Source: Acetobacteraceae bacterium AT-5844
GTDB taxonomy: Bacteria; Pseudomonadota; Alphaproteobacteria; Acetobacterales; Acetobacteraceae
Length of the DNA stretch: 50,197 nt
Direction of reading: 5' to 3'
NCBI GenBank assembly: GCA_000245075.1
Contig: JH599927.1
Coordinates: 1-50,197, forward strand
Part shown: piece after piece, positions 1 through 50,197 of the stretch
How the letters are laid out: each line of letters opens with the position of its first letter
Numbering within the stretch: position 1 is the first letter of the stretch
Notes under the pieces: generated by a model
Databases searched by the model: none
Seen by the model: the letters and a program-made list of their open reading frames with translations, nothing else
What the model was told of the DNA's origin: nothing
Made by a program: the position numbers and the translations under genes

Positions 1-1
1 G

Positions 2-376
2 CCCGCGCCTCCGCCGCCGCCGCGGCCGGACCTGCTGGCCGTTCCCCGGGCGCGCCTGGAGGCCCTTTCGCTGGGCCCGCAGCGGCTGCGGCCGGCCGTG
101 TATGCCTTGCAGGAACTGCTGCAGGAGATGGGCCGACAGGCCGAGCCCACGCCGGATGCGCGCCGCTTCCTGAACGTCCAGATGGATGGGCTGGAGCGTA
201 TCTCGGCGCGGCTGGCGGCTGGGGCCGAGCCTCCGCCCGCGCTGGACTCCCTGTTGCAGGACATGGCGCGCGGCAGTTCCGCCCTGCGGGAGCGGATGCG
301 GGCGCGGGAGAACGAGGCGCTGGATATCCAGATCAAGGTCCTCTCGGACCGGCTGCGTGAGGAGGGGTTTGCATGA
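2..376 (+). CDS. XpaC-like 5-bromo-4-chloroindolyl phosphate hydrolysis family protein, C-terminal part (5' end outside window)
   Basis: The reading frame is open from base 2, so only the C-terminal ~124 residues are present. They start with a proline-rich linker and continue into a helical domain ending in ALDIQIKVLSDRLREEGF, which fits the end of XpaC-family proteins (a helical tail of the type D-x-x-I-x-V-L-x-x-x-L-x-x-E-G). The stop overlaps the telA start by 4 bp (ATGA), and an xpaC-telA pair is a common bacterial arrangement. The biochemical role of XpaC is not established; it was named from an indolyl-phosphate phenotype. The family call rests on the tail pattern plus the neighbour, so it is moderate. 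Confidence 0.6.
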   Translation, partial: PAPPPPPRPDLLAVPRARLEALSLGPQRLRPAVYALQELLQEMGRQAEPTPDARRFLNVQMDGLERISARLAAGAEPPPALDSLLQDMARGSSALRERMRARENEALDIQIKVLSDRLREEGFA

Positions 377-1437
377 GCGACGATCTGACCACGGGTAACA
401 CCGCCCCGCCGCCGGCCCGCATCGAGGAACTGGCGCGGAGCATCGACCTTTCGGACCCCGGCACCATCCTGCGCTTCGGCTCGGAGGCGCAGAACCGCGC
501 GGCCAGCGCGGCCGATGCCATGCTGGGCGCGGCCCGCAACCAGGCGACCGGGGAGGCCGGCGAGGCGCTTTCCGGCCTGCTGGACACGCTGCGCGGCTTC
601 GATGTGACCAAGCTGGCGGAGAAGCCCCGCCTGCTGAACCGGCTGCTGGGCCGGGGGCGTGCCGAGGTGAACGCCATCATGCACCGCTATGAGACGGTGC
701 GCGGGCAGATCGAGACCATCGGCGACAAGCTGGACGGCCACCGGACCAAGCTGCTGGAGGATGTGGAGCGGCTGGACCGGCTCTACACCGCGACGCTCGA
801 CTGGTTCCACGCCCTGGCCGAGCACATCGCCGCCGGCGAGACGGTGCTGGCGCGGACGGATGCCGAGGTGATCCCGGTGGCCGCGCGGGAGGCGGAAGCC
901 GCGCCGGGCACGCTGGCGGCGCAGAAGCTGGCGGATCTCCGCGCCGCGCGGGATGAGCTGGACCGGCGGGTGCATGACCTGCGGCTGACGCGGCAGGTGG
1001 CGATGCAGTCTCTGCCCGGCCTGCGGCTGATCCAGGAGAACGACAAGGCGCTGGCCAGCAAGATCCACTCGGTGCTGGCCAATACGGTTCCGCTGTGGCG
1101 CACCCAGCTGGCCCAGGCTCTGGCCATCCACCGGATGCGGGAGGCGGGCGCGGCCGTGCGCAGCGCCACGGACCTCACCAACCAGTTGCTCACCGCGAAT
1201 GCCGAGACGTTGCGGGCAGGCAATGCCGAGGCCCGGACGGAGCTGGAACGCGGGGTGTTCGACATGGAGGCGGTGAAGCAGGCCAATGCGGCTCTGGTGG
1301 CGACGCTGGAGGACACGGTGCGCATCGCGGCCGAGGGGCGGGCTGCCCGCCTCAATGCGGCGAAGGAGCTGGAGGTGGCGGAACAGCAGATCCGCGCCGC
1401 GCTGGCCCATACGAAGCCGTCGCCGAAGCGCGGCTGA
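373..1437 (+). CDS. telA: Toxic anion resistance protein, TelA/KlaA family
   Basis: A 354-residue, almost wholly helical cytoplasmic protein of usual TelA length. Family features are the N-terminal region RLLNRLLGRGRAEVNAIMHRYETV, repeated coiled-coil segments (about residues 100-210) and the central stretch MQSLPGLRLIQENDKALASKI, typical of PF05816. TelA proteins are linked to tellurite and cell-envelope stress tolerance, but the mechanism is unknown. It is co-transcribed with the XpaC-like gene (4-bp overlap). ATG at 373 is preceded by GAGGAGG at 359-365. No clear terminator follows. Confidence 0.85.
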   Translation: MSDDLTTGNTAPPPARIEELARSIDLSDPGTILRFGSEAQNRAASAADAMLGAARNQATGEAGEALSGLLDTLRGFDVTKLAEKPRLLNRLLGRGRAEVNAIMHRYETVRGQIETIGDKLDGHRTKLLEDVERLDRLYTATLDWFHALAEHIAAGETVLARTDAEVIPVAAREAEAAPGTLAAQKLADLRAARDELDRRVHDLRLTRQVAMQSLPGLRLIQENDKALASKIHSVLANTVPLWRTQLAQALAIHRMREAGAAVRSATDLTNQLLTANAETLRAGNAEARTELERGVFDMEAVKQANAALVATLEDTVRIAAEGRAARLNAAKELEVAEQQIRAALAHTKPSPKRG

Positions 1438-1564
1438 CGCCGGAGCGGCATCGGGCAGGTTTTCTCACAATTTCCTTGTGATGAGGGCAAATTCACTTCC
1501 TGGTTGACGGCGATGAACGAATGGTCACGTTTGTGCCTTCGCTCCCCCTCCGGAGGTGTCTTCC

Positions 1565-2968
1565 GTGCCGCTGCCCGCAGCCGATCTACTGGAGATCGGC
1601 GTGCCTTTCGTGCCCCCTTACCCCAAGCGACATGCGCGCCTGCCTCCACTGCCGGAATTGCTACGGCTGGTGCGCCGCTCCTTCCTCGATATCTGGCCGG
1701 AGCGGAGTTTCGAAGGGGACATGCTGCGGGCAAGGGTGCTGTTGCGGGATGTCGTCATCTGCAACAGCCCCGCGCTGGTGCAGGAAGCCTTCGTCGAGCA
1801 CGCCCCCGATTATGAGCGGAAGTCGCCGCAGATGCGGCATGCGCTGAAGCCGCTGCTGGGTGACGGGCTGTTCATCAGCGACGGCGCGGTGTGGCGGGAG
1901 CGGCGCAAAGTGGTGGCGCCTGTGACCCATGTCTCCCGCCTGGCGAGCCTGACACCGCCGATGACGGAGGCGGCGGCCGAGCGCGCGGTGGCGTGGCGGC
2001 GGCAGGACCCGGCGCGGCCGGTGGATATGCTGGCGGAGATGGGGCATCTGACCGCCGAGATCATCTGCCGCACCATATTCGGCCGGCAGCTTGGCGGGGA
2101 GGCGGCTGCCAGCGTTGTGCAGGCCTTCGCCGAGTATCAGCGCGTGGTGGGGCAGACGGATACCCTCTCCCTGCTGGGCCTGCCGGATTGGATGCCGCGC
2201 TGGCAGCCGCCTGCCGCCCGCCGGGCCAGCCAGCGCATCGCGGCTGTGTTGGATGAGCTGATCGAACGGGTGCTCTCGCCGGAGGGGCGGGGAGAGGCGA
2301 GCCTGATCCGCTCCATGGCGGAAGGGGTGAACCCGGCCACCGGCAAGGCGATGGACAAGGAGGCCTTCCGCAACGAGGCCGCGGTGCTGTTCATGGCCGG
2401 GCATGAGACCACGGCCAACACCCTGGCCTGGGCCTGGTATCTGCTGAGCCAGGCGCCGCATGCGGCGCGCAAGGTGCAGGCGGAGGCCGACGCGCTGGGG
2501 GCGCCGGCGACTTTCGCCGACATGCCGAGATTGGCTTACACCCGCGCCGTGATCGAGGAGACGTTGCGGCTGTATCCGCCCGTGCCGCTGCTGGCGCGGG
2601 AGGCCGGGCGGGATGGCGAACTCGGCGGCAGGAAGGTGCGGAAGGGCTCGCTGGTGATCGCGGTGCCCTGGTTGCTGCACCGGCATAAGCGGCTGTGGCG
2701 GCAGCCGGACGCCTTCATCCCCGAGCGGTTCCTGCCGGGCGGGGAGGCGGCCAGCAAGCCGCGCTACACCTGGATACCCTTTGCCATCGGCCCGCGTGTC
2801 TGCACCGGGGCGGCCTTCGGGCTGACGGAGGCGGTGATCTGCCTCGCCACCCTGGCGGCCGGCTTCGCACCCCGGCTGGCGGAGGGCGCAGTGGTGCATC
2901 CCATCTGCCGGCTGACGCTGCGGCCTGGGGATACGCTGCCCATGCATCTGGACCGGCGCCATGGCTGA
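1565..2968 (+). CDS. Cytochrome P450
   Basis: Haem-thiolate monooxygenase of about 467 residues. The I-helix oxygen-activation motif AGHETT is near residue 278, the K-helix ExxR is E332-R335 (EETLR), and the haem-binding loop FAIGPRVCTG has its Cys at about residue 413. All catalytic signatures are present and length is normal for a soluble bacterial P450. I chose GTG 1565 because GGAGG lies at 1552-1556, 8 nt upstream; the earlier GTG at 1556 would overlap that site. The gene overlaps the acyltransferase gene by 8 bp. No ferredoxin or ferredoxin reductase gene lies beside it, so redox partners must be encoded elsewhere. The substrate is unknown; the acyltransferase neighbour points to a fatty acid or lipid. 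Confidence 0.92.
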   Translation: MPLPAADLLEIGVPFVPPYPKRHARLPPLPELLRLVRRSFLDIWPERSFEGDMLRARVLLRDVVICNSPALVQEAFVEHAPDYERKSPQMRHALKPLLGDGLFISDGAVWRERRKVVAPVTHVSRLASLTPPMTEAAAERAVAWRRQDPARPVDMLAEMGHLTAEIICRTIFGRQLGGEAAASVVQAFAEYQRVVGQTDTLSLLGLPDWMPRWQPPAARRASQRIAAVLDELIERVLSPEGRGEASLIRSMAEGVNPATGKAMDKEAFRNEAAVLFMAGHETTANTLAWAWYLLSQAPHAARKVQAEADALGAPATFADMPRLAYTRAVIEETLRLYPPVPLLAREAGRDGELGGRKVRKGSLVIAVPWLLHRHKRLWRQPDAFIPERFLPGGEAASKPRYTWIPFAIGPRVCTGAAFGLTEAVICLATLAAGFAPRLAEGAVVHPICRLTLRPGDTLPMHLDRRHG

Positions 2969-3830
2969 GGAGACGCTGAGCCGGCGCGCCATGCGCTGGG
3001 TGGATGCGCGCAAGGATATCGCGCTGCATGAAGGCATGCGGCTGCTGCCGACGCCGATGGTCTCGGCCATGGGATCGCAGATTGCGCTGCTGGGGACGAA
3101 ATTCCGGCTGAAGGACAAGGTGGAGCGGGCGATGCGCGCGCTCGCCTATCTGTGCCCGGAGATGAGCGAGGCGGAGCGGCGGGAATTTGCCATCCGTAAC
3201 CTGCGCAACGTCGGCCGTTCCTTCGCCGAGTTCTCCTGCCTGCACCGGGTGTGGGATGAGGGGCGCATCGAGGTGGAGGGGCGGGAGAACATCACCGCAC
3301 CGAACGCCGTGCTGGCGCTGCTGCATCTCGGGAACTGGGAGGCCGGGATGGGGGCCATCCAGGGCATCGGCCACCGGGTGTGCAGCATCTATCAGCCACC
3401 GGCGAGCGCGACGCAGACGGCCATCGCCATGCGGGTACGGCGTTCGCTGAAGAACGACGCCATTCTGGGCAATGCGATGGCGATGCGGGAAGCGCTGCGG
3501 GTGCTGGCGCGGGGCGACACGCTCATCGGGTTGTTCGTGGATGAGTTCAAAGGCGGGCGGGTGAACGCGCCGGCTTTCGGGCGGCCCCCGGCGCCAGGGG
3601 GGAACATCGCCATGGCGGCGCGGCTGGCGCTGCGGGCAGGGGTGCCGCTGGTTCCGGCCTATATGACGCGGGAGCCGGGGCCGAAATTCATCGCCCACTT
3701 CCTGCCGGCCATTCCACTGACAGGAAATGCCGCCGCCGACCAGGCCGCGATCGAGGCGGTGATCGAGCCGGTGGTGAGGCGGCATCTGGACCAGTGGCTG
3801 ATGCTCTACGCCTTCCGGCCCGACCGTTAG
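2961..3830 (+). CDS. LpxL/HtrB-type lysophospholipid/lipid A acyltransferase family protein
   Basis: A 289-residue protein of the PF03279 acyltransferase family, which transfers acyl chains from acyl-ACP to lipid A or related lipids at the inner membrane. The catalytic H-x4-E motif is HLGNWE (H122-E127), followed by conserved positions in the GDTLIGLFVDE region (about 185-195). It lacks an obvious strong N-terminal membrane helix, so membrane association may be peripheral. ATG 2961 lies inside the P450 gene (8-bp overlap), implying translational coupling. The true acceptor lipid cannot be read from sequence. The pairing with a P450 is discussed in the findings. Confidence 0.83.
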   Translation: MAEETLSRRAMRWVDARKDIALHEGMRLLPTPMVSAMGSQIALLGTKFRLKDKVERAMRALAYLCPEMSEAERREFAIRNLRNVGRSFAEFSCLHRVWDEGRIEVEGRENITAPNAVLALLHLGNWEAGMGAIQGIGHRVCSIYQPPASATQTAIAMRVRRSLKNDAILGNAMAMREALRVLARGDTLIGLFVDEFKGGRVNAPAFGRPPAPGGNIAMAARLALRAGVPLVPAYMTREPGPKFIAHFLPAIPLTGNAAADQAAIEAVIEPVVRRHLDQWLMLYAFRPDR

Positions 3831-3919
3831 CGGTGTTGCACTGCGACAGGGTGGCTGACCTATCAGAACCTAGGCGCATGGGTGGAATGTAAAGCCACCA
3901 GGGGCTTTGCGGACCGGCT

Positions 3920-3948
3920 GTTGCGATAGTATGGGGGTAAGACGCAAC
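3920..3948. promoter_or_regulatory. Inverted repeat upstream of ilvE (possible operator or leader hairpin)
   Basis: GTTGCG (3920-3925) and CGCAAC (3943-3948) form a perfect 6-bp inverted repeat with a 17-nt spacer, ending 21 nt before the preferred ilvE start at 3970. A second smaller dyad, GGTGG/CCACC, lies at 3881-3899. Either could be an operator or a leader hairpin. No regulator is identified. Confidence 0.25.
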
Positions 3949-3969
3949 AATGATGCGAGCACCGGCCCC

Positions 3970-5061
3970 ATGACTACGCCCACCCCGATCAGCCTGACCC
4001 GCACGCAGCAGCCTGCCGCCAAGCCGGATGATGCCTCGCTGTCCTTCGGCAAGGTGCTGACCGACCATATGTTCGTTATGAACTATACGGAGGGGAAGGG
4101 CTGGCACGACCCGCGCGTGGTGCCCTACGCGCCGCTGAGCATGGACCCGGCGACCTCCGTGCTGCATTACGGCCAGGCGGTGTTCGACGGGCTGAAAGCC
4201 TTCCGTGGCGCCGACGGCAAGATCCGCCTGTTCCGCGCCCAGCGCCATGCGGAGCGGCTGAACAAGTCCTGCCGCGCGCTGTGCATCCCGGAGATGGACG
4301 TGGAGCTGGTGCGCCGCTCCTTCGAGGCGATTGTCGAGGCCGACCATGACTGGGTGCCGCATGCCAAGGGCACCTCGCTCTATATCCGCCCCACCGTCAT
4401 CGCGACCGATGTGATGCTGGGCGTGCACCCGGCGCACAGCTACACCTATTTCGTCATCTGCTCGCCCGTTGGCGCCTACTACAAGGAAGGCGTGAAGCCG
4501 GTGCGCATCCTGGCCACCGACAACCATGTGCGCGCCGTGCAGGGCGGGCTGGGCGAGGCCAAGACGGCCGCGAACTACGCCGCCTCCCTCTCCGCGCAGC
4601 AGGAAGCCGAGAAGCTGGGCTACACCCAGGTGCTGTGGCTGGACGGCGTCGAGCGCAAGTGGATCGACGAAGTCGGCACCATGAACATCATGATGCAGAT
4701 CGGCGATGAGGTGATCACCCCGCCGCTGGCCGGCACCATCCTGGATGGTGTGACCCGGAACTCCATCCTGCAGCTGCTGCGGGACTGGGGCGTGAAGGTC
4801 TCCGAGCGCAAGGTCTCGATCGACGAGGTCATGCAGGCGGGCCGTGACGGCACGCTGAAGGAGATGTGGGGCACGGGCACGGCGGCCGTCGTCTCCCCGG
4901 TGGGCGAGCTGGGCTACAAGGGCGAGAAGATCGCCATCGGCAATGGCCAGACGGGTGCGCTGACGCAGAAGCTGTACGACGCCATCGTCGGCATCCAGTA
5001 CGGCACGGCGCCGGATGCGCATGGCTGGACCAGCGAAGTGAAGGTGCCTGTCGCGGCCTGA
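3970..5061 (+). CDS. ilvE: Branched-chain amino acid aminotransferase
   Basis: Class IV PLP aminotransferase that interconverts Leu/Ile/Val and their 2-oxo acids with glutamate/2-oxoglutarate in the cytoplasm. At 363 residues it has the longer 'ilvE type II' form. The PLP lysine is K198 in GEAKTAANYAAS; the phosphate-binding and substrate loops EVGTMNIM and GTGTAAVVSPVG are intact. Start 3970 (MTTPTPISLT) is preferred from family length. The frame is open upstream to 3907 (TTG) with another ATG at 3931, and no candidate has a strong Shine-Dalgarno, so the start is uncertain. It stands alone, convergent with ridA across a strong hairpin terminator. Confidence 0.93.
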   Translation: MTTPTPISLTRTQQPAAKPDDASLSFGKVLTDHMFVMNYTEGKGWHDPRVVPYAPLSMDPATSVLHYGQAVFDGLKAFRGADGKIRLFRAQRHAERLNKSCRALCIPEMDVELVRRSFEAIVEADHDWVPHAKGTSLYIRPTVIATDVMLGVHPAHSYTYFVICSPVGAYYKEGVKPVRILATDNHVRAVQGGLGEAKTAANYAASLSAQQEAEKLGYTQVLWLDGVERKWIDEVGTMNIMMQIGDEVITPPLAGTILDGVTRNSILQLLRDWGVKVSERKVSIDEVMQAGRDGTLKEMWGTGTAAVVSPVGELGYKGEKIAIGNGQTGALTQKLYDAIVGIQYGTAPDAHGWTSEVKVPVAA

Positions 5062-5067
5062 GGATCC

Positions 5068-5093
5068 GGCGGGAGGGTTTCGGCCCTCCCGCC
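5068..5093. terminator. Bidirectional hairpin terminator between ilvE and ridA
   Basis: A perfect 10-bp inverted repeat, GGCGGGAGGG (5068-5077) and CCCTCCCGCC (5084-5093), with a 6-nt loop sits in the 47-bp gap between the convergent ilvE and ridA stops. It lacks a long T tract, but its position and stability fit a shared terminator. Confidence 0.75.
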
Positions 5094-5108
5094 TTCAGTG
5101 ACGACGCG

Positions 5109-5582
5109 TTAGTCGAGGATACGGATCACCGCCTCGATTTCCACGGGCACGTTGCTGGGCAGCGAGCCCATGCCGACCGCCGAACGGGCGTGGCGGCCAT
5201 TCTCGCCCAGAACGGCGAAGAGCAGCTTCGAGCAGGCGTCGATCACCTGCGGCTGCTGGCCGAATTCCGGCGTGGCGTTGACCATGCCGAAGATCTTCAG
5301 GAACTCCACCTTCTCCAGGCTGCCGGCGGCGGCCTTGGCCACGGAGAGGATGTGCAGGGCACAGAGTTCCGCCGCCTTCTGGGCATCCTCCACGCTCATC
5401 TCCGCACCCACCTTGCCGGTGGTCAGCGAGCCATCGGGGTGGCGCGGCACCTGGCCGGAGATGTAGGCGACATCACCCACGCGCTTGAACGGCACATAGG
5501 CGAAGAGTGGCTTGCCGAGGACGGGCAGGGTGTGGCCCAGCGCGGCGATCTTCTCCTCGGGGGTGTTCACGGGGGCGCTCAC
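5109..5582 (-). CDS. RidA family protein (reactive imine/enamine deaminase), longer subfamily
   Basis: A 157-residue YjgF/YER057c/UK114 family protein. RidA hydrolyses reactive 2-aminoacrylate-type enamines/imines released by PLP enzymes. Recognisable parts are the GDVAYISGQVP strand and EKVEFLKIFGMVNATPEF near the middle. The length fits the ~150-residue subfamily rather than canonical ~130-residue RidA, so substrate scope is uncertain. The GTG start overlaps the stop of the upstream PLP aldolase by 4 bp, making it the last gene of the dctB-dctD-aldolase-ridA operon. That coupling suggests clean-up of an aldolase or dehydratase side product. A second, unrelated-context RidA lies at 34633-34983. 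Confidence 0.85.
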   Translation of the reverse strand: MSAPVNTPEEKIAALGHTLPVLGKPLFAYVPFKRVGDVAYISGQVPRHPDGSLTTGKVGAEMSVEDAQKAAELCALHILSVAKAAAGSLEKVEFLKIFGMVNATPEFGQQPQVIDACSKLLFAVLGENGRHARSAVGMGSLPSNVPVEIEAVIRILD

Positions 5583-6634
5583 AGCGTGCGCCCCCGGGCG
5601 GCGACGTCGACAAAGCCGGCGAACTTGCCGTCCTTCACCGTGGCGACGCGGTCATGCAGGTTGCTGACGGGGCAGACGTGGTTGGGGACGACGCGCAGGC
5701 GCTCGCCGATCTTGGGCTTCCTGGCGCAGGCGGAGAGATCGACCATGCCGTGCTCCTCGCTGATGCGGTCGATCTTGGCCTCGGGGTATTCCAGGATGTA
5801 GCCGAAGCCTTCCTTGGCGCCGCCCGGGGTGAGGTCGGAGGTGAAGGTCTTGCTGCCGGCATCGATGATCGCGCGGCTTTCCTCCGGGCGGCTGATGACG
5901 GTGACATGCACCGTCAGCGCGCAATCCTTCCAGGTGGCGGCGCCGGCGGCGACCATGCTGCGGTCGTTATAGATGTAGGTGCCGACCCGGAGTTCGTTGA
6001 CCGGCGCCAGCTCGTGCGTGTGCGTCGCCTTGGGGCTGCCGCCGCCGGAGAGAATGCGGGGCTTCAGGCCCTCGGCTTCCAGGCGCGGCAGGGCCTCGGC
6101 CAGGAAGGCCGCAGCGGCGGCGCTGGTCGGGTAGGTCATGAGGCCTTCGAAGCGCAGGCCGGGCGTGGCGGCGGCTTCCTTGGCGAGGGCGACGGCTTCA
6201 TCCACCGTCATGACGCCGCTGCGCTTGTTGCCGCTGTCGAACTCGATGACGACGCCGATCTCATGGCCGTGGCGCGCGGCCTTGGCCAGGGTGGCGAGGC
6301 CTTCGCGGCTGTCCGCATGCACGGTCATCTTCACGCGCGCGGCAAGGGCGGCCAGCCGCTCCGCCTTCGCGTCGCCGACGATGGGGTAGCTGATGAAAAT
6401 ATCGTCGAGCCCGGCATCCGCCATCACCTCGGCTTCACCCAGCTTCTGGCAGGTGATGCCTTTGGCGCCGAGTTCCAGCTGGCGCCGGGCCAGCATGGGC
6501 AGCTTATGCGTCTTGATGTGGGGGCGCAGCGCCAGCCCATGCGCATCGGCATAGGCCTGCATCCGCGCCATGTTGGCCTCTGCGATGTCGAGATCGACCA
6601 CCGGCACCGGGGTTTCGAGGGAGGCGATATCCAT
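5579..6634 (-). CDS. DSD1-family PLP enzyme: D-threonine aldolase / 3-hydroxy-D-aspartate aldolase-like
   Basis: A 351-residue fold-type III PLP enzyme: an alanine-racemase-like N-terminal barrel plus a metal-binding C-terminal domain. The PLP lysine lies in RPHIKTHK (about K41), and the divalent-metal ligand pair is H-x-C in VVPNHVCPVSN (H319, C321). Known members cleave D-threonine to glycine and acetaldehyde, 3-hydroxy-D-aspartate to glycine and glyoxylate, or dehydrate D-serine. Sequence alone does not separate these. It starts 5 nt after the dctD stop, so it is co-transcribed with the C4-dicarboxylate two-component genes. This favours a C4 substrate such as 3-hydroxyaspartate (inference). 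Confidence 0.85.
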   Translation of the reverse strand: MDIASLETPVPVVDLDIAEANMARMQAYADAHGLALRPHIKTHKLPMLARRQLELGAKGITCQKLGEAEVMADAGLDDIFISYPIVGDAKAERLAALAARVKMTVHADSREGLATLAKAARHGHEIGVVIEFDSGNKRSGVMTVDEAVALAKEAAATPGLRFEGLMTYPTSAAAAAFLAEALPRLEAEGLKPRILSGGGSPKATHTHELAPVNELRVGTYIYNDRSMVAAGAATWKDCALTVHVTVISRPEESRAIIDAGSKTFTSDLTPGGAKEGFGYILEYPEAKIDRISEEHGMVDLSACARKPKIGERLRVVPNHVCPVSNLHDRVATVKDGKFAGFVDVAARGRTL

Positions 6635-6639
6635 GGCGT

Positions 6640-7992
6640 CTACTCCTGCCGCACATAGTGGGCACGGTCGATGCCATGCCTCTGCAACTTGTCATAGAAG
6701 GTCTTGCGCGGAATGCCGAGGGCCTGAAGCGTGGCGCGTACATCGCCGCCGGTGGCTTCCAGCGCGCGGCGGATGAGGCCGGCCTCGTAACGTTCGACGC
6801 GTTCGGGCAGGGTTCCGTCGCTGGTGCCCTGCGCGGCCGGTATCTCCTCGGCCGTTTCGGGCGCGAGCCCAAGCGTGACCCGTTCCGCGAAATGGGAGAG
6901 TTCACGCACATTGCCGGGCCAGTCATGGCTTAGAAGGTGTTGCTCCATCGCGGCGCTCATCTCCGGTACAGGGCGATGGAAACGGGCGGCGGCGCGAGCC
7001 AGGAAATGCGCGAAGAGAAGCGGGATATCCTCCTTGCGCTCACGCAGCGGCGGAATGCGCAGGGTGACGACGTTGAGGCGGTAGAACAGGTCCTCGCGAA
7101 AGCTGCCGGCGCGCGCGGCCTCGGCGAGATCGACCTTGCTCGCGGCGACGACGCGGAGATCGAGGGACCGCACCTCATTGGTGCCCAGCGGAGTGACCTT
7201 GCGCGTTTCCAGCACCCGCAGCAGCTTCACCTGCAACGAGAGCGGCATGCTCTCGATCTCGTCGAGGAACAGCGTGCCGCCACTGGAATGCTCGATGCGG
7301 CCGACACGCTTCTTCTGCGCGCCGGTGAAGGCGCCGGCCTCGTGGCCGAACAGCTCGCTCTCGATCACCGTCTCCGGCAGCGCGCCGCAGTTCAGGGCCA
7401 CGAAGGGGCGGGAGGCGCGTCGGCCCCAGCGGTGCAGCAGGCTGGAGACGACTTCCTTGCCGGAACCGGTCTCGCCCACTACCAGCACGTCGATATCGGC
7501 ATCGGCCACCTGGTGGATGGTGCGGCGCAGGCGCTGCATGGCAGGGGTTTCGCCGAGCATGGCCACATCCTCGCCGCCCGTCTCGGCGGCGGCCTCGCGC
7601 AGGCGCCGGTTCTCCAGCACCAGCCGGCGTTTTTCCAGCGCGCGGTGCAGGCTGGCGAGCAGCGCATCCGGCGCGAAGGGCTTGGCGATGAAGTCGTAGG
7701 CGCCCTCCCGCATTGCTTCTACCGCCATGGCGATATCGCCATGGCCGGTGATGAGGATGACGGGCAGGTCCGGGTCCACCGCCTTCAGCCGGCGGAAGAG
7801 CTGCATGCCATCCATCTTGGCCATGCGGATATCGCTGACGACGACGCCCTCGAAGCTGGCGTCGATATGGTGCAGCGCCTCGGCGGCGGAGGCGAGGGGC
7901 AGGGGGGAGAGGCCAGCAAGTTCCAGGGTCTGCGCATTGGCGGCGCGCAGGTCGGCATCGTCATCCACGAAGGCGATACGGGTGACGTTCAT
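6640..7992 (-). CDS. dctD: Sigma-54-dependent response regulator, C4-dicarboxylate type (DctD)
   Basis: A 450-residue NtrC-class activator. The receiver domain covers residues 1-~120 with phosphoacceptor D54 (VVVSDIRM). The AAA+ domain has Walker A GETGSGKE (173-180), the sigma-54-contacting loop GAFTGA (220-225) and Walker B LFLDE (~241-245). A Fis-type helix-turn-helix occupies the last ~30 residues ([16 protein letters not shown]). It overlaps dctB by 4 bp. The likely target is the sigma-54 promoter of the divergent dctA at 9971-9985, through dyads at 9858-9930. The DctD name follows from dctA/dctB linkage; the effector could be a different C4 acid. Confidence 0.9.
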
Positions 7993-9854
7993 GCCGGTTC
8001 TCCGCGATATTCAGGCAGGATGATGGTGAAGGCGGCGCCGCGCCCGGGCGTGCTGTCCACCTCGATGCGGCCACCGGCCTCGGTGACGATGTCGTTGCAC
8101 AGCACAAGGCCGAGCCCGAGCCCCTGGGGCTTGCTGGTGGAAAAGGGCATGAACAGCGCCTTCTGGATTTCGGGCGCGATGCCGGGGCCGTTGTCGCGCA
8201 GCAGGATGCGCACCTCGCCATCCCGGGTGGTGATGTCCAGGTGGATTTTCGGGTCCGCGCGGCCTTCCACCGCCTCCAGCGCATTCTGGATGAGGTTCAC
8301 CAACACCTGTTCCAGCCGCACCTGCCGGCCAAGAATCTGCGGGTCTCCTTGCAGGGGCGCGCGGAACAGCGGCACGCCCTGGTGGTCCAGCCGGGAGCGC
8401 AGCAGCAGGATGGCGCCATCCACCGCTTCCGAAATTCGCACGGGCCGCACGGGGCCGACGCCCTTGCGGGAGAAGGTGCGGAGCTCGTCGGTAATGCCCC
8501 CGATGCGCTCTGTCAGGCGGGTGATGGTGTCCAGGTTGCGGCGAGCGGGGTCCAGCTCGCCACGGTCGAGGAAGGTGGCGGTGTTGCCGGCATAGCTGCG
8601 GATGGCGGCGACGGGCTGGTTGATCTCGTGCGCCACGCCCGCCACCACCTGCCCGAGCGTCGCCAGCCGGTTGGCCTGGCGGAGCGTCTCCCGCGCATCC
8701 TGCAGGCGGGTTTCCATCCGCTCCCGCTCGGCGATCTCACCCCGCAGCTCGGCTGTGCGGGACGCAACGCGCTCCTCCAACTCCAGCCGCGCGGCCTCCT
8801 GGCTCGCGGCGTGACGAAGCGCGCGCTCGCGCCTTTGCAGGATGAACGCGCCAAAACCCATGGCGAGAAGGCAGGCCAATAGCACGGCCCAGCGCCGCTG
8901 CTGTTCGGCGGCTGCCAGCGTGGCCTCGGCGGGGACCAGCAGGTTGATGCGCCAGGGGGCGGCCGGCACGGGCTGGCTGACACGCAAAAGAGGTGTGGCG
9001 CGACCCTCGGCGGTATCGAGGAGCACGGAGCCGGGTTCGGCCGCGGGGTTCTCCCGCAGCGGCAGAGGCGTCAGCGGCGCGTCGCCGAATTGCAGGCTTT
9101 CCCGGATGGCGGCGAGGTCGGCTTCCGGCAGCGGATGGTCGGTATGGAAGCGCCAGCCCGGGCGGCTGGTGAGGAGGATGATGCCACGCTCATCCGTGAC
9201 GAAGACGGGACGTGGGCCGTCACCGCCGCTGCTGCCCTCGGAGACACGCCAGGTGTCTTCCACCGCCTCGAACTCGACCTTGACCACGACGACGCCGAGT
9301 GGGGCCTCGGCCGGGCCCAGGCGGCGGGAAATGTAGAGGCCCGGTTGGCGGCTGACGGTGCCCAGGGCGAAGTGCTCGGCCGCCGCATCGCTCATGCCGC
9401 GCTGGAAGTATTCGCGGAAGCGGTAGTCGCTACCGACGAAGCTCACCGGCTCCCGCCAGTTGCTGGCGGCGATGGCGAGGCCGGTGGGGTCAATCAAATA
9501 GATGACGTTGGCGCCGGTGCCGTTGCGCAGGCGCTCCAGCTTGCGGTTGGCGCGGTCCAGCATCTCCGGTTCGGGCTGCGCCAGCGCGGCGCGGAGATCG
9601 GGGTCCTGGGCCAGCACGAAGGGCAGGGAGCGCTGCTTCTCCAGTTCACTGCGGAGCAGGGCGGCGTTCAGCGTGGCGGTGGTGTTGGCCTGGCTGGTCA
9701 GCTCTTCCCAGGCGTGCTGACGGGCCGCCTGGCCGCTGAACCAGGCGAGCGTGACCGAGGCGGCACCGGCCAGCAGGGTCAGCCCCAGCCAGCCCGCCAT
9801 GCGCCGATGAGCGCGGAGGCGGTTCCTGGCGGAGGAGAGGGCGGAGGGCTGCAT
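7989..9854 (-). CDS. dctB: Sensor histidine kinase, DctB-like
   Basis: A 621-residue membrane sensor kinase. One transmembrane helix lies near residues 20-38, a periplasmic Cache/PAS-like sensor domain follows, a second helix sits at ~305-325 ([14 protein letters not shown]), then a coiled-coil linker. The HisKA motif is [16 protein letters not shown] with H409, and the C-terminal HATPase has N, G1 and G2 boxes ([21 protein letters not shown]). This is the standard DctB arrangement. The frame stays open far upstream of ATG 9854, but that extension has no family-like content. It is transcribed divergently from dctA. Confidence 0.9.
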
Positions 9855-9857
9855 GAT

Positions 9858-9930
9858 CTGTGCGGAATACCACACAGCAGGGGCGGGTAGAGGGCGGATT
9901 TCCGCACGGATCGCATGTGCCGGAAACATG
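9858..9930. promoter_or_regulatory. Candidate DctD enhancer: three tandem palindromic sites
   Basis: Three dyads lie between dctB and the dctA promoter. Site 1 (9858-9877, CTGTGCGGAATACCACACAG) matches its own reverse complement at 16 of 20 positions. Site 2 is GCGGATTTCCGC (9894-9905). Site 3 is CATGTGCCGGAAACATG (9914-9930). Sites 1 and 2 share the word GCGGA-T, and site 3 has the related CGGAAA. They lie about 50-115 bp upstream of the -24 element, where NtrC-class activators bind. Binding by DctD is inferred from position and symmetry. Confidence 0.55.
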
Positions 9931-9970
9931 AATCTTATGTCTGTTCCATGTTTTCGGCTGCCTGCGGTGT

Positions 9971-9985
9971 TGGCACGCCGCTTGC
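9971..9985 (+). promoter_or_regulatory. Sigma-54 (-24/-12) promoter of dctA
   Basis: The sequence TGGCACG-CCGC-TTGC matches the RpoN consensus (TGGCACG-N4-TTGC) at every defined base, with exactly 10 bases between the -24 GG (9972-9973) and the -12 GC (9984-9985). It lies ~100 bp upstream of the dctA ATG and downstream of the dyads, as expected for DctD-activated transcription. The predicted RNA start is about 9996-9998. Confidence 0.85.
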
Positions 9986-10085
9986 GAAAGGGGCAGCCGA
10001 GGCGGCTTCTTCGTCCGCCCAGGATCGCAAGCACAAGGGGTTCCGGGCGCCGGGCTGGCGTGGCGGGGCCGTTCAGGGAAACGAT

Positions 10086-11420
10086 ATGGCGAGCTACACC
10101 GCGCCCGGGACAGACACCCGGCACACCGGCCCTACACGCATCTGGCAGCACCTGTATTTCCAGGTCCTCGTCGCCATCGCACTCGGCATTGCCCTCGGCC
10201 ATTTCTGGCCGGAGGAAGGCGCGGCGATGAAGCCGCTGGGCGATGCCTTCATCAAGCTGGTGAAGATGATCATCGCGCCCGTCATCTTCCTGACGGTGGC
10301 CACCGGCATCGCCGGCATGAGCGACCTGAAGAAGGTGGGGCGCGTCGCCGGCAAGGCGATGATCTACTTCCTCTGCTTCTCCACCCTGGCGCTGATCGTT
10401 GGCCTGATCGTCGGCAATATCGTGCAGCCGGGCTATGGCCTGCACATCAACCCGGCCACGCTGGATGCCAAGGCGGTGCAGGGCTACGCCGCCCAGGCGC
10501 ATGAGCAGACCATCACCGGCTTCCTGATGAACATCATCCCCTCCACCATCGTGGGGGCGTTCGCTTCGGGTGATATTCTGCAGGTGCTGTTCTTCGCCGT
10601 GCTGTTCGGCATTTCGCTCGCCATGGTGGGCGACCGCGGCAAGCCGGTGCTGGACTTCATGCACGCGCTGACGGCGCCGATCTTCCGCTTGGTGTCCATC
10701 CTGATGAAGGCCGCGCCGATCGGTGCCTTTGGCGCCATGGCCTTCACCATCGGCCGCTACGGCATCTCCTCCGTCGCCAACCTGGCCTTCCTGGTCGGCA
10801 CCTTCTACCTGACCTCGCTGATCTTCGTGCTGGTCGTGCTGGGCGCGGTCGCCCGGTACAATGGCTTCTCGATCCTGGCGCTGATCAAGTACATCAAGGA
10901 AGAGCTGCTGCTGGTGCTCGGCACGTCTTCCTCGGAGGCCGCGCTGCCGACGCTGATGGAGAAGATGGAGCGCGCGGGCTGCAAGAAGTCCGTCGTCGGC
11001 CTCGTCATCCCCACCGGCTACAGCTTCAACCTGGATGGCACCAACATCTACATGACGCTGGCGGCGCTGTTCATCGCGCAGGCCACCGACATCCATCTGA
11101 GCTGGGCGGACCAGATCCTGCTGCTGCTGGTGGCCATGCTCTCCTCCAAGGGTGCGGCGGGCATTACCGGCGCGGGCTTCATTACCCTGGCGGCGACGCT
11201 TTCCGTGGTGCCCTCCGTGCCGGTGGCCGGCATGGCGCTGATCCTGGGTATCGACCGCTTCATGTCCGAGTGCCGCGCGCTGACCAACCTGGTCGGTAAT
11301 GCGGTGGCGACCGTGGTGGTGGCGCGCTGGGAAGGCGAGCTGGACCGCGACCGCCTGGATGCGGCGATGGCCGGGCAGCCCAAGCCCTTGCCGATCGCGC
11401 AGGCCGCGGCGGCGGAATAA
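10086..11420 (+). CDS. dctA: C4-dicarboxylate:cation symporter DctA
   Basis: A 444-residue dicarboxylate/amino acid:cation symporter (DAACS/SDF family), an inner-membrane carrier for succinate, fumarate, malate and aspartate. Visible family motifs are the serine-rich hairpin [15 protein letters not shown], the substrate/cation-binding stretch [17 protein letters not shown], and the [15 protein letters not shown] helix near residues 55-70. Start 10086 (MASYTAPG) follows AGGGA at 10075-10079; the open frame upstream is not family-like. It is controlled by the sigma-54 promoter 100 bp upstream and by the divergent dctBD pair. It converges on the iclR gene with only 4 bp between stops. Confidence 0.94.
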
Positions 11421-11424
11421 CCCT

Positions 11425-12231
11425 CTACCGCGCGGGAGCGGCTTCCATGGCCGCGCCCGCGCGACGCAAGGCGGGATCGAACGGATTGAGGCGGGTGGCG
11501 ATGGCCCCCGCCTCTTTCTTCAGGAGGTCGGCTACCAGTTGCCGCCGGTCCGGCCCCAGCCGGTCCGTGGTGGTGCCGATGCTCAGCGCGGCGACGGCCC
11601 GCCCATCCTTATCCAGCAGCGGCACGCCGAGGCCCGCCATGCCGGGCAGCACGCCGGGCATGATGGAATAGCCTTCCTTCCGCACACGCTCGATTTCCTC
11701 CCGCAGCACCGGCTCGTCCGAACCGCCGAGGTCGCGGATGCGGGGCAGGTTGTGGCGGATGATTTCCTCCCGCTCATCCACCGGAAGGCAGGCCAGGATG
11801 GCGGTGGAACCCTGCCCGAGCCCGAGCGGCACCCGGCCGCCGATATCGCCCGTGAAGGAGCGGATGGGCAGCGGCCCGGCGCTGCGATCGATGCAGATGG
11901 CATCGTAGCCATTGTGCACGAGCAGGAAGACGGTCTCCCCCAGCAAGGCGGTCAGGCGCAGCAGGGCAGGCCGGCTGAGGTCCCGCAGCCCGGCGGGGTT
12001 GCCGGCCTTGGAGGCCAGCAGGAACAGCGTGAGCCCCAGGCGGTAGCGGCGCGCGGCGGCGTCGTGCTCCACGAAGCCCTCGCTGACCAGCATGCGCAGA
12101 ATCCGGTGCGCGGTGGGGCGTGGGAGGGAAGCGGCCTCGGCAATGTCGCTCAGGCGCTGGCCGCCCGGCCCGGCATCCGCCAGCAGGCGGAGGATATGCA
12201 GGCCGCGCGGCAGGCTGCCGGTTGTGTCCAT
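11425..12231 (-). CDS. IclR family transcriptional regulator
   Basis: A 268-residue regulator with an N-terminal winged helix (residues ~5-70: GLHILRLLADAG through SLPRPTAHRILRMLVSEGFV) and the C-terminal IclR effector domain (to ~250, including GLGVPLLDKDGRAVAALSI). IclR proteins bind small aromatic or organic acids and typically control an adjacent catabolic operon. This one diverges from the ten-gene hydantoinase block across a 176-bp gap with candidate operators, so it is the likely regulator of that block. An effect on dctA is less likely given the latter's sigma-54 control. Confidence 0.9.
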   Translation of the reverse strand: MDTTGSLPRGLHILRLLADAGPGGQRLSDIAEAASLPRPTAHRILRMLVSEGFVEHDAAARRYRLGLTLFLLASKAGNPAGLRDLSRPALLRLTALLGETVFLLVHNGYDAICIDRSAGPLPIRSFTGDIGGRVPLGLGQGSTAILACLPVDEREEIIRHNLPRIRDLGGSDEPVLREEIERVRKEGYSIMPGVLPGMAGLGVPLLDKDGRAVAALSIGTTTDRLGPDRRQLVADLLKKEAGAIATRLNPFDPALRRAGAAMEAAPAR

Positions 12232-12270
12232 GACGCTCCTCGCGGCGGATCTCTCACACCGTGAAACCGA

Positions 12271-12310
12271 ATAATTCCATATATCGAAATTATGAAGCTT
12301 CGACTGTCAA
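12271..12310. promoter_or_regulatory. Divergent iclR/hyu control region: candidate operators and iclR promoter
   Basis: This locally AT-rich stretch holds TTC-N8-GAA (12275-12288) inside a dyad with ATAATT/AATTAT arms (12271-12293), and a second inverted repeat TCGAA-N10-TTCGA (12284-12303). On the minus strand TTGACA (12310-12305), a 17-nt spacer and TCGATA (12287-12282) form a plausible sigma-70-type promoter for iclR, overlapped by both dyads. This is what an autoregulated IclR repressor would show. The assignment is inference; no plus-strand promoter for the hyu block is equally clear. Confidence 0.4.
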
Positions 12311-12407
12311 CAGGTGAAATTTGTGCTTGCCGGGCGGAGAGGCAAGGCGAAGACTTCCCTCCGGGACGCGGCTCCCTTTCCGGGCGCTGCCGCGAGGAGG
12401 CAAAAGA

Positions 12408-14480
12408 ATGGCGCGTTGGCGGGTCGGTGTGGATTCCGGCGGCACCTTCACGGATGTCTGCCTGTTCGACGAGGAAGAAGGCCGCGTCGAAGTCTGGAAA
12501 GTCTCCTCCACGCCGGATGACCCTTCGCGCGGCATCGCCCAGGGCGTCGAGGAAGGCATGCGCCGCGTGGCGCCCGAGGCGGGCGAGAAGCCAGCCGCGC
12601 CGGTGAGCTATTTCGGCCATGGCACCACGGTGGCGACCAATGCGCTGATCCAGCACCGGGGGGTGAAGACCGGGCTGGTGACGACAGACGGCTTCCGGGA
12701 CCTGCTGGAAATCGGGCGCCAGAAGCGGCCGGATCTCTACGACATTCAGGCGGACAAGCCCCCGGTTCTGGTGCCGCGCGACTTGCGGCAGGAAGTGCCG
12801 GAGCGGGTGCGCCATGATGGCAGCATCGACACGGCGCTGGATGAGGCGAAGATGCGTGCCGCCGCCGTGGCCTTGCGCGAGGCGGGGGTGAAGGCCGTCG
12901 CCGTCTCCTTCCTCTATGGCTTTATCCGGCCAGAGCATGAGGCGCGGGCGGTGGAAATCCTCCGCGAGGAAATGCCGGACGCCTTCATCAGTGCCGGGCA
13001 CGAGATCGCGCCGGAATTCCGTGAGTATGAGCGGCTGAGCACGGTGGTGCTGAACGCCTATCTCGGCCCGGTCATGCGCTCCTATATCGAGAGGCTGACG
13101 CCGCGCCTGGAAGCGCTGGGCATGACGGCGACGCCGCATCTGACGCAGAGCAATGGCGGCGTCATCGGCTTCGCCGCGGCGGCGGGGCTGCCGGTGCGCA
13201 CGGTGCTCTCCGGGCCTTCTACCGGCGTGGTGGGCGCGCAGGCCATCGGCAAGCTGGCGGGGTTCGAGGACCTCATCACCTTCGACATGGGCGGCACCTC
13301 CACCGATGTGGCGCTGCTACAGGGCGGCCAGTGCCGGCTGACTAGCGAGGCGGTGGTGCATGGCTACCCCATCAAGGCACCGATGCTGGATATCCACACG
13401 GTGGGTGCCGGTGGCGGCTCCATCGCTTATGTCGATGCGGGCGGGCTGCTGAAGGCGGGGCCGCGTTCCTGCGGCGCCTTCCCGGGACCTGTCTGCTACG
13501 ACCAGGGGAATGAGGAACCCGCCACCACCGACGCCAATGTGGTGTTGCAGACGCTGAACCCGACGCATCTGCTCGGCGGCCGCATGGCCATCCGGCAGGA
13601 CCTTTCCAAGGCCGCCATCCAGAAGCTGGCGGACAAGCTTGGCCTCGGGCTGATGGAAACCGCGCAGGGCATCCTCTCCGTCGTCACGGCGAATATGGCC
13701 CGCGCCATTCGTGTCATTTCCGTGCAGCGCGGGCATGACCCGCGCGACTTCACGCTGATGGCCTTCGGTGGCGGCGGCCCGCTGCATGCGGCGCGGCTGG
13801 CGAAGGAGCTGGACATGAAGCGCGTGCTGGTGCCGCGCAATCCGGGCATCCTCTGCGCCATGGGCCTGTTGCTGACGGATCTGCGCGCCGATTTCGCGGC
13901 GACGAAGCTGTTGCCGTTGGTGCAGGGTTCCATCGGCGAGGTGGCGGATGGGTTTGCCACGCTGGTGGCACGCGCGGAGGATTGGTTTGCGCATGAGGAG
14001 ATTGCGCCCGGGGACCGCGTGCTGACCCGCACGGCGGACATGCGCTATGCCGGCCAGAATTACGAACTGGCCGTGCCGCTGCCGGAGGGGCCGGTGACCG
14101 CCGCCACGCTGGATGCGCTGGCCGCCGGGTTCGAGGATCTGCACCGCCAGCGCTATGGCTTCATCGCGGAAGGGGAGGCGGTGCAGATCGTCACCCTGCG
14201 GCTGGAGGCCACGGGCAAGGTGCGCAAGGCCGCGCTGCCGCGCTTCCCCGAGGCGGGGCCGGATGCCTCCGGTGCCATCACCGGCCAGCGCCCCGTCTGG
14301 TTCCCCGAGGCGCAGGACTTCGTGCCCACGCCGATCTACCGCCGCGAGGGGCTGAAGCCGGGCAACCGCTTCGCCGGCCCTGCCATCGTCGAGCAGATGG
14401 ACACGACCACCGTGGTGCCGCCCGGCATGAGCGCGCGTGTCGATCCCTATCTCAACCTCATCCTGGAGGTCGTGGCATGA
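12408..14480 (+). CDS. Hydantoinase/oxoprolinase family protein, A subunit (first copy)
   Basis: A 690-residue subunit of the ATP-dependent hydantoinase/5-oxoprolinase/acetone-carboxylase A superfamily. The N-terminal nucleotide-binding strand is GVDSGGTFTDV (~residues 7-17). HGTTVATNALIQHRG (~69-83) and the second ATPase segment FDMGGTSTDVALL (~289-301) follow. The metal-site region CGAFPGPVCYDQGN is present but deviates from the usual CYGxGG pattern. ATG 12408 follows GAGGAGG (12394-12400). It overlaps hyuB1 by 4 bp; the two should form one enzyme opening a cyclic amide or imide with ATP. It opens the ten-gene block; the substrate is not determinable. Confidence 0.88.
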   Translation: MARWRVGVDSGGTFTDVCLFDEEEGRVEVWKVSSTPDDPSRGIAQGVEEGMRRVAPEAGEKPAAPVSYFGHGTTVATNALIQHRGVKTGLVTTDGFRDLLEIGRQKRPDLYDIQADKPPVLVPRDLRQEVPERVRHDGSIDTALDEAKMRAAAVALREAGVKAVAVSFLYGFIRPEHEARAVEILREEMPDAFISAGHEIAPEFREYERLSTVVLNAYLGPVMRSYIERLTPRLEALGMTATPHLTQSNGGVIGFAAAAGLPVRTVLSGPSTGVVGAQAIGKLAGFEDLITFDMGGTSTDVALLQGGQCRLTSEAVVHGYPIKAPMLDIHTVGAGGGSIAYVDAGGLLKAGPRSCGAFPGPVCYDQGNEEPATTDANVVLQTLNPTHLLGGRMAIRQDLSKAAIQKLADKLGLGLMETAQGILSVVTANMARAIRVISVQRGHDPRDFTLMAFGGGGPLHAARLAKELDMKRVLVPRNPGILCAMGLLLTDLRADFAATKLLPLVQGSIGEVADGFATLVARAEDWFAHEEIAPGDRVLTRTADMRYAGQNYELAVPLPEGPVTAATLDALAAGFEDLHRQRYGFIAEGEAVQIVTLRLEATGKVRKAALPRFPEAGPDASGAITGQRPVWFPEAQDFVPTPIYRREGLKPGNRFAGPAIVEQMDTTTVVPPGMSARVDPYLNLILEVVA

Positions 14481-16129
14481 GCCAGGCTGTCTCTCAGGCC
14501 ACGGCGCCGGTTCTGGACCCGATCACCGTAGAGGTGATTGGTGCCGCGCTGTCCTCCATCGTGGAGGAGACGGGCGAGGCGCTGATCCGTGCCTCCTACT
14601 CCACGAATATCAAGGAGCGGCGGGACTGCTCCACCGCCCTGTTCAACGCGGCGGGCGAGACGCTGTGCCAGGCGGAGCATATCCCCATCCATCTGGGCAG
14701 CTTCATCGGCATCATCCCGCACATCATGGCGAAGCACCGGGTGGAGGATATGCGCCCGGGCGATGTGTTCGTCGGCAACGACGCGTATGAGGGCGGTGGC
14801 ACACATCTGCCGGATATCGTGCTGGCCGAGCCGATTTTCGTGGATGGCAGGATCGCTGCCTGGACGGTGAATCTGGCGCATCACTCGGACTTCGCCGATC
14901 GCGGGCACGCGCATATCTACCAGGAAGGGCTGCGGATTCCGCCTGTGCGGTTGTATCGCGCGGGCGTGCTGCAGGAAGACGTACAAAATCTCATCCTGCT
15001 GAACTGCCAGGTGCCGCATGAGCGCCTTTCCGACCTGCGGGCGCAGATGGCCGCCAACCGCGTGGGCGTGCAGCGCTTCCAGGCGCTGTGCGCGAAGTAT
15101 GGCGCGGAGACCGTTCTGGCGGCGGCGGATGAATTGCTGAACTACGCCGAGCGGAAGATGTGCGCGGGTATCGCCGCCATGCCGGACGGCACCTGGCATT
15201 TCGAGGACGTGTTCGACCCGATCGACACCGCTGACAACATGCCCTTCAAGGTGAGCGTGACGGTCGAAGGCGACAGCATGTCGCTGGATTTCGACGCGCC
15301 GGATCAGCGCCGCGCCGGCATCAACATGACCTATACCGCGCTGCTGGCGACGGTGTACTACATCGTCAAATCCGTGGTGGACCCGAGCATCCTGCCGAAT
15401 GCCGGCCTCGCGCGGCCGCTGAGCGTGACGGCACGCAAGGGCAGCATCCTGAATTGCGAGCACCCGGCGGCGGTGAATGGGCGCCTGGCGGCCTGCCAGC
15501 GTGTGTCGGATCTCATTCTGGGCGCCATCGCGCAGGCGGCGCCGGAGAAAGTGACGGCCTGCTCCAACTCCGTCTGCACGGTGGCGAGCTTCATCGGCCA
15601 GCGGAAGAGCGACGGCAAGCTGTGGGTCTATCTGGAGACCATGGGCGGCGGCAGCGGCGCGCGGCACAACAAGGACGGGCTGGACGGCGTTCATGTGCAC
15701 ACCACCAACACCTCCAACCTGCCGGTTGAGGCACTCGAAATCGAGTATCCGCTCACGCTGCTGCGCTATGAGCTGGTAGAGGAGTCGGCGGGCGACGGGC
15801 AGTACCGCGGCGGCATGGGCCTGCGGCGTGTCTATCGCGCCGATGAGGATTGCATGGTGCGCGTCGATATCGGCCGGTTGCGCTCCAGGTCCTGGGGCTT
15901 GGCGGGCGGCGGCGCGGGCGGTCATGGTGCCGTTGAGTGCGGCCCGGGCGTCACCTTCCAGGGCAGCGTGGCCACGCTGAAGGCGGGGCAATGGTTCGCC
16001 GTGGTGAGCCCCGGTGCAGGTGGCTATGGCCCGGCCTCCGCCCGCGCGCCCGAGGCCGTCGCGCGGGATGTGGCGGAGGGCGTGATCAGTCCCGTCCACG
16101 CAAAGGATATCTACGCTTTTCAGAGCTGA
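14477..16129 (+). CDS. Hydantoinase/oxoprolinase family protein, B subunit (first copy)
   Basis: A 550-residue HyuB-type subunit. Recognisable are DPITVEVIGAALSSIVEETGEAL at the N-terminus, the NDAYEGGGTHLPDI motif (~residues 101-114), AHHSDFADRGH (~134-144) and the glycine-rich C-terminal GGGAGGHGAVE region. Length is normal for the family. It begins with an ATGA overlap on hyuA1 and is followed 26 nt later by a substrate-binding protein gene. Together with HyuA it forms an ATP-dependent ring-opening enzyme; other family complexes carboxylate ketones, but no acetone carboxylase gamma subunit is present here. Confidence 0.88.
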   Translation: MSQAVSQATAPVLDPITVEVIGAALSSIVEETGEALIRASYSTNIKERRDCSTALFNAAGETLCQAEHIPIHLGSFIGIIPHIMAKHRVEDMRPGDVFVGNDAYEGGGTHLPDIVLAEPIFVDGRIAAWTVNLAHHSDFADRGHAHIYQEGLRIPPVRLYRAGVLQEDVQNLILLNCQVPHERLSDLRAQMAANRVGVQRFQALCAKYGAETVLAAADELLNYAERKMCAGIAAMPDGTWHFEDVFDPIDTADNMPFKVSVTVEGDSMSLDFDAPDQRRAGINMTYTALLATVYYIVKSVVDPSILPNAGLARPLSVTARKGSILNCEHPAAVNGRLAACQRVSDLILGAIAQAAPEKVTACSNSVCTVASFIGQRKSDGKLWVYLETMGGGSGARHNKDGLDGVHVHTTNTSNLPVEALEIEYPLTLLRYELVEESAGDGQYRGGMGLRRVYRADEDCMVRVDIGRLRSRSWGLAGGGAGGHGAVECGPGVTFQGSVATLKAGQWFAVVSPGAGGYGPASARAPEAVARDVAEGVISPVHAKDIYAFQS

Positions 16130-16155
16130 AACCGAGTAGACAGGAGACTGCCCCA

Positions 16156-17682
16156 ATGCCTCCGACTCTCTCCCGCCGCGCCATGATGGCCGGCGCCGCT
16201 GCTCTCCCTTTCCTGCGGATTCCGGGTGCGCGGGCGCGCACGCCGGGTGTGCTGACCTTCGGGCTTTCCAGTTACCCGCCCACCATCCAGCCCTGGGCCA
16301 ATAGCGGTACCGCCGCGGCGACGATGAAGCTGCTGATGTATCGCGGCCTCACCTCCTATGGCGATGATGGCGCGCTGCGGGGGGAGCTGGCGGAATCCTG
16401 GGCGCAGGAGGGCAACAACGCCTGGGTGTTCAAGCTGCGGGACGCGCGCTTCCAGAATGGCGAGAAGGTGACCTCCGCCGATGTGAAATGGACGATCGAG
16501 CAAGTCGCTGACCCCAAATCCACTGCCTTCTTCCGGAACGAGATGCAGAATGTGGAGCGGGTGGAAACGCCCGATGACCGCACGGTGCGCATCGTGACAA
16601 AGACGCCGGTGGTGACGCTGCCGACGATGTTCGCCAATTACCACCTGCCGATCATCTCGCGGAATTCCGAACGTTCCAGCCCCTCTGGCGCGGGACCATT
16701 CGTGCTGAAGGCGCAGGAGAGGGGAACTTCGCTGGAGTTCGAGGCGAACCCGAACTTCTACAAGCCGGGCCTGCCGAAGCTGAAAGGCATCCGCGTCGTC
16801 GCATATTCGGACGAGAATCTTCGTGTTTCCGCGTTGCAGTCCGGCGATCTCGACCTGATCGAGTACGTGCCGTGGCAGGCGATGGATGCCATTACCGCCA
16901 ACCCGGCCCTGAAGCTGGATGCGGTGGATGGCGCCTTCATGTACCTCATGTTCAATGGTACGCGGCCGCCCTTCAATGATCACCGCGTTCGCAAGGCGGT
17001 GGCGCATGCCATTCGCCGGGACGAGCTGGTGAAGGCGGCGTTCTTCGGGCGCGGCTCTGCGCTGGAGCAATTGCCGGTTGCATCCTCCAGCCCGTTCTAC
17101 AATGCCGAATACAAGAATGGCTGGCACTACGACCCGGCACTCTCGAAGAAGCTGCTGGCGGAGGCGGGGTTCCCGGACGGCCTCTCCTGCGGCCTGCTGG
17201 CCACCGCGCAATACGGCATGCACAAGGACACGGCGGAGGTGGTGCAGAACCACTTGGCCGCCGTGGGTATCCGCTGTGAGCTGAACCTGCCGGACTGGGC
17301 GACCCGCGTTTCCATCGGAAACCGTGGCCAGTATGACCTGGCCGTGCTGGGGACGGCGGCGGACAGCAACGACCCCGATGGTATCGCGAACTTCATCGAT
17401 GGCTCGCTCTCGCCCTCCTATGTTCGCAGCTATGGGCTGAAGATCGACCGTATCTCGCAGCTTCTGGCCGCCGGCAGGGCGGAGTTCGATACCGAGAAAC
17501 GCCGGGCGATCTATCGGGAGATGGAGGGCGTCGCCATCGAGCAGGTGCCGATCGTCGGCCTGACATGGCGCAGCCAGGGCTATGCGATGAAGAAGGATGT
17601 CACCGGCTTCAAGAACCTGCCGGGGGCACTGACCTTCTATTCGGGTCTGACCTTCGAAACGGCGGCGATGGGCGGGGCATGA
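16156..17682 (+). CDS. ABC transporter substrate-binding protein, family 5 (peptide/nickel/opine type), Tat-type signal
   Basis: A 508-residue periplasmic SBP_bac_5 protein. The N-terminus PPTLSRRAMMAGAAALPFL is a twin-arginine-like signal with likely cleavage after ARA near residue 28. The body has family landmarks: LAESWAQEGNNAWVFKLRDARFQNGEKVT in scattered blocks (residues ~75-115) and NDHRVRKAVAHAI (~275-287). The ATG at 16156 has AGGAG at 16142-16146. It sits inside a cytoplasmic-enzyme operon, and no permease or ATPase gene occurs anywhere in the window. It must therefore share a transporter encoded elsewhere or act as a periplasmic binding/sensing protein. Confidence 0.87.
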   Translation: MPPTLSRRAMMAGAAALPFLRIPGARARTPGVLTFGLSSYPPTIQPWANSGTAAATMKLLMYRGLTSYGDDGALRGELAESWAQEGNNAWVFKLRDARFQNGEKVTSADVKWTIEQVADPKSTAFFRNEMQNVERVETPDDRTVRIVTKTPVVTLPTMFANYHLPIISRNSERSSPSGAGPFVLKAQERGTSLEFEANPNFYKPGLPKLKGIRVVAYSDENLRVSALQSGDLDLIEYVPWQAMDAITANPALKLDAVDGAFMYLMFNGTRPPFNDHRVRKAVAHAIRRDELVKAAFFGRGSALEQLPVASSSPFYNAEYKNGWHYDPALSKKLLAEAGFPDGLSCGLLATAQYGMHKDTAEVVQNHLAAVGIRCELNLPDWATRVSIGNRGQYDLAVLGTAADSNDPDGIANFIDGSLSPSYVRSYGLKIDRISQLLAAGRAEFDTEKRRAIYREMEGVAIEQVPIVGLTWRSQGYAMKKDVTGFKNLPGALTFYSGLTFETAAMGGA

Positions 17683-18368
17683 GAGATCTGGCTGGCAAGG
17701 TGGTGATGGTCTCCGGTGCCGCGCGCGGCATCGGGCGGGCGGTGGCGGAGAGGCTGCTGGCCGCGGGCTGCCAGGTCAGCGCGGGGGTGCGGGATGTCAG
17801 CCGCGCCCCGCAGGGGAGCGCCGGCTTCGCCTATGACGCCACGCGGCAGGGCAGCGCCCAGGGCTGGGTGGATGAGACAGTGGCGCGCTTCGGGCGGGTG
17901 GATGCGCTGGTGAATGCGGCCGGCATCAATCCGCGCGCCAGTTTGCTGGAGGGGCCCGACGATGCCTTCCAGGATTTATGGTCGGTCAACGCCATGGGGC
18001 CGATCCATGTGATCCGCGCGGCATGGCCGCATCTGGTGGGGGGCGGCGAGGGCCGGGTGATCAACATTTCCTCGCTCTCTGGCAAGCGGGTGCGGAACGA
18101 CAATCTCGGCTACGCCATGAGCAAGTTCGCGGTCATGGCGCTGACCCAGGAGGTGCGACGGCTGGGCTGGGATCACGGCATCCGCGCGACGGCGCTCTGC
18201 CCCGGCTTCGTCGATACAGACATGACGGCACATGTTACCAAATGGCCGCGTGACAAGATGTCGCGCCCCGAGGATCTGGCGCTGATCGCGGAGATGCTGC
18301 TGCGCCTTTCCAGCACCGCCTCCGTGGCCGAGCTGCTGGTGAATTGCCGGCACGAGGACACGCTTTGA
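17679..18368 (+). CDS. SDR family NAD(P)-dependent oxidoreductase
   Basis: A 229-residue classical short-chain dehydrogenase. The cofactor motif SGAARGIGR is at residues ~12-20, NAAG at ~75-78, and the active-site pair Y-x3-K in YAMSK (~146-150) with upstream catalytic Ser in NISSLSGK. An acidic residue typical for NAD preference is not obvious, so cofactor choice is open. It begins in an ATGA overlap with the SBP gene and ends in a TTGA overlap with the small ferredoxin-like subunit. It should oxidise or reduce an alcohol/ketone intermediate of the same pathway. Confidence 0.88.
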   Translation: MRDLAGKVVMVSGAARGIGRAVAERLLAAGCQVSAGVRDVSRAPQGSAGFAYDATRQGSAQGWVDETVARFGRVDALVNAAGINPRASLLEGPDDAFQDLWSVNAMGPIHVIRAAWPHLVGGGEGRVINISSLSGKRVRNDNLGYAMSKFAVMALTQEVRRLGWDHGIRATALCPGFVDTDMTAHVTKWPRDKMSRPEDLALIAEMLLRLSSTASVAELLVNCRHEDTL

Positions 18369-18640
18369 AGCTCACGCGTCTGCGCGACACGGCGCGCCCT
18401 GCCATCTCCCTGCACCTGGAGGGCGAGGCCGTGGCCGCCATGCGGGGCGACACGCTGCTCACGGCGCTGCTCGCCGGCGGTGCCGGGCATCTGCGGGAAA
18501 GTGAGTTCGGAGACGGGCACCGCGCGGGCTTTTGCCTGATGGGTGCGTGCCAGGATTGCTGGGTGGTGGTGGAAGGCATGGGGCGCGTGCGGGCCTGTGC
18601 CACGCTGGCGCAGGATGGAATGAAGGTACGGCGGGGATGA
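18365..18640 (+). CDS. [2Fe-2S] gamma subunit of an HcnA/opine-oxidase-type amino-acid dehydrogenase
   Basis: A 91-residue protein with a Fer2_4-type fold. Cysteines in FCLMGACQDC (C-x4-C-x2-C) and a fourth in VRACATL give a complete plant-type [2Fe-2S] site. Such small subunits occur with the FAD alpha and beta subunits encoded next (HcnABC, nopaline/octopine oxidase, D-hydroxyproline dehydrogenase). TTG 18365 is preferred as start because it overlaps the SDR stop (TTGA), keeping the operon's coupling pattern. A TTG at 18344 would add seven residues. The role is electron transfer between flavins and the acceptor. Confidence 0.87.
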   Translation: MKLTRLRDTARPAISLHLEGEAVAAMRGDTLLTALLAGGAGHLRESEFGDGHRAGFCLMGACQDCWVVVEGMGRVRACATLAQDGMKVRRG

Positions 18641-19992
18641 AGGTCGCGGTGGTGGGAGCCGGCCCGGCCGGCGTGCGCGCGGTGGAGACACTGCTAGCCC
18701 ATGGCATCCGCCCGGTCTGGATCGACGAGGCGATGGATGGGGGCGGGCGCATCTATCAGCGCCCACCCGCCGGCATGCAGCGGGATGCGAGGACGCTGTA
18801 TGGCTTCGAAGCCTCGCGGGCCACGGCGCTGCATGCCGCGCTGGATGCCGCGAAGGCGCGCGCGGATTGGCGGCCCGAGACGTTGGTGTGGAACATCCGC
18901 CCCGGCCAGAAGCAGTTGAACACGCTAAGCCAGAGCCGCCAGGGCGTGGTGGCTTACGATGCCGTCATTCTCTGTACCGGCGCCATGGACCGCGTGGTGC
19001 CGGTGAAGGGATGGACGCTGCCGGGCGTCACCACCATGGGCGGGGCGCAGATCGCCTTGAAGTCGCAGGGCTGCGGGATTGGCCGACGGGTGGCTTTCCT
19101 GGGGAGCGGGCCGTTGCTCTGGCTGGTGGCCTATCAATACGCGAAGGCGGGGGCTGAGGTGGCGGCGGTGCTGGACACCACGCCCTTTGCCACCAAGCTG
19201 GCGGCGGCGCCGGGTATGCTGCGCGGCCCTGCCACTTTCGCCAAAGGCCTCTACTACATCGGCTGGCTTCGCACCCATGGCATCCGCATCGCGGAAGGCG
19301 TCACGCCGCTGGCCATCGAGGGGGATGAGACTGTGGCCGGAATATGCTGGCGCGATGCCAAGGGTGTGGAGCAGCAAGTGGCGTGCGATGCCGTGGGGAT
19401 TGGCTGGGGCCTGAAGCCGGAAGCGCAGCTCGCTGATCTGGCCGGCATTCCCTTCGATTTCGACGACGTGCAGCATAATTGGGTGCCAAGGCGGGATGCC
19501 GCCGGGCGCACGCCTGTGGCAGGTGTCTATCTTGCGGGGGATGGCAGCGGCATCGGCGGCGCGGAGGTCGCGGAGCTGGCTGGCACGCGGGCCGCGTTGT
19601 CCCTGCTGCAGGATGAAGGAAGGGCGGTTGAGACCGCGGCGCTTGACCACAAGCTGGCTTCGCTGGCGCGCTTTCGCGTGGCGCTGGAAAAGGCCTTTCC
19701 TTTCCCTGCCCATCTCGCTGTGTCCTTGCCGGACGATGCGCTGTTCTGCCGCTGTGAGGGGCTGACGGTGGGTGACCTTCGCGTCACCACTACCGGCCCC
19801 ACCTTGCCGGCCCCTGAGATGAACCGCGCCAAGGCGGTCAGCCGCGCGGGGATGGGGCGGTGCCAGGGGCGTGTCTGTGGGGCCGCGGCGGCGGAGATCC
19901 TGGCGGCGAAGCTGGGGTGTTCCGTGGCCGAGGTCGGGCGCCTGCGCGGGCAGGCCCCGGTGAAGCCCATTCCGCTGGTGGCGGCGCCATGA
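18637..19992 (+). CDS. FAD/NAD(P)-binding alpha subunit with C-terminal BFD-like [2Fe-2S] domain (HcnB/SoxA-like)
   Basis: A 451-residue pyridine nucleotide-disulfide oxidoreductase-fold subunit. The N-terminal dinucleotide motif is VVGAGPAGVRA (~residues 5-15); a second Rossmann motif, FLGSGPLLW, lies near 156-164. The C-terminal BFD-like domain keeps four cysteines: C-x-C in FCRCEG (~370) and C-x4-C in RCQGRVC (~409-414). This architecture is characteristic of the alpha subunit of heterotrimeric amine/imino-acid dehydrogenases. It overlaps both neighbours by 4 bp (ATGA), so gamma, alpha and beta are made in order from one message. Confidence 0.88.
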   Translation: MKVAVVGAGPAGVRAVETLLAHGIRPVWIDEAMDGGGRIYQRPPAGMQRDARTLYGFEASRATALHAALDAAKARADWRPETLVWNIRPGQKQLNTLSQSRQGVVAYDAVILCTGAMDRVVPVKGWTLPGVTTMGGAQIALKSQGCGIGRRVAFLGSGPLLWLVAYQYAKAGAEVAAVLDTTPFATKLAAAPGMLRGPATFAKGLYYIGWLRTHGIRIAEGVTPLAIEGDETVAGICWRDAKGVEQQVACDAVGIGWGLKPEAQLADLAGIPFDFDDVQHNWVPRRDAAGRTPVAGVYLAGDGSGIGGAEVAELAGTRAALSLLQDEGRAVETAALDHKLASLARFRVALEKAFPFPAHLAVSLPDDALFCRCEGLTVGDLRVTTTGPTLPAPEMNRAKAVSRAGMGRCQGRVCGAAAAEILAAKLGCSVAEVGRLRGQAPVKPIPLVAAP

Positions 19993-21119
19993 GCGGCACT
20001 CGCTGCGATGTGCTGATTATCGGCGCGGGCGGGGCAGGGTGTTCCGCCGCGCTGCATCTGGCGCTGCGCGGCAGCAGGGTGGTGCTGCTGGAGCGCGGAC
20101 TGGTCGGGGGGCAGGCCTCGGGCGTGAATTACGGCGGCGTGCGGCAGCAGGGGCGCAACCCCGCCGAGCTGCCGATCGCGCGTAAATCCCGCGAGATTTG
20201 GGGGCGCATGAAGGCGCTGGCGGGGACGGAGGCGGAGTTCACCGTTACCGGCCATCTGAAGCTCGCCCGGAACGATGCGGAGGAGGCGGAACTCATCGCC
20301 TATCTGGACGTGGCGAAGCAGTATGGGCTGCCGCTGCGCATGGTGGGCCGCAATGCCCTGCATGGCGAATATCCCTGGCTTGGCCCCAAGGTCCTGGCTG
20401 GCTCCTTCGCGCCGGAGGACGGCTCGGCCAATCCCCGGTTGATGGCCCCGGCCCTGGCCCGCGCGGCCCGTGATGCGGGTGCCGCCATCCATGAGCGGAC
20501 GGAGGTGATGAGCTATGCGCATGATGGCGCGTTGTTCCATCTGCGCACTGTGCGAGGGGAGGAGTTCTCCGCGCCGGTCCTGCTCAATCTCGCGGGCTTT
20601 TGGGGCGGCCGCGTCGCCGAGGCGTTCGGGGAAGCGGTGCCGGTGAAGCCGCTGAGCCCGAACATGCTGGTGACCGAGCCGATGCGCTATTTCATCGAGC
20701 CCAATCTCGGCGTGGTGGGTGGCAATGTGTATCTGCGCCAGATTCCACGTGGCAACGTCATCATCGGCGGCGGCTATGGGGAGAGTAACCCCGGCGAGCC
20801 TGGTGAGATGCCGTGGTCCCGCCCGGTGCCAGAAGCGACGATGGAGGCTGCCCGTCTCGCCATCGCTCTGGTGCCGGAGTTGGAGGGGGCGCAGATCATC
20901 CGCTCCTGGAGCGGTATCGATGGGCAGATGCCGGACAGGATTCCTGTGATCGGCCCCAGCAGCACCACGCCGGGCCTGTTCCACGCCTTCGGCTTTTCCG
21001 GGCATGGCTTCCAGCTTGGGCCGGCCATCGGCGCCATCATGAGCGAGCTGGTGCTGGATGGGCGCACGGATGTGCCGCTGGAGGCATTTCGCATCACCCG
21101 CTTCGCGGAGGCCGGCTGA
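19989..21119 (+). CDS. FAD-dependent oxidoreductase, DAO family (beta, catalytic subunit)
   Basis: A 376-residue D-amino-acid-oxidase-fold flavoprotein. The FAD-binding motif LIIGAGGAGCSAA occurs at residues ~7-19, followed by LLERGLVGGQASGVNYGGVR (~33-52), and the C-terminal FAD contact GLFHAFGFSGHGFQLGP near ~325-341. DAO beta subunits of this complex type oxidise proline, hydroxyproline, opines, sarcosine or glycine. The residues seen do not fix the substrate. It completes the gamma-alpha-beta set and ends 19 nt before the kinase gene. No covalent-flavin sarcosine-oxidase partner genes (soxBDG) are present. Confidence 0.88.
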   Translation: MSGTRCDVLIIGAGGAGCSAALHLALRGSRVVLLERGLVGGQASGVNYGGVRQQGRNPAELPIARKSREIWGRMKALAGTEAEFTVTGHLKLARNDAEEAELIAYLDVAKQYGLPLRMVGRNALHGEYPWLGPKVLAGSFAPEDGSANPRLMAPALARAARDAGAAIHERTEVMSYAHDGALFHLRTVRGEEFSAPVLLNLAGFWGGRVAEAFGEAVPVKPLSPNMLVTEPMRYFIEPNLGVVGGNVYLRQIPRGNVIIGGGYGESNPGEPGEMPWSRPVPEATMEAARLAIALVPELEGAQIIRSWSGIDGQMPDRIPVIGPSSTTPGLFHAFGFSGHGFQLGPAIGAIMSELVLDGRTDVPLEAFRITRFAEAG

Positions 21120-21138
21120 TCCGCTATCGGCGGGCGTG

Positions 21139-22134
21139 ATGTACGACCCGCCTTTTCTCCACCATCTCCAGGGATTGCTGCGCGAGGCCCTGCCACGCTG
21201 GGGCATGCCGCGAGAGGCCGCGCTCTCCCTGTTGAACGTCTCCGAGAACGCCACCTTCCTGGCCGAGGGAGGGGGGCGCAAACTTGTTCTTCGCGTTTAT
21301 CGCCAGGGCTACCACCAGCCGGCGGAAATGCAGTCCGAGCTGGCCTGGATCATGGCGGTGAGGCGGGAGGGGGTGGTCGAAACCCCCGCGCCGGTGCCGG
21401 GCGGGGATGGGCAGGTGTTGCAGGCGCTGCCCGATGGCGAGTTGCTGCGCAATATCGCCGCCTTCGAGTACATGGAGGGCGTGGAGCCGCAGGAAAGCGG
21501 CGACCTGGTGCCCTGGTTCCAGCAATTGGGCGCCATCACCGCCAGGCTGCATGCCCATGGGCGCAGCTGGCAGCCTCCCGCTGGCTTTACCCGCAAGCGC
21601 TGGGACTTCACGACCATGCTGGGGCAGGCGCCGCATTGGGGGCGCTGGCAGGATGCCATGGGCCTCGATACCGAGGGAGAGGCGGTGCTCGCCCAGGCCG
21701 CGGACAGGTTGCGGCACAGGCTGGCACGGTATGGAGAGGCGCCGGACCGCTTCGGGTTGGTGCACGCGGATCTGCGCCTCACAAATCTGCTCGCGGAAGG
21801 CAAGCGGCTTGGCGTCATCGATTTCGATGACAGCGGGTTCTGCTGGTATCTCTACGATTTCGCGGCGTCGGTGAGCTTTATCGAGCACGAGCCGGTGGTG
21901 CCGGCACTGATGCGCGCCTGGGTCGAGGGCTATCGGCAGGTCGGATCGCTGGCGGAGACGGATATCGCGATGCTTCCGGCATTCGTGATGCTGCGGCGGA
22001 TGCTGTTGACCGCCTGGCTGGCATCTCACGCAGAAACGCCCACGGCGCAGGCGTTGGGCGCGGGCTACACGGCGGGAACCGTGGCTTTGGCCCGCCGTTT
22101 CCTGCAAGGGAACCTCTGGCATATCGATTGCTAA
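21139..22134 (+). CDS. Phosphotransferase, APH/homoserine kinase type II family
   Basis: A 331-residue protein-kinase-like small-molecule kinase. The catalytic loop HADLRLTNLL (~residues 209-218, H-x-D-x4-N) and metal-binding IDFDDSGFCWYLYDFA (~228-243) are intact. The family includes homoserine kinase II, SrkA, hydroxylysine kinase and choline kinases; the DFDDSGF-x-WYLYD pattern is closest to the RdoA/ThrB-like group. In this operon it probably phosphorylates a hydroxylated amino compound, not an antibiotic. ATG 21139 is chosen because family similarity starts there, although the frame is open upstream into the DAO gene. Confidence 0.82.
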   Translation: MYDPPFLHHLQGLLREALPRWGMPREAALSLLNVSENATFLAEGGGRKLVLRVYRQGYHQPAEMQSELAWIMAVRREGVVETPAPVPGGDGQVLQALPDGELLRNIAAFEYMEGVEPQESGDLVPWFQQLGAITARLHAHGRSWQPPAGFTRKRWDFTTMLGQAPHWGRWQDAMGLDTEGEAVLAQAADRLRHRLARYGEAPDRFGLVHADLRLTNLLAEGKRLGVIDFDDSGFCWYLYDFAASVSFIEHEPVVPALMRAWVEGYRQVGSLAETDIAMLPAFVMLRRMLLTAWLASHAETPTAQALGAGYTAGTVALARRFLQGNLWHIDC

Positions 22135-22171
22135 CCGGTAAGCTCCTGACGACGAGATCCTGGGAGTTGCC

Positions 22172-24262
22172 GTGTTGCAGACCTCGCCTCCTGTCCGGTT
22201 GGCCGCCGATATCGGCGGCACCTTCACCGATGTTGTCCTGGATGCGGGGGGTACCCGCCGAACCCGTAAGGTTCTGACCACGCCGACAGCACCGGAGGAG
22301 GGCGTGCTGAACGGCGTCTCCCTGGTGTTGGAGGATGCGGGGCTGCATTTCTCCGATATCGACGTCTTCGTGCACGGCACCACGCTGGCGACCAACGCCA
22401 TCATCGAGCGGCGCGGCGCGAAGACGGCGCTGATCGCCACGCAGGGCTTCCGCGATGTGCTGGAGATCGGCACGGAGAGCCGGTACGACCAGTACGACGT
22501 CTTCATCGAGAAGCCGGTGCCGCTGGTGCCGCGCGCCTTGCGCTTCACGGTGCCGGAGCGGGTGGATGCGGAAGGCGCCATTCGCCTGCCGCTGGACGAG
22601 GCGGCCGTGGCGGCGCTCGCGCCGGAGCTGGAGAAGGCGGGCGTGCAGAGCGTGGCCTTCGCCTTCCTCCACGCCTATGCCAACCCGGCGCATGAGCAGC
22701 GCGCGGCGGCCGTGCTGAAGGCGCTTCTGCCGGGTCTTTCCATCACCCTGGCCAGCGAGGTGTGCCCCGAGGTGCGGGAGTATGAACGCACCAGCACCGC
22801 CGTCGCCAACGCCTATGTGCAGCCGCTGATGGAAGGCTATCTTGGCCGGATGCGGGATGCGTTGCAGGCGCGGCAGTATCGTGGCGCGACTTATCTCGTC
22901 ACCTCCGGCGGGGGGCTGACATCACTGGAGACGGCGCAGAAATTCCCGGTGCGCCTGGTGGAATCCGGCCCGGCGGGCGGCGCGATCTTCGCCGCGCAGG
23001 TGGCCATGCGCGCGAAGGAGGACAAGGTTCTCTCCTTCGACATGGGCGGCACCACGGCGAAGGTCTGCCTCATCGAGAATGGCGAGCCCGCCACCTCCCG
23101 CTTCTTCGAGGTGGACCGCACCGCGCGCTTCCTGAAAGGCTCCGGCCTGCCGCTGCGTATCCCCGTGATCGAGATGGTGGAGATCGGCGCGGGTGGCGGC
23201 TCCATCGCGCAGGTGGATGCCATGCAGCGCGTGGCCGTGGGGCCGGAGAGCGCCTCCTCCGTGCCGGGCCCGGCCTGTTACGGCCTGGGTGGCACGCGGC
23301 CGGCGGTGACGGATGCCGATGTCGCCATGGGGCTTATCGAGCCGAAGGGTTTCGCGGGCGGCAGCATGACGCTGCGGGACGATCTCTCCCGCGACGCGCT
23401 GAAGCGGGATATCGGCGACAAGCTCGGGCTTTCCGCCGAGATGTCCGCTTATGCCGTGTATGAGATGGTGTGCGAGAACATGGCGAGCGCCGCCCGCGTG
23501 CATGCCGCCGAGCGTGGGGCCGTGATCGGGCAACACACCATGATCGCCTTTGGCGGCGCCGCGCCGCTGCATGCCGCGCGTGTGGCGGAGAAGGTGGGCG
23601 TCAGCCGCGTGCTGGTGCCGCCCAATGCCGGCGTGGGCTCGGCCGTCGGCTTCCTGGCGGCGCCTGTCGCGTATGAAATTGTCCGCTCCCGCCATGCGCG
23701 TGTCGATGAGAGCTTCGACAGCGCTGGCGTCTCCGAATTGTTCACGGAGATGACGGCGGCGGCGAAGGCGTTGGTGGAACCGGGCGCGCGGGGCGCACCG
23801 CTCTTCGTGCGGCGGATGGCCTTCATGCGCTATGTCGGCCAGGGGCATGAGATCACGGTGGTGCTGCCGGAGCATGACCTGACGGCGGCGGATGTGCCGG
23901 AGCTGCGCCGGATCTTCGAGGCGGAATACGCAGCGCAATTCGCGCGCATCATTCCGGCGGCGGCGATCGAGGTGCTGAACTGGTCCGTGCTGGTCTCGAC
24001 AGAGGCGAAGAAGCCGGAGGCGGTGGCGAGCGTGCCGGCCGCCGCGGCACCGAAGCCGAGTGGCGTGCGCTGCATCTTCGATGGCCGCACCGAGAAGAAG
24101 ATCGACGTGCCTGTCTATCAGCGGAACGCCATGCCGCCTGGGGCCGTCGTGCCGGGGCCTGTGGTGATCGCCGAGGATGAGACGACCACCTATGTCTCCG
24201 CCAGCTTCGATGCGCATATCGACGGCGCAGGCTGCATCGTGATGGAAAGGAAGGCGGCATGA
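22172..24262 (+). CDS. Hydantoinase/oxoprolinase family protein, A subunit (second copy)
   Basis: A 696-residue second HyuA-type ATPase subunit. ADIGGTFTDVVLD (~residues 11-23), HGTTLATNAIIERRG (~69-83), SFDMGGTTAKVCLIE (~289-303) and the canonical SSVPGPACYGLGG (~367-379) are all present. It differs widely from the first copy, reading CYGLGG where that has CYDQGN, so the two are old paralogues and not a recent duplication. GTG 22172 follows GGGAG at 22162-22166 after a 37-nt gap, the largest in the operon. It overlaps hyuB2 by 4 bp. Likely reaction: ATP-dependent opening of a hydantoin- or oxoproline-like ring. Confidence 0.89.
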   Translation: MLQTSPPVRLAADIGGTFTDVVLDAGGTRRTRKVLTTPTAPEEGVLNGVSLVLEDAGLHFSDIDVFVHGTTLATNAIIERRGAKTALIATQGFRDVLEIGTESRYDQYDVFIEKPVPLVPRALRFTVPERVDAEGAIRLPLDEAAVAALAPELEKAGVQSVAFAFLHAYANPAHEQRAAAVLKALLPGLSITLASEVCPEVREYERTSTAVANAYVQPLMEGYLGRMRDALQARQYRGATYLVTSGGGLTSLETAQKFPVRLVESGPAGGAIFAAQVAMRAKEDKVLSFDMGGTTAKVCLIENGEPATSRFFEVDRTARFLKGSGLPLRIPVIEMVEIGAGGGSIAQVDAMQRVAVGPESASSVPGPACYGLGGTRPAVTDADVAMGLIEPKGFAGGSMTLRDDLSRDALKRDIGDKLGLSAEMSAYAVYEMVCENMASAARVHAAERGAVIGQHTMIAFGGAAPLHAARVAEKVGVSRVLVPPNAGVGSAVGFLAAPVAYEIVRSRHARVDESFDSAGVSELFTEMTAAAKALVEPGARGAPLFVRRMAFMRYVGQGHEITVVLPEHDLTAADVPELRRIFEAEYAAQFARIIPAAAIEVLNWSVLVSTEAKKPEAVASVPAAAAPKPSGVRCIFDGRTEKKIDVPVYQRNAMPPGAVVPGPVVIAEDETTTYVSASFDAHIDGAGCIVMERKAA

Positions 24263-25914
24263 GCGCGCAACCCGGCCTGATCGACCTCCAGATCATGTGG
24301 AACCGCCTGATCGCCGTGGTGGGCGAGCAGGCGCAGGTGCTCATCCGCACCGCCTTCAGTCCCATCGTGCGGGAATGCGAGGATATCTCCGCCGGTGTGT
24401 TCGACCTGAAGGGGCGGATGCTGGCGCAGGCGGTGACGGGCACGCCGGGCCATGTCAATTCCATGGCCGAGGCGGTGAAGCACTTCATCCGCCACTTCCC
24501 CGTGGAGACGATGAAGGAGGGTGACGCCTACATCACCAACGACCCGTGGATGGGCACGGGGCATCTGAACGACTTCGTCATCACCACGCCGGCCTTCCAC
24601 AAGGGCAAGCTCGTCGGCCTTTTCTCCTGCACCAGCCACCTGATGGATATCGGCGGGCTCGGCAATGGGCCCGAGGCCAGCGATGTCTTCATGGAGGGGC
24701 TCTACATCCCCATGCTGAAGCTCATCGACCAGGGCAAGGTCAATGAGACGCTGATGGCCATGATCCGCGCCAATACGCGGCTGCCGGTGGATACGGAGGG
24801 CGATACCTATTCCCTCGCCGCCTGCAATGACGTCGGCTGCCGCGCGCTCTCCGCGATGATGGATGAATTCGGCATCGACACGCTGGAGCCGCTGGCCGAG
24901 CATATCATCGCCCGCTCGCGCGAGGCGGTGCTGGCGGAGATCGCCAAGCTGCCAAAGGGGAGCTGGTCCTACAGCATGATGGTGGATGGCTACGACCATC
25001 CGCTGGAGCTGAAGGCCAGGCTGACCATCAGCGACGACAACATCCATGTGGACTACACCGGAACGTCCGAGGCGGCGAAGCGCGGCATCAACGTGCCGAT
25101 CGCCTATACCACCGCCTATACCGTGTTCGGCCTCGGCTGCATCGTTGCCGCGCATATTCCGAACAATGCGGGCTCGCTGGCGCCGCTGACGGTCTCCGCG
25201 CCGCCGGGCGCCATTCTCAACGCGCAGAAGCCGGCGCCCGTCTCCTCCCGGCACATCATCGGGCAGATGCTGCCGGATATGGTTTTTGGCTGTTTGCGGC
25301 AGGCGATTCCAGACCGGGTTCCGGCGGAGGGCACGTCCTGCATCTGGAATATCGTCGTGCGTGGCACATGGGCCCGGCCGCATGGGCCGAACCATGGTTA
25401 TGCGCTGGCCATCACCACCAATGGCGGCACCGGCGGTCGCCCGGCGCAGGATGGGCTTTCGGCCACGGCCTATCCCTCCGGCGTGCACGGCACTCCGGTG
25501 GAGATCGCCGAGATCCAGTCCCCGGTGATGTTCTGGCGGAAGGAATTCCGCCCGGATTCCGGCGGAGCGGGCCGCCAGCGCGGCGGGCTTGGCCAGATCA
25601 TGGAAATCGAGAACCGGGACGATGCGCCATTTGAGTTGCTGGCGGCGTTCGACCGTATCCAGTATCCGCCGCGCGGTCGGGATGGCGGCGCGGATGGTGC
25701 CGCGGGCTATGTCGGCCTCGGCACGGGGGACGTGCTGCGGGGAAAAGGCTTGCAGGTCATCCCGGCCGGGGAGCGGCTGGTGGTGCTGACCCCGGGGGGT
25801 GGTGGCCTCGGCAATCCCACGGAGCGTGACCAGGCCAAGGTCTCGGCCGACCTGAACAATGGATTGATCTCACCCGAACATGCGGCGCGCCATTACGGGG
25901 TGGCGGCGGAGTGA
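24259..25914 (+). CDS. Hydantoinase/oxoprolinase family protein, B subunit (second copy)
   Basis: A 551-residue HyuB-type subunit. DLQIMWNRLIAVVGEQAQVL is the N-terminal family block, NDPWMGTGHLNDF (~residues 94-106) the conserved metal/substrate motif, and GGTGGRPAQDG plus a GGGGLGNP tail follow. The motif differs from NDAYEGGGTHLPDI of the first copy, again pointing to distinct substrates. It pairs with the overlapping hyuA2. It is the last gene of the block; a 12-bp hairpin with a short T-rich tail follows 7 nt after the stop. Confidence 0.89.
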   Translation: MSAQPGLIDLQIMWNRLIAVVGEQAQVLIRTAFSPIVRECEDISAGVFDLKGRMLAQAVTGTPGHVNSMAEAVKHFIRHFPVETMKEGDAYITNDPWMGTGHLNDFVITTPAFHKGKLVGLFSCTSHLMDIGGLGNGPEASDVFMEGLYIPMLKLIDQGKVNETLMAMIRANTRLPVDTEGDTYSLAACNDVGCRALSAMMDEFGIDTLEPLAEHIIARSREAVLAEIAKLPKGSWSYSMMVDGYDHPLELKARLTISDDNIHVDYTGTSEAAKRGINVPIAYTTAYTVFGLGCIVAAHIPNNAGSLAPLTVSAPPGAILNAQKPAPVSSRHIIGQMLPDMVFGCLRQAIPDRVPAEGTSCIWNIVVRGTWARPHGPNHGYALAITTNGGTGGRPAQDGLSATAYPSGVHGTPVEIAEIQSPVMFWRKEFRPDSGGAGRQRGGLGQIMEIENRDDAPFELLAAFDRIQYPPRGRDGGADGAAGYVGLGTGDVLRGKGLQVIPAGERLVVLTPGGGGLGNPTERDQAKVSADLNNGLISPEHAARHYGVAAE

Positions 25915-25921
25915 GGCGGAA

Positions 25922-25958
25922 GGGCTGGTGGCTTGTGAGCAGCCATCAGCCCCTTTAT
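25922..25958 (+). terminator. Terminator of the hydantoinase/dehydrogenase operon
   Basis: GGGCTGGTGGCT (25922-25933) pairs with AGCCATCAGCCC (25941-25952) over 12 bp with one G-U pair and a 7-nt loop. It is followed by a T-rich stretch (CTTTATT). It begins 7 nt after the hyuB2 stop. The G-U pair exists only in the plus-strand RNA, which fits plus-strand use. Confidence 0.75.
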
Positions 25959-26185
25959 TCGGCTGTACTCCACGCTATGTATTCTGCGGCGATTTGGTGG
26001 CGCCAATTGGCCTGAAAAAAGAATTCATTTCAGAGCGTGGGTTTTCGAGGTTACAAACGTAGTACCGATCTCGAAACATTTGATAACAACTTCTTCCAGG
26101 ACGGCGCTTTCATTTGGCGCTACCACTTGGTTGTCGTCAGCGAGGTGCTTCGGCACCAGTTGTCGCCAGAATGGAAGGATAGATC
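25959..26185. other. AT-richer intergenic/5' leader region before the small secreted protein
   Basis: No coding frame of note. Base composition is clearly lower in GC than its surroundings. A UUCG-capped hairpin GGTGC-TTCG-GCACC (26144-26157) lies just upstream of the ribosome-binding site GGAAGGA (26173-26179). It may stabilise or regulate the leader. No clear -35/-10 pair was found. Confidence 0.4.
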
Positions 26186-26557
26186 ATGAAGAAGATCCTG
26201 ATGCTCGGCGCCGGTATCGTCATGTTGGGTGTGGGCGGCGTCGCCATGGCCCAGGCGCCGCAGCCCCCCGCTGGCGCGCCTCCGCAGGCGGAAGCCCAGG
26301 CGCCGCGCCCCGAGGGCCGTGGCCCCGGTGAGCGCGGTCCCCGCCACGCCGGCCCCGGCGAGCATGGCCCGCGCCACCACGGCATGCGCGGCCCGCACCG
26401 TTTCGGCCCGCCGCCCTCCAAGGCCGCGTCTTTCATGATCGAGCGTGGTGATACGCGCATCCGTATCCGCTGCGCCGAGAATGAGCCGATGCAGGCCTGC
26501 GTGGCCGCGGCCTCCGCGCTGCTCGACAAGGCCAGCACGACGGTTCAGCCGCGCTGA
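26186..26557 (+). CDS. Small secreted His/Pro/Gly-rich protein of unknown function
   Basis: A 123-residue protein. Residues 1-~22 form a Sec signal peptide (hydrophobic core, AMA-Q cleavage). A low-complexity segment rich in Pro, Gly, Arg and His (~23-75) follows, including a His-rich patch (GPRHHGMRGPHRFGPP) that could bind metal. The C-terminal ~45 residues look folded, with two cysteines (IRCAENEPMQACVAA) that could form a disulfide in the periplasm. Start 26186 has a good GGAAGGA site. It is monocistronic between two terminators. I do not recognise a family. Confidence 0.75.
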   Translation: MKKILMLGAGIVMLGVGGVAMAQAPQPPAGAPPQAEAQAPRPEGRGPGERGPRHAGPGEHGPRHHGMRGPHRFGPPPSKAASFMIERGDTRIRIRCAENEPMQACVAAASALLDKASTTVQPR

Positions 26558-26563
26558 GCGAAG

Positions 26564-26590
26564 AGGGTGGGGCCAAGGCCCCACCTCACA
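26564..26590. terminator. Bidirectional terminator between the small secreted protein and the amidase
   Basis: GGTGGGGCC (26566-26574) and GGCCCCACC (26577-26585) form a near-perfect hairpin in the 36-bp gap between convergent stops. The T-rich end (TCACATTCTT) on the plus side supports use after the secreted-protein gene. Confidence 0.75.
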
Positions 26591-26593
26591 TTC

Positions 26594-27868
26594 TTAGCGG
26601 CCGATCACGCCCTCTACCCAGCCGGCCCAGCCGAGCAGCGCCCGGTCCTGGCCGGAGGGGGCTGCGAGTTGTACGCCGAGCGGCATGCCGGCGGGGCCGC
26701 TACCGGCGGGGATGCTGATGCAGGGGCCATGCAGCGCCGTCCATACCGCGTTGCAGACGGGGTCGCCGGTCCAGGCGATGCCCTCCGGCGCCTCGCCGGG
26801 GGCGGAGGCCGTCAGCACGATGTCGAAATCCGCCATCAGTGCGCGGAAGGCTTTGCGCCCTTCGGCGAAGGTGGCGCGCGCGTCAATAAGGGCGGTGGCC
26901 GGCAGGCTCGCCGCCCAATCCAGCTTTTCCGTCAGCACTTCCGAAATGCCCTGCGGCTGGGCGGCTCTTTCCCATGCCAGGGCCTGGAGCGTCTCGCCAT
27001 TCATCACCACTGGATGGACCTCATGCACCGCGCTGAGCGGAGCAGGTAGGCTCATCGTCGTGATCTTGGCGCCAGCCCGGGCGCAAGCAGCGGCGACATT
27101 CTCGAGCAGCGCGACGGTTTCGCCGCTCAGCACATCTTGCCCCGGTCCGACGATGAGGAGGATGCGCGGCGCGGCGCCGGTGGCGCGCTGCGGGTCGCCG
27201 AGGTCCAGCCCCGTCAGCGCCGTGGCGAAGAGCGCGCAATCGGCGGCAGCGCGGCCGAACACACCGATGGTATCGAGGCTTTCGCTCATCACCTTCATGC
27301 CCGCGCGGTGGATGAGGCCGTAGCTCGGCTTGAAGCCGGTAATGCCGCAATAGGCTGCCGGGCGCAGGATGGAGCCGGCCGTCTGCGTGCCGAAGGCGAG
27401 GGGAAAGAAGCCCGCCGCGACACCCGCCGCCGAGCCGGAGGATGAACCGCCCGGCGTGCGCTTCGGATTATGCGGGTTGGTGGTGGGGCCGGGGTGCCGG
27501 GTGGCGAACTCCGTCGTCACGGTCTTGCCAAGCACGATGCCGCCCGCCTTGCGCGTGGCGGAGACGGCATAGGCATCGGCGCGGGGCTGGTAGCCTTGCC
27601 AGATCGGGGAACCGTACTGGGAGGGCTGGTCTGCCGTATCCAGCACATCCTTCACGCCGACCGGCAATCCGGCCAGCACGCCGGAGAGCGGCCTGGCCAC
27701 TGCCGCGCGGGCGAGGGCGGGGTCCAGATGCGTGAAAGCCCGCACCGTGCTCTCGCGTTGCGAGATGCGGTCCAGGCAGGCTTCCAGCAGGTCTTCGGGG
27801 CGAAGGCTGCCAGCGTCGATGCGCCGGGCGGCCTCGGTGGCGGAGAGGTCGGCGGGATTCGTCGTCAT
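26594..27868 (-). CDS. Amidase signature family hydrolase
   Basis: A 424-residue amidase-signature enzyme. The Ser-cis-Ser-Lys triad is visible: K73 (VGVKDVLDT), cis-Ser S142 in GGSSSGSAAGVAAGF and nucleophile S166 (TAGSILRPA); the 24-residue S142-S166 spacing is typical. The protein hydrolyses a carboxamide, substrate unknown. It is too short and isolated for GatA (no gatB/gatC nearby). ATG 27868 is preferred; the open frame extends to 27958 but without family similarity. Its closeness to the hydantoinase block makes a role in N-carbamoyl or amide intermediates possible, but it is on the opposite strand behind two terminators. Confidence 0.88.
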   Translation of the reverse strand: MTTNPADLSATEAARRIDAGSLRPEDLLEACLDRISQRESTVRAFTHLDPALARAAVARPLSGVLAGLPVGVKDVLDTADQPSQYGSPIWQGYQPRADAYAVSATRKAGGIVLGKTVTTEFATRHPGPTTNPHNPKRTPGGSSSGSAAGVAAGFFPLAFGTQTAGSILRPAAYCGITGFKPSYGLIHRAGMKVMSESLDTIGVFGRAAADCALFATALTGLDLGDPQRATGAAPRILLIVGPGQDVLSGETVALLENVAAACARAGAKITTMSLPAPLSAVHEVHPVVMNGETLQALAWERAAQPQGISEVLTEKLDWAASLPATALIDARATFAEGRKAFRALMADFDIVLTASAPGEAPEGIAWTGDPVCNAVWTALHGPCISIPAGSGPAGMPLGVQLAAPSGQDRALLGWAGWVEGVIGR

Positions 27869-27908
27869 GGGCGCCGATGCTGGGCGCCCGCGCGAGTCCC
27901 GTCCAGGC

Positions 27909-28904
27909 TCATTCGGCGGGAACGCCGTCCGGCACGTGCATTTCGTCACGCCGGGCATAGCGTTGCGCCAGGAAGGCGCAGGCGAAAAGCTGGATCTGGT
28001 GGAACAGCATCAGCGGCAGCACCAGCAGGCCGAGCGGCTGGCCGGGGAAGAGGATGTTCGCCATCGGGATGCCCGTCGCCAGGCTCTTTTTGGAGCCGCA
28101 GAAGACGATGACGATCTCATCCGCCTTGTTGAAGCCGAGCCAGCGGGCCGAGAGCGTAGTGATGGCGAGCACCAGGGCGAGGATCACCGTATCCACCAGC
28201 ACCACCACGGCGAGGCTCGTGGCATCGACCTGATGCCAGATGCCGGAGACCATGCCCTCGCTGAAAGCCGCATAGACGACCATCAGGATGGAGCCACGAT
28301 CGACCACTGAGGTCAGCATCTTATGGCGCTGGATGAAGCCGCCGATCAGCGGCCGCGCCAATTGGCCGAGCAGGAAGGGCAGGAGCAAATGCAGGGCGAT
28401 GTCGTACAGCGCCTGCATGCTGAAGCCAGAGCCCTTGGCGCTGAGCAGCAGCGTGACCAGAGCCGGCGTCGCCACCATGCCCACGAGGTTGGAGACGGAA
28501 GCGCTGCACAGCGCCGCCGGCACATTGCCCCGCGCCACCGAGGTAAAGGCGATGGAGGACTGCACCGTGGAGGGCAGCACGCAGAGGAACAGCAGCCCGA
28601 GCGACATGCCGGCGCCGAGCCAGTGGCCAAACAGGAAGACGGCAGCCAGGCCGAGCAGCGGAAAGAGGATGAAGGTGCTGGCCATGACCAGCGCCTGAAG
28701 CCGCCAGTGCAGCAGCCCCTCCACCACCGCCTTGGGTGCCAGCTTCGCGCCGTAGAGGAAAAACAGCAGCGCGACCGCGATGGAGACAGCGGCATCGACC
28801 ACCGGCACGGCCGCGCCATGGGCCGGCAGCAGCGCCGCCAGGATGACGGTGGCGATCAGCATCAGGAGGAAGCGGTCGATGGGAATGCGTTTGAGGAAGT
28901 TCAT
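27909..28904 (-). CDS. Bile acid:sodium symporter family protein (SBF-like)
   Basis: A 331-residue inner-membrane protein with about nine to ten hydrophobic helices. FLYGAKLAPKAVVEGLLHWRLQ near residues 50-71 and CVLPSTVQSSIAFTSVARGN (~107-126) match the SBF-like/YfeH group (PF13593). Substrates for this group are organic anions and are mostly undefined. Start 28904 (MNFLKRIPID) is favoured over upstream 28961. It lies 40 nt upstream of the amidase on the same strand, so they may be co-transcribed. It diverges from a LysR gene, the likely regulator. Confidence 0.87.
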   Translation of the reverse strand: MNFLKRIPIDRFLLMLIATVILAALLPAHGAAVPVVDAAVSIAVALLFFLYGAKLAPKAVVEGLLHWRLQALVMASTFILFPLLGLAAVFLFGHWLGAGMSLGLLFLCVLPSTVQSSIAFTSVARGNVPAALCSASVSNLVGMVATPALVTLLLSAKGSGFSMQALYDIALHLLLPFLLGQLARPLIGGFIQRHKMLTSVVDRGSILMVVYAAFSEGMVSGIWHQVDATSLAVVVLVDTVILALVLAITTLSARWLGFNKADEIVIVFCGSKKSLATGIPMANILFPGQPLGLLVLPLMLFHQIQLFACAFLAQRYARRDEMHVPDGVPAE

Positions 28905-28955
28905 GGTCGGGCGGTCCGGTGGTCTGTCCCGGACCACATAGGCGCGGAAGGGGTT

Positions 28956-28995
28956 ATTCACGAAGGCAATGTTTCCGATAAGAGTATGCGTGAAT
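28956..28995. promoter_or_regulatory. Candidate LysR operator between the SBF transporter and LysR genes
   Basis: ATTCACG (28956-28962) and CGTGAAT (28989-28995) form a perfect 7-bp inverted repeat separated by 26 nt in the 101-bp divergent gap. The spacing and location suit a LysR-type recognition/activation region controlling both genes. This is inferred from symmetry only. Confidence 0.4.
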
Positions 28996-29005
28996 CGTGA
29001 TAACC

Positions 29006-29872
29006 ATGCCGGCCATGCTGCACCCTGAACTTCTCCGCTCCTTCCTCGCCGTCGCCGAGACCCGCAGCTTTACCCAGGCTGCGCAGCGGCTTGGCCTGCG
29101 GCAATCGACCGTCAGCCAGCACATCCGCCGGCTGGAGGAGGCCCTGCACCGCACCCTCTTTGCGCGGGATACCCATTCCGTGGCGCTGACACCGGATGGC
29201 GACGCGCTCATCGGCTTTGCCAGGGGCGTGCTGGAGGCGAATGAGAAGCTGGAGCGCTTCCTCTCAGGCTCCCCGCTGCGAGGACGTATCCGATTGGGGG
29301 CGTCCGAGGACTTCGCTTACTCGCGCCTGCCGGAAGTACTGGCGGATTTCGGGCGCGCTCATAGCGGGGTGGATCTGGAACTCACCGTTGGCCTCAGCGG
29401 CGTTCTTTATGAGCGCTTCGATGCCGGGGAACTGGACGTCATCCTGGTGAAGCGGCGGGGTGGCGACCCACGCGGCCATCTGGTGTGGCAGGAGCAACTG
29501 GCCTGGGTGGGCCGGCAAGGCATGCGTCCGGACCCGGCCCAGCCTCTGCCATTGGTGTTGTTCCCACCGCCCAGCATCACTCGCGCCATGTGCCTGGAGG
29601 CGCTGGAGAAGGCGGGGCGCTCCTGGCGCGTGGCCTGCACCAGCGGCAGCCTCAGCGGGTTGCGCGCGGCGGCGATGGCGGGGCTCGGTATCACGGCCCA
29701 TTCCAACCGGCTGGTGCCACCGGGGCTGGTGGCGCTGCCGCCTTCCCGCCATTTGCCGGAACTGGGGGCAATCGAGTTCGTCGTCATCGGGCCGGGGCCA
29801 CAGCACAAGACAGCACAGGCTCTGATGGATGCCGTGCTGGCCAACGCTGCCCGGTTGCAGGGCGATGGCTGA
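29006..29872 (+). CDS. LysR family transcriptional regulator
   Basis: A 288-residue LTTR. The N-terminal winged HTH (LLRSFLAVAETRSFTQAAQRLG followed by QSTVSQHIRRLEEAL, residues ~8-47) is canonical; the C-terminal periplasmic-binding-like effector domain covers ~90-285. ATG 29006 and ATG 29015 are both credible starts; GTG 28997 is also open. It is transcribed divergently from the SBF transporter-amidase pair and probably activates it. The effector is unknown. Confidence 0.9.
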   Translation: MPAMLHPELLRSFLAVAETRSFTQAAQRLGLRQSTVSQHIRRLEEALHRTLFARDTHSVALTPDGDALIGFARGVLEANEKLERFLSGSPLRGRIRLGASEDFAYSRLPEVLADFGRAHSGVDLELTVGLSGVLYERFDAGELDVILVKRRGGDPRGHLVWQEQLAWVGRQGMRPDPAQPLPLVLFPPPSITRAMCLEALEKAGRSWRVACTSGSLSGLRAAAMAGLGITAHSNRLVPPGLVALPPSRHLPELGAIEFVVIGPGPQHKTAQALMDAVLANAARLQGDG

Positions 29873-29927
29873 AAGCCAGGACCTCTACCGGGCAGACATG
29901 CCAGGACTGGACGGCGCGCGCCCCGAT

Positions 29928-30362
29928 TTAATGCGGGTGTGTGGTTCGCTTGGGTGAAGCGCCGGTCGGGTCGGTCCGCCGCTGTTCGATGTCGCCGGGA
30001 CTTTGCCCCTTGGGGCCGCCATGGGCATGCGCCCGGCTGCCATGCGGCCCATCGTCCGGTGGCGGGCGTCCGAACTCCGCACCCGCTTCCGGGTCCAGCG
30101 AAATGCGCCGCTCGATTTCTTCCTCGTCGACACAGGCCTCACGCGCCTGCGCCGCCGGCATGGAGAGGCGCACCACGCCACCTTCCAGCCCCGTCACCAT
30201 ACTCCGCGGCAGGTAGCGGTGCGTGCCGGTTCCGTCCTCCCGCATCAGCTTGATATAGTCGCCCTCCACCCGGTCGACGGTTCCGAAGGGCTGGCCGTCA
30301 CTGCCCACCACAGGCATGTGGTCCTGCACCTCGCCCTTGTCGATTTTCGCTGCATTGACCAT
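29928..30362 (-). CDS. DUF2171 domain-containing protein
   Basis: A 144-residue protein. Residues ~7-65 match the DUF2171 pattern (GEVQDHMPVVGSDGQPFGTV, then KLMREDGTGTHRYLP), a small PRC-barrel-like beta fold. The C-terminal half is a disordered Gly/Pro/His-rich tail. No catalytic residues are apparent. Such proteins are common small stress or housekeeping proteins in soil alphaproteobacteria and have no defined function. AGGGA lies 7-8 nt before the start. Confidence 0.75.
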   Translation of the reverse strand: MVNAAKIDKGEVQDHMPVVGSDGQPFGTVDRVEGDYIKLMREDGTGTHRYLPRSMVTGLEGGVVRLSMPAAQAREACVDEEEIERRISLDPEAGAEFGRPPPDDGPHGSRAHAHGGPKGQSPGDIEQRRTDPTGASPKRTTHPH

Positions 30363-30392
30363 GGGGCTTTTCCCTGTTCTTGATTTCGCGGC

Positions 30393-30590
30393 TCAAAGGT
30401 CTTCCTTGCGCCGTATCATCTCGCGCAGAAGCACCTGCGCCAGGTCATGCGGATCGGCCTCGTCGATCCGCGCGCTTTCCTTGTTGCCAAAATCGTCCGA
30501 GGTCACGGTGACGAGGTCGCCTTCGACCACATAGCTGCCCGTGTAGCGGGTGTTGCCGATTTCGATGGTGACCTGGTTCGGCTCTTCCAT
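30393..30590 (-). CDS. Small conserved-looking protein of unknown function
   Basis: A 65-residue, strongly acidic protein. An N-terminal beta-rich part (VTIEIGNTRYTGSYVVEGDLVTV in two blocks) reads like a short beta barrel, followed by a helical tail (DLAQVLLREMIRRKEDL). The start at 30590 is chosen because GAGGGAG precedes it at good spacing; the open frame further upstream is low-complexity. It lies 30 nt before the DUF2171 gene on the same strand, so the two are probably co-transcribed. Function not recognised. Confidence 0.65.
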   Translation of the reverse strand: MEEPNQVTIEIGNTRYTGSYVVEGDLVTVTSDDFGNKESARIDEADPHDLAQVLLREMIRRKEDL

Positions 30591-30668
30591 GTGCTGTCTC
30601 CCTCGCGGTGACGAGGCAACCCGGCCGCGCGGCGGGACATGATGCTGGATGCTCGCGGCCCGACCGCC

Positions 30669-30684
30669 GCCCCGAGAGCGGGGC
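30669..30684 (-). terminator. Hairpin after the membrane-protein pair
   Basis: GCCCCG (30669-30674) and CGGGGC (30679-30684) form a perfect 6-bp hairpin with a 4-nt loop. It lies between the membrane-protein operon (minus strand, ending 30834) and the small 65-residue protein. No T tract, so it is only a possible terminator. Nothing else was seen in 30591-30833. Confidence 0.3.
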
Positions 30685-30833
30685 TTCCGGATAACGCCCG
30701 CCATGGCGGAGGGTTGTAGGCTCTGCCGGCCGATCGCTGGGGCCGCTGCCATGCCCTGGCTCATCTCCAGCCGCGCTCTGGGCAGGGCATTGGCGGCGCC
30801 TGCCAGCGAGGTTGGGCCGGAACCAGGCCGTGC

Positions 30834-31379
30834 TCAGCCCGGCCTGTCCGTGGCGCCGATTTGCCGGACCCAGGTTGTCTTCAGGCGGCTGAGGTCCTGG
30901 CTGCCCAGTCTGCGGCTGGAGAACAGCAACGCGGCCACGACCCAGCGGGCAAGGTGTCCCGTTGTGAAGGACGAAGCTCTCCCCGAGAATCCGTGCCGCC
31001 GCATCCGCTTCGGATTGCAAAGGGCAGAGGCGATGCGGAGCTCGACAGGCCGGCCAAGCGCTGTTGCCTGCCTCTCCAGTTCCGTGACGCCCAGGTGGAT
31101 GGCCCGCGCCGTGTCCCTCCACTGCTTCCGGGGCGTGAAGAAGATGCGGGTAGGGACGTGAATCTCGATCCGCCTCCGCGCGGTCCACACGAAGTAGAGG
31201 CTATCCGACAGCGAGGTTCGCGATGCCTTCGCGAGCACAAGGCCCAGTCCGCAGATGCCGGCCAGGAGAAACAAGGCTGTGGCGGGCGGGCTGCCACGCA
31301 GGGACATGACTGCCGCCACGAGAACAACGGCTGCCAGAACAAGCATGCTCAGGCGGCGGTAGAGGAGCTTGGTGTTCAT
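30834..31379 (-). CDS. Putative membrane protein of unknown function
   Basis: A 181-residue protein. Two hydrophobic helices at residues ~10-26 (MLVLAAVVLVAAVMSL) and ~32-50 form a hairpin anchor. A basic soluble region (~55-181) follows with many Arg/Lys, probably facing the cytoplasm. Its start overlaps the stop of the larger membrane protein by 4 bp (ATGA), the best evidence that it is real. No family recognised. Confidence 0.6.
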   Translation of the reverse strand: MNTKLLYRRLSMLVLAAVVLVAAVMSLRGSPPATALFLLAGICGLGLVLAKASRTSLSDSLYFVWTARRRIEIHVPTRIFFTPRKQWRDTARAIHLGVTELERQATALGRPVELRIASALCNPKRMRRHGFSGRASSFTTGHLARWVVAALLFSSRRLGSQDLSRLKTTWVRQIGATDRPG

Positions 31380-32176
31380 CCGGCCGGGCGGCGCCAGCGA
31401 TGCGCCAGCAATAACAGGGCGGACCAGAAGAGGGAGACGGCCAGCCCCGCCAGCATGCCCGTCACCATGCCCCAGGCCGGAATGGCCAGGTGGGCGACCA
31501 GCAGCATCCCGCCGAAGCCCACCATGGCGCGCAGCGAACTGGCGGCCATCAGCGATGTGGCGACGCCGCCGAGGCGCGGCTGCAGGATGACCGCGAGGCA
31601 GACAGTGCCGATAGGGAAGATGGCCACGAGCCCGGTGGCCTGCGGCCCCAGCATATTGCTGGCTGCCACCACGACGATGACGAACAGCGCCACGGCGGCA
31701 GCGCGGCAGGGTAATTCATACCATCGCCGGCGAGGTGTCGGGCGGATCTCGCCGGGCCGGGGGTGGCGGGGCCGCAGCACCGTGAGGCAGACGGCATAGA
31801 CCACTACGTTCAGCGCCAGCGCGGAAAGAGGCGTCCATGCCACCTGCAAGGTGGCGTAGCCCACCACGAGCCAGACCAGCATGGCCGGCCCCAGGCTGCG
31901 CCCCAGCGTACGGCGCCGTGCCAGAAGCCCGTAGGTCGTCATGAACGCGCCGGTCGCGGCGTGGGCGGCGAAGCTGCTCAACAGGCTTTCTGCCACAAAG
32001 GCGGCATCATGTTGCAGGGCCAGGAACACATAGGCCGGGCCGGTGGAAACCGGCAGGCTGGCGACCAGCGCGCCCCAGAATGGCCCAAGCTTCTCCGCCA
32101 GCGCCGAGGCGGTGACCACCAGCAGGGCAGTGGAAGCCGCTTTGGTCAGGGTGGGCAGCCAGAGGAAGGAGGTCAT
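31376..32176 (-). CDS. Polytopic membrane protein with internal duplication, unknown function
   Basis: A 266-residue protein with about eight hydrophobic helices. The N-terminal half contains LGPFWGALVASLPVSTGPAY (~residues 30-49) and the C-terminal half LGPQATGLVAIFPIGTVCLA (~173-192), each followed by similar helices. The protein therefore looks like two tandem copies of a ~110-residue unit. The unit resembles small GlpM/DUF3147-type membrane proteins, but that is a weak impression. A pore or small-molecule exporter is possible but unproven. It forms a two-gene operon with the downstream 181-residue membrane protein. Confidence 0.7.
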   Translation of the reverse strand: MTSFLWLPTLTKAASTALLVVTASALAEKLGPFWGALVASLPVSTGPAYVFLALQHDAAFVAESLLSSFAAHAATGAFMTTYGLLARRRTLGRSLGPAMLVWLVVGYATLQVAWTPLSALALNVVVYAVCLTVLRPRHPRPGEIRPTPRRRWYELPCRAAAVALFVIVVVAASNMLGPQATGLVAIFPIGTVCLAVILQPRLGGVATSLMAASSLRAMVGFGGMLLVAHLAIPAWGMVTGMLAGLAVSLFWSALLLLAHRWRRPAG

Positions 32177-32369
32177 CCGGTCGGGGTCTTCGCCTGCCGG
32201 GGGAGCATTCGGCGCCCTTCGACAGGACTTGGCACCGCGACGGAGGGCAGGGGCAGGCAGGCATGCCTGTCCTTCGCAAGGATAGGCGGGAAAGTGACGA
32301 GGGCTGTCAAGCCGGAGCTGGCCTGCGCAAGGGTGGCACATTGCGCGCGGCGTGCCCATCTTGCGCCCT

Positions 32370-32870
32370 ATGCCCCTACCGATCCGTGTTGCGCGTGCCC
32401 CTGATGGCGCGCTGCACTACGCCATTCCATGCCGCCCGGAGCAGATTCCTGCGGTATCCCCCGTGGCGTTGAGCCTGGCCTGGGATGCCGCGCGCGACGC
32501 CGCCGCCGCCGAGCACTGGGGCCCGCACCGCACCCTGCTGTTCCAGGACGGCCCCGCCATGGCGCTGGCCGATGCGGATGCCGCCTGCTGGGCGGAAGCG
32601 GTGGACCGGATGGCGGGGCTTGAGACTCTGAGTGGCCTTTCCCTCTGCCTGCGCCTGCTCGCTTTGGTCGATCTGCTGGCACGCGCGCGCTGGATGCGTG
32701 GCCTCTATGCCATTTCAGCGGAGGGAATCGAGCTGCACCCCGCGCTTCTCACTGCCGCGGCCACGGAAGGGCTGGACGCGGCCGGGCGTTTCGACGAAAC
32801 GGGGATGAAGCGACTTCTGTCGCACCGTATCGCCGGGACGCCGGCGGACAGGGGGGATAAGGCGGGCTGA
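32370..32870 (+). CDS. Hypothetical protein
   Basis: A 166-residue, mostly helical, Ala/Leu-rich soluble protein with no signal peptide or clear motif. A central helical part (LSGLSLCLRLLALVDLLARA) is hydrophobic enough for a buried core but not a convincing membrane segment. Codon use and third-position GC match neighbouring genes, supporting a real gene. ATG 32370 is used; GTG 32352 is an alternative. It is followed 67 nt later by a lipoprotein gene. No function assigned. Confidence 0.6.
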   Translation: MPLPIRVARAPDGALHYAIPCRPEQIPAVSPVALSLAWDAARDAAAAEHWGPHRTLLFQDGPAMALADADAACWAEAVDRMAGLETLSGLSLCLRLLALVDLLARARWMRGLYAISAEGIELHPALLTAAATEGLDAAGRFDETGMKRLLSHRIAGTPADRGDKAG

Positions 32871-32937
32871 GTGGCCTGCGCTGCTCCTTTGCCCGGCGCC
32901 GTTACGGCCAGCGGGAAAAGCCTTGCCGGAGCGCATC

Positions 32938-33264
32938 ATGAAATCTGCCGTTTTCCCTTTGTTGCTGCTCCTGGGCGCCTGTGCGGCCCCCGCGCCGCGC
33001 TCGGCCGAGCAGCAGCAACAGGACGCCACCGTTACCGCCTGCCGCCAGGAAGCGGAGCGCGTGATGCGCTATCGCGATCGCGGCCAGCAGATGCGGCTGG
33101 ATGAAGCCGATTCGCGCCTCGGCGCGGGCGCCTTCACCGGGGCCACCACCGGTTCCATGAGCCCTGACCGGCTCTCCTCCCGGTTCCAGCAGGACCGGCT
33201 GATCGACGAATGCGTGCGTGGGGCTTCCGATACGCCTCAGGCGGGGGGCGGGCGGGGCTCCTGA
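32938..33264 (+). CDS. Small putative lipoprotein
   Basis: A 108-residue protein with a lipoprotein signal: KSAVFPLLLLLGACAAP with lipobox LLGAC (Cys ~15), so it should be lipid-anchored in the envelope. The mature part has a Gln-rich linker, then a charged region with two further cysteines (VTACRQEAERVM and LIDECVRGA) that may pair. The 3' end overlaps the MFS gene start by 47 bp if the latter begins at 33218. No family recognised. Confidence 0.7.
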   Translation: MKSAVFPLLLLLGACAAPAPRSAEQQQQDATVTACRQEAERVMRYRDRGQQMRLDEADSRLGAGAFTGATTGSMSPDRLSSRFQQDRLIDECVRGASDTPQAGGGRGS

Positions 33265-34516
33265 TCTGCCCAGCTTCGCGGCCTTCGGCGCCCTGCAACG
33301 GGCGCTGGCGACGCGGAACTCCAAAATCTTCTTCGGTGCCAGCCTGACGGCCTGGACCGGTCTCTGGATGCACCGCATCGCGGTGTCCTGGCTGGCCTGG
33401 GAAATGACAGGCAGCACGTTCTGGGTGGGCGTGGTGGCCTTTGCCGACCTCGCGCCCGCCGCCTTCATCAGTCCCATCGCCGGGGCGGTGGCGGACCGGG
33501 TGGACCGGGTGAAGCTGACCACCCTGTCCCAGGCCGTGATCGCGCTGGAGGCGGCGAGCGTCGCCTCTCTGGCAGCGACGGGCCAGATTACCGTCGGGCT
33601 GCTGATCGCGCTGGAGCTGGTGAGCGGCACCGCCGCCAGCTTCCTGCAGCCCGCGCGCCAGACCCTGCTGCCAGGCATCGTGGGCAGGGGTGAGCTGCCG
33701 GCGGCGGTGGCCTGCAACTCCCTCGTGTTCAACCTGGCCCGCTTCATCGGGCCGGGGCTGGCGGGGCCGGTGATTGCCGGCTTCGGCGTCGCGCCCGCGG
33801 TGGCGTGCAATGCGCTGGCCTATGGGCTCGCCCTTCTCAGCATGGCGTGGATGCGGGTGGAGCCGGAGCACCGGCATGGCCACCCCGCTACAGGAAGCCT
33901 GTGGGGCGAGGTGGTGGAAGGCTTCACCTATGTGGCCCGGCACCCTGGGCTGGGGCCGCTGCTCGGCTATGCGGCGATGATCGCGGTCCTGCTCCGCTGC
34001 GTGCAGGAATTGCTGCCGCCCTTCGTGGAGAAGCTGTTTCATCGCGGTGCCGATTCGCTGGCGGTGCTGACAGCCTCCTTCGGAGTCGGTGCGCTTGTGG
34101 GCGGGTTGTGGCTCGCCTCGCGCGGGCGGCTGAACGGCGCCACGCGTGTCGCCATCTTCTCCGGCCTGACGCAGGCTGTGGCGGTGGCGGGGTTCGTGTC
34201 GACGGGATGGTTTTCCTTCGGGCTGCTCTGCGCGGCCGGAATCGGCTTCAGCGCCTCCCTGCATGGCACGGCGGTGCAGCAGCTGGCGCAGACGGCGGCG
34301 GCGGCGGATATGCGGGGGCGGGTGCTTTCCCTTTGGGGCCTTATTACCCGCGCCTGCCCGGCCTTGGGGGCGCTGATGCTTGGCGCGGCGGGCGAGGAGT
34401 TCGGCCTGCGGCTGCCGACCATGGTCGCCGTGGCGCTGGCGCTGTGCGTCTTTGCCTGGGGGCTGAGCCGGCTGCGCCGGATCGAACGGTCGCTGGAGAC
34501 GCCGCAGGAAGGGTGA
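33218..34516 (+). CDS. MFS transporter
   Basis: A ~432-residue major facilitator with about twelve hydrophobic helices, of the enterobactin-exporter-like (EntS/MFS_3) type. SLTAWTGLWMHRIAVSWLAWEMTGS in pieces marks helix 1, AGAVADRVDRVKLTTLSQ is the loop 2-3 motif A, and HGTAVQQLAQTAAAADMRGRVLSLWGL is split around the matching loop in the C half. Efflux of a small molecule is likely; the substrate is unknown. The start is uncertain: GTG 33218 lies inside the lipoprotein gene, and no other standard start occurs before the first helix. Confidence 0.85.
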   Translation: MGLPIRLRRGAGGAPDLPSFAAFGALQRALATRNSKIFFGASLTAWTGLWMHRIAVSWLAWEMTGSTFWVGVVAFADLAPAAFISPIAGAVADRVDRVKLTTLSQAVIALEAASVASLAATGQITVGLLIALELVSGTAASFLQPARQTLLPGIVGRGELPAAVACNSLVFNLARFIGPGLAGPVIAGFGVAPAVACNALAYGLALLSMAWMRVEPEHRHGHPATGSLWGEVVEGFTYVARHPGLGPLLGYAAMIAVLLRCVQELLPPFVEKLFHRGADSLAVLTASFGVGALVGGLWLASRGRLNGATRVAIFSGLTQAVAVAGFVSTGWFSFGLLCAAGIGFSASLHGTAVQQLAQTAAAADMRGRVLSLWGLITRACPALGALMLGAAGEEFGLRLPTMVAVALALCVFAWGLSRLRRIERSLETPQEG

Positions 34517-34632
34517 GGGGGGCTGACTTGCGGCCCCGCCGGGCGCGGCCTAGAAGCACGGCTTCCAGCCCGGCGGCTTAACCTGGCGCGGGGCCGGTTC
34601 TCAGCCATTTCTCAGGGGAGCGCGAAGCGCCG

Positions 34633-34983
34633 ATGAGCAAGATCACCCGCCACGAGACCAACCCGGTCCTCTCCAACGCGGTCGAGTATCATGGCTTCGT
34701 CTTCCTGGCCGGCGTGACCGCCCAGGACCTGTCCCAGGACGTGGTCGGCCAGACCAAGCAGGTCCTGGCCAAGATCGACGAGTTGCTGGAGAACCACGGC
34801 ACCGACAAGACCCGCCTGTTGCAGGCCCAGGTCTGGCTGAAGGACATCCGCGACCGTGACGCGCTGAACGGCGTGTGGACGAAGTGGCTGCCGGAAGGCG
34901 GCGCCCCGGTGCGCGCCTGCGTGGAGGCCAACATGGCCGACCCGCGCCACCTGGTGGAAATCATGGTTACCGCCTGCCGCTGA
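34633..34983 (+). CDS. RidA family protein, short form
   Basis: A 116-residue RidA/YjgF family member. NAVEYHGFVFLAGVTAQDL and KTRLLQAQVWLKDIRDRDALNGVWTKW in blocks, plus the conserved Arg in GAPVRACVEANMADPRHLVEI, match the ~115-residue subfamily (YoaB-like). The conserved Arg-x-Cys region and trailing Glu are kept, supporting enamine/imine hydrolysis. It is monocistronic, with a hairpin terminator downstream. It is distinct from the longer operon-encoded RidA at 5109-5582. Confidence 0.88.
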   Translation: MSKITRHETNPVLSNAVEYHGFVFLAGVTAQDLSQDVVGQTKQVLAKIDELLENHGTDKTRLLQAQVWLKDIRDRDALNGVWTKWLPEGGAPVRACVEANMADPRHLVEIMVTACR

Positions 34984-35047
34984 GGCTGGCCGGGCACGGG
35001 GAGAGAAAATCACCCCGCCCTGTTCCGGCTCCGGCTGGATCGTGAGA

Positions 35048-35083
35048 GGCGCGTCGGCGGAAGCTGGCGCGCCTTTGCTTTTG
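35048..35083 (+). terminator. Terminator after the short RidA gene
   Basis: GGCGCG (35048-35053) and CGCGCC (35068-35073) form a 6-bp stem with a 14-nt loop, followed by TTTGCTTTT. It lies 64 nt after the RidA stop and fits an intrinsic terminator. Confidence 0.6.
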
Positions 35084-35333
35084 GATGAACACGATTCCGA
35101 GGATGTTGCATAAAAGTCGCAACACTGTGGCAAATTGCCCGATAAGGCCGTGATATAGGTTTAAGGTCCTATTAGTCACCGGCTTGTGTGGATCGTTCAT
35201 ACGAATCACGGCTCGTTTCGGCCTGTAACGCGCAAGCTGGTTGTCGAAACGTGAACCCGTTTGGTACCGCCTTCTCACCGCAGTCGGGAACCGGCGCGGT
35301 GGGGGATCTGAGTCGACAGGGGTTGGGGGTTTC
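35084..35333. other. Long non-coding leader/promoter region before the CHAP gene
   Basis: Together with the terminator before it, 34984-35333 is ~350 bp without a gene. The section 35090-35330 is less GC-rich than its neighbours and has no good frame. An inverted repeat AAACG-N6-CGTTT lies at 35247-35262. No ribosome-binding site stands out immediately before ATG 35334, other than a G-rich GGGGTTGGGGG stretch. I could not identify a riboswitch or named RNA. Confidence 0.35.
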
Positions 35334-36080
35334 ATGCGGGGTAAAAGCGCTGCATTGGCGTTGGCTGTCTTATTCGGCACGGTTTGTGCTGTTCCGTCCT
35401 TTGCGGACGCTGCTACGAGCCGGAATAACCGGGAGACTGCCAAGCATCAGCGCGCTGCCGTCCAGCAGGTTGCCGCCCGCAGCAGCAAGCCGCAGACCGA
35501 TAAGCCGGAAGGCCGCGTCGCCGCGGCGGCGGCCCGTACGCCGACCCGGGTGATCGCCGCTTCGATCTCCTGCGTTCCCTATGCCCGGTCCATCACGGGC
35601 ATGGACATCAGCGGCAACGCCCACACCTGGTGGGCCAACGCCGCCGGCACCTATGCCCGTGGCCAGCGCCCGGAGCGCGGCTCGGTGCTCACCTTCCGCT
35701 CCTCGGGCGGCATGCGGCTCGGCCATGTGGCCGTCGTCTCCCGCGTCGTCAGCGCCCGTGAGGTCCTGATCGACCATGCCAACTGGGAAGGCCCGGGCAT
35801 CCGCAAGGGCTCCATCATGCGCGGCGTCTCGGTGGTCGATGTGTCCGACCGCAACGACTGGACTGCGGTGCGCGTGCAGGTCGGCCGCAGCGACGACTCC
35901 TATGGCCGCGTCTATCCGACCTACGGCTTCATCTATAACCGCCCCGACAATGGCGGCCGTATCATGACCGCTGGCCACGCCGGCGCGCTGGAGGAAGTGG
36001 CCGAAGCGCCGGCCTCTCCGCACGCGGCCCATCTGGCCGAAGTCGTGAGTGATCTGGCGCTGGGCACCACCGGCCGCTGA
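35334..36080 (+). CDS. Secreted CHAP domain protein (putative peptidoglycan amidase/endopeptidase)
   Basis: A 248-residue protein with a Sec signal peptide (residues 1-~26, ALALAVLFGTVCAVPSFADA). A low-complexity linker (~27-75) and a CHAP domain (~76-200) follow. Catalytic candidates are the Cys in ISCVPYARS (~81), the His in LGHVAVVS (~124) and the Asn/Asp in LIDHANW (~142-145). CHAP enzymes cut peptide or amide bonds in peptidoglycan; this one should act in the periplasm, but there is no separate cell-wall binding domain. The C-terminal ~30 residues are helical and unassigned. It is monocistronic with a strong terminator downstream. Confidence 0.85.
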   Translation: MRGKSAALALAVLFGTVCAVPSFADAATSRNNRETAKHQRAAVQQVAARSSKPQTDKPEGRVAAAAARTPTRVIAASISCVPYARSITGMDISGNAHTWWANAAGTYARGQRPERGSVLTFRSSGGMRLGHVAVVSRVVSAREVLIDHANWEGPGIRKGSIMRGVSVVDVSDRNDWTAVRVQVGRSDDSYGRVYPTYGFIYNRPDNGGRIMTAGHAGALEEVAEAPASPHAAHLAEVVSDLALGTTGR

Positions 36081-36089
36081 CCATCTTAC

Positions 36090-36117
36090 CCGGCGGGCGA
36101 ACCCGCCGGTCTGTTTG
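36090..36117 (+). terminator. Terminator after the CHAP gene
   Basis: Perfect 8-bp stem CCGGCGGG-CGAA-CCCGCCGG (36090-36109), tetraloop CGAA, followed by TCTGTTT. It starts 10 nt after the CHAP stop. Confidence 0.85.
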
Positions 36118-36130
36118 CCGAGCCCCCGTG

Positions 36131-36189
36131 ATGGTGGCTCCGGATTGCCTGGACCCGGAAGGGTTGGAAAGGCAATCTGGAGTCACCAT
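36131..36189 (+). other. Long 20-bp hairpin element upstream of the cupin gene
   Basis: Arm 1 (36131-36150, starting ATGGTGGCTC) pairs with arm 2 (36170-36189, ending GTCACCAT) over 20 consecutive base pairs. The two DNA mismatches are G-U pairs in plus-strand RNA but A-C mismatches in minus-strand RNA. The 19-nt loop contains a nested ACCC-GGAA-GGGT mini-hairpin (36153-36164) capped by a GNRA tetraloop. A U-rich stretch (TTTCTGTTTTG) follows. The structure is clear; whether it is a second terminator, a small RNA or a 5' UTR regulator of the cupin gene is open. Confidence 0.7.
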
Positions 36190-36193
36190 TTCT

Positions 36194-36209
36194 GTTTTGT
36201 AACCAAAAC
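36194..36209. promoter_or_regulatory. Inverted repeat before the cupin gene
   Basis: GTTTTG (36194-36199) and CAAAAC (36204-36209) form a 6-bp inverted repeat around TAAC, directly before the ribosome-binding site GGAGGG (36213-36218). It may be an operator or a small leader hairpin. Confidence 0.3.
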
Positions 36210-36225
36210 AATGGAGGGCGTAACA

Positions 36226-36714
36226 ATGCGTCGGGAAGTGCTTTGGCTGGAGGAGGCCGGCAAAGTGCCCAACAACCCGGGCCTGCCGGTCATTGTTGTC
36301 TCCGATGCGTTCGAGGCGGGTTCCCCCGAAGCGGCCGAGTTGATGTTTTCCAGCCATGGCTGGCCGCCAGCCTGGCGCAACGGCATCTATACTTACCCGC
36401 ATTTCCACACGACGGCGCATGAGGCGCTGGCCATTGCCCGGGGCGAGGTGACGGTCCTGCTGGGTGGGGAAGGGGGCGCGCGGCGCCACCTGTCGGCCGG
36501 CGATGCGGTGGTGCTGCCGGCAGGCGTCTCTCACCAGAAACTGCAGGGTAGCGAGGATCTCCTGGTGGTGGGCGCCTATCCGCCCGGCCAGAGCCCGGAC
36601 GAGGTGCGCCCGGACCAAAGCAAGGTCGATATTGACGCCGCCCGGGCTGCCATCGAAAAGCTGCCGGACCCGCCCTGCAATCCCATGAATGGGGAGATCT
36701 ATCCCCGGCGCTGA
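36226..36714 (+). CDS. Cupin domain protein, YjlB-like
   Basis: A 162-residue single-domain cupin. Cupin motif 1 is visible as YPHFHTTAHEALAIARGEV (~residues 64-82), with H-x-H and Glu as metal ligands, and motif 2 as GDAVVLPAGVSHQKL (~101-115) with the last His. The pattern THE-x-L-x-I-x-x-G resembles the YjlB family of unknown function. It is probably a metal-dependent small cytoplasmic enzyme or binding protein. ATG 36226 follows GGAGGG with 7-nt spacing. It stands alone behind an unusual hairpin and converges on thiE. Confidence 0.82.
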   Translation: MRREVLWLEEAGKVPNNPGLPVIVVSDAFEAGSPEAAELMFSSHGWPPAWRNGIYTYPHFHTTAHEALAIARGEVTVLLGGEGGARRHLSAGDAVVLPAGVSHQKLQGSEDLLVVGAYPPGQSPDEVRPDQSKVDIDAARAAIEKLPDPPCNPMNGEIYPRR

Positions 36715-36736
36715 GTGGCCGGGGCTGGACCGAATG

Positions 36737-37402
36737 TCAGGCGGCGGCGATGGCCGCGTTCATCGCGCGGACGCCCGCCGCGGCCCCTTCGGGGTGGTTC
36801 CACACAGCGCTGACCACGGCCAGAAAATCAGCGCCCGCCCGCACCAGCGGCCCGCAATTCTCAGGCGTGATGCCGCCAATGGCGACGCTGGGGAGTTCAA
36901 ACATCTCGCTCCACCACTCCAGCACATCCGGCTCGGCCTTGTGTTCCGTGACCTTGGTGCTGGTGGGGAAGAAGGCGCCGAAAGCCACATAGTCCGCACC
37001 GATCTCGCCCGCTTCCATCGCCAGGTGGCGGCTGCCGTGGCAGGAGATGCCGAGCATCAGATCGCCCAGCAATTCGCGGGCGGCGGCATGGTCGCCATCC
37101 TCCTGGCCCAGATGGGCACCGTCGCAGCCGGTCTGCACGGCAAGGTCCGCGCGGTCGTTCAGCAGGAAGGCGACGTCGCGGGATTGCGCCACCGGCCGCA
37201 GGACCTCGACGGCGCGCTTCAGCGCATCGTCGCTCACATCCTTCAGGCGCAGCTGTACGGCCGCGACGTCTCCGGCATCCAGCGCGCGCGCCAGCGTGTC
37301 GGCGAAGGCGCGGGGCTCCAGGGCCGGTGGTGTCACCAGATAGAGGCGGCAGCCCTCATCCTGGGGTTTGCCTTGCTTCGACTGGGACTTTCCACCGGCC
37401 AT
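36737..37402 (-). CDS. thiE: Thiamine phosphate synthase
   Basis: A 221-residue TIM-barrel enzyme that joins hydroxymethylpyrimidine-PP and thiazole phosphate to thiamine phosphate. Family motifs occur in order: VQLRLKD (~50-56), [24 protein letters not shown] in pieces (~80-104), ISCHGS (~119-124), [10 protein letters not shown] (~139-148) and VAIGGI (~173-178). The stretch before the first barrel strand is Lys/Gln-rich. It begins 5 nt after the aldolase gene stop, so both are co-transcribed. No other thi gene or TPP riboswitch is visible nearby. Confidence 0.88.
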
Positions 37403-37407
37403 GGCGT

Positions 37408-38328
37408 TCAGCCTGCTGTCTTGTAGATGGCGATGATGTCGGCGAGCAGCTTCAGCGCTTCCGCCTTGGGGCGCTGGAAGGTGTTGCGGCCGATGATGGA
37501 GCCGTTGCCGCCGCCGGCATGAATGCCCTTCGCCATCTCGATGATGGATTCGCTCGTGCCGGCCTCGCCGCCGGAGAAGACGACGATGCGGCGGCCACCG
37601 AAGCAGGCATCCGTGATGTGCTTGATGCGCGAAGCGAGGGTGGAGGTATCCACCGGGTTCTTTTCGTAGGTCTTCTTCGCCGCATCCAGCGAGATGACGT
37701 CCGTCGGCGGCTTCACCTTGATGATGTGGGCGCCGAGCAGGGCGGCCATGTGCGCGGCATAGGCGCAGATGTCGAGCGCCGTCTCGCCCGCCTTGTCCAG
37801 CATCGGGCCGCGCGGATAGGACCACACCACCACGGCGAGGCCGGCGGCCTTGGCTTCCTCGGCCAGCTCGCGCAGCTCTTCCATCATCTCGAACTGGTAT
37901 TCGCTGCCCGGATAGATGGTGAAGCCGATGGCCGAGCAGCCCAGGCGCAGCGCGTCGGACACGGTGCCGGTGACGGCCTGGTCCTTGGTGGTGGAGAGGC
38001 TGTTGCTGCTGTTGACCTTCAGAATGGTCGGGATGGCGCCGGCATAGGTGGCGGCACCGGCCTCGATCATGCCCAGCGGCGCGGCATAGGCAGAGAGGCC
38101 GGCCTCGATCGCCAGCTCGAAATGGTAGCGGGGGTCATAAGCCGCGGGGTTGGGCGCGAAGCTGCGGGCCGGGCCGTGCTCGAAGCCCTGGTCCACCGGC
38201 AGGATGACCAGCCGGCCGGTGCCGCCCAGCTTCCCTTCCATCAGGATGCGGGCGAGGTTCGCCTTCGTCCCGGGGTTGTCACTCTCATACCAGGACAGGA
38301 TGTCCTTCACGCGGCGCGTCAGCTTCAT
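37408..38328 (-). CDS. fbaB: Class I fructose-bisphosphate aldolase, archaeal (DhnA/FbaB) type
   Basis: A 306-residue TIM-barrel aldolase that interconverts fructose-1,6-bisphosphate with dihydroxyacetone phosphate and glyceraldehyde-3-phosphate. [15 protein letters not shown] (~43-57) is the N-terminal signature. The Schiff-base lysine lies in [11 protein letters not shown] (K204 or K206), and FSGGEAG and [10 protein letters not shown] bind phosphate. The length and pattern are those of DhnA/FbaB enzymes, not the eukaryotic class I or zinc class II forms. It is first gene of an operon with thiE. Confidence 0.9.
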
Positions 38329-38400
38329 CTGGCGGTGCTCCCGGTAAGGTCTTGTGAATTGATTCAGCGCTTCGCGATGTAGCGGAGGGCTGGGAACGTG

Positions 38401-38868
38401 TCACCTCGCACACGGCTCCGCTTCCCCAATGAGCCATGAGCGCAGCAGGGCTACCCCGCGCGGAGTATCCGGGCGGAGCGTGGCCATCTCCAGGCTCGGC
38501 GGCCGTTCGGGCAGCAGGAGGGCAGCCGAGTCCCGCGCGGCGCCGGCGACGGCGGGGAAGGCGGGACCGGGGCGCAGCACCAGGGCTGGGCATCCCGCGC
38601 GCAAGGCCGCCAGCGCGTGGCCGGGCGCGGCGCCGCAATCCAGCACCGGCAGGCAGTCGGGGTCTTCCGGGCCGGTGATGGCCAGGAACAGGCCGGGCGA
38701 GAGGTAATGCGCAGCGGCCGGCGGTGAGAGCAGGGCCAGGCGGCAGCCGGGCCGCAGCCACTGGCGCGCCAGGGCGCGCAGCTGAGCGGCCTCCGCGGAA
38801 TCACGCACCGTTACGCTGCGTATCCCTGTGGGAAATTCCCCCCGTAAGTTTAACGCTCTGCCGCCCAT
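38401..38868 (-). CDS. Hypothetical protein
   Basis: A 155-residue soluble, Ala/Pro/Leu-rich protein. Central blocks (LFLAITGPEDPDCLPVLDCG, then GHALAALRAGCPALVLRP) alternate strand and helix like a small Rossmann-type fold, but no cofactor motif is evident. No signal peptide. ATG 38868 is 122 bp from the divergent zapA-operon start at 38991. It lies 72 bp upstream of the aldolase gene on the same strand and could be co-transcribed. I do not recognise a family. Confidence 0.6.
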   Translation of the reverse strand: MGGRALNLRGEFPTGIRSVTVRDSAEAAQLRALARQWLRPGCRLALLSPPAAAHYLSPGLFLAITGPEDPDCLPVLDCGAAPGHALAALRAGCPALVLRPGPAFPAVAGAARDSAALLLPERPPSLEMATLRPDTPRGVALLRSWLIGEAEPCAR

Positions 38869-38884
38869 TCCTCAGTCCTGGCCG

Positions 38885-38914
38885 TTGACCCTGCCCGTAA
38901 CCCGCCGGTAAAGC
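38885..38914 (+). promoter_or_regulatory. Possible sigma-70-type promoter for the zapA operon
   Basis: TTGACC (38885-38890), an 18-nt spacer and TAAAGC (38909-38914) lie in the divergent gap ~75 bp upstream of the first gene. The -35 is good and the -10 weak, so this is only a candidate. Confidence 0.3.
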
Positions 38915-38990
38915 CTGCATTAATGGATGGCATTGCGCGATCGCGCCACGCCGCTCCGGCGGTGGCGAAGGATTCTGTAAGGGCGTCGGC

Positions 38991-39302
38991 ATGAGCGAGG
39001 CGGTGAGCGAGGCGGCGGCACGTCTGGAGCGGGCGGTCGACCGGCTGGCCGAGGCACTGGCGCGGCCGCGCCCGGAGCCCGGCATTCCGCCGGAAGCGGT
39101 GGCGGCTCTCTCCGCCCGGCTGGACAACACGCTGGCGCGCCTGCGTGGCGCCCTGGCCGAGCTGGATAGCCCGCTGGATTCGCAGGCGGGATCGCCGCAG
39201 GATTCCCACCCCGTGGCCGAGTCGGCCCCGGAACAGGCGGCCGGCCCGGATGAGGCGGCCTCCATCGCCCCCGCCCCGCCCATGCAAGACGAGGAGCGCT
39301 AA
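38991..39302 (+). CDS. Small coiled-coil protein encoded directly before zapA
   Basis: A 103-residue protein. The N-terminal ~65 residues form amphipathic helices with heptad-like spacing (AAARLERAVDRLAEALA and LSARLDNTLARLRGALAEL). The C-terminal ~35 residues are an acidic Pro/Ala-rich disordered tail. Two nucleotides separate it from the zapA TTG start, so the genes are tightly coupled. Small coiled-coil (DUF4164-like) genes before zapA are common in alphaproteobacteria, which suggests a division-related role (inference). Confidence 0.7.
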   Translation: MSEAVSEAAARLERAVDRLAEALARPRPEPGIPPEAVAALSARLDNTLARLRGALAELDSPLDSQAGSPQDSHPVAESAPEQAAGPDEAASIAPAPPMQDEER

Positions 39303-39304
39303 GT

Positions 39305-39637
39305 TTGGGTCAGGTCACGGTTCGCATCGGCGGCTACACGCACCCCGTTTCCTGCGAGGACGGCCAGGAGGGCCACCTCATCGCCCTGGCGGCGGAGGTC
39401 GACCGCCGGGTCTCCTCCATCCGCGCCATGGGGGGGCAGTTCGGGGAAAGCCGGCAATTGCTGCTGGCCGCGCTGCTGCTGGCGGACGAGCTGCACGATC
39501 TGCGTGTGGAGCTTTCTCATGCCAAGGCTGGGATCATCGGCAGCATGCCGCCGGCCATGGACCCGGAGCTGGCGGGCAGGCTGGCACGCATCGCGGAAAA
39601 GATCGAAGGCATTGCGGCGGGCCTTGAGCAGCCCTAA
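39305..39637 (+). CDS. zapA: Cell division protein ZapA
   Basis: A 110-residue ZapA. The N-terminal beta part GQVTVRIGGYTHPVSCEDGQEGHLIALAAEVDRRV (read in blocks, residues 2-36) matches the family and is followed by the dimerisation coiled coil (~55-110). ZapA crosslinks FtsZ protofilaments at the division ring. The start is TTG 39305, supported by GAGGAG at 39291-39296 with 8-nt spacing; there is no ATG near. It lies immediately upstream of 6S RNA and 5-FCL, a conserved proteobacterial order. Confidence 0.9.
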   Translation: MGQVTVRIGGYTHPVSCEDGQEGHLIALAAEVDRRVSSIRAMGGQFGESRQLLLAALLLADELHDLRVELSHAKAGIIGSMPPAMDPELAGRLARIAEKIEGIAAGLEQP

Positions 39638-39671
39638 GTACCTGGCCGGAGCTGCCCGGCTCGTCAGGTAC
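39638..39671 (+). other. Compact hairpin between zapA and the 6S RNA core
   Basis: GTACCTG (39638-39644) pairs with CAGGTAC (39665-39671), and within it GCCGG (39645-39649) pairs with CCGGC (39656-39660); TCGT is bulged. The stem begins at the base after the zapA stop. It has no T tract. It may be a zapA terminator/processing element or belong to the 5' part of the 6S transcript. Confidence 0.55.
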
Positions 39672-39672
39672 A

Positions 39673-39773
39673 TTATCCCTGGGGCCAATAAGCAACCTCC
39701 GGGAGCTGGCTCTGACCGGATCTTGGTCCGGTTACCTGGCGCCCACCTGTTTACGCAGGTCTCGGGAGGATAA
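39673..39773 (+). ncRNA. ssrS: 6S RNA (SsrS)
   Basis: Non-coding gap between zapA and the 5-formyl-THF cyclo-ligase gene, the standard proteobacterial position of ssrS. The closing stem TTATCC (39673-39678)/GGATAA (39768-39773) continues into CTGGGG and CTCGGG, resembling the 6S ends. The apical hairpin ACCGGA-TCTTGG-TCCGGT (39715-39732) and a 3'-side hairpin ACCTG-TTTACG-CAGGT (near 39745-39760) leave an open central bubble, the promoter mimic that binds RNA polymerase holoenzyme. The exact mature ends are uncertain, and the upstream hairpin may be part of the RNA. The call rests on synteny and fold. Confidence 0.75.
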
Positions 39774-39787
39774 AAACGCCAACGGCC

Positions 39788-40381
39788 ATGGCGGCTCCAC
39801 TTCACGACATTCCCGACCCACCCGCCCTTGCGGCGGAGAAGGCTTCGCTGCGCCGGATGGCGATGGCGGCCCGGGCGACGCTCGACCCTAACGGCGCTGG
39901 CGAGGCGCTGGCGGAGACGGTGCTGCGCCATTGCCCGCCGCCGGCCGGGGCGCTGGTGGGTGGCTTCTGGCCGATGGGCGACGAGATCGATATCCGGCCG
40001 CTGATGCGGCGCCTCTCGGATGCTGGCCACAGCCTCGCGCTGCCCGTGACGCCGAGGCGCGGCCAGCCGCTGACCTTCCGTCGCTGGGCCTGGGGGGAAA
40101 CGCTGGTGTCCGGCCGGTTTGGCACTTCCATCCCCGCCGAGACGGCGGAGACGGTGACGCCAGAAGCACTGCTGGTGCCTCTTCTCGCCTTCGACGAACG
40201 GGGTTGCCGGCTCGGCTATGGCGGTGGTTTCTACGACCGCACCCTGGCGGGTCTGCCGGGTATCTGGGCCGTGGGCGTTGCTTTCGCGGCGCAGCAGGTG
40301 GCAAAGGTGCCCTCGGGCGCCCATGACGTCTTCCTGCACGGCATCGCCACCGAGGCCGGTTTTCTTCGCACCGAAAGGTAG
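39788..40381 (+). CDS. 5-formyltetrahydrofolate cyclo-ligase
   Basis: A 197-residue 5-FCL family enzyme that converts 5-formyl-THF to 5,10-methenyl-THF with ATP. The N-terminal basic region KASLRRMAMAARATLDP (~15-31) and the C-terminal signature GCRLGYGGGFYDRTLA (~139-154), which binds ATP/Mg and folate, are intact. Length is normal. Its position after 6S RNA is conserved, and in other proteobacteria the two are processed from a joint transcript. The phosphoesterase gene follows after 8 nt. Confidence 0.92.
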   Translation: MAAPLHDIPDPPALAAEKASLRRMAMAARATLDPNGAGEALAETVLRHCPPPAGALVGGFWPMGDEIDIRPLMRRLSDAGHSLALPVTPRRGQPLTFRRWAWGETLVSGRFGTSIPAETAETVTPEALLVPLLAFDERGCRLGYGGGFYDRTLAGLPGIWAVGVAFAAQQVAKVPSGAHDVFLHGIATEAGFLRTER

Positions 40382-40389
40382 TTTGTTCC

Positions 40390-41211
40390 TTGCGTATCCT
40401 GTTTCTGGGTGACGTCGTCGGCCGCTCTGGCCGCGATGCCATCACGACTGAACTTCCCGGCCTGCGGGCCCGCCTGCGTGCCGACCTCGTCGTGGTGAAT
40501 GCCGAGAATGCCAGCCATGGCTTCGGCGTCTCCCCGGATATGGTGCGGGCCTTCCTGGCAGCGGGCGCCGATGTGTTGACACTCGGCAACCACAGCTGGG
40601 ACCGCAAGGAGATCATCGGCTTCATCGATGGCGAGCCGCGGCTGGTGCGCCCGCTGAACTACCCGCCCGGCACGCCGGGGCGCGGGGCCACGGTGGTCGA
40701 GGTTCCGGGCGGCCGGAAGGCGCTGGTGATGAACGCCATGGGCCGGCTGTTCATGGAGCCGCTGGACGACCCGTTCCGCGCCGTGCAGGGCGTGCTGGCG
40801 CAGCATTCCATGGGCGCGGGCGGCACGGTGCAGGCCGTGTTGATCGATATCCACGCCGAGGCGACCAGTGAGAAGATGGCGATGGCCCATAGCTTCGATG
40901 GCCGCGTGAGCCTCGTGGTGGGCACCCACACGCATGTACCCAGCGCCGATCACCGGATTCTGGAAAACGGCACCGCCTATATGACCGATGCGGGCATGTG
41001 CGGCGATTATGACAGCGTCATCGGCATGCAGAAGGGCAGCGCGGCGCTGCGTTTCTGGAAGAAGGTGCCGGGCGAGAAGCTGGCGCCCGCGGAAGGCCCC
41101 GCCAGCCTGTCCGGCGTGTTCGTGGAGACCGATGACGCGACGGGCCTGGCCCTGCGGGTGGAACCGGTGCGGATGGGCGGGCTGCTCTCGCAGGCCATGC
41201 CGGGCTTCTGA
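40390..41211 (+). CDS. YmdB-like metallophosphoesterase (TIGR00282 family)
   Basis: A 273-residue calcineurin-like phosphoesterase. Metal-binding motifs occur in order: FLGDVVGRSGRDAI (~4-17), VVNAENASHGFG (~35-46), TLGNHSWDRKE (~64-74), MAMAHSFDGRVSLVVGTHTHVPSAD in blocks (~163-187). B. subtilis YmdB of this family hydrolyses 2',3'-cyclic nucleotides. The usual DGDVTAVVGTHTH-type region here reads FDGRVSLVVGTHTH. The start is TTG 40390, 8 nt after the 5-FCL stop; they are probably co-transcribed. Confidence 0.9.
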   Translation: MRILFLGDVVGRSGRDAITTELPGLRARLRADLVVVNAENASHGFGVSPDMVRAFLAAGADVLTLGNHSWDRKEIIGFIDGEPRLVRPLNYPPGTPGRGATVVEVPGGRKALVMNAMGRLFMEPLDDPFRAVQGVLAQHSMGAGGTVQAVLIDIHAEATSEKMAMAHSFDGRVSLVVGTHTHVPSADHRILENGTAYMTDAGMCGDYDSVIGMQKGSAALRFWKKVPGEKLAPAEGPASLSGVFVETDDATGLALRVEPVRMGGLLSQAMPGF

Positions 41212-41246
41212 TTGAGGCCTGTAACGTAAGCTTCGCTGTTTTGTAA

Positions 41247-41267
41247 GGGAGGTGACTTTTGCCTCCT
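41247..41267 (+). promoter_or_regulatory. Hairpin that can sequester a perfect Shine-Dalgarno sequence
   Basis: GGAGGTGA at 41248-41255 is a full-strength ribosome-binding site, yet the next long gene starts only at 41291. GGGAGG (41247-41252) can pair with CCTCCT (41262-41267) across a 9-nt loop. A TTG at 41259 with this site would open a 12-codon leader ending at TGA 41295-41297, overlapping the start of the large gene. Translational control is possible but unproven. Confidence 0.35.
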
Positions 41268-41290
41268 CTAAGGCCCGGCTCGCCACATGA

Positions 41291-43801
41291 ATGGTGAGTC
41301 AGATGTCTTCCACAATCTCCGGTACCCCGATCTTCGCGGTGGACCATGCCGCGACCGGCGTCGCCAACGGCGCCGAGGTCTCGGCCTATGATGCCGCCCG
41401 TAAGCTGGTCTACATCCTGGGGCCGGATGGCGTGGATGCGGTGGATGTCGCCACGGGCGCCATCCGTTTCAGCCTGCCCCTCAGCGCCACGGGCATCACC
41501 GGCAGCATGGGCGGCACCAGCGTCGCCGTGCATGGCGACATGCTCGCCGTCTCTTATGAGGGCGCCGAGGACGGGCTGAACGGCAGCGTCGCCTTCTACA
41601 GCCTGTCGGCCGATGGCACGGGCGCGACGCTGACCGGTACGGTCGAGGTCGGCGCGACGCCGGACATGATCAAGTTCACGCCGGATGGCAGCAAGCTGCT
41701 GGTGGCGATCGAGGGCGAGCCCTTCACCACCTATGCCGATGATCCGGAGACCGGCGCGCTTGGCGATGCGCCCGGCGGCATCAGCATCATCGACACCGCG
41801 ACGCTGACGGAAAGCTTCGCCGGCTTCGAGGCCTTCGATGCCGATGAGCTGCGCGCCGCGGGCGTCCGCATCAAGGCCGGCGCCACGGCCGCGGCGGATC
41901 TGGAGCCGGAATACATCGCGCTCTCCGCCGACGGCACCAAGGCCTATGTGACGCTGCAGGAGAACAACGCCATCGCTGTGCTGGACGTGGCGACCGGCAC
42001 TTTCGAGAACGTCTTCGCCCTCGGCACCAAGGACCACATGCTGCCGGGCAATGGCATGGACCCCTCTAACGAGGATGGCGGGGTGAACATCGGCAATGTC
42101 CCTGTGAAGGGGCTGTATATGCCGGATGGCCTCGCCAGCTTTGAGATGAACGGCAAGACCTATCTGGTCACCGCCAATGAGGGCGATGCGCGCGAATACG
42201 ACGCCTATGAAGACACCACCCGCGTCAAGGACGTGGTGCTGGACGAGGCGGCTTTTGGTGGCGCGGATGCGGTGGCGGAGCTGCAGAAGGACGAGAATCT
42301 CGGCCGCCTCACCATTTCCGCCGTTGATGGCGACATCGACGGGGATGGCGATTTCGACGTGCTCTACGCCCTGGGCGGCCGCAGCATGTCCATCTGGGAA
42401 GTGGGCGAGAACGGCCTGACCCAGACCTGGGACTCCGGCGACATGATGGAGCGCATCCTCGCCGCCGACTTTCCGGAACTGCTGAATGACAGCCGCTCCG
42501 ACGACAAGGGGCCAGAGCCGGAAAGCGTCACCCTCGGCACGGTGGACGGCAAGCTCTACGCCTTCGTGGCGCTGGAACGCTCCCACTCCGTCATGACCTT
42601 CCGCATCGACGGGCCGGATGAGGTCACCTATGCCGGCCTGATCCAGACCGGCGCGGAAGAGCCCGAGGTCGTCACCTTCATCCCCGCCGAGGATGCGCCG
42701 GACGGCATGGGCCCGATCCTGATCGCGCCGAACGAGGCGGATGGCATCACCACGGGCATCTCGCTCTCCTTCCCGATGCTGGGCACCGATGCGGCCGACC
42801 TGCTGCGCGGCACGGCGGCGGACAATGTCATCGAGGCCGGCGCCGGCAACGACCTGATCTTCGCCTCGCGCGGCGCGGACCGGGTCGACGGTGGCGAAGG
42901 CGACGACACGCTGCGCTTCGAGGGCGTGGCGCTGGGCAATGCCGTGCTGGCGCGCGGTGAGGCAGGGCAGGTGAATACCGTGTCCTGGAACGACGCAGCG
43001 GGCAGCCACGCCACCAGCTTCGCCGGCATCGAGACGGTGCAGCTGGCCGATGCGACCATCTATTTCGGTGGCGGCAGCGCGCCGGCACAGCTCTCCGGGC
43101 TGTATAACGGCCTGCTGGGCCGTGATGCCGACGCTCTCGGCCAGTCCTTCTGGTTGGACGCGCTGAAGAATGGCGCGGACCTGGCCTCCGTCGCCGACAG
43201 CATCCTGGCCTCGGATGAAGCCGCTGCCGCGCTGGCGGGGCTTTCCACGGAAGCCGTGATCGGCCGCGTCTACGAGGCCGTGCTCGGCCGTGCCGGCGCC
43301 GCCGAGGAAACCGGCTTCTGGGCCGAACAGGTGGAATCGGGAATGTCTCTCGGCTCCGTGGTGGCCTCCATCGTCTCCTCGGCCGAGGCGGCAACCGATC
43401 CCACCGGCGCTGCGGCCAAGGGTATCGTGGTGGTGGATGCGGACATGGCGTGGCTCGGCCAGGCCTATGAGGGCCTGCTGGGCCGCGAGGCTGACCTCGG
43501 CGGCCTGTCCTACTATGCCGGCCGCATGTCCGCCGGGCTGGACCGCCAGGACGTGGTGGAAGGCATGGTCGCGTCGCAGGAATTCGGCATCCGCAGCGGT
43601 GCGATGGACGACACGGCCTTCGTCGAATCGCTCTACCAGGATGTCCTCGGCCGCGAGAGCGATGCCGAGGGTCTGGGCTGGTATGTGGAGGCGCTGGAAG
43701 CCGGTGCCGACCGTGCCGAGGTGGCCTTCACCTTCCTCTCCTCCGACGAGGCCCAGGCCGGTTACGCCCGCTTCCTGGAGCAGGGCGTGGCGCTCATCTG
43801 A
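41291..43801 (+). CDS. Secreted choice-of-anchor I protein with RTX repeats and four DUF4214 repeats
   Basis: An 836-residue modular protein. Residues ~10-490 form a choice-of-anchor I beta-propeller-like domain, recognisable by DLEPEYIALSADGTKAYV, VKGLYMPDGLASF and GPEPESVTLGTVDGK in separate blocks; a Ca-binding loop DIDGDGDFD is near 347. Residues ~497-545 carry RTX-type nonapeptide repeats (GAGNDLIFA, GGEGDDTLR). Residues ~600-836 hold four DUF4214 units, each with the motif LY-x3-LGR-x2-D near 602, 659, 724 and 780. There is no Sec signal; RTX repeats imply type I secretion, but no T1SS genes are in the window. ATG 41303 is an alternative start. Confidence 0.85.
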   Translation: MVSQMSSTISGTPIFAVDHAATGVANGAEVSAYDAARKLVYILGPDGVDAVDVATGAIRFSLPLSATGITGSMGGTSVAVHGDMLAVSYEGAEDGLNGSVAFYSLSADGTGATLTGTVEVGATPDMIKFTPDGSKLLVAIEGEPFTTYADDPETGALGDAPGGISIIDTATLTESFAGFEAFDADELRAAGVRIKAGATAAADLEPEYIALSADGTKAYVTLQENNAIAVLDVATGTFENVFALGTKDHMLPGNGMDPSNEDGGVNIGNVPVKGLYMPDGLASFEMNGKTYLVTANEGDAREYDAYEDTTRVKDVVLDEAAFGGADAVAELQKDENLGRLTISAVDGDIDGDGDFDVLYALGGRSMSIWEVGENGLTQTWDSGDMMERILAADFPELLNDSRSDDKGPEPESVTLGTVDGKLYAFVALERSHSVMTFRIDGPDEVTYAGLIQTGAEEPEVVTFIPAEDAPDGMGPILIAPNEADGITTGISLSFPMLGTDAADLLRGTAADNVIEAGAGNDLIFASRGADRVDGGEGDDTLRFEGVALGNAVLARGEAGQVNTVSWNDAAGSHATSFAGIETVQLADATIYFGGGSAPAQLSGLYNGLLGRDADALGQSFWLDALKNGADLASVADSILASDEAAAALAGLSTEAVIGRVYEAVLGRAGAAEETGFWAEQVESGMSLGSVVASIVSSAEAATDPTGAAAKGIVVVDADMAWLGQAYEGLLGREADLGGLSYYAGRMSAGLDRQDVVEGMVASQEFGIRSGAMDDTAFVESLYQDVLGRESDAEGLGWYVEALEAGADRAEVAFTFLSSDEAQAGYARFLEQGVALI

Positions 43802-43886
43802 CGGCTGAGCGTGATCGCTTGAGGCGGAATCGCCGAAAAGCGTGAAGGGACGGGCGGCGGGTTCATCCTGTCGCCCGGCTCATTCT

Positions 43887-44504
43887 TCAGTACAGGGTGC
43901 TGCCGATGGCAGGGGCGCGGACGGTGTCGTAATCCTTCGCGTCGATCAGGCCCTTGGTGTGTACTTCCAGCAATTCACCACCGGTCGGCACCTCCGGCGC
44001 CGGCTTGTCCGCCCCCTTCCAGATCTTGGAGCGCAGGATGGCGCGGGCGCATTGCATGAACACCTCCTCCACCGCGACGAGCATGACCGTGGCGGGCTTC
44101 TGGCCCTGGACGGCATAGCGCTCGCACAGGGCAGGATCGGCGGTCAGCCGGGCCTTGCCGGCCACGCGCAACGTCTCGCCCACGCCAGGCACGAGGAACA
44201 GCAGCGCGACGGAAGGGTTTTCGATGACATCCTTCAGCGCGTCGATGCGGTTGTTGCCGCGCCGGTCGGGCAGGGCGATGGTCTTCTCATCCAGCACATC
44301 GACGAAGCCCGGGGCATCCCCACGCGGGGTGCAGTGCGGCCCACGCTCGCCGAAGGTGGCCAGCACGCAGAAAGGGCTGCCTTTGATGAAGCCGGCGGTA
44401 CGCGGGTCGATGTGGTCGGCCACCTTCTTCATCACGATCTCGCGCGGCGCGGCGTAGTGCGCCTGTAGGTCCTCAAGCGTCGTGATGGCGTGGGGGTCGT
44501 TCAT
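43887..44504 (-). CDS. Pyridoxamine 5'-phosphate oxidase family (FMN-binding) protein
   Basis: A 205-residue PPOX-class split-barrel flavoprotein. FCVLATFGERGPHCTPRGDAPGF (read in two parts, ~45-67), ALPDRRGNNRIDAL (~77-90) and VALLFLVPGVGETLRVAG (~98-115) match the MSMEG_1061-type subgroup. It is not PdxH: the C-terminal PdxH signature is missing and the family is broad, with FMN- or F420-dependent reductases. The gene starts 21 nt after the cytochrome b561 gene on the same strand, so the two are probably co-transcribed and it may be a redox partner. Confidence 0.85.
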   Translation of the reverse strand: MNDPHAITTLEDLQAHYAAPREIVMKKVADHIDPRTAGFIKGSPFCVLATFGERGPHCTPRGDAPGFVDVLDEKTIALPDRRGNNRIDALKDVIENPSVALLFLVPGVGETLRVAGKARLTADPALCERYAVQGQKPATVMLVAVEEVFMQCARAILRSKIWKGADKPAPEVPTGGELLEVHTKGLIDAKDYDTVRAPAIGSTLY

Positions 44505-44525
44505 GCGGCGTTCCTCGTGGCGTCG

Positions 44526-45089
44526 TTACTCGGCTGGGGAGGGCGCCTGCTTCGGCGCACGCCCCGCCATGCGATGGAGCACATCGTCGCGCCAGATCAC
44601 CCGATGTACAATGACCATGGCCACGTGCCCCGCCACCAGGGCCAGCAGCGTCCAGGCCAGCAGGCCATGCGCGGCATTGGCCGGGGCGGTCATCCAGCTG
44701 ACGGGGCCGCCCTCGAAGCCGGGAAAGAGGGGGATGCCGAAGGGAGCGAAGGCGCGGCCGGAGCCGTAGGCCCGCATCAGCGCCAGGGACGGCACAATGA
44801 ACATCAGCGCGTAGAGCGCCAGATGGCCCAGCTGGGCGAGCCGCCCGATCAGGCCGACATCCCGCGGCGGGCGCCGGCGTGCATTCGCCAGGCCCCACGC
44901 GCCCCGCAGCAGCACGAGAATGAGCAGCAGCGTGCCCATGCCCGCATGGCTGCCAACCATGAAGGCGGTGACAGGGTGCCTCCCTACCAGGATACGAACC
45001 GCCATGCCGGTAAACTGCCAGGCGAAGAGCGCCGCCATGCCCCAGTGCAGGGCGCGGCTGACCAGGCCGTAGCGTTGCGGAGTGTCCAT
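44526..45089 (-). CDS. Cytochrome b561 family membrane protein
   Basis: A 187-residue four-helix di-haem membrane protein of the YodB/b561 type. Candidate haem-ligand histidines are in SRALHWGMAAL (helix 1), GSHAGMGTLLL (helix 2), and AHGLLAWTLLALVAGHVAMV (helix 4, two His). Such proteins pass electrons from quinol to a periplasmic or membrane partner such as superoxide. Start 45089 (MDTPQRYG) is preferred because family similarity begins there; ATG 45164 would add 25 poorly conserved residues. It is operonic with the PPOX flavoprotein. Confidence 0.87.
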   Translation of the reverse strand: MDTPQRYGLVSRALHWGMAALFAWQFTGMAVRILVGRHPVTAFMVGSHAGMGTLLLILVLLRGAWGLANARRRPPRDVGLIGRLAQLGHLALYALMFIVPSLALMRAYGSGRAFAPFGIPLFPGFEGGPVSWMTAPANAAHGLLAWTLLALVAGHVAMVIVHRVIWRDDVLHRMAGRAPKQAPSPAE

Positions 45090-45295
45090 CCAGGAGAGGG
45101 CCGCCACGGGTGGGGCTCCTTTTGTTGCGCTGCGGTCATGTGGCGGCAAGGGTACCTTCGCCAAGTCCTTTGTTCGCGCTGTTGCAGAACGTCACGGTAG
45201 CGGCGCGCGGGTGCGGGACCCTCGCATCCGGCGCCCGGGGGCGGTATAGGACGGCGACAGCCCGGAACAACATGAGAATCCCGGAGAATTAGCGC

Positions 45296-46048
45296 GTGGC
45301 CGGCCATTCCCAGTTCAAGAACATCATGCACCGCAAGGGTGCGCAGGATGCCAAGCGCGCCCGCGCCTTTGCCAAGCTGATCCGCGAGATCACCGTCAGC
45401 GCCCGCCAGGGCCTGCCTGACCCGGCCTTCAACCCGCGGCTGCGCTCCGCGGTGCAGGCGGCGCGCGTGGCGAATATGACGAAGGACACCATCGACCGCG
45501 CCATCAAGAAGGCCTCCGGCGAGGGTGGCGGCGAGGACTATGTGGAGATGCGCTACGAGGGCTACGGCCCCGCCGGCGTCGCCATCATCGTCGAGGCGTT
45601 GACCGACAACCGCAACCGCACGGCCTCCGACATCCGCTCCGCCTTCTCCAAATTCGGCGGGGCGATGGGCGAGACGGGCTCGGTCTCCTTCCAGTTCGAG
45701 CGCAACGGCGTGGTGCGCTACCCGGCCAGCATCGCGGATGCCGACACCGTGCTGGAGGCCGCCATCGAGGCGGGCGCCGCCGATGTGGAGAGCACCGAGG
45801 AGGGCCACGAGATCCGCACGGGCATCGAGGACCTTTTCGCCGTCCGCGACGTGCTGGAGGAGAAGTTCGGCCCCGCTGAGAGCGCCAAGCTGGAATGGCG
45901 CCCGAATGTGACGGTCGAGCTGGATGAAGAGAAGGCGCGGTCGGTGATGAAGCTGATCGACGTGCTGGACGAGCATGACGACGTGCAGACGGTGACGGCG
46001 AATTTCGAGGTCTCGGACGCCGTGGCACAGGCGCTCGCGGACGCATGA
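45296..46048 (+). CDS. yebC: YebC/PmpR family DNA-binding/translation-related regulator
   Basis: A 250-residue YebC family protein. The N-terminus [21 protein letters not shown] (in two blocks) and [30 protein letters not shown] are highly conserved. Members act as transcription regulators; recent work links some to translation of difficult proline stretches. The GTG start follows GGAG at 45283-45286. It overlaps ruvC by 4 bp and heads a run that continues to tolA. Confidence 0.93.
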
Positions 46049-46557
46049 TCACGGTGCGGCTGCTCGGGCTCGATCCCGGCCTCCAGCATACCGGCTGGGG
46101 GGTGGTGGAGAGTACCGGCAACCGCCTGCGCCACATCGCCGATGGCGTGGTCTCCACCACGGCGGACCTGCCTTTGGCGGAGCGGCTCTGCCAGCTTCAT
46201 CGCGCCCTTAACGCGCTGATGGATGTCTGGAAGCCGGATGAGGCGGCGGTGGAGCACACCTACGTCAATAAGAACCCGGCCTCGGCGCTGAAGCTGGGGC
46301 AGGCGCGCGGCGTGGTGATGCTGGCGCCGGCGCTGGCCGGGCTGCCCGTGGCGGAATATCAGGCCATGGAGGTGAAGCGCGCCGTGGTCGGCACAGGACA
46401 CGCGGACAAGATCCAGGTGGCCGACATGGTGCGCCGCCTGTTGCCGGGCGCCACGCTGAAGCGCGCCGATGCCTCGGATGCGCTGGCGGTGGCCATTTGC
46501 CACGCCCACCACCGTACCAGCCGGATTGTGCTGGCCAAGGGATACACGCCGGCATGA
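46045..46557 (+). CDS. ruvC: Crossover junction endodeoxyribonuclease RuvC
   Basis: A 170-residue RNase H-fold resolvase that cuts Holliday junctions. Catalytic acids: D in [15 protein letters not shown] (D9), E in [12 protein letters not shown] (~E71), and the [15 protein letters not shown] block near the end (two Asp). The length is usual. It overlaps yebC and ruvA by 4 bp each; with RuvAB it forms the branch-migration/resolution complex. Confidence 0.96.
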
Positions 46558-47168
46558 TCGGCAAGCTGACCGGGAAACTGGATTCCGCCTTCGAGGGCGG
46601 CTGCATCTTTGACGTGAACGGGGTGGGATATCTGGTCGCCTGCTCTTCCCGCGCGCTGTCGGCCCTGCCGCCGCCGCCCGCCATCGCCTCGCTGCTGATC
46701 GAGACAGCCGTGAGGGAGGATGCCATCACCCTCTACGGTTTCGCCGATGCCGCCGAGCGGGACTGGTTCCGCATGCTGACGGGCATCCAGAGCGTGGGGC
46801 CGAAGGTGGCGCTGTCGCTGCTCTCCGCGCTTTCGCCGGCCGATATGGCTCGGGCGATCCTGGCCGGGGACAAGGGGGCGCTGACGCGGGCCGCTGGCGT
46901 GGGCCCGAAGCTCGCGGTGCGGCTGATTTCCGAATTGCAGGGCAAGGTCGGCGGCATGCCGATCGGCCCGGCCTTCGCTCCCGCCGGGGTGGGGCTGCCT
47001 CTGCCCGGCGGTTCCGTCGTGGCGGAGACGGTCTCCGTGCTGCTGAACCTGGGCTGGAGGCGGCCGGAGGCCCAGGCCACCGTGACGCGGGTATATGAGC
47101 GGCTGGGTGAGGGCGTGGCGCTGGAACAGCTCATCCGTGAAAGCCTGAAGGAGCTGGCTCCGAAATGA
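46554..47168 (+). CDS. ruvA: Holliday junction branch migration protein RuvA
   Basis: A 204-residue RuvA. The N-terminal OB fold starts [16 protein letters not shown] with the DVNGVGYLV strand. Two helix-hairpin-helix motifs follow ([19 protein letters not shown] and [17 protein letters not shown]), and the C-terminal RuvB-binding domain III lies at ~158-204 after a flexible Ala/Gly/Pro linker. ATG overlaps the ruvC stop by 4 bp. Confidence 0.96.
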
Positions 47169-48199
47169 GCGCCTCGGGAAACGAACGCCTGTCCGACCCG
47201 CATCGCACGGATGAGGATGCGGCCGAGGCCACGCTGCGGCCTCAGACGCTGGATGACTTCACCGGCCAGAAGGGGCTGCGCGAGAACCTCTCGGTCTTCA
47301 TCCAGGCGGCCAAGGCGCGGGGCGAGGCGCTGGACCATGTGCTGCTGCACGGCCCGCCGGGCCTGGGCAAGACGACGCTGGCGCAGATCGTGGCGCGGGA
47401 ACTGGGCGTGGGCTTCCGCGCCACCTCCGGCCCCGTGTTACAGCGGGCGGGAGACCTCGCGGCCATCCTGACCAACCTGCAGCCGCGCGATGTGCTGTTC
47501 GTGGACGAGATCCACCGCCTGCAGCCAGCCATCGAGGAAACCCTCTACCCCGCGATGGAGGATTTCCAGCTCGACCTGATCATCGGCGAGGGGCCGGCCG
47601 CGCGCACGGTGCGGATCGACCTGCCGCCTTTCACGCTGGTCGGCGCCACCACACGGGCGGGGCTCTTGGCCACCCCGTTGCGGGACCGATTCGGGATTCC
47701 GCTGCGGTTACAATTTTATACGCCAGAGGAATTGCTGCTCATCGTCCGGCGCGGGGCTCAGAAACTGGGCTTCGCGCTGAGCGAGGATGGGGCGCGGGAA
47801 ATCGCCAACCGCTCACGCGGCACACCACGTATCGCCGGGCGGCTGCTGCGGCGGGTGCGGGACTTTGCTCTCGTCTCCGGAGAGGAGGCGGATCGGGCCA
47901 TGGCGGACGCGTCTCTGCGTCGGCTCGAGGTGGACGAGAAGGGGCTGGATGCGCAGGACAGGCGCTACCTTCGCCGCATCGCGGAACATCACGGAGGCGG
48001 ACCGGTCGGCGTGGAAACCCTTGCCGCAGCTTTGTCCGAGGGAAGGGACACGCTGGAAGAAGTGATCGAGCCCTACCTGATTCAGGAAGGCTTCGTCCTG
48101 CGCACGCCCCGCGGGCGCGTGCTGGGGGAGCCGGGTTGGCGACACCTGGGCATGGCGCCGCCGCAGGGGAGCCAGGCGGACCTGCTGGGGGGAATTTGA
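47165..48199 (+). CDS. ruvB: Holliday junction branch migration ATPase RuvB
   Basis: A 344-residue AAA+ motor. The N-terminal block [18 protein letters not shown], Walker [10 protein letters not shown] (~62-70), Walker [11 protein letters not shown] (~111-120), sensor 1 GATTRAG and the arginine finger region [14 protein letters not shown] are all present. The C-terminal winged helix ends in [16 protein letters not shown]. It overlaps both ruvA (4 bp) and ybgC (1 bp). Confidence 0.97.
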
Positions 48200-48615
48200 T
48201 GGCGGCGCACCGCTGGCCCATCCGGGTCTATTTCGAGGATACCGACGCCGGCGGGGTCGCCTACCACGCCACTTATCTGCGATGGGCGGAACGGGCGCGT
48301 ACGGAATCCTTGCGTGCCATAGATTTGCCGCATCAACTTATGATGCAGGGTTACGCTTCGATGCTCGTGGTGCGACGCATTGAAGTGGAGTATGTGGCCC
48401 CCGCGCGGCTCGACGATTCTCTGGTCGTGGAGACGCGCGTGCGGAAGGTAGGCGGCGCCTCGCTGGATCTGGAACAGCGGGTCGTCGACGAATCCGGGGC
48501 GTTGCGTGCGGTTCTGGCTGTCGGTCTGGTCTGCGTGCGCACGGAGAATGTGCGCCCGGCCCCCATCCCTGAACCCTGGCGCAGCGCTCTCCGCAACGGG
48601 ATGAATGACGAATAG
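48199..48615 (+). CDS. ybgC: Tol-Pal-associated acyl-CoA thioesterase YbgC
   Basis: A 138-residue hotdog-fold thioesterase. The signature YFEDTDAGGVAYHATYLRWAERAR spans ~residues 11-34 with the catalytic Asp in DTDAGG. YbgC hydrolyses short acyl-CoA or acyl-ACP and sits at the head of tol-pal clusters, where it links phospholipid metabolism to envelope constriction. ATG overlaps the ruvB stop (TGATG). tolQ follows after 42 nt with its own AAGGAGAA site. Confidence 0.93.
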   Translation: MAAHRWPIRVYFEDTDAGGVAYHATYLRWAERARTESLRAIDLPHQLMMQGYASMLVVRRIEVEYVAPARLDDSLVVETRVRKVGGASLDLEQRVVDESGALRAVLAVGLVCVRTENVRPAPIPEPWRSALRNGMNDE

Positions 48616-48657
48616 CGCCGACCCTCAGACCAGGGCGGCCGAGCGAAGGAGAAGGCC

Positions 48658-49374
<717 letters not shown>

Positions 49375-49377
49375 GCC

Positions 49378-49905
49378 ATGGCCATGTCCGGCATGGGGAA
49401 CGGCAAGGGCAGGGGCCGCTACCGCGCGATGGCGGAGATCAACGTGACGCCGCTGGTCGACGTCATGCTGGTGCTCCTGATCATCTTCATGGTGGCGGCG
49501 CCGCTGATGACGGTCGGCGTGCCGATCGACCTTCCCAAGACCAACGCCAGCGCCCTGAACCAGGAGACGGAGCCGCTGACCATCTCGGTTAATGCGGAAG
49601 GCCGCATCTTCATCCAGGAGAGCGAGGTGCCGATGGAGGGGCTGGTCGCGCAGCTGCACGCCATCCTCCAGGCCCAGCAGCCGGGTGCGCCGGAGCGCCG
49701 CATTTTTGTGCGGGGTGACCGGGGCATCAATTACGGCCGGGTGATGGAGGTGATGGGCACCATTTCGGCGGCGGGCTTCACCAAGGTGGCCCTGCTGGCG
49801 GAGCAGCCCTCCGGCGTTCCCGCGACCATGGGCACGGCCCCTGCCGCCGGCCAGCAGCGCCCGGCCGCCCCGGCCGCGACCGCACCCGCCCAGCCCCGGC
49901 GCTAA
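49378..49905 (+). CDS. tolR: Tol-Pal system protein TolR
   Basis: A 175-residue ExbD/TolR protein. One transmembrane helix (~28-46, VDVMLVLLIIFMVAAPLM) contains the proton-carrying Asp (PLVDVMLVLLIIFM). A periplasmic domain follows, and an Ala/Pro/Gln-rich C-terminal tail (~150-175) is longer than in E. coli TolR. It starts 3 nt after tolQ. Confidence 0.95.
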   Translation: MAMSGMGNGKGRGRYRAMAEINVTPLVDVMLVLLIIFMVAAPLMTVGVPIDLPKTNASALNQETEPLTISVNAEGRIFIQESEVPMEGLVAQLHAILQAQQPGAPERRIFVRGDRGINYGRVMEVMGTISAAGFTKVALLAEQPSGVPATMGTAPAAGQQRPAAPAATAPAQPRR

Positions 49906-49924
49906 CAGGATCGGCATTTCCCTG

Positions 49925-50197
49925 ATGGCCCGTTCTGGCCTCCGCTTCTGGGCAACGGTCTCCGCCGCGCTGCATGCGCTGCTGGGACTGTTGCTGCTCA
50001 TCGGCCTGCCTTCGCGGAAGATCGAAGAACCGCGCGAGCAGTCGATCACGGTCGAGCTGATGCCGGCGGACAATCCGCAGCTCGCCAACGCGCCCAACCC
50101 CTTGCCGCTGCCTCTGCCGCCTTCGCCGGAAGAGGCGCCGGACAACACGACGCAGCCGGTGACGTCGGACCTGCCGCAATCGGCGACGCCAACCCCG
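49925..50197 (+). CDS. tolA: TolA (N-terminal part; gene runs past the window end)
   Basis: The first 91 codons are in the window. A short cytoplasmic start (MARSGLRFWATV) and a single transmembrane helix (~11-32, SAALHALLGLLLLIGL) precede a Pro/Ala-rich stretch beginning VELMPADNPQ that should lead into the long periplasmic helix. This N-terminus is typical of TolA/TonB-type proteins, and the position after tolR supports TolA. The C-terminal Pal/TolB-interacting domain cannot be seen. It starts 19 nt after the tolR stop. Confidence 0.85.
   Translation, partial: MARSGLRFWATVSAALHALLGLLLLIGLPSRKIEEPREQSITVELMPADNPQLANAPNPLPLPLPPSPEEAPDNTTQPVTSDLPQSATPTP

Follow-up and report, generated by a model that had tools for sequence, protein, structure and literature searches.

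A ten-gene block in an Acetobacteraceae genome as a probable lactam-opine-type catabolic operon related to the Ti-plasmid aga locus

What substrate is served by an operon that combines two ATP-dependent hydantoinase pairs with a dehydrogenase trimer, a kinase and a binding protein? The question is raised by Acetobacteraceae bacterium AT-5844 contig JH599927.1, of which we analyzed positions 1 to 50,197 (the window; 50,197 nucleotides). ORF calls and profile searches placed the block at positions 12408-25914, with all ten genes on the forward strand. The original prediction of ten co-directional genes of these families, joined mostly by 4-bp overlaps, was confirmed by the ORFs and by Pfam and NCBIfam matches: the overlap is exactly 4 bp at 6 of the 9 junctions, and the remaining gaps measure 26, 19 and 37 bp. 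Translation of gamma begins at a TTG codon, that of hyuA2 at GTG. Both HyuA copies match PF05378, PF01968 and PF19278, and both HyuB copies match PF02538; the SO_alpha_A3 and BFD matches at the alpha C-terminus were weak and below threshold. The block consists of two modules, a core (hyuA1B1, binding protein, SDR and gamma-alpha-beta) and a kinase/hyuA2B2 module.

Table. Features of the ten-gene block and its flanks (window coordinates).
Feature	Position	Strand	Basis
IclR-family regulator	11425-12231	-	ORF; family by eye and homologues annotated IclR in L072/L073
Candidate IclR operator, ATTCC-N7-GAAAT, palindrome-like	12274-12290	.	
hyuA1, ATP-binding subunit of ATP-dependent lactamase, AgaF type	12408-14480	+	Pfam/NCBIfam, tree, motifs
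hyuB1, metal-site subunit, AgaG type	14477-16129	+	PF02538, identities, metal ligands
Peptide-type (family 5) substrate-binding protein	16156-17682	+	PF00496 (SBP_bac_5), 6HLX match
SDR oxidoreductase, orthologue of SDR adjoining aga-type hyuAB	17679-18368	+	short-chain dehydrogenase; tree
Gamma subunit, [2Fe-2S]	18365-18640	+	PF13510 (Fer2_4)
Alpha subunit, FAD/[2Fe-2S]	18637-19992	+	PF07992 (Pyr_redox_2)
Beta subunit, FAD (DAO)	19989-21119	+	PF01266
APH-family kinase	21139-22134	+	PF01636, motifs, PDB 6ef6 match
hyuA2, second ATP-dependent lactamase subunit A, other clade than hyuA1	22172-24262	+	profiles, tree, motifs
hyuB2, second subunit B	24259-25914	+	PF02538, metal-ligand positions kept
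Intrinsic-terminator-like stem, 12 pairs, then T-rich tail	25922-25952	+	terminator scan

Tree position and identity mark HyuA1B1 as orthologous to the two hydantoinase subunits encoded in the agropinic-acid (aga) locus of Ti plasmids. Sixteen aga-type HyuA sequences (nine from Acetobacteraceae, the others from the Ti plasmid, pAoF64/95, R. leguminosarum, Martelella, Sagittula, Roseivivax and Terrarubrum) fell on one side of a 100/100 branch, in a tree that used the simple LG+G4 model, carried a long-branch warning for its outer rows and left out N-methylhydantoinase rows. HyuA1 is 68% identical to HyuA of the octopine Ti aga locus, 68-71% across the Ti, pAoF64 and Terrarubrum proteins and 43-44% to HyuA of pTiS4/pAtS4c. 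By pairwise identity, not by tree, HyuB1 is 64-66% identical to Ti and pAoF64 HyuB versus 44% to that of pTiS4; at eight AgaF-type loci outside the Acetobacteraceae the values are 64-74%. AgaF and AgaG reportedly open agropinic acid (work attributed to Lyi et al. 1999). A role of Ti-plasmid hydantoinase genes in opening lactam opines was proposed earlier, according to excerpts of PMC6733357 and PMC8554961.

The ATP- and metal-site motifs are kept in both pairs (DxGGTxTD/DxGGT in A, D/H/D/H in B). HyuA1 carries DSGGTFTD, DMGGTSTD and GAFPGP, and HyuA2 carries DIGGTFTD and DMGGTTAK; the D, H-x2-D and H positions of HyuB1 agree with the metal ligands named for CapB, in an alignment without CapB itself. 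Among solved structures, HyuA1 comes nearest to an N-methylhydantoinase (545 bits), followed by a 5-oxoprolinase (460 bits), and the best match of HyuA2 is likewise named N-methylhydantoinase. These names are in line with hydantoin or N-methylhydantoin of the creatinine type as the substrate, in which case HyuA1B1 would open the ring, a carbamoylase encoded elsewhere would take off the carbamoyl group and the trimer would oxidise sarcosine or a similar N-methyl amino acid. Sarcosine-oxidase genes near the core in two genomes (G225, with soxB over the cut-off, and G073, by eye) and genes annotated creatininase in the Sagittula and Roseivivax loci point the same way. However, the ten genes include no carbamoylase, HyuA1 groups with the agropinic-acid locus (in the tree without an N-methylhydantoinase row) and several relatives hold GGT, Amadori-type or opine genes; we regard a hydantoin substrate as unlikely.

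The window SDR (motifs G-x3-G-x-G and S-Y-K) is, by its phylogenetic placement, the orthologue of the SDR in relatives of the aga locus: a 100/100 branch split 12 aga-linked rows from 10 other SDRs, and orthologues adjoin the agaE-like gene on pAoF64/95, in Martelella and in R. leguminosarum. On the octopine Ti plasmid the counterpart is only a short ORF (31-residue match, E 8e-4). Among solved structures, AgaA (6HLX) is closest to the binding protein (E 4e-103, runner-up 9.3e-41), and the Ti-plasmid binding protein adjoining aga hyuAB is AgaA itself (1097 bits to 6HLX). Because the window protein is 38% identical to AgaA and nearer to its counterparts in the pTiS4 opine-type region (43%) and at other loci (54-59%), its ligand may differ. 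We compared 34 sites picked for holding HyuA1; as 26 of them come from one family, the sites are non-independent. The window's ten-gene operon contains no permease gene; a DppB-like gene of >50% identity is present at 16 of the other 33 sites.

The peptide-type ABC system would also suit salvage of gamma-glutamyl compounds or plain pyroglutamate, with the binding protein importing gamma-glutamyl or pyroglutamyl peptides, HyuA1B1 or HyuA2B2 as 5-oxoprolinase and the trimer acting on a D- or imino amino acid. Gamma-glutamyltransferase genes occur at the Roseivivax, G675 and G259 HyuA1 sites, and another stands next to the plasmid-borne binding protein of highest identity (59%), that of A. vitis pAvCG78b, in a stretch where HyuA1 was not found. 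Yet a plain 5-oxoprolinase would need neither an SDR, which in its aga-type form is present at 30 of the 34 sites, nor a secondary-amine oxidase, and we consider salvage quite improbable.

According to excerpts of PMC4575208, trimers of gamma-alpha-beta build are proven opine dehydrogenases, and the window trimer agrees with motifs given there (gamma C-x4-C-x2-C-x11-12-C, GxGxxG in alpha and beta, beta R-x-W): gamma carries C-x4-C-x2-C-x12-C, alpha GAGPAG and CxC-x35-C-x4-C, and beta GAGGAG and R-S-W. The alpha CxC-C spacing differs, being x35 in the window versus the x15-20 printed in those excerpts for known dehydrogenases. At the 34 HyuA1 sites, trimer alpha/gamma was present at 23, an AgaE-like oxidase (50% or more identity to Ti AgaE; range 11 kb) at 8, one of which is the Ti sequence itself, neither at 3 and both at 0; no AgaE lies within 11 kb of the window hyuA1. 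Since the oxidase and the trimer never co-occur within 11 kb at these sites, the trimer appears to have replaced AgaE at the same step. The trimer family is not bound to aga substrates: the same genome encodes a second trimer on contig C49 (66-71% identity, own IclR at 37%), and the HyuAB pair 3-5 kb away from it is of another type than aga (37%/32%). In Azospirillum and Burkholderia, trimers accompanied by an orthologous IclR lack any hydantoinase gene within 10 kb. One genome (G272) holds SDR-gamma-alpha-beta and lacks HyuA1/HyuB1 among the genes called in ~30 kb around. A polyamine-type transporter at the Azospirillum and pTiS4 trimer loci was considered and dropped, the ATPase matches being under the cut-offs (PhnT2, 377-386 bits against 458; PotA, 361 and 345 against 482).

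The original prediction asked for conservation of the gene set in relatives. All ten genes recur in identical order in six other Roseomonas/Pseudoroseomonas loci (L031, L033, L035, L036, L037 and L038; in L037 an extra DUF1206 gene separates beta from the kinase and hyuA1 is truncated at the end of the stretch), and the block is therefore not a chance assembly; kinase and hyuA2B2, however, lie beside the core at only 7 of the 34 HyuA1 sites, all in the window's lineage. Other Acetobacteraceae also have the core, in most cases accompanied by IclR and a dedicated peptide permease. The order hyuA-hyuB-SBP-permease-permease/ATPase-ATPase-SDR-oxidase of Sagittula is shared by Roseivivax, with the permease/ATPase gene unannotated, and by 10 of 20 Acetobacteraceae stretches, the oxidase slot holding a single DAO oxidase or the trimer. 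In G183 (Acetobacteraceae), G675 and Terrarubrum, the HyuA1-type genes are accompanied by PfkB and SIS genes of fructoselysine kinase/deglycase type. Phylum-wide, HyuA1 was found at E <= 1e-240 in 2 of 398 genomes (the window's and G675), so independent cases are few. No empty site was demonstrable, since the flanking dctA-like and amidase orthologues lie on different contigs in relatives without the block, and the window contig carries no opine-plasmid genes.

The kinase (motifs HADLRLTN and DFD) matches PDB 6ef6, which we take to be 1-amino-2-propanol kinase, over nearly its whole length (E 1.6e-89; next match 1.5e-19), and its substrate is possibly an amino alcohol; the roles given here to the kinase and HyuA2B2 are guesses. 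Kinase, HyuA2B2 and core might act on unrelated substrates under a shared promoter, as two operons joined by insertion. Kinase and hyuA2 are missing at 27 of the 34 sites, and elsewhere in Acetobacteraceae the relatives of the kinase directly adjoin a class III aminotransferase in 13 of 24 loci and stand near microcompartment shell genes in 2 (30 loci tried, 24 with a gene called at the kinase, one of them a wrong ORF). All 7 lineage loci retain the ten-gene order although the kinase has diverged to 68-74%, so selection seems to hold the genes together, and we view the joined-operon explanation as doubtful, though worth serious attention. A class III aminotransferase-fold phospholyase is absent among the ten genes; the genome does encode one, on a different contig and accompanied by a separate APH kinase. 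With the phospholyase outside the block and the kinase lineage-specific, hydroxylysine or 1-amino-2-propanol degradation was ruled out for the whole block and kept for the kinase alone.

An IclR homologue is divergent from hyuA1 at 18 of 26 Acetobacteraceae sites, and the window IclR is 57-59% identical to those of Azospirillum and Burkholderia loci that combine gamma-alpha-beta with a different ABC system. For the operator-like element, a pattern picked after viewing the alignment, 7 of the 15 intergenic regions reached a score of 10 or 11 (out of 12), 3 reached 9, and the other 5 stayed at 7-8, as expected by chance (average over mononucleotide shuffles, 7.0-7.4). The operon is probably controlled by IclR from the divergent promoter. 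Terminator-like sites in the region were fewer than in shuffles (2 observed, 6.1 expected); the terminator call thus rests on position and stem length.

Histidine-pathway genes lie nearby in some relatives: of 19 genomes, 6 carry HutF (formimidoylglutamate deiminase) next to hyuA1 or next to the associated IclR gene, and in 5 of 20 stretches a gene of the N-formylglutamate amidohydrolase (FGase) family comes after the trimer or the SDR. We did not adopt a histidine-type pathway as the leading interpretation: all 19 genomes have exactly one HutF (E <= 1e-80), 18 have HutH (E <= 1e-60), and the two FGase-like proteins scored lie far under the HutG cut-off (83 and 80 bits against 279). In G225 the cluster HutF is present and the genome gave no HutH match.

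Taken together, sequence comparison leads us to favour, with moderate confidence, a lactam-opine-type catabolic operon whose probable substrate class is N-substituted 5-oxoproline. The binding protein would capture an N-substituted 5-oxo-L-proline, with agropinic acid, other lactam opines and deoxyfructosyl-oxoproline (a cyclised Amadori compound) from decaying plants as candidates. Uptake would rely on a permease encoded outside the operon, for instance in the paralogous operon on contig C114. HyuA1 would activate the lactam with ATP and the HyuB1 metal site would open it to an N-substituted glutamate, after which the trimer, in AgaE's place, would oxidise the secondary amine via flavins and FeS clusters to glutamate plus a carbonyl, or to 2-oxoglutarate plus an amine; the SDR would process a carbonyl fragment. 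In the module added in the window's lineage, the kinase may phosphorylate a hydroxylated amine fragment and HyuA2B2 may be a second lactamase. Import of a cyclic amide, its ATP-driven opening and oxidation of an N-substituted amino acid, as originally predicted, thus stand as a class, which is narrowed by the AgaF-clade HyuA1, the SDR clade and AgaA as nearest solved relative. The predicted two serial ring openings are unsupported, because the pairs are distant (HyuA1/HyuA2 36%, HyuB1/HyuB2 28% identity), HyuA1 and HyuA2 fall in separate clades and kinase plus hyuA2 are confined to so few sites.

This reading gives a substrate class to "hydantoinase" operons whose annotation is silent on substrate, and for one of them a short compound list: agropinic acid, deoxyfructosyl-oxoproline and the rideopine and succinamopine lactams. 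It provides an example in which a single enzyme, AgaE, seems to have given way to a three-part complex at the same step. It also links environmental operons to crown-gall opine catabolism and suggests a possible origin of the plasmid genes. As a tentative extension, which we hold possible rather than probable, the aga genes would be a recruited branch of an older environmental N-substituted 5-oxoproline pathway, in which amine splitting was swapped among the DAO enzyme, the trimer and a fructoselysine-type kinase/deglycase, the window adding an amino-alcohol kinase and second lactamase for an undescribed hydroxylated lactam opine.

The claim that no characterised pathway has all these parts is uncontradicted for the exact ten-gene set, for which, as for aga-type Roseomonas operons, no title or abstract was found in a literature coverage that excludes most subscription papers; the core, however, corresponds to the Ti-plasmid aga and pTiS4 opine-type regions. 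The aga locus of octopine-type Ti plasmids (NC_002377 77313-87913) shares with the window HyuA (68%), HyuB (64%), a binding protein related to AgaA (38%) and an FAD-dependent amine oxidoreductase adjoining hyuAB; unlike it, the window has the trimer for AgaE, IclR, an extra kinase and hyuA2B2, and is permease-less. The pTiS4 region (NC_011982, about 234022-247133; rideopine or vitopine) also holds hyuAB, DAO, alpha, gamma and a peptide-type ABC system, at lower identities (HyuA 44%, outside the aga clade; alpha 34%, gamma 35%, beta 25%, binding protein 43%), and is spread over two strands, with RidA and without SDR or kinase. Among the best 20 of 43 matches in a DNA search with the pTiS4 stretch, full-length ones came only from A. 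vitis/ampelinum plasmids; excerpts of PMC8554961 place a rideopine candidate beside T-DNA4, common to pTiAB2/73. The APH-superfamily amino-alcohol kinases (6ef6) agree with the window kinase over almost the whole length and in catalytic motifs, the latter lacking an adjoining phospholyase. Caprolactamase CapAB and other ATP-dependent lactamases share family, ATP motifs and metal ligands with the window pairs; identity with caprolactamase was rejected (606/262 bits for pair 1 and 486/218 for pair 2, against an NCBIfam equivalog cut-off of 1000). The flavin-containing opine dehydrogenase OdhABC and D-hydroxyproline dehydrogenase have in common with the window the gamma-alpha-beta build, the gamma cysteine motif, GxGxxG and the beta R-x-W.

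The ten-gene block is a real conserved operon. All ten genes were confirmed as first described (see the table), with 4-bp overlaps at six of the nine junctions and a terminator-like stem of 12 pairs downstream of hyuB2; the window is one complete contig of a 5.19 Mb assembly. The prediction that the set is kept together held within the window's lineage, where identical gene order was observed in fetched stretches L031 (Pseudoroseomonas aerophila), L033, L035, L036, L037 and L038, with an extra DUF1206 gene placed between beta and the kinase in L037. The named relatives that carry the block are Pseudoroseomonas/Roseomonas. Among 299 genomes of the order, kinase relatives of at least 70% identity were confined to the window's genus, where 4 of the 12 further genomes listed had one. 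Three named contigs carry relatives at 73–74%; L031 is probably the same strain as genome G165.

Coordinates of the block and of genes near related loci (L, fetched stretches)
Feature	Stretch	Coordinates	Strand or position
IclR	window	11425-12231	divergent from hyuA1
hyuA1	window	12408-14480	+
hyuB1	window	14477-16129	+
binding protein	window	16156-17682	+
SDR	window	17679-18368	+
gamma	window	18365-18640	+
alpha	window	18637-19992	+
beta	window	19989-21119	+
kinase	window	21139-22134	+
hyuA2	window	22172-24262	+
hyuB2	window	24259-25914	+
branched-chain aminotransferase, RidA-like and aldolase-like genes	window	3970-6634	upstream of dicarboxylate transporter/sensor set (read by eye)
short ORF, octopine Ti	L130	14430-14636	where pAoF64/95 has SDR
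enolase-superfamily gene	L091	16395-17567	after beta
enolase-superfamily gene	L094	16188-17360	after beta
enolase-superfamily gene	L096	2156-3328	after beta
enolase-superfamily gene	L097	15830-16999	after beta
enolase-superfamily gene	L099		after beta
enolase-superfamily gene	L100		after beta
HutF	L090	1545-2894	
HutF	L091	1508-2857	
HutF	L094	1302-2651	
HutF	L104	11080-12462	
HutF	L105	10341-11723	
HutF	L106	7519-8901	
N-formylglutamate-amidohydrolase-family gene	L090	16446-17324	
N-formylglutamate-amidohydrolase-family gene	L091	17567-18445	
N-formylglutamate-amidohydrolase-family gene	L094	17360-18238	
N-formylglutamate-amidohydrolase-family gene	L098	2753-3628	
N-formylglutamate-amidohydrolase-family gene	L103	14616-15467	
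1308-aa gene with HyuA-like start	L111	10832-14758	~14 kb past G225 core
EutN, BMC shell genes (Acetobacteraceae)	L046	10471-14169	adjoin kinase relative; aldehyde dehydrogenase and class III aminotransferase genes among them
EutN, BMC shell genes (Acetobacteraceae)	L049	10565-12711	adjoin kinase relative
APH kinase, class III aminotransferase-type gene (contig C114)	L142	13694-16050	directly consecutive
second trimer neighbourhood (contig C49)	L146	7849-17634	IclR-like gene divergent; HyuAB beyond two genes

Of the genes upstream in the window, the branched-chain aminotransferase exceeded its cut-off, the RidA-like gene was recognized by eye, and the 3-hydroxy-D-aspartate-aldolase-like gene reached 211 bits against a cut-off of 690.

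Across the wider family, conservation of the full set did not stand: alpha as query hit 47 of 299 genomes (E ≤ 1e-80) and the binding protein hit 41 of 299 (E ≤ 1e-110), and these searches revealed the core of hyuA1B1, binding protein, SDR and trimer without kinase and hyuA2B2. The order iclR (divergent), hyuA1, hyuB1, binding protein, dppB, dppCD, dppF, SDR, gamma, alpha, beta was present in 10 of 20 fetched stretches, counting L095, in which the gene caller missed one ABC gene. As to variants, L099 and L100 have no permease genes and end in an enolase-superfamily gene after beta; L104–L106 carry SDR-gamma-alpha-beta as a second, divergent operon; L102 has no SDR; and L107 and L108 have hyuA1B1 and the binding protein and no trimer. 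Genome G259 (L103) has hyuA1B1, ABC and SDR genes, with neither the trimer nor a relative of the oxidase AgaE within 11 kb; genome G272 (L109) has SDR-gamma-alpha-beta and no hyuA1, which is also absent from the adjoining stretch L147. These two are complementary partial cores. The core is thus distributed across the family, and kinase plus hyuA2B2 form a module added in one lineage. The permease genes are missing in the lineage that has the module.

When plasmids were searched with HyuA1 (tblastn), Terrarubrum flagellatum ranked first (71%), followed by rhizobial and agrobacterial plasmids at 68–69%. The HyuA1-type gene of octopine Ti plasmid NC_002377 is flanked by an FAD oxidoreductase gene and hyuB and adjoins a peptide-type ABC system. 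The binding protein beside it matched PDB entry 6HLX, named AgaA, with 1097 bits; the locus is therefore the agropinic-acid (aga) locus. A table in PMC7312458 lists 6HLX as AgaA, and according to a figure legend in PMC6341043 pAoF64/95 has an operon for the uptake of agropinic acid. AgaA is also the closest solved structure to the window's binding protein (E 4e-103; next 9.3e-41), which is 38% identical to the Ti protein. In a tree of 27 HyuA proteins (LG+G4, with a long-branch warning for the outer rows), a 100/100 branch sets 16 aga-type rows apart, while HyuA2 groups elsewhere with six others. In the SDR tree, where the comparison set was 10 other SDRs, all from fetched loci, the window's SDR and the aga-linked SDRs (pAoF64/95, R. 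leguminosarum, Martelella, Terrarubrum, genome G675, Sagittula, Roseivivax and four other Acetobacteraceae loci) share one side of a 100/100 branch. At the SDR place octopine Ti has a short ORF with a 31-residue match to the SDR end (E 8e-4), perhaps a decayed copy. Lyi, Jafri and Winans reportedly found in 1999 that AgaF and AgaG, the HyuA and HyuB of this locus, together convert agropinic to mannopinic acid, which AgaE oxidises.

Marker genes were scored within 11 kb of HyuA1 at 34 sites; because the sites were chosen for having HyuA1 and 26 come from one family, the counts describe arrangement, not independent events. Trimer alpha and gamma were found at 23 sites and an AgaE-like oxidase (at least 50% identity) at eight (octopine Ti itself, pAoF64/95, R. 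leguminosarum, Martelella, Sagittula, Roseivivax, G675 and G183, the last a genome of the window's own family); the two never occurred together (0/34). Neither was present in Terrarubrum (33% DAO only), G259 (48-bit beta-like fragment only) or G117 (10.8 kb available for scan). The aga-type SDR was found at 30 sites, being missing from G258, G117, G183 and octopine Ti, and kinase plus HyuA2 at seven. The window's trimer shares its build, gamma motif, GxGxxG and R-x-W with heterotrimers that PMC4575208 gives as biochemically proven nopaline/octopine dehydrogenases.

Azospirillum and Burkholderia have a window-type IclR (57–59%) and trimer (alpha 53–58%) beside another ABC system, with zero annotated hydantoinase within 10 kb. 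A second trimer in the window's genome (contig C49; beta 66%, alpha 67%, gamma 71% identity) is accompanied by an IclR-like gene (37%) and, 3–5 kb away, by a HyuAB pair outside the aga type (37% and 32%). We read this as a trimer that acts on open N-substituted amino acids in combination with different lactamases; these trimers without aga-type HyuAB also show that the substrate is not fixed by the trimer.

DxGGTxTD-type and DxGGT motifs are present in both HyuA1 and HyuA2, and D, H-x2-D and H occupy the aligned metal positions of both HyuB1 and HyuB2. They correspond to those required in caprolactamase, for which PMC8453981 includes CapA motif mutants with only traces of activity and four CapB metal-site mutants with none. 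NCBIfam cut-offs ruled out caprolactamase identity for either pair. In the proposed sequence, the substrate would be captured by the binding protein, HyuA1B1 would open the lactam at the expense of ATP, the trimer would oxidise the secondary amine, with either C–N bond a candidate for breakage (the products would be glutamate and a carbonyl, or else 2-oxoglutarate and an amine), and the SDR would deal with the carbonyl fragment.

In G675, G183 and Terrarubrum the HyuA1-type genes have PfkB kinase and SIS protein genes as neighbours. In G675 the kinase scored 212 bits against fructoselysine 6-kinase (cut-off 247) and the SIS protein 109 bits against fructoselysine 6-phosphate deglycase (cut-off 430), so both match at family level, below cut-off. 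Such neighbours fit deoxyfructosyl-5-oxoproline as a natural substrate, which would be opened at the lactam, then phosphorylated, then deglycated. A glutamyl compound is likewise suggested by gamma-glutamyltransferase genes, which lie at three HyuA1 sites and one binding-protein site. In six loci beta is followed by the enolase-superfamily gene (galactonate-dehydratase-like); if the lactam carried a sugar substituent, a sugar acid would be a fitting product. HutF (formimidoylglutamate deiminase) adjoins hyuA1 or its IclR in six loci and is the sole HutF found in each of those genomes; HutH had no match in G225, which has the cluster HutF of L090. An N-formylglutamate-amidohydrolase-family gene lies downstream of the trimer, enolase or SDR gene in five loci. 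The 1308-aa gene of L111, judged by its length probably HyuA fused to HyuB, is followed by another peptide-type ABC operon.

Any role for the kinase and HyuA2B2 module is speculative. The sole strong solved relative of the kinase is 6ef6 (E 1.6e-89), reported to be the 1-amino-2-propanol kinase from a microcompartment of Mycobacterium. Of 30 loci tried for kinase relatives in the family, 24 were placed, and at 13 of these the kinase gene directly adjoins a class III aminotransferase gene; two relatives have microcompartment shell genes beside them (checked with Pfam in one case). A single aminotransferase of this kind occurs in the window's genome, on contig C114, adjoining another APH kinase; the end of a paralogous SBP-DppB-DppCD-DppF operon is ~7 kb away, and in the vicinity lies a gene with 47% identity to genes annotated as creatininase. 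Speculatively, the paralogous operon could supply the permease missing from the window operon. Were the trimer to free an amine, in the manner of nopaline dehydrogenase, the natural kinase substrate might, again by speculation, be an amino alcohol.

Agropinic acid, rideopine lactam and succinamopine lactam are N-substituted 5-oxoprolines, and on balance we favour the core being a new variant of lactam-opine catabolism as regards substrate class. There is no sign of a new kind of chemistry in anything found here, and the connection with the opine genes of Ti plasmids is both specific and open to test. One region of pTiS4, which could be either the rideopine or the vitopine region, groups hyuAB with genes for a DAO, an alpha and a gamma subunit and a peptide-type ABC system. 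PMC8554961 assigns both regions and places lactamase/hydantoinase genes in the former, consistent with rideopine lactam. The rideopine region is named RIC in PMC10410297, where its members have hydantoinase genes and an N-formylglutamate deformylase, and PMC6733357 proposes that the hydantoinases on pTiEU6 open succinamopine lactams.
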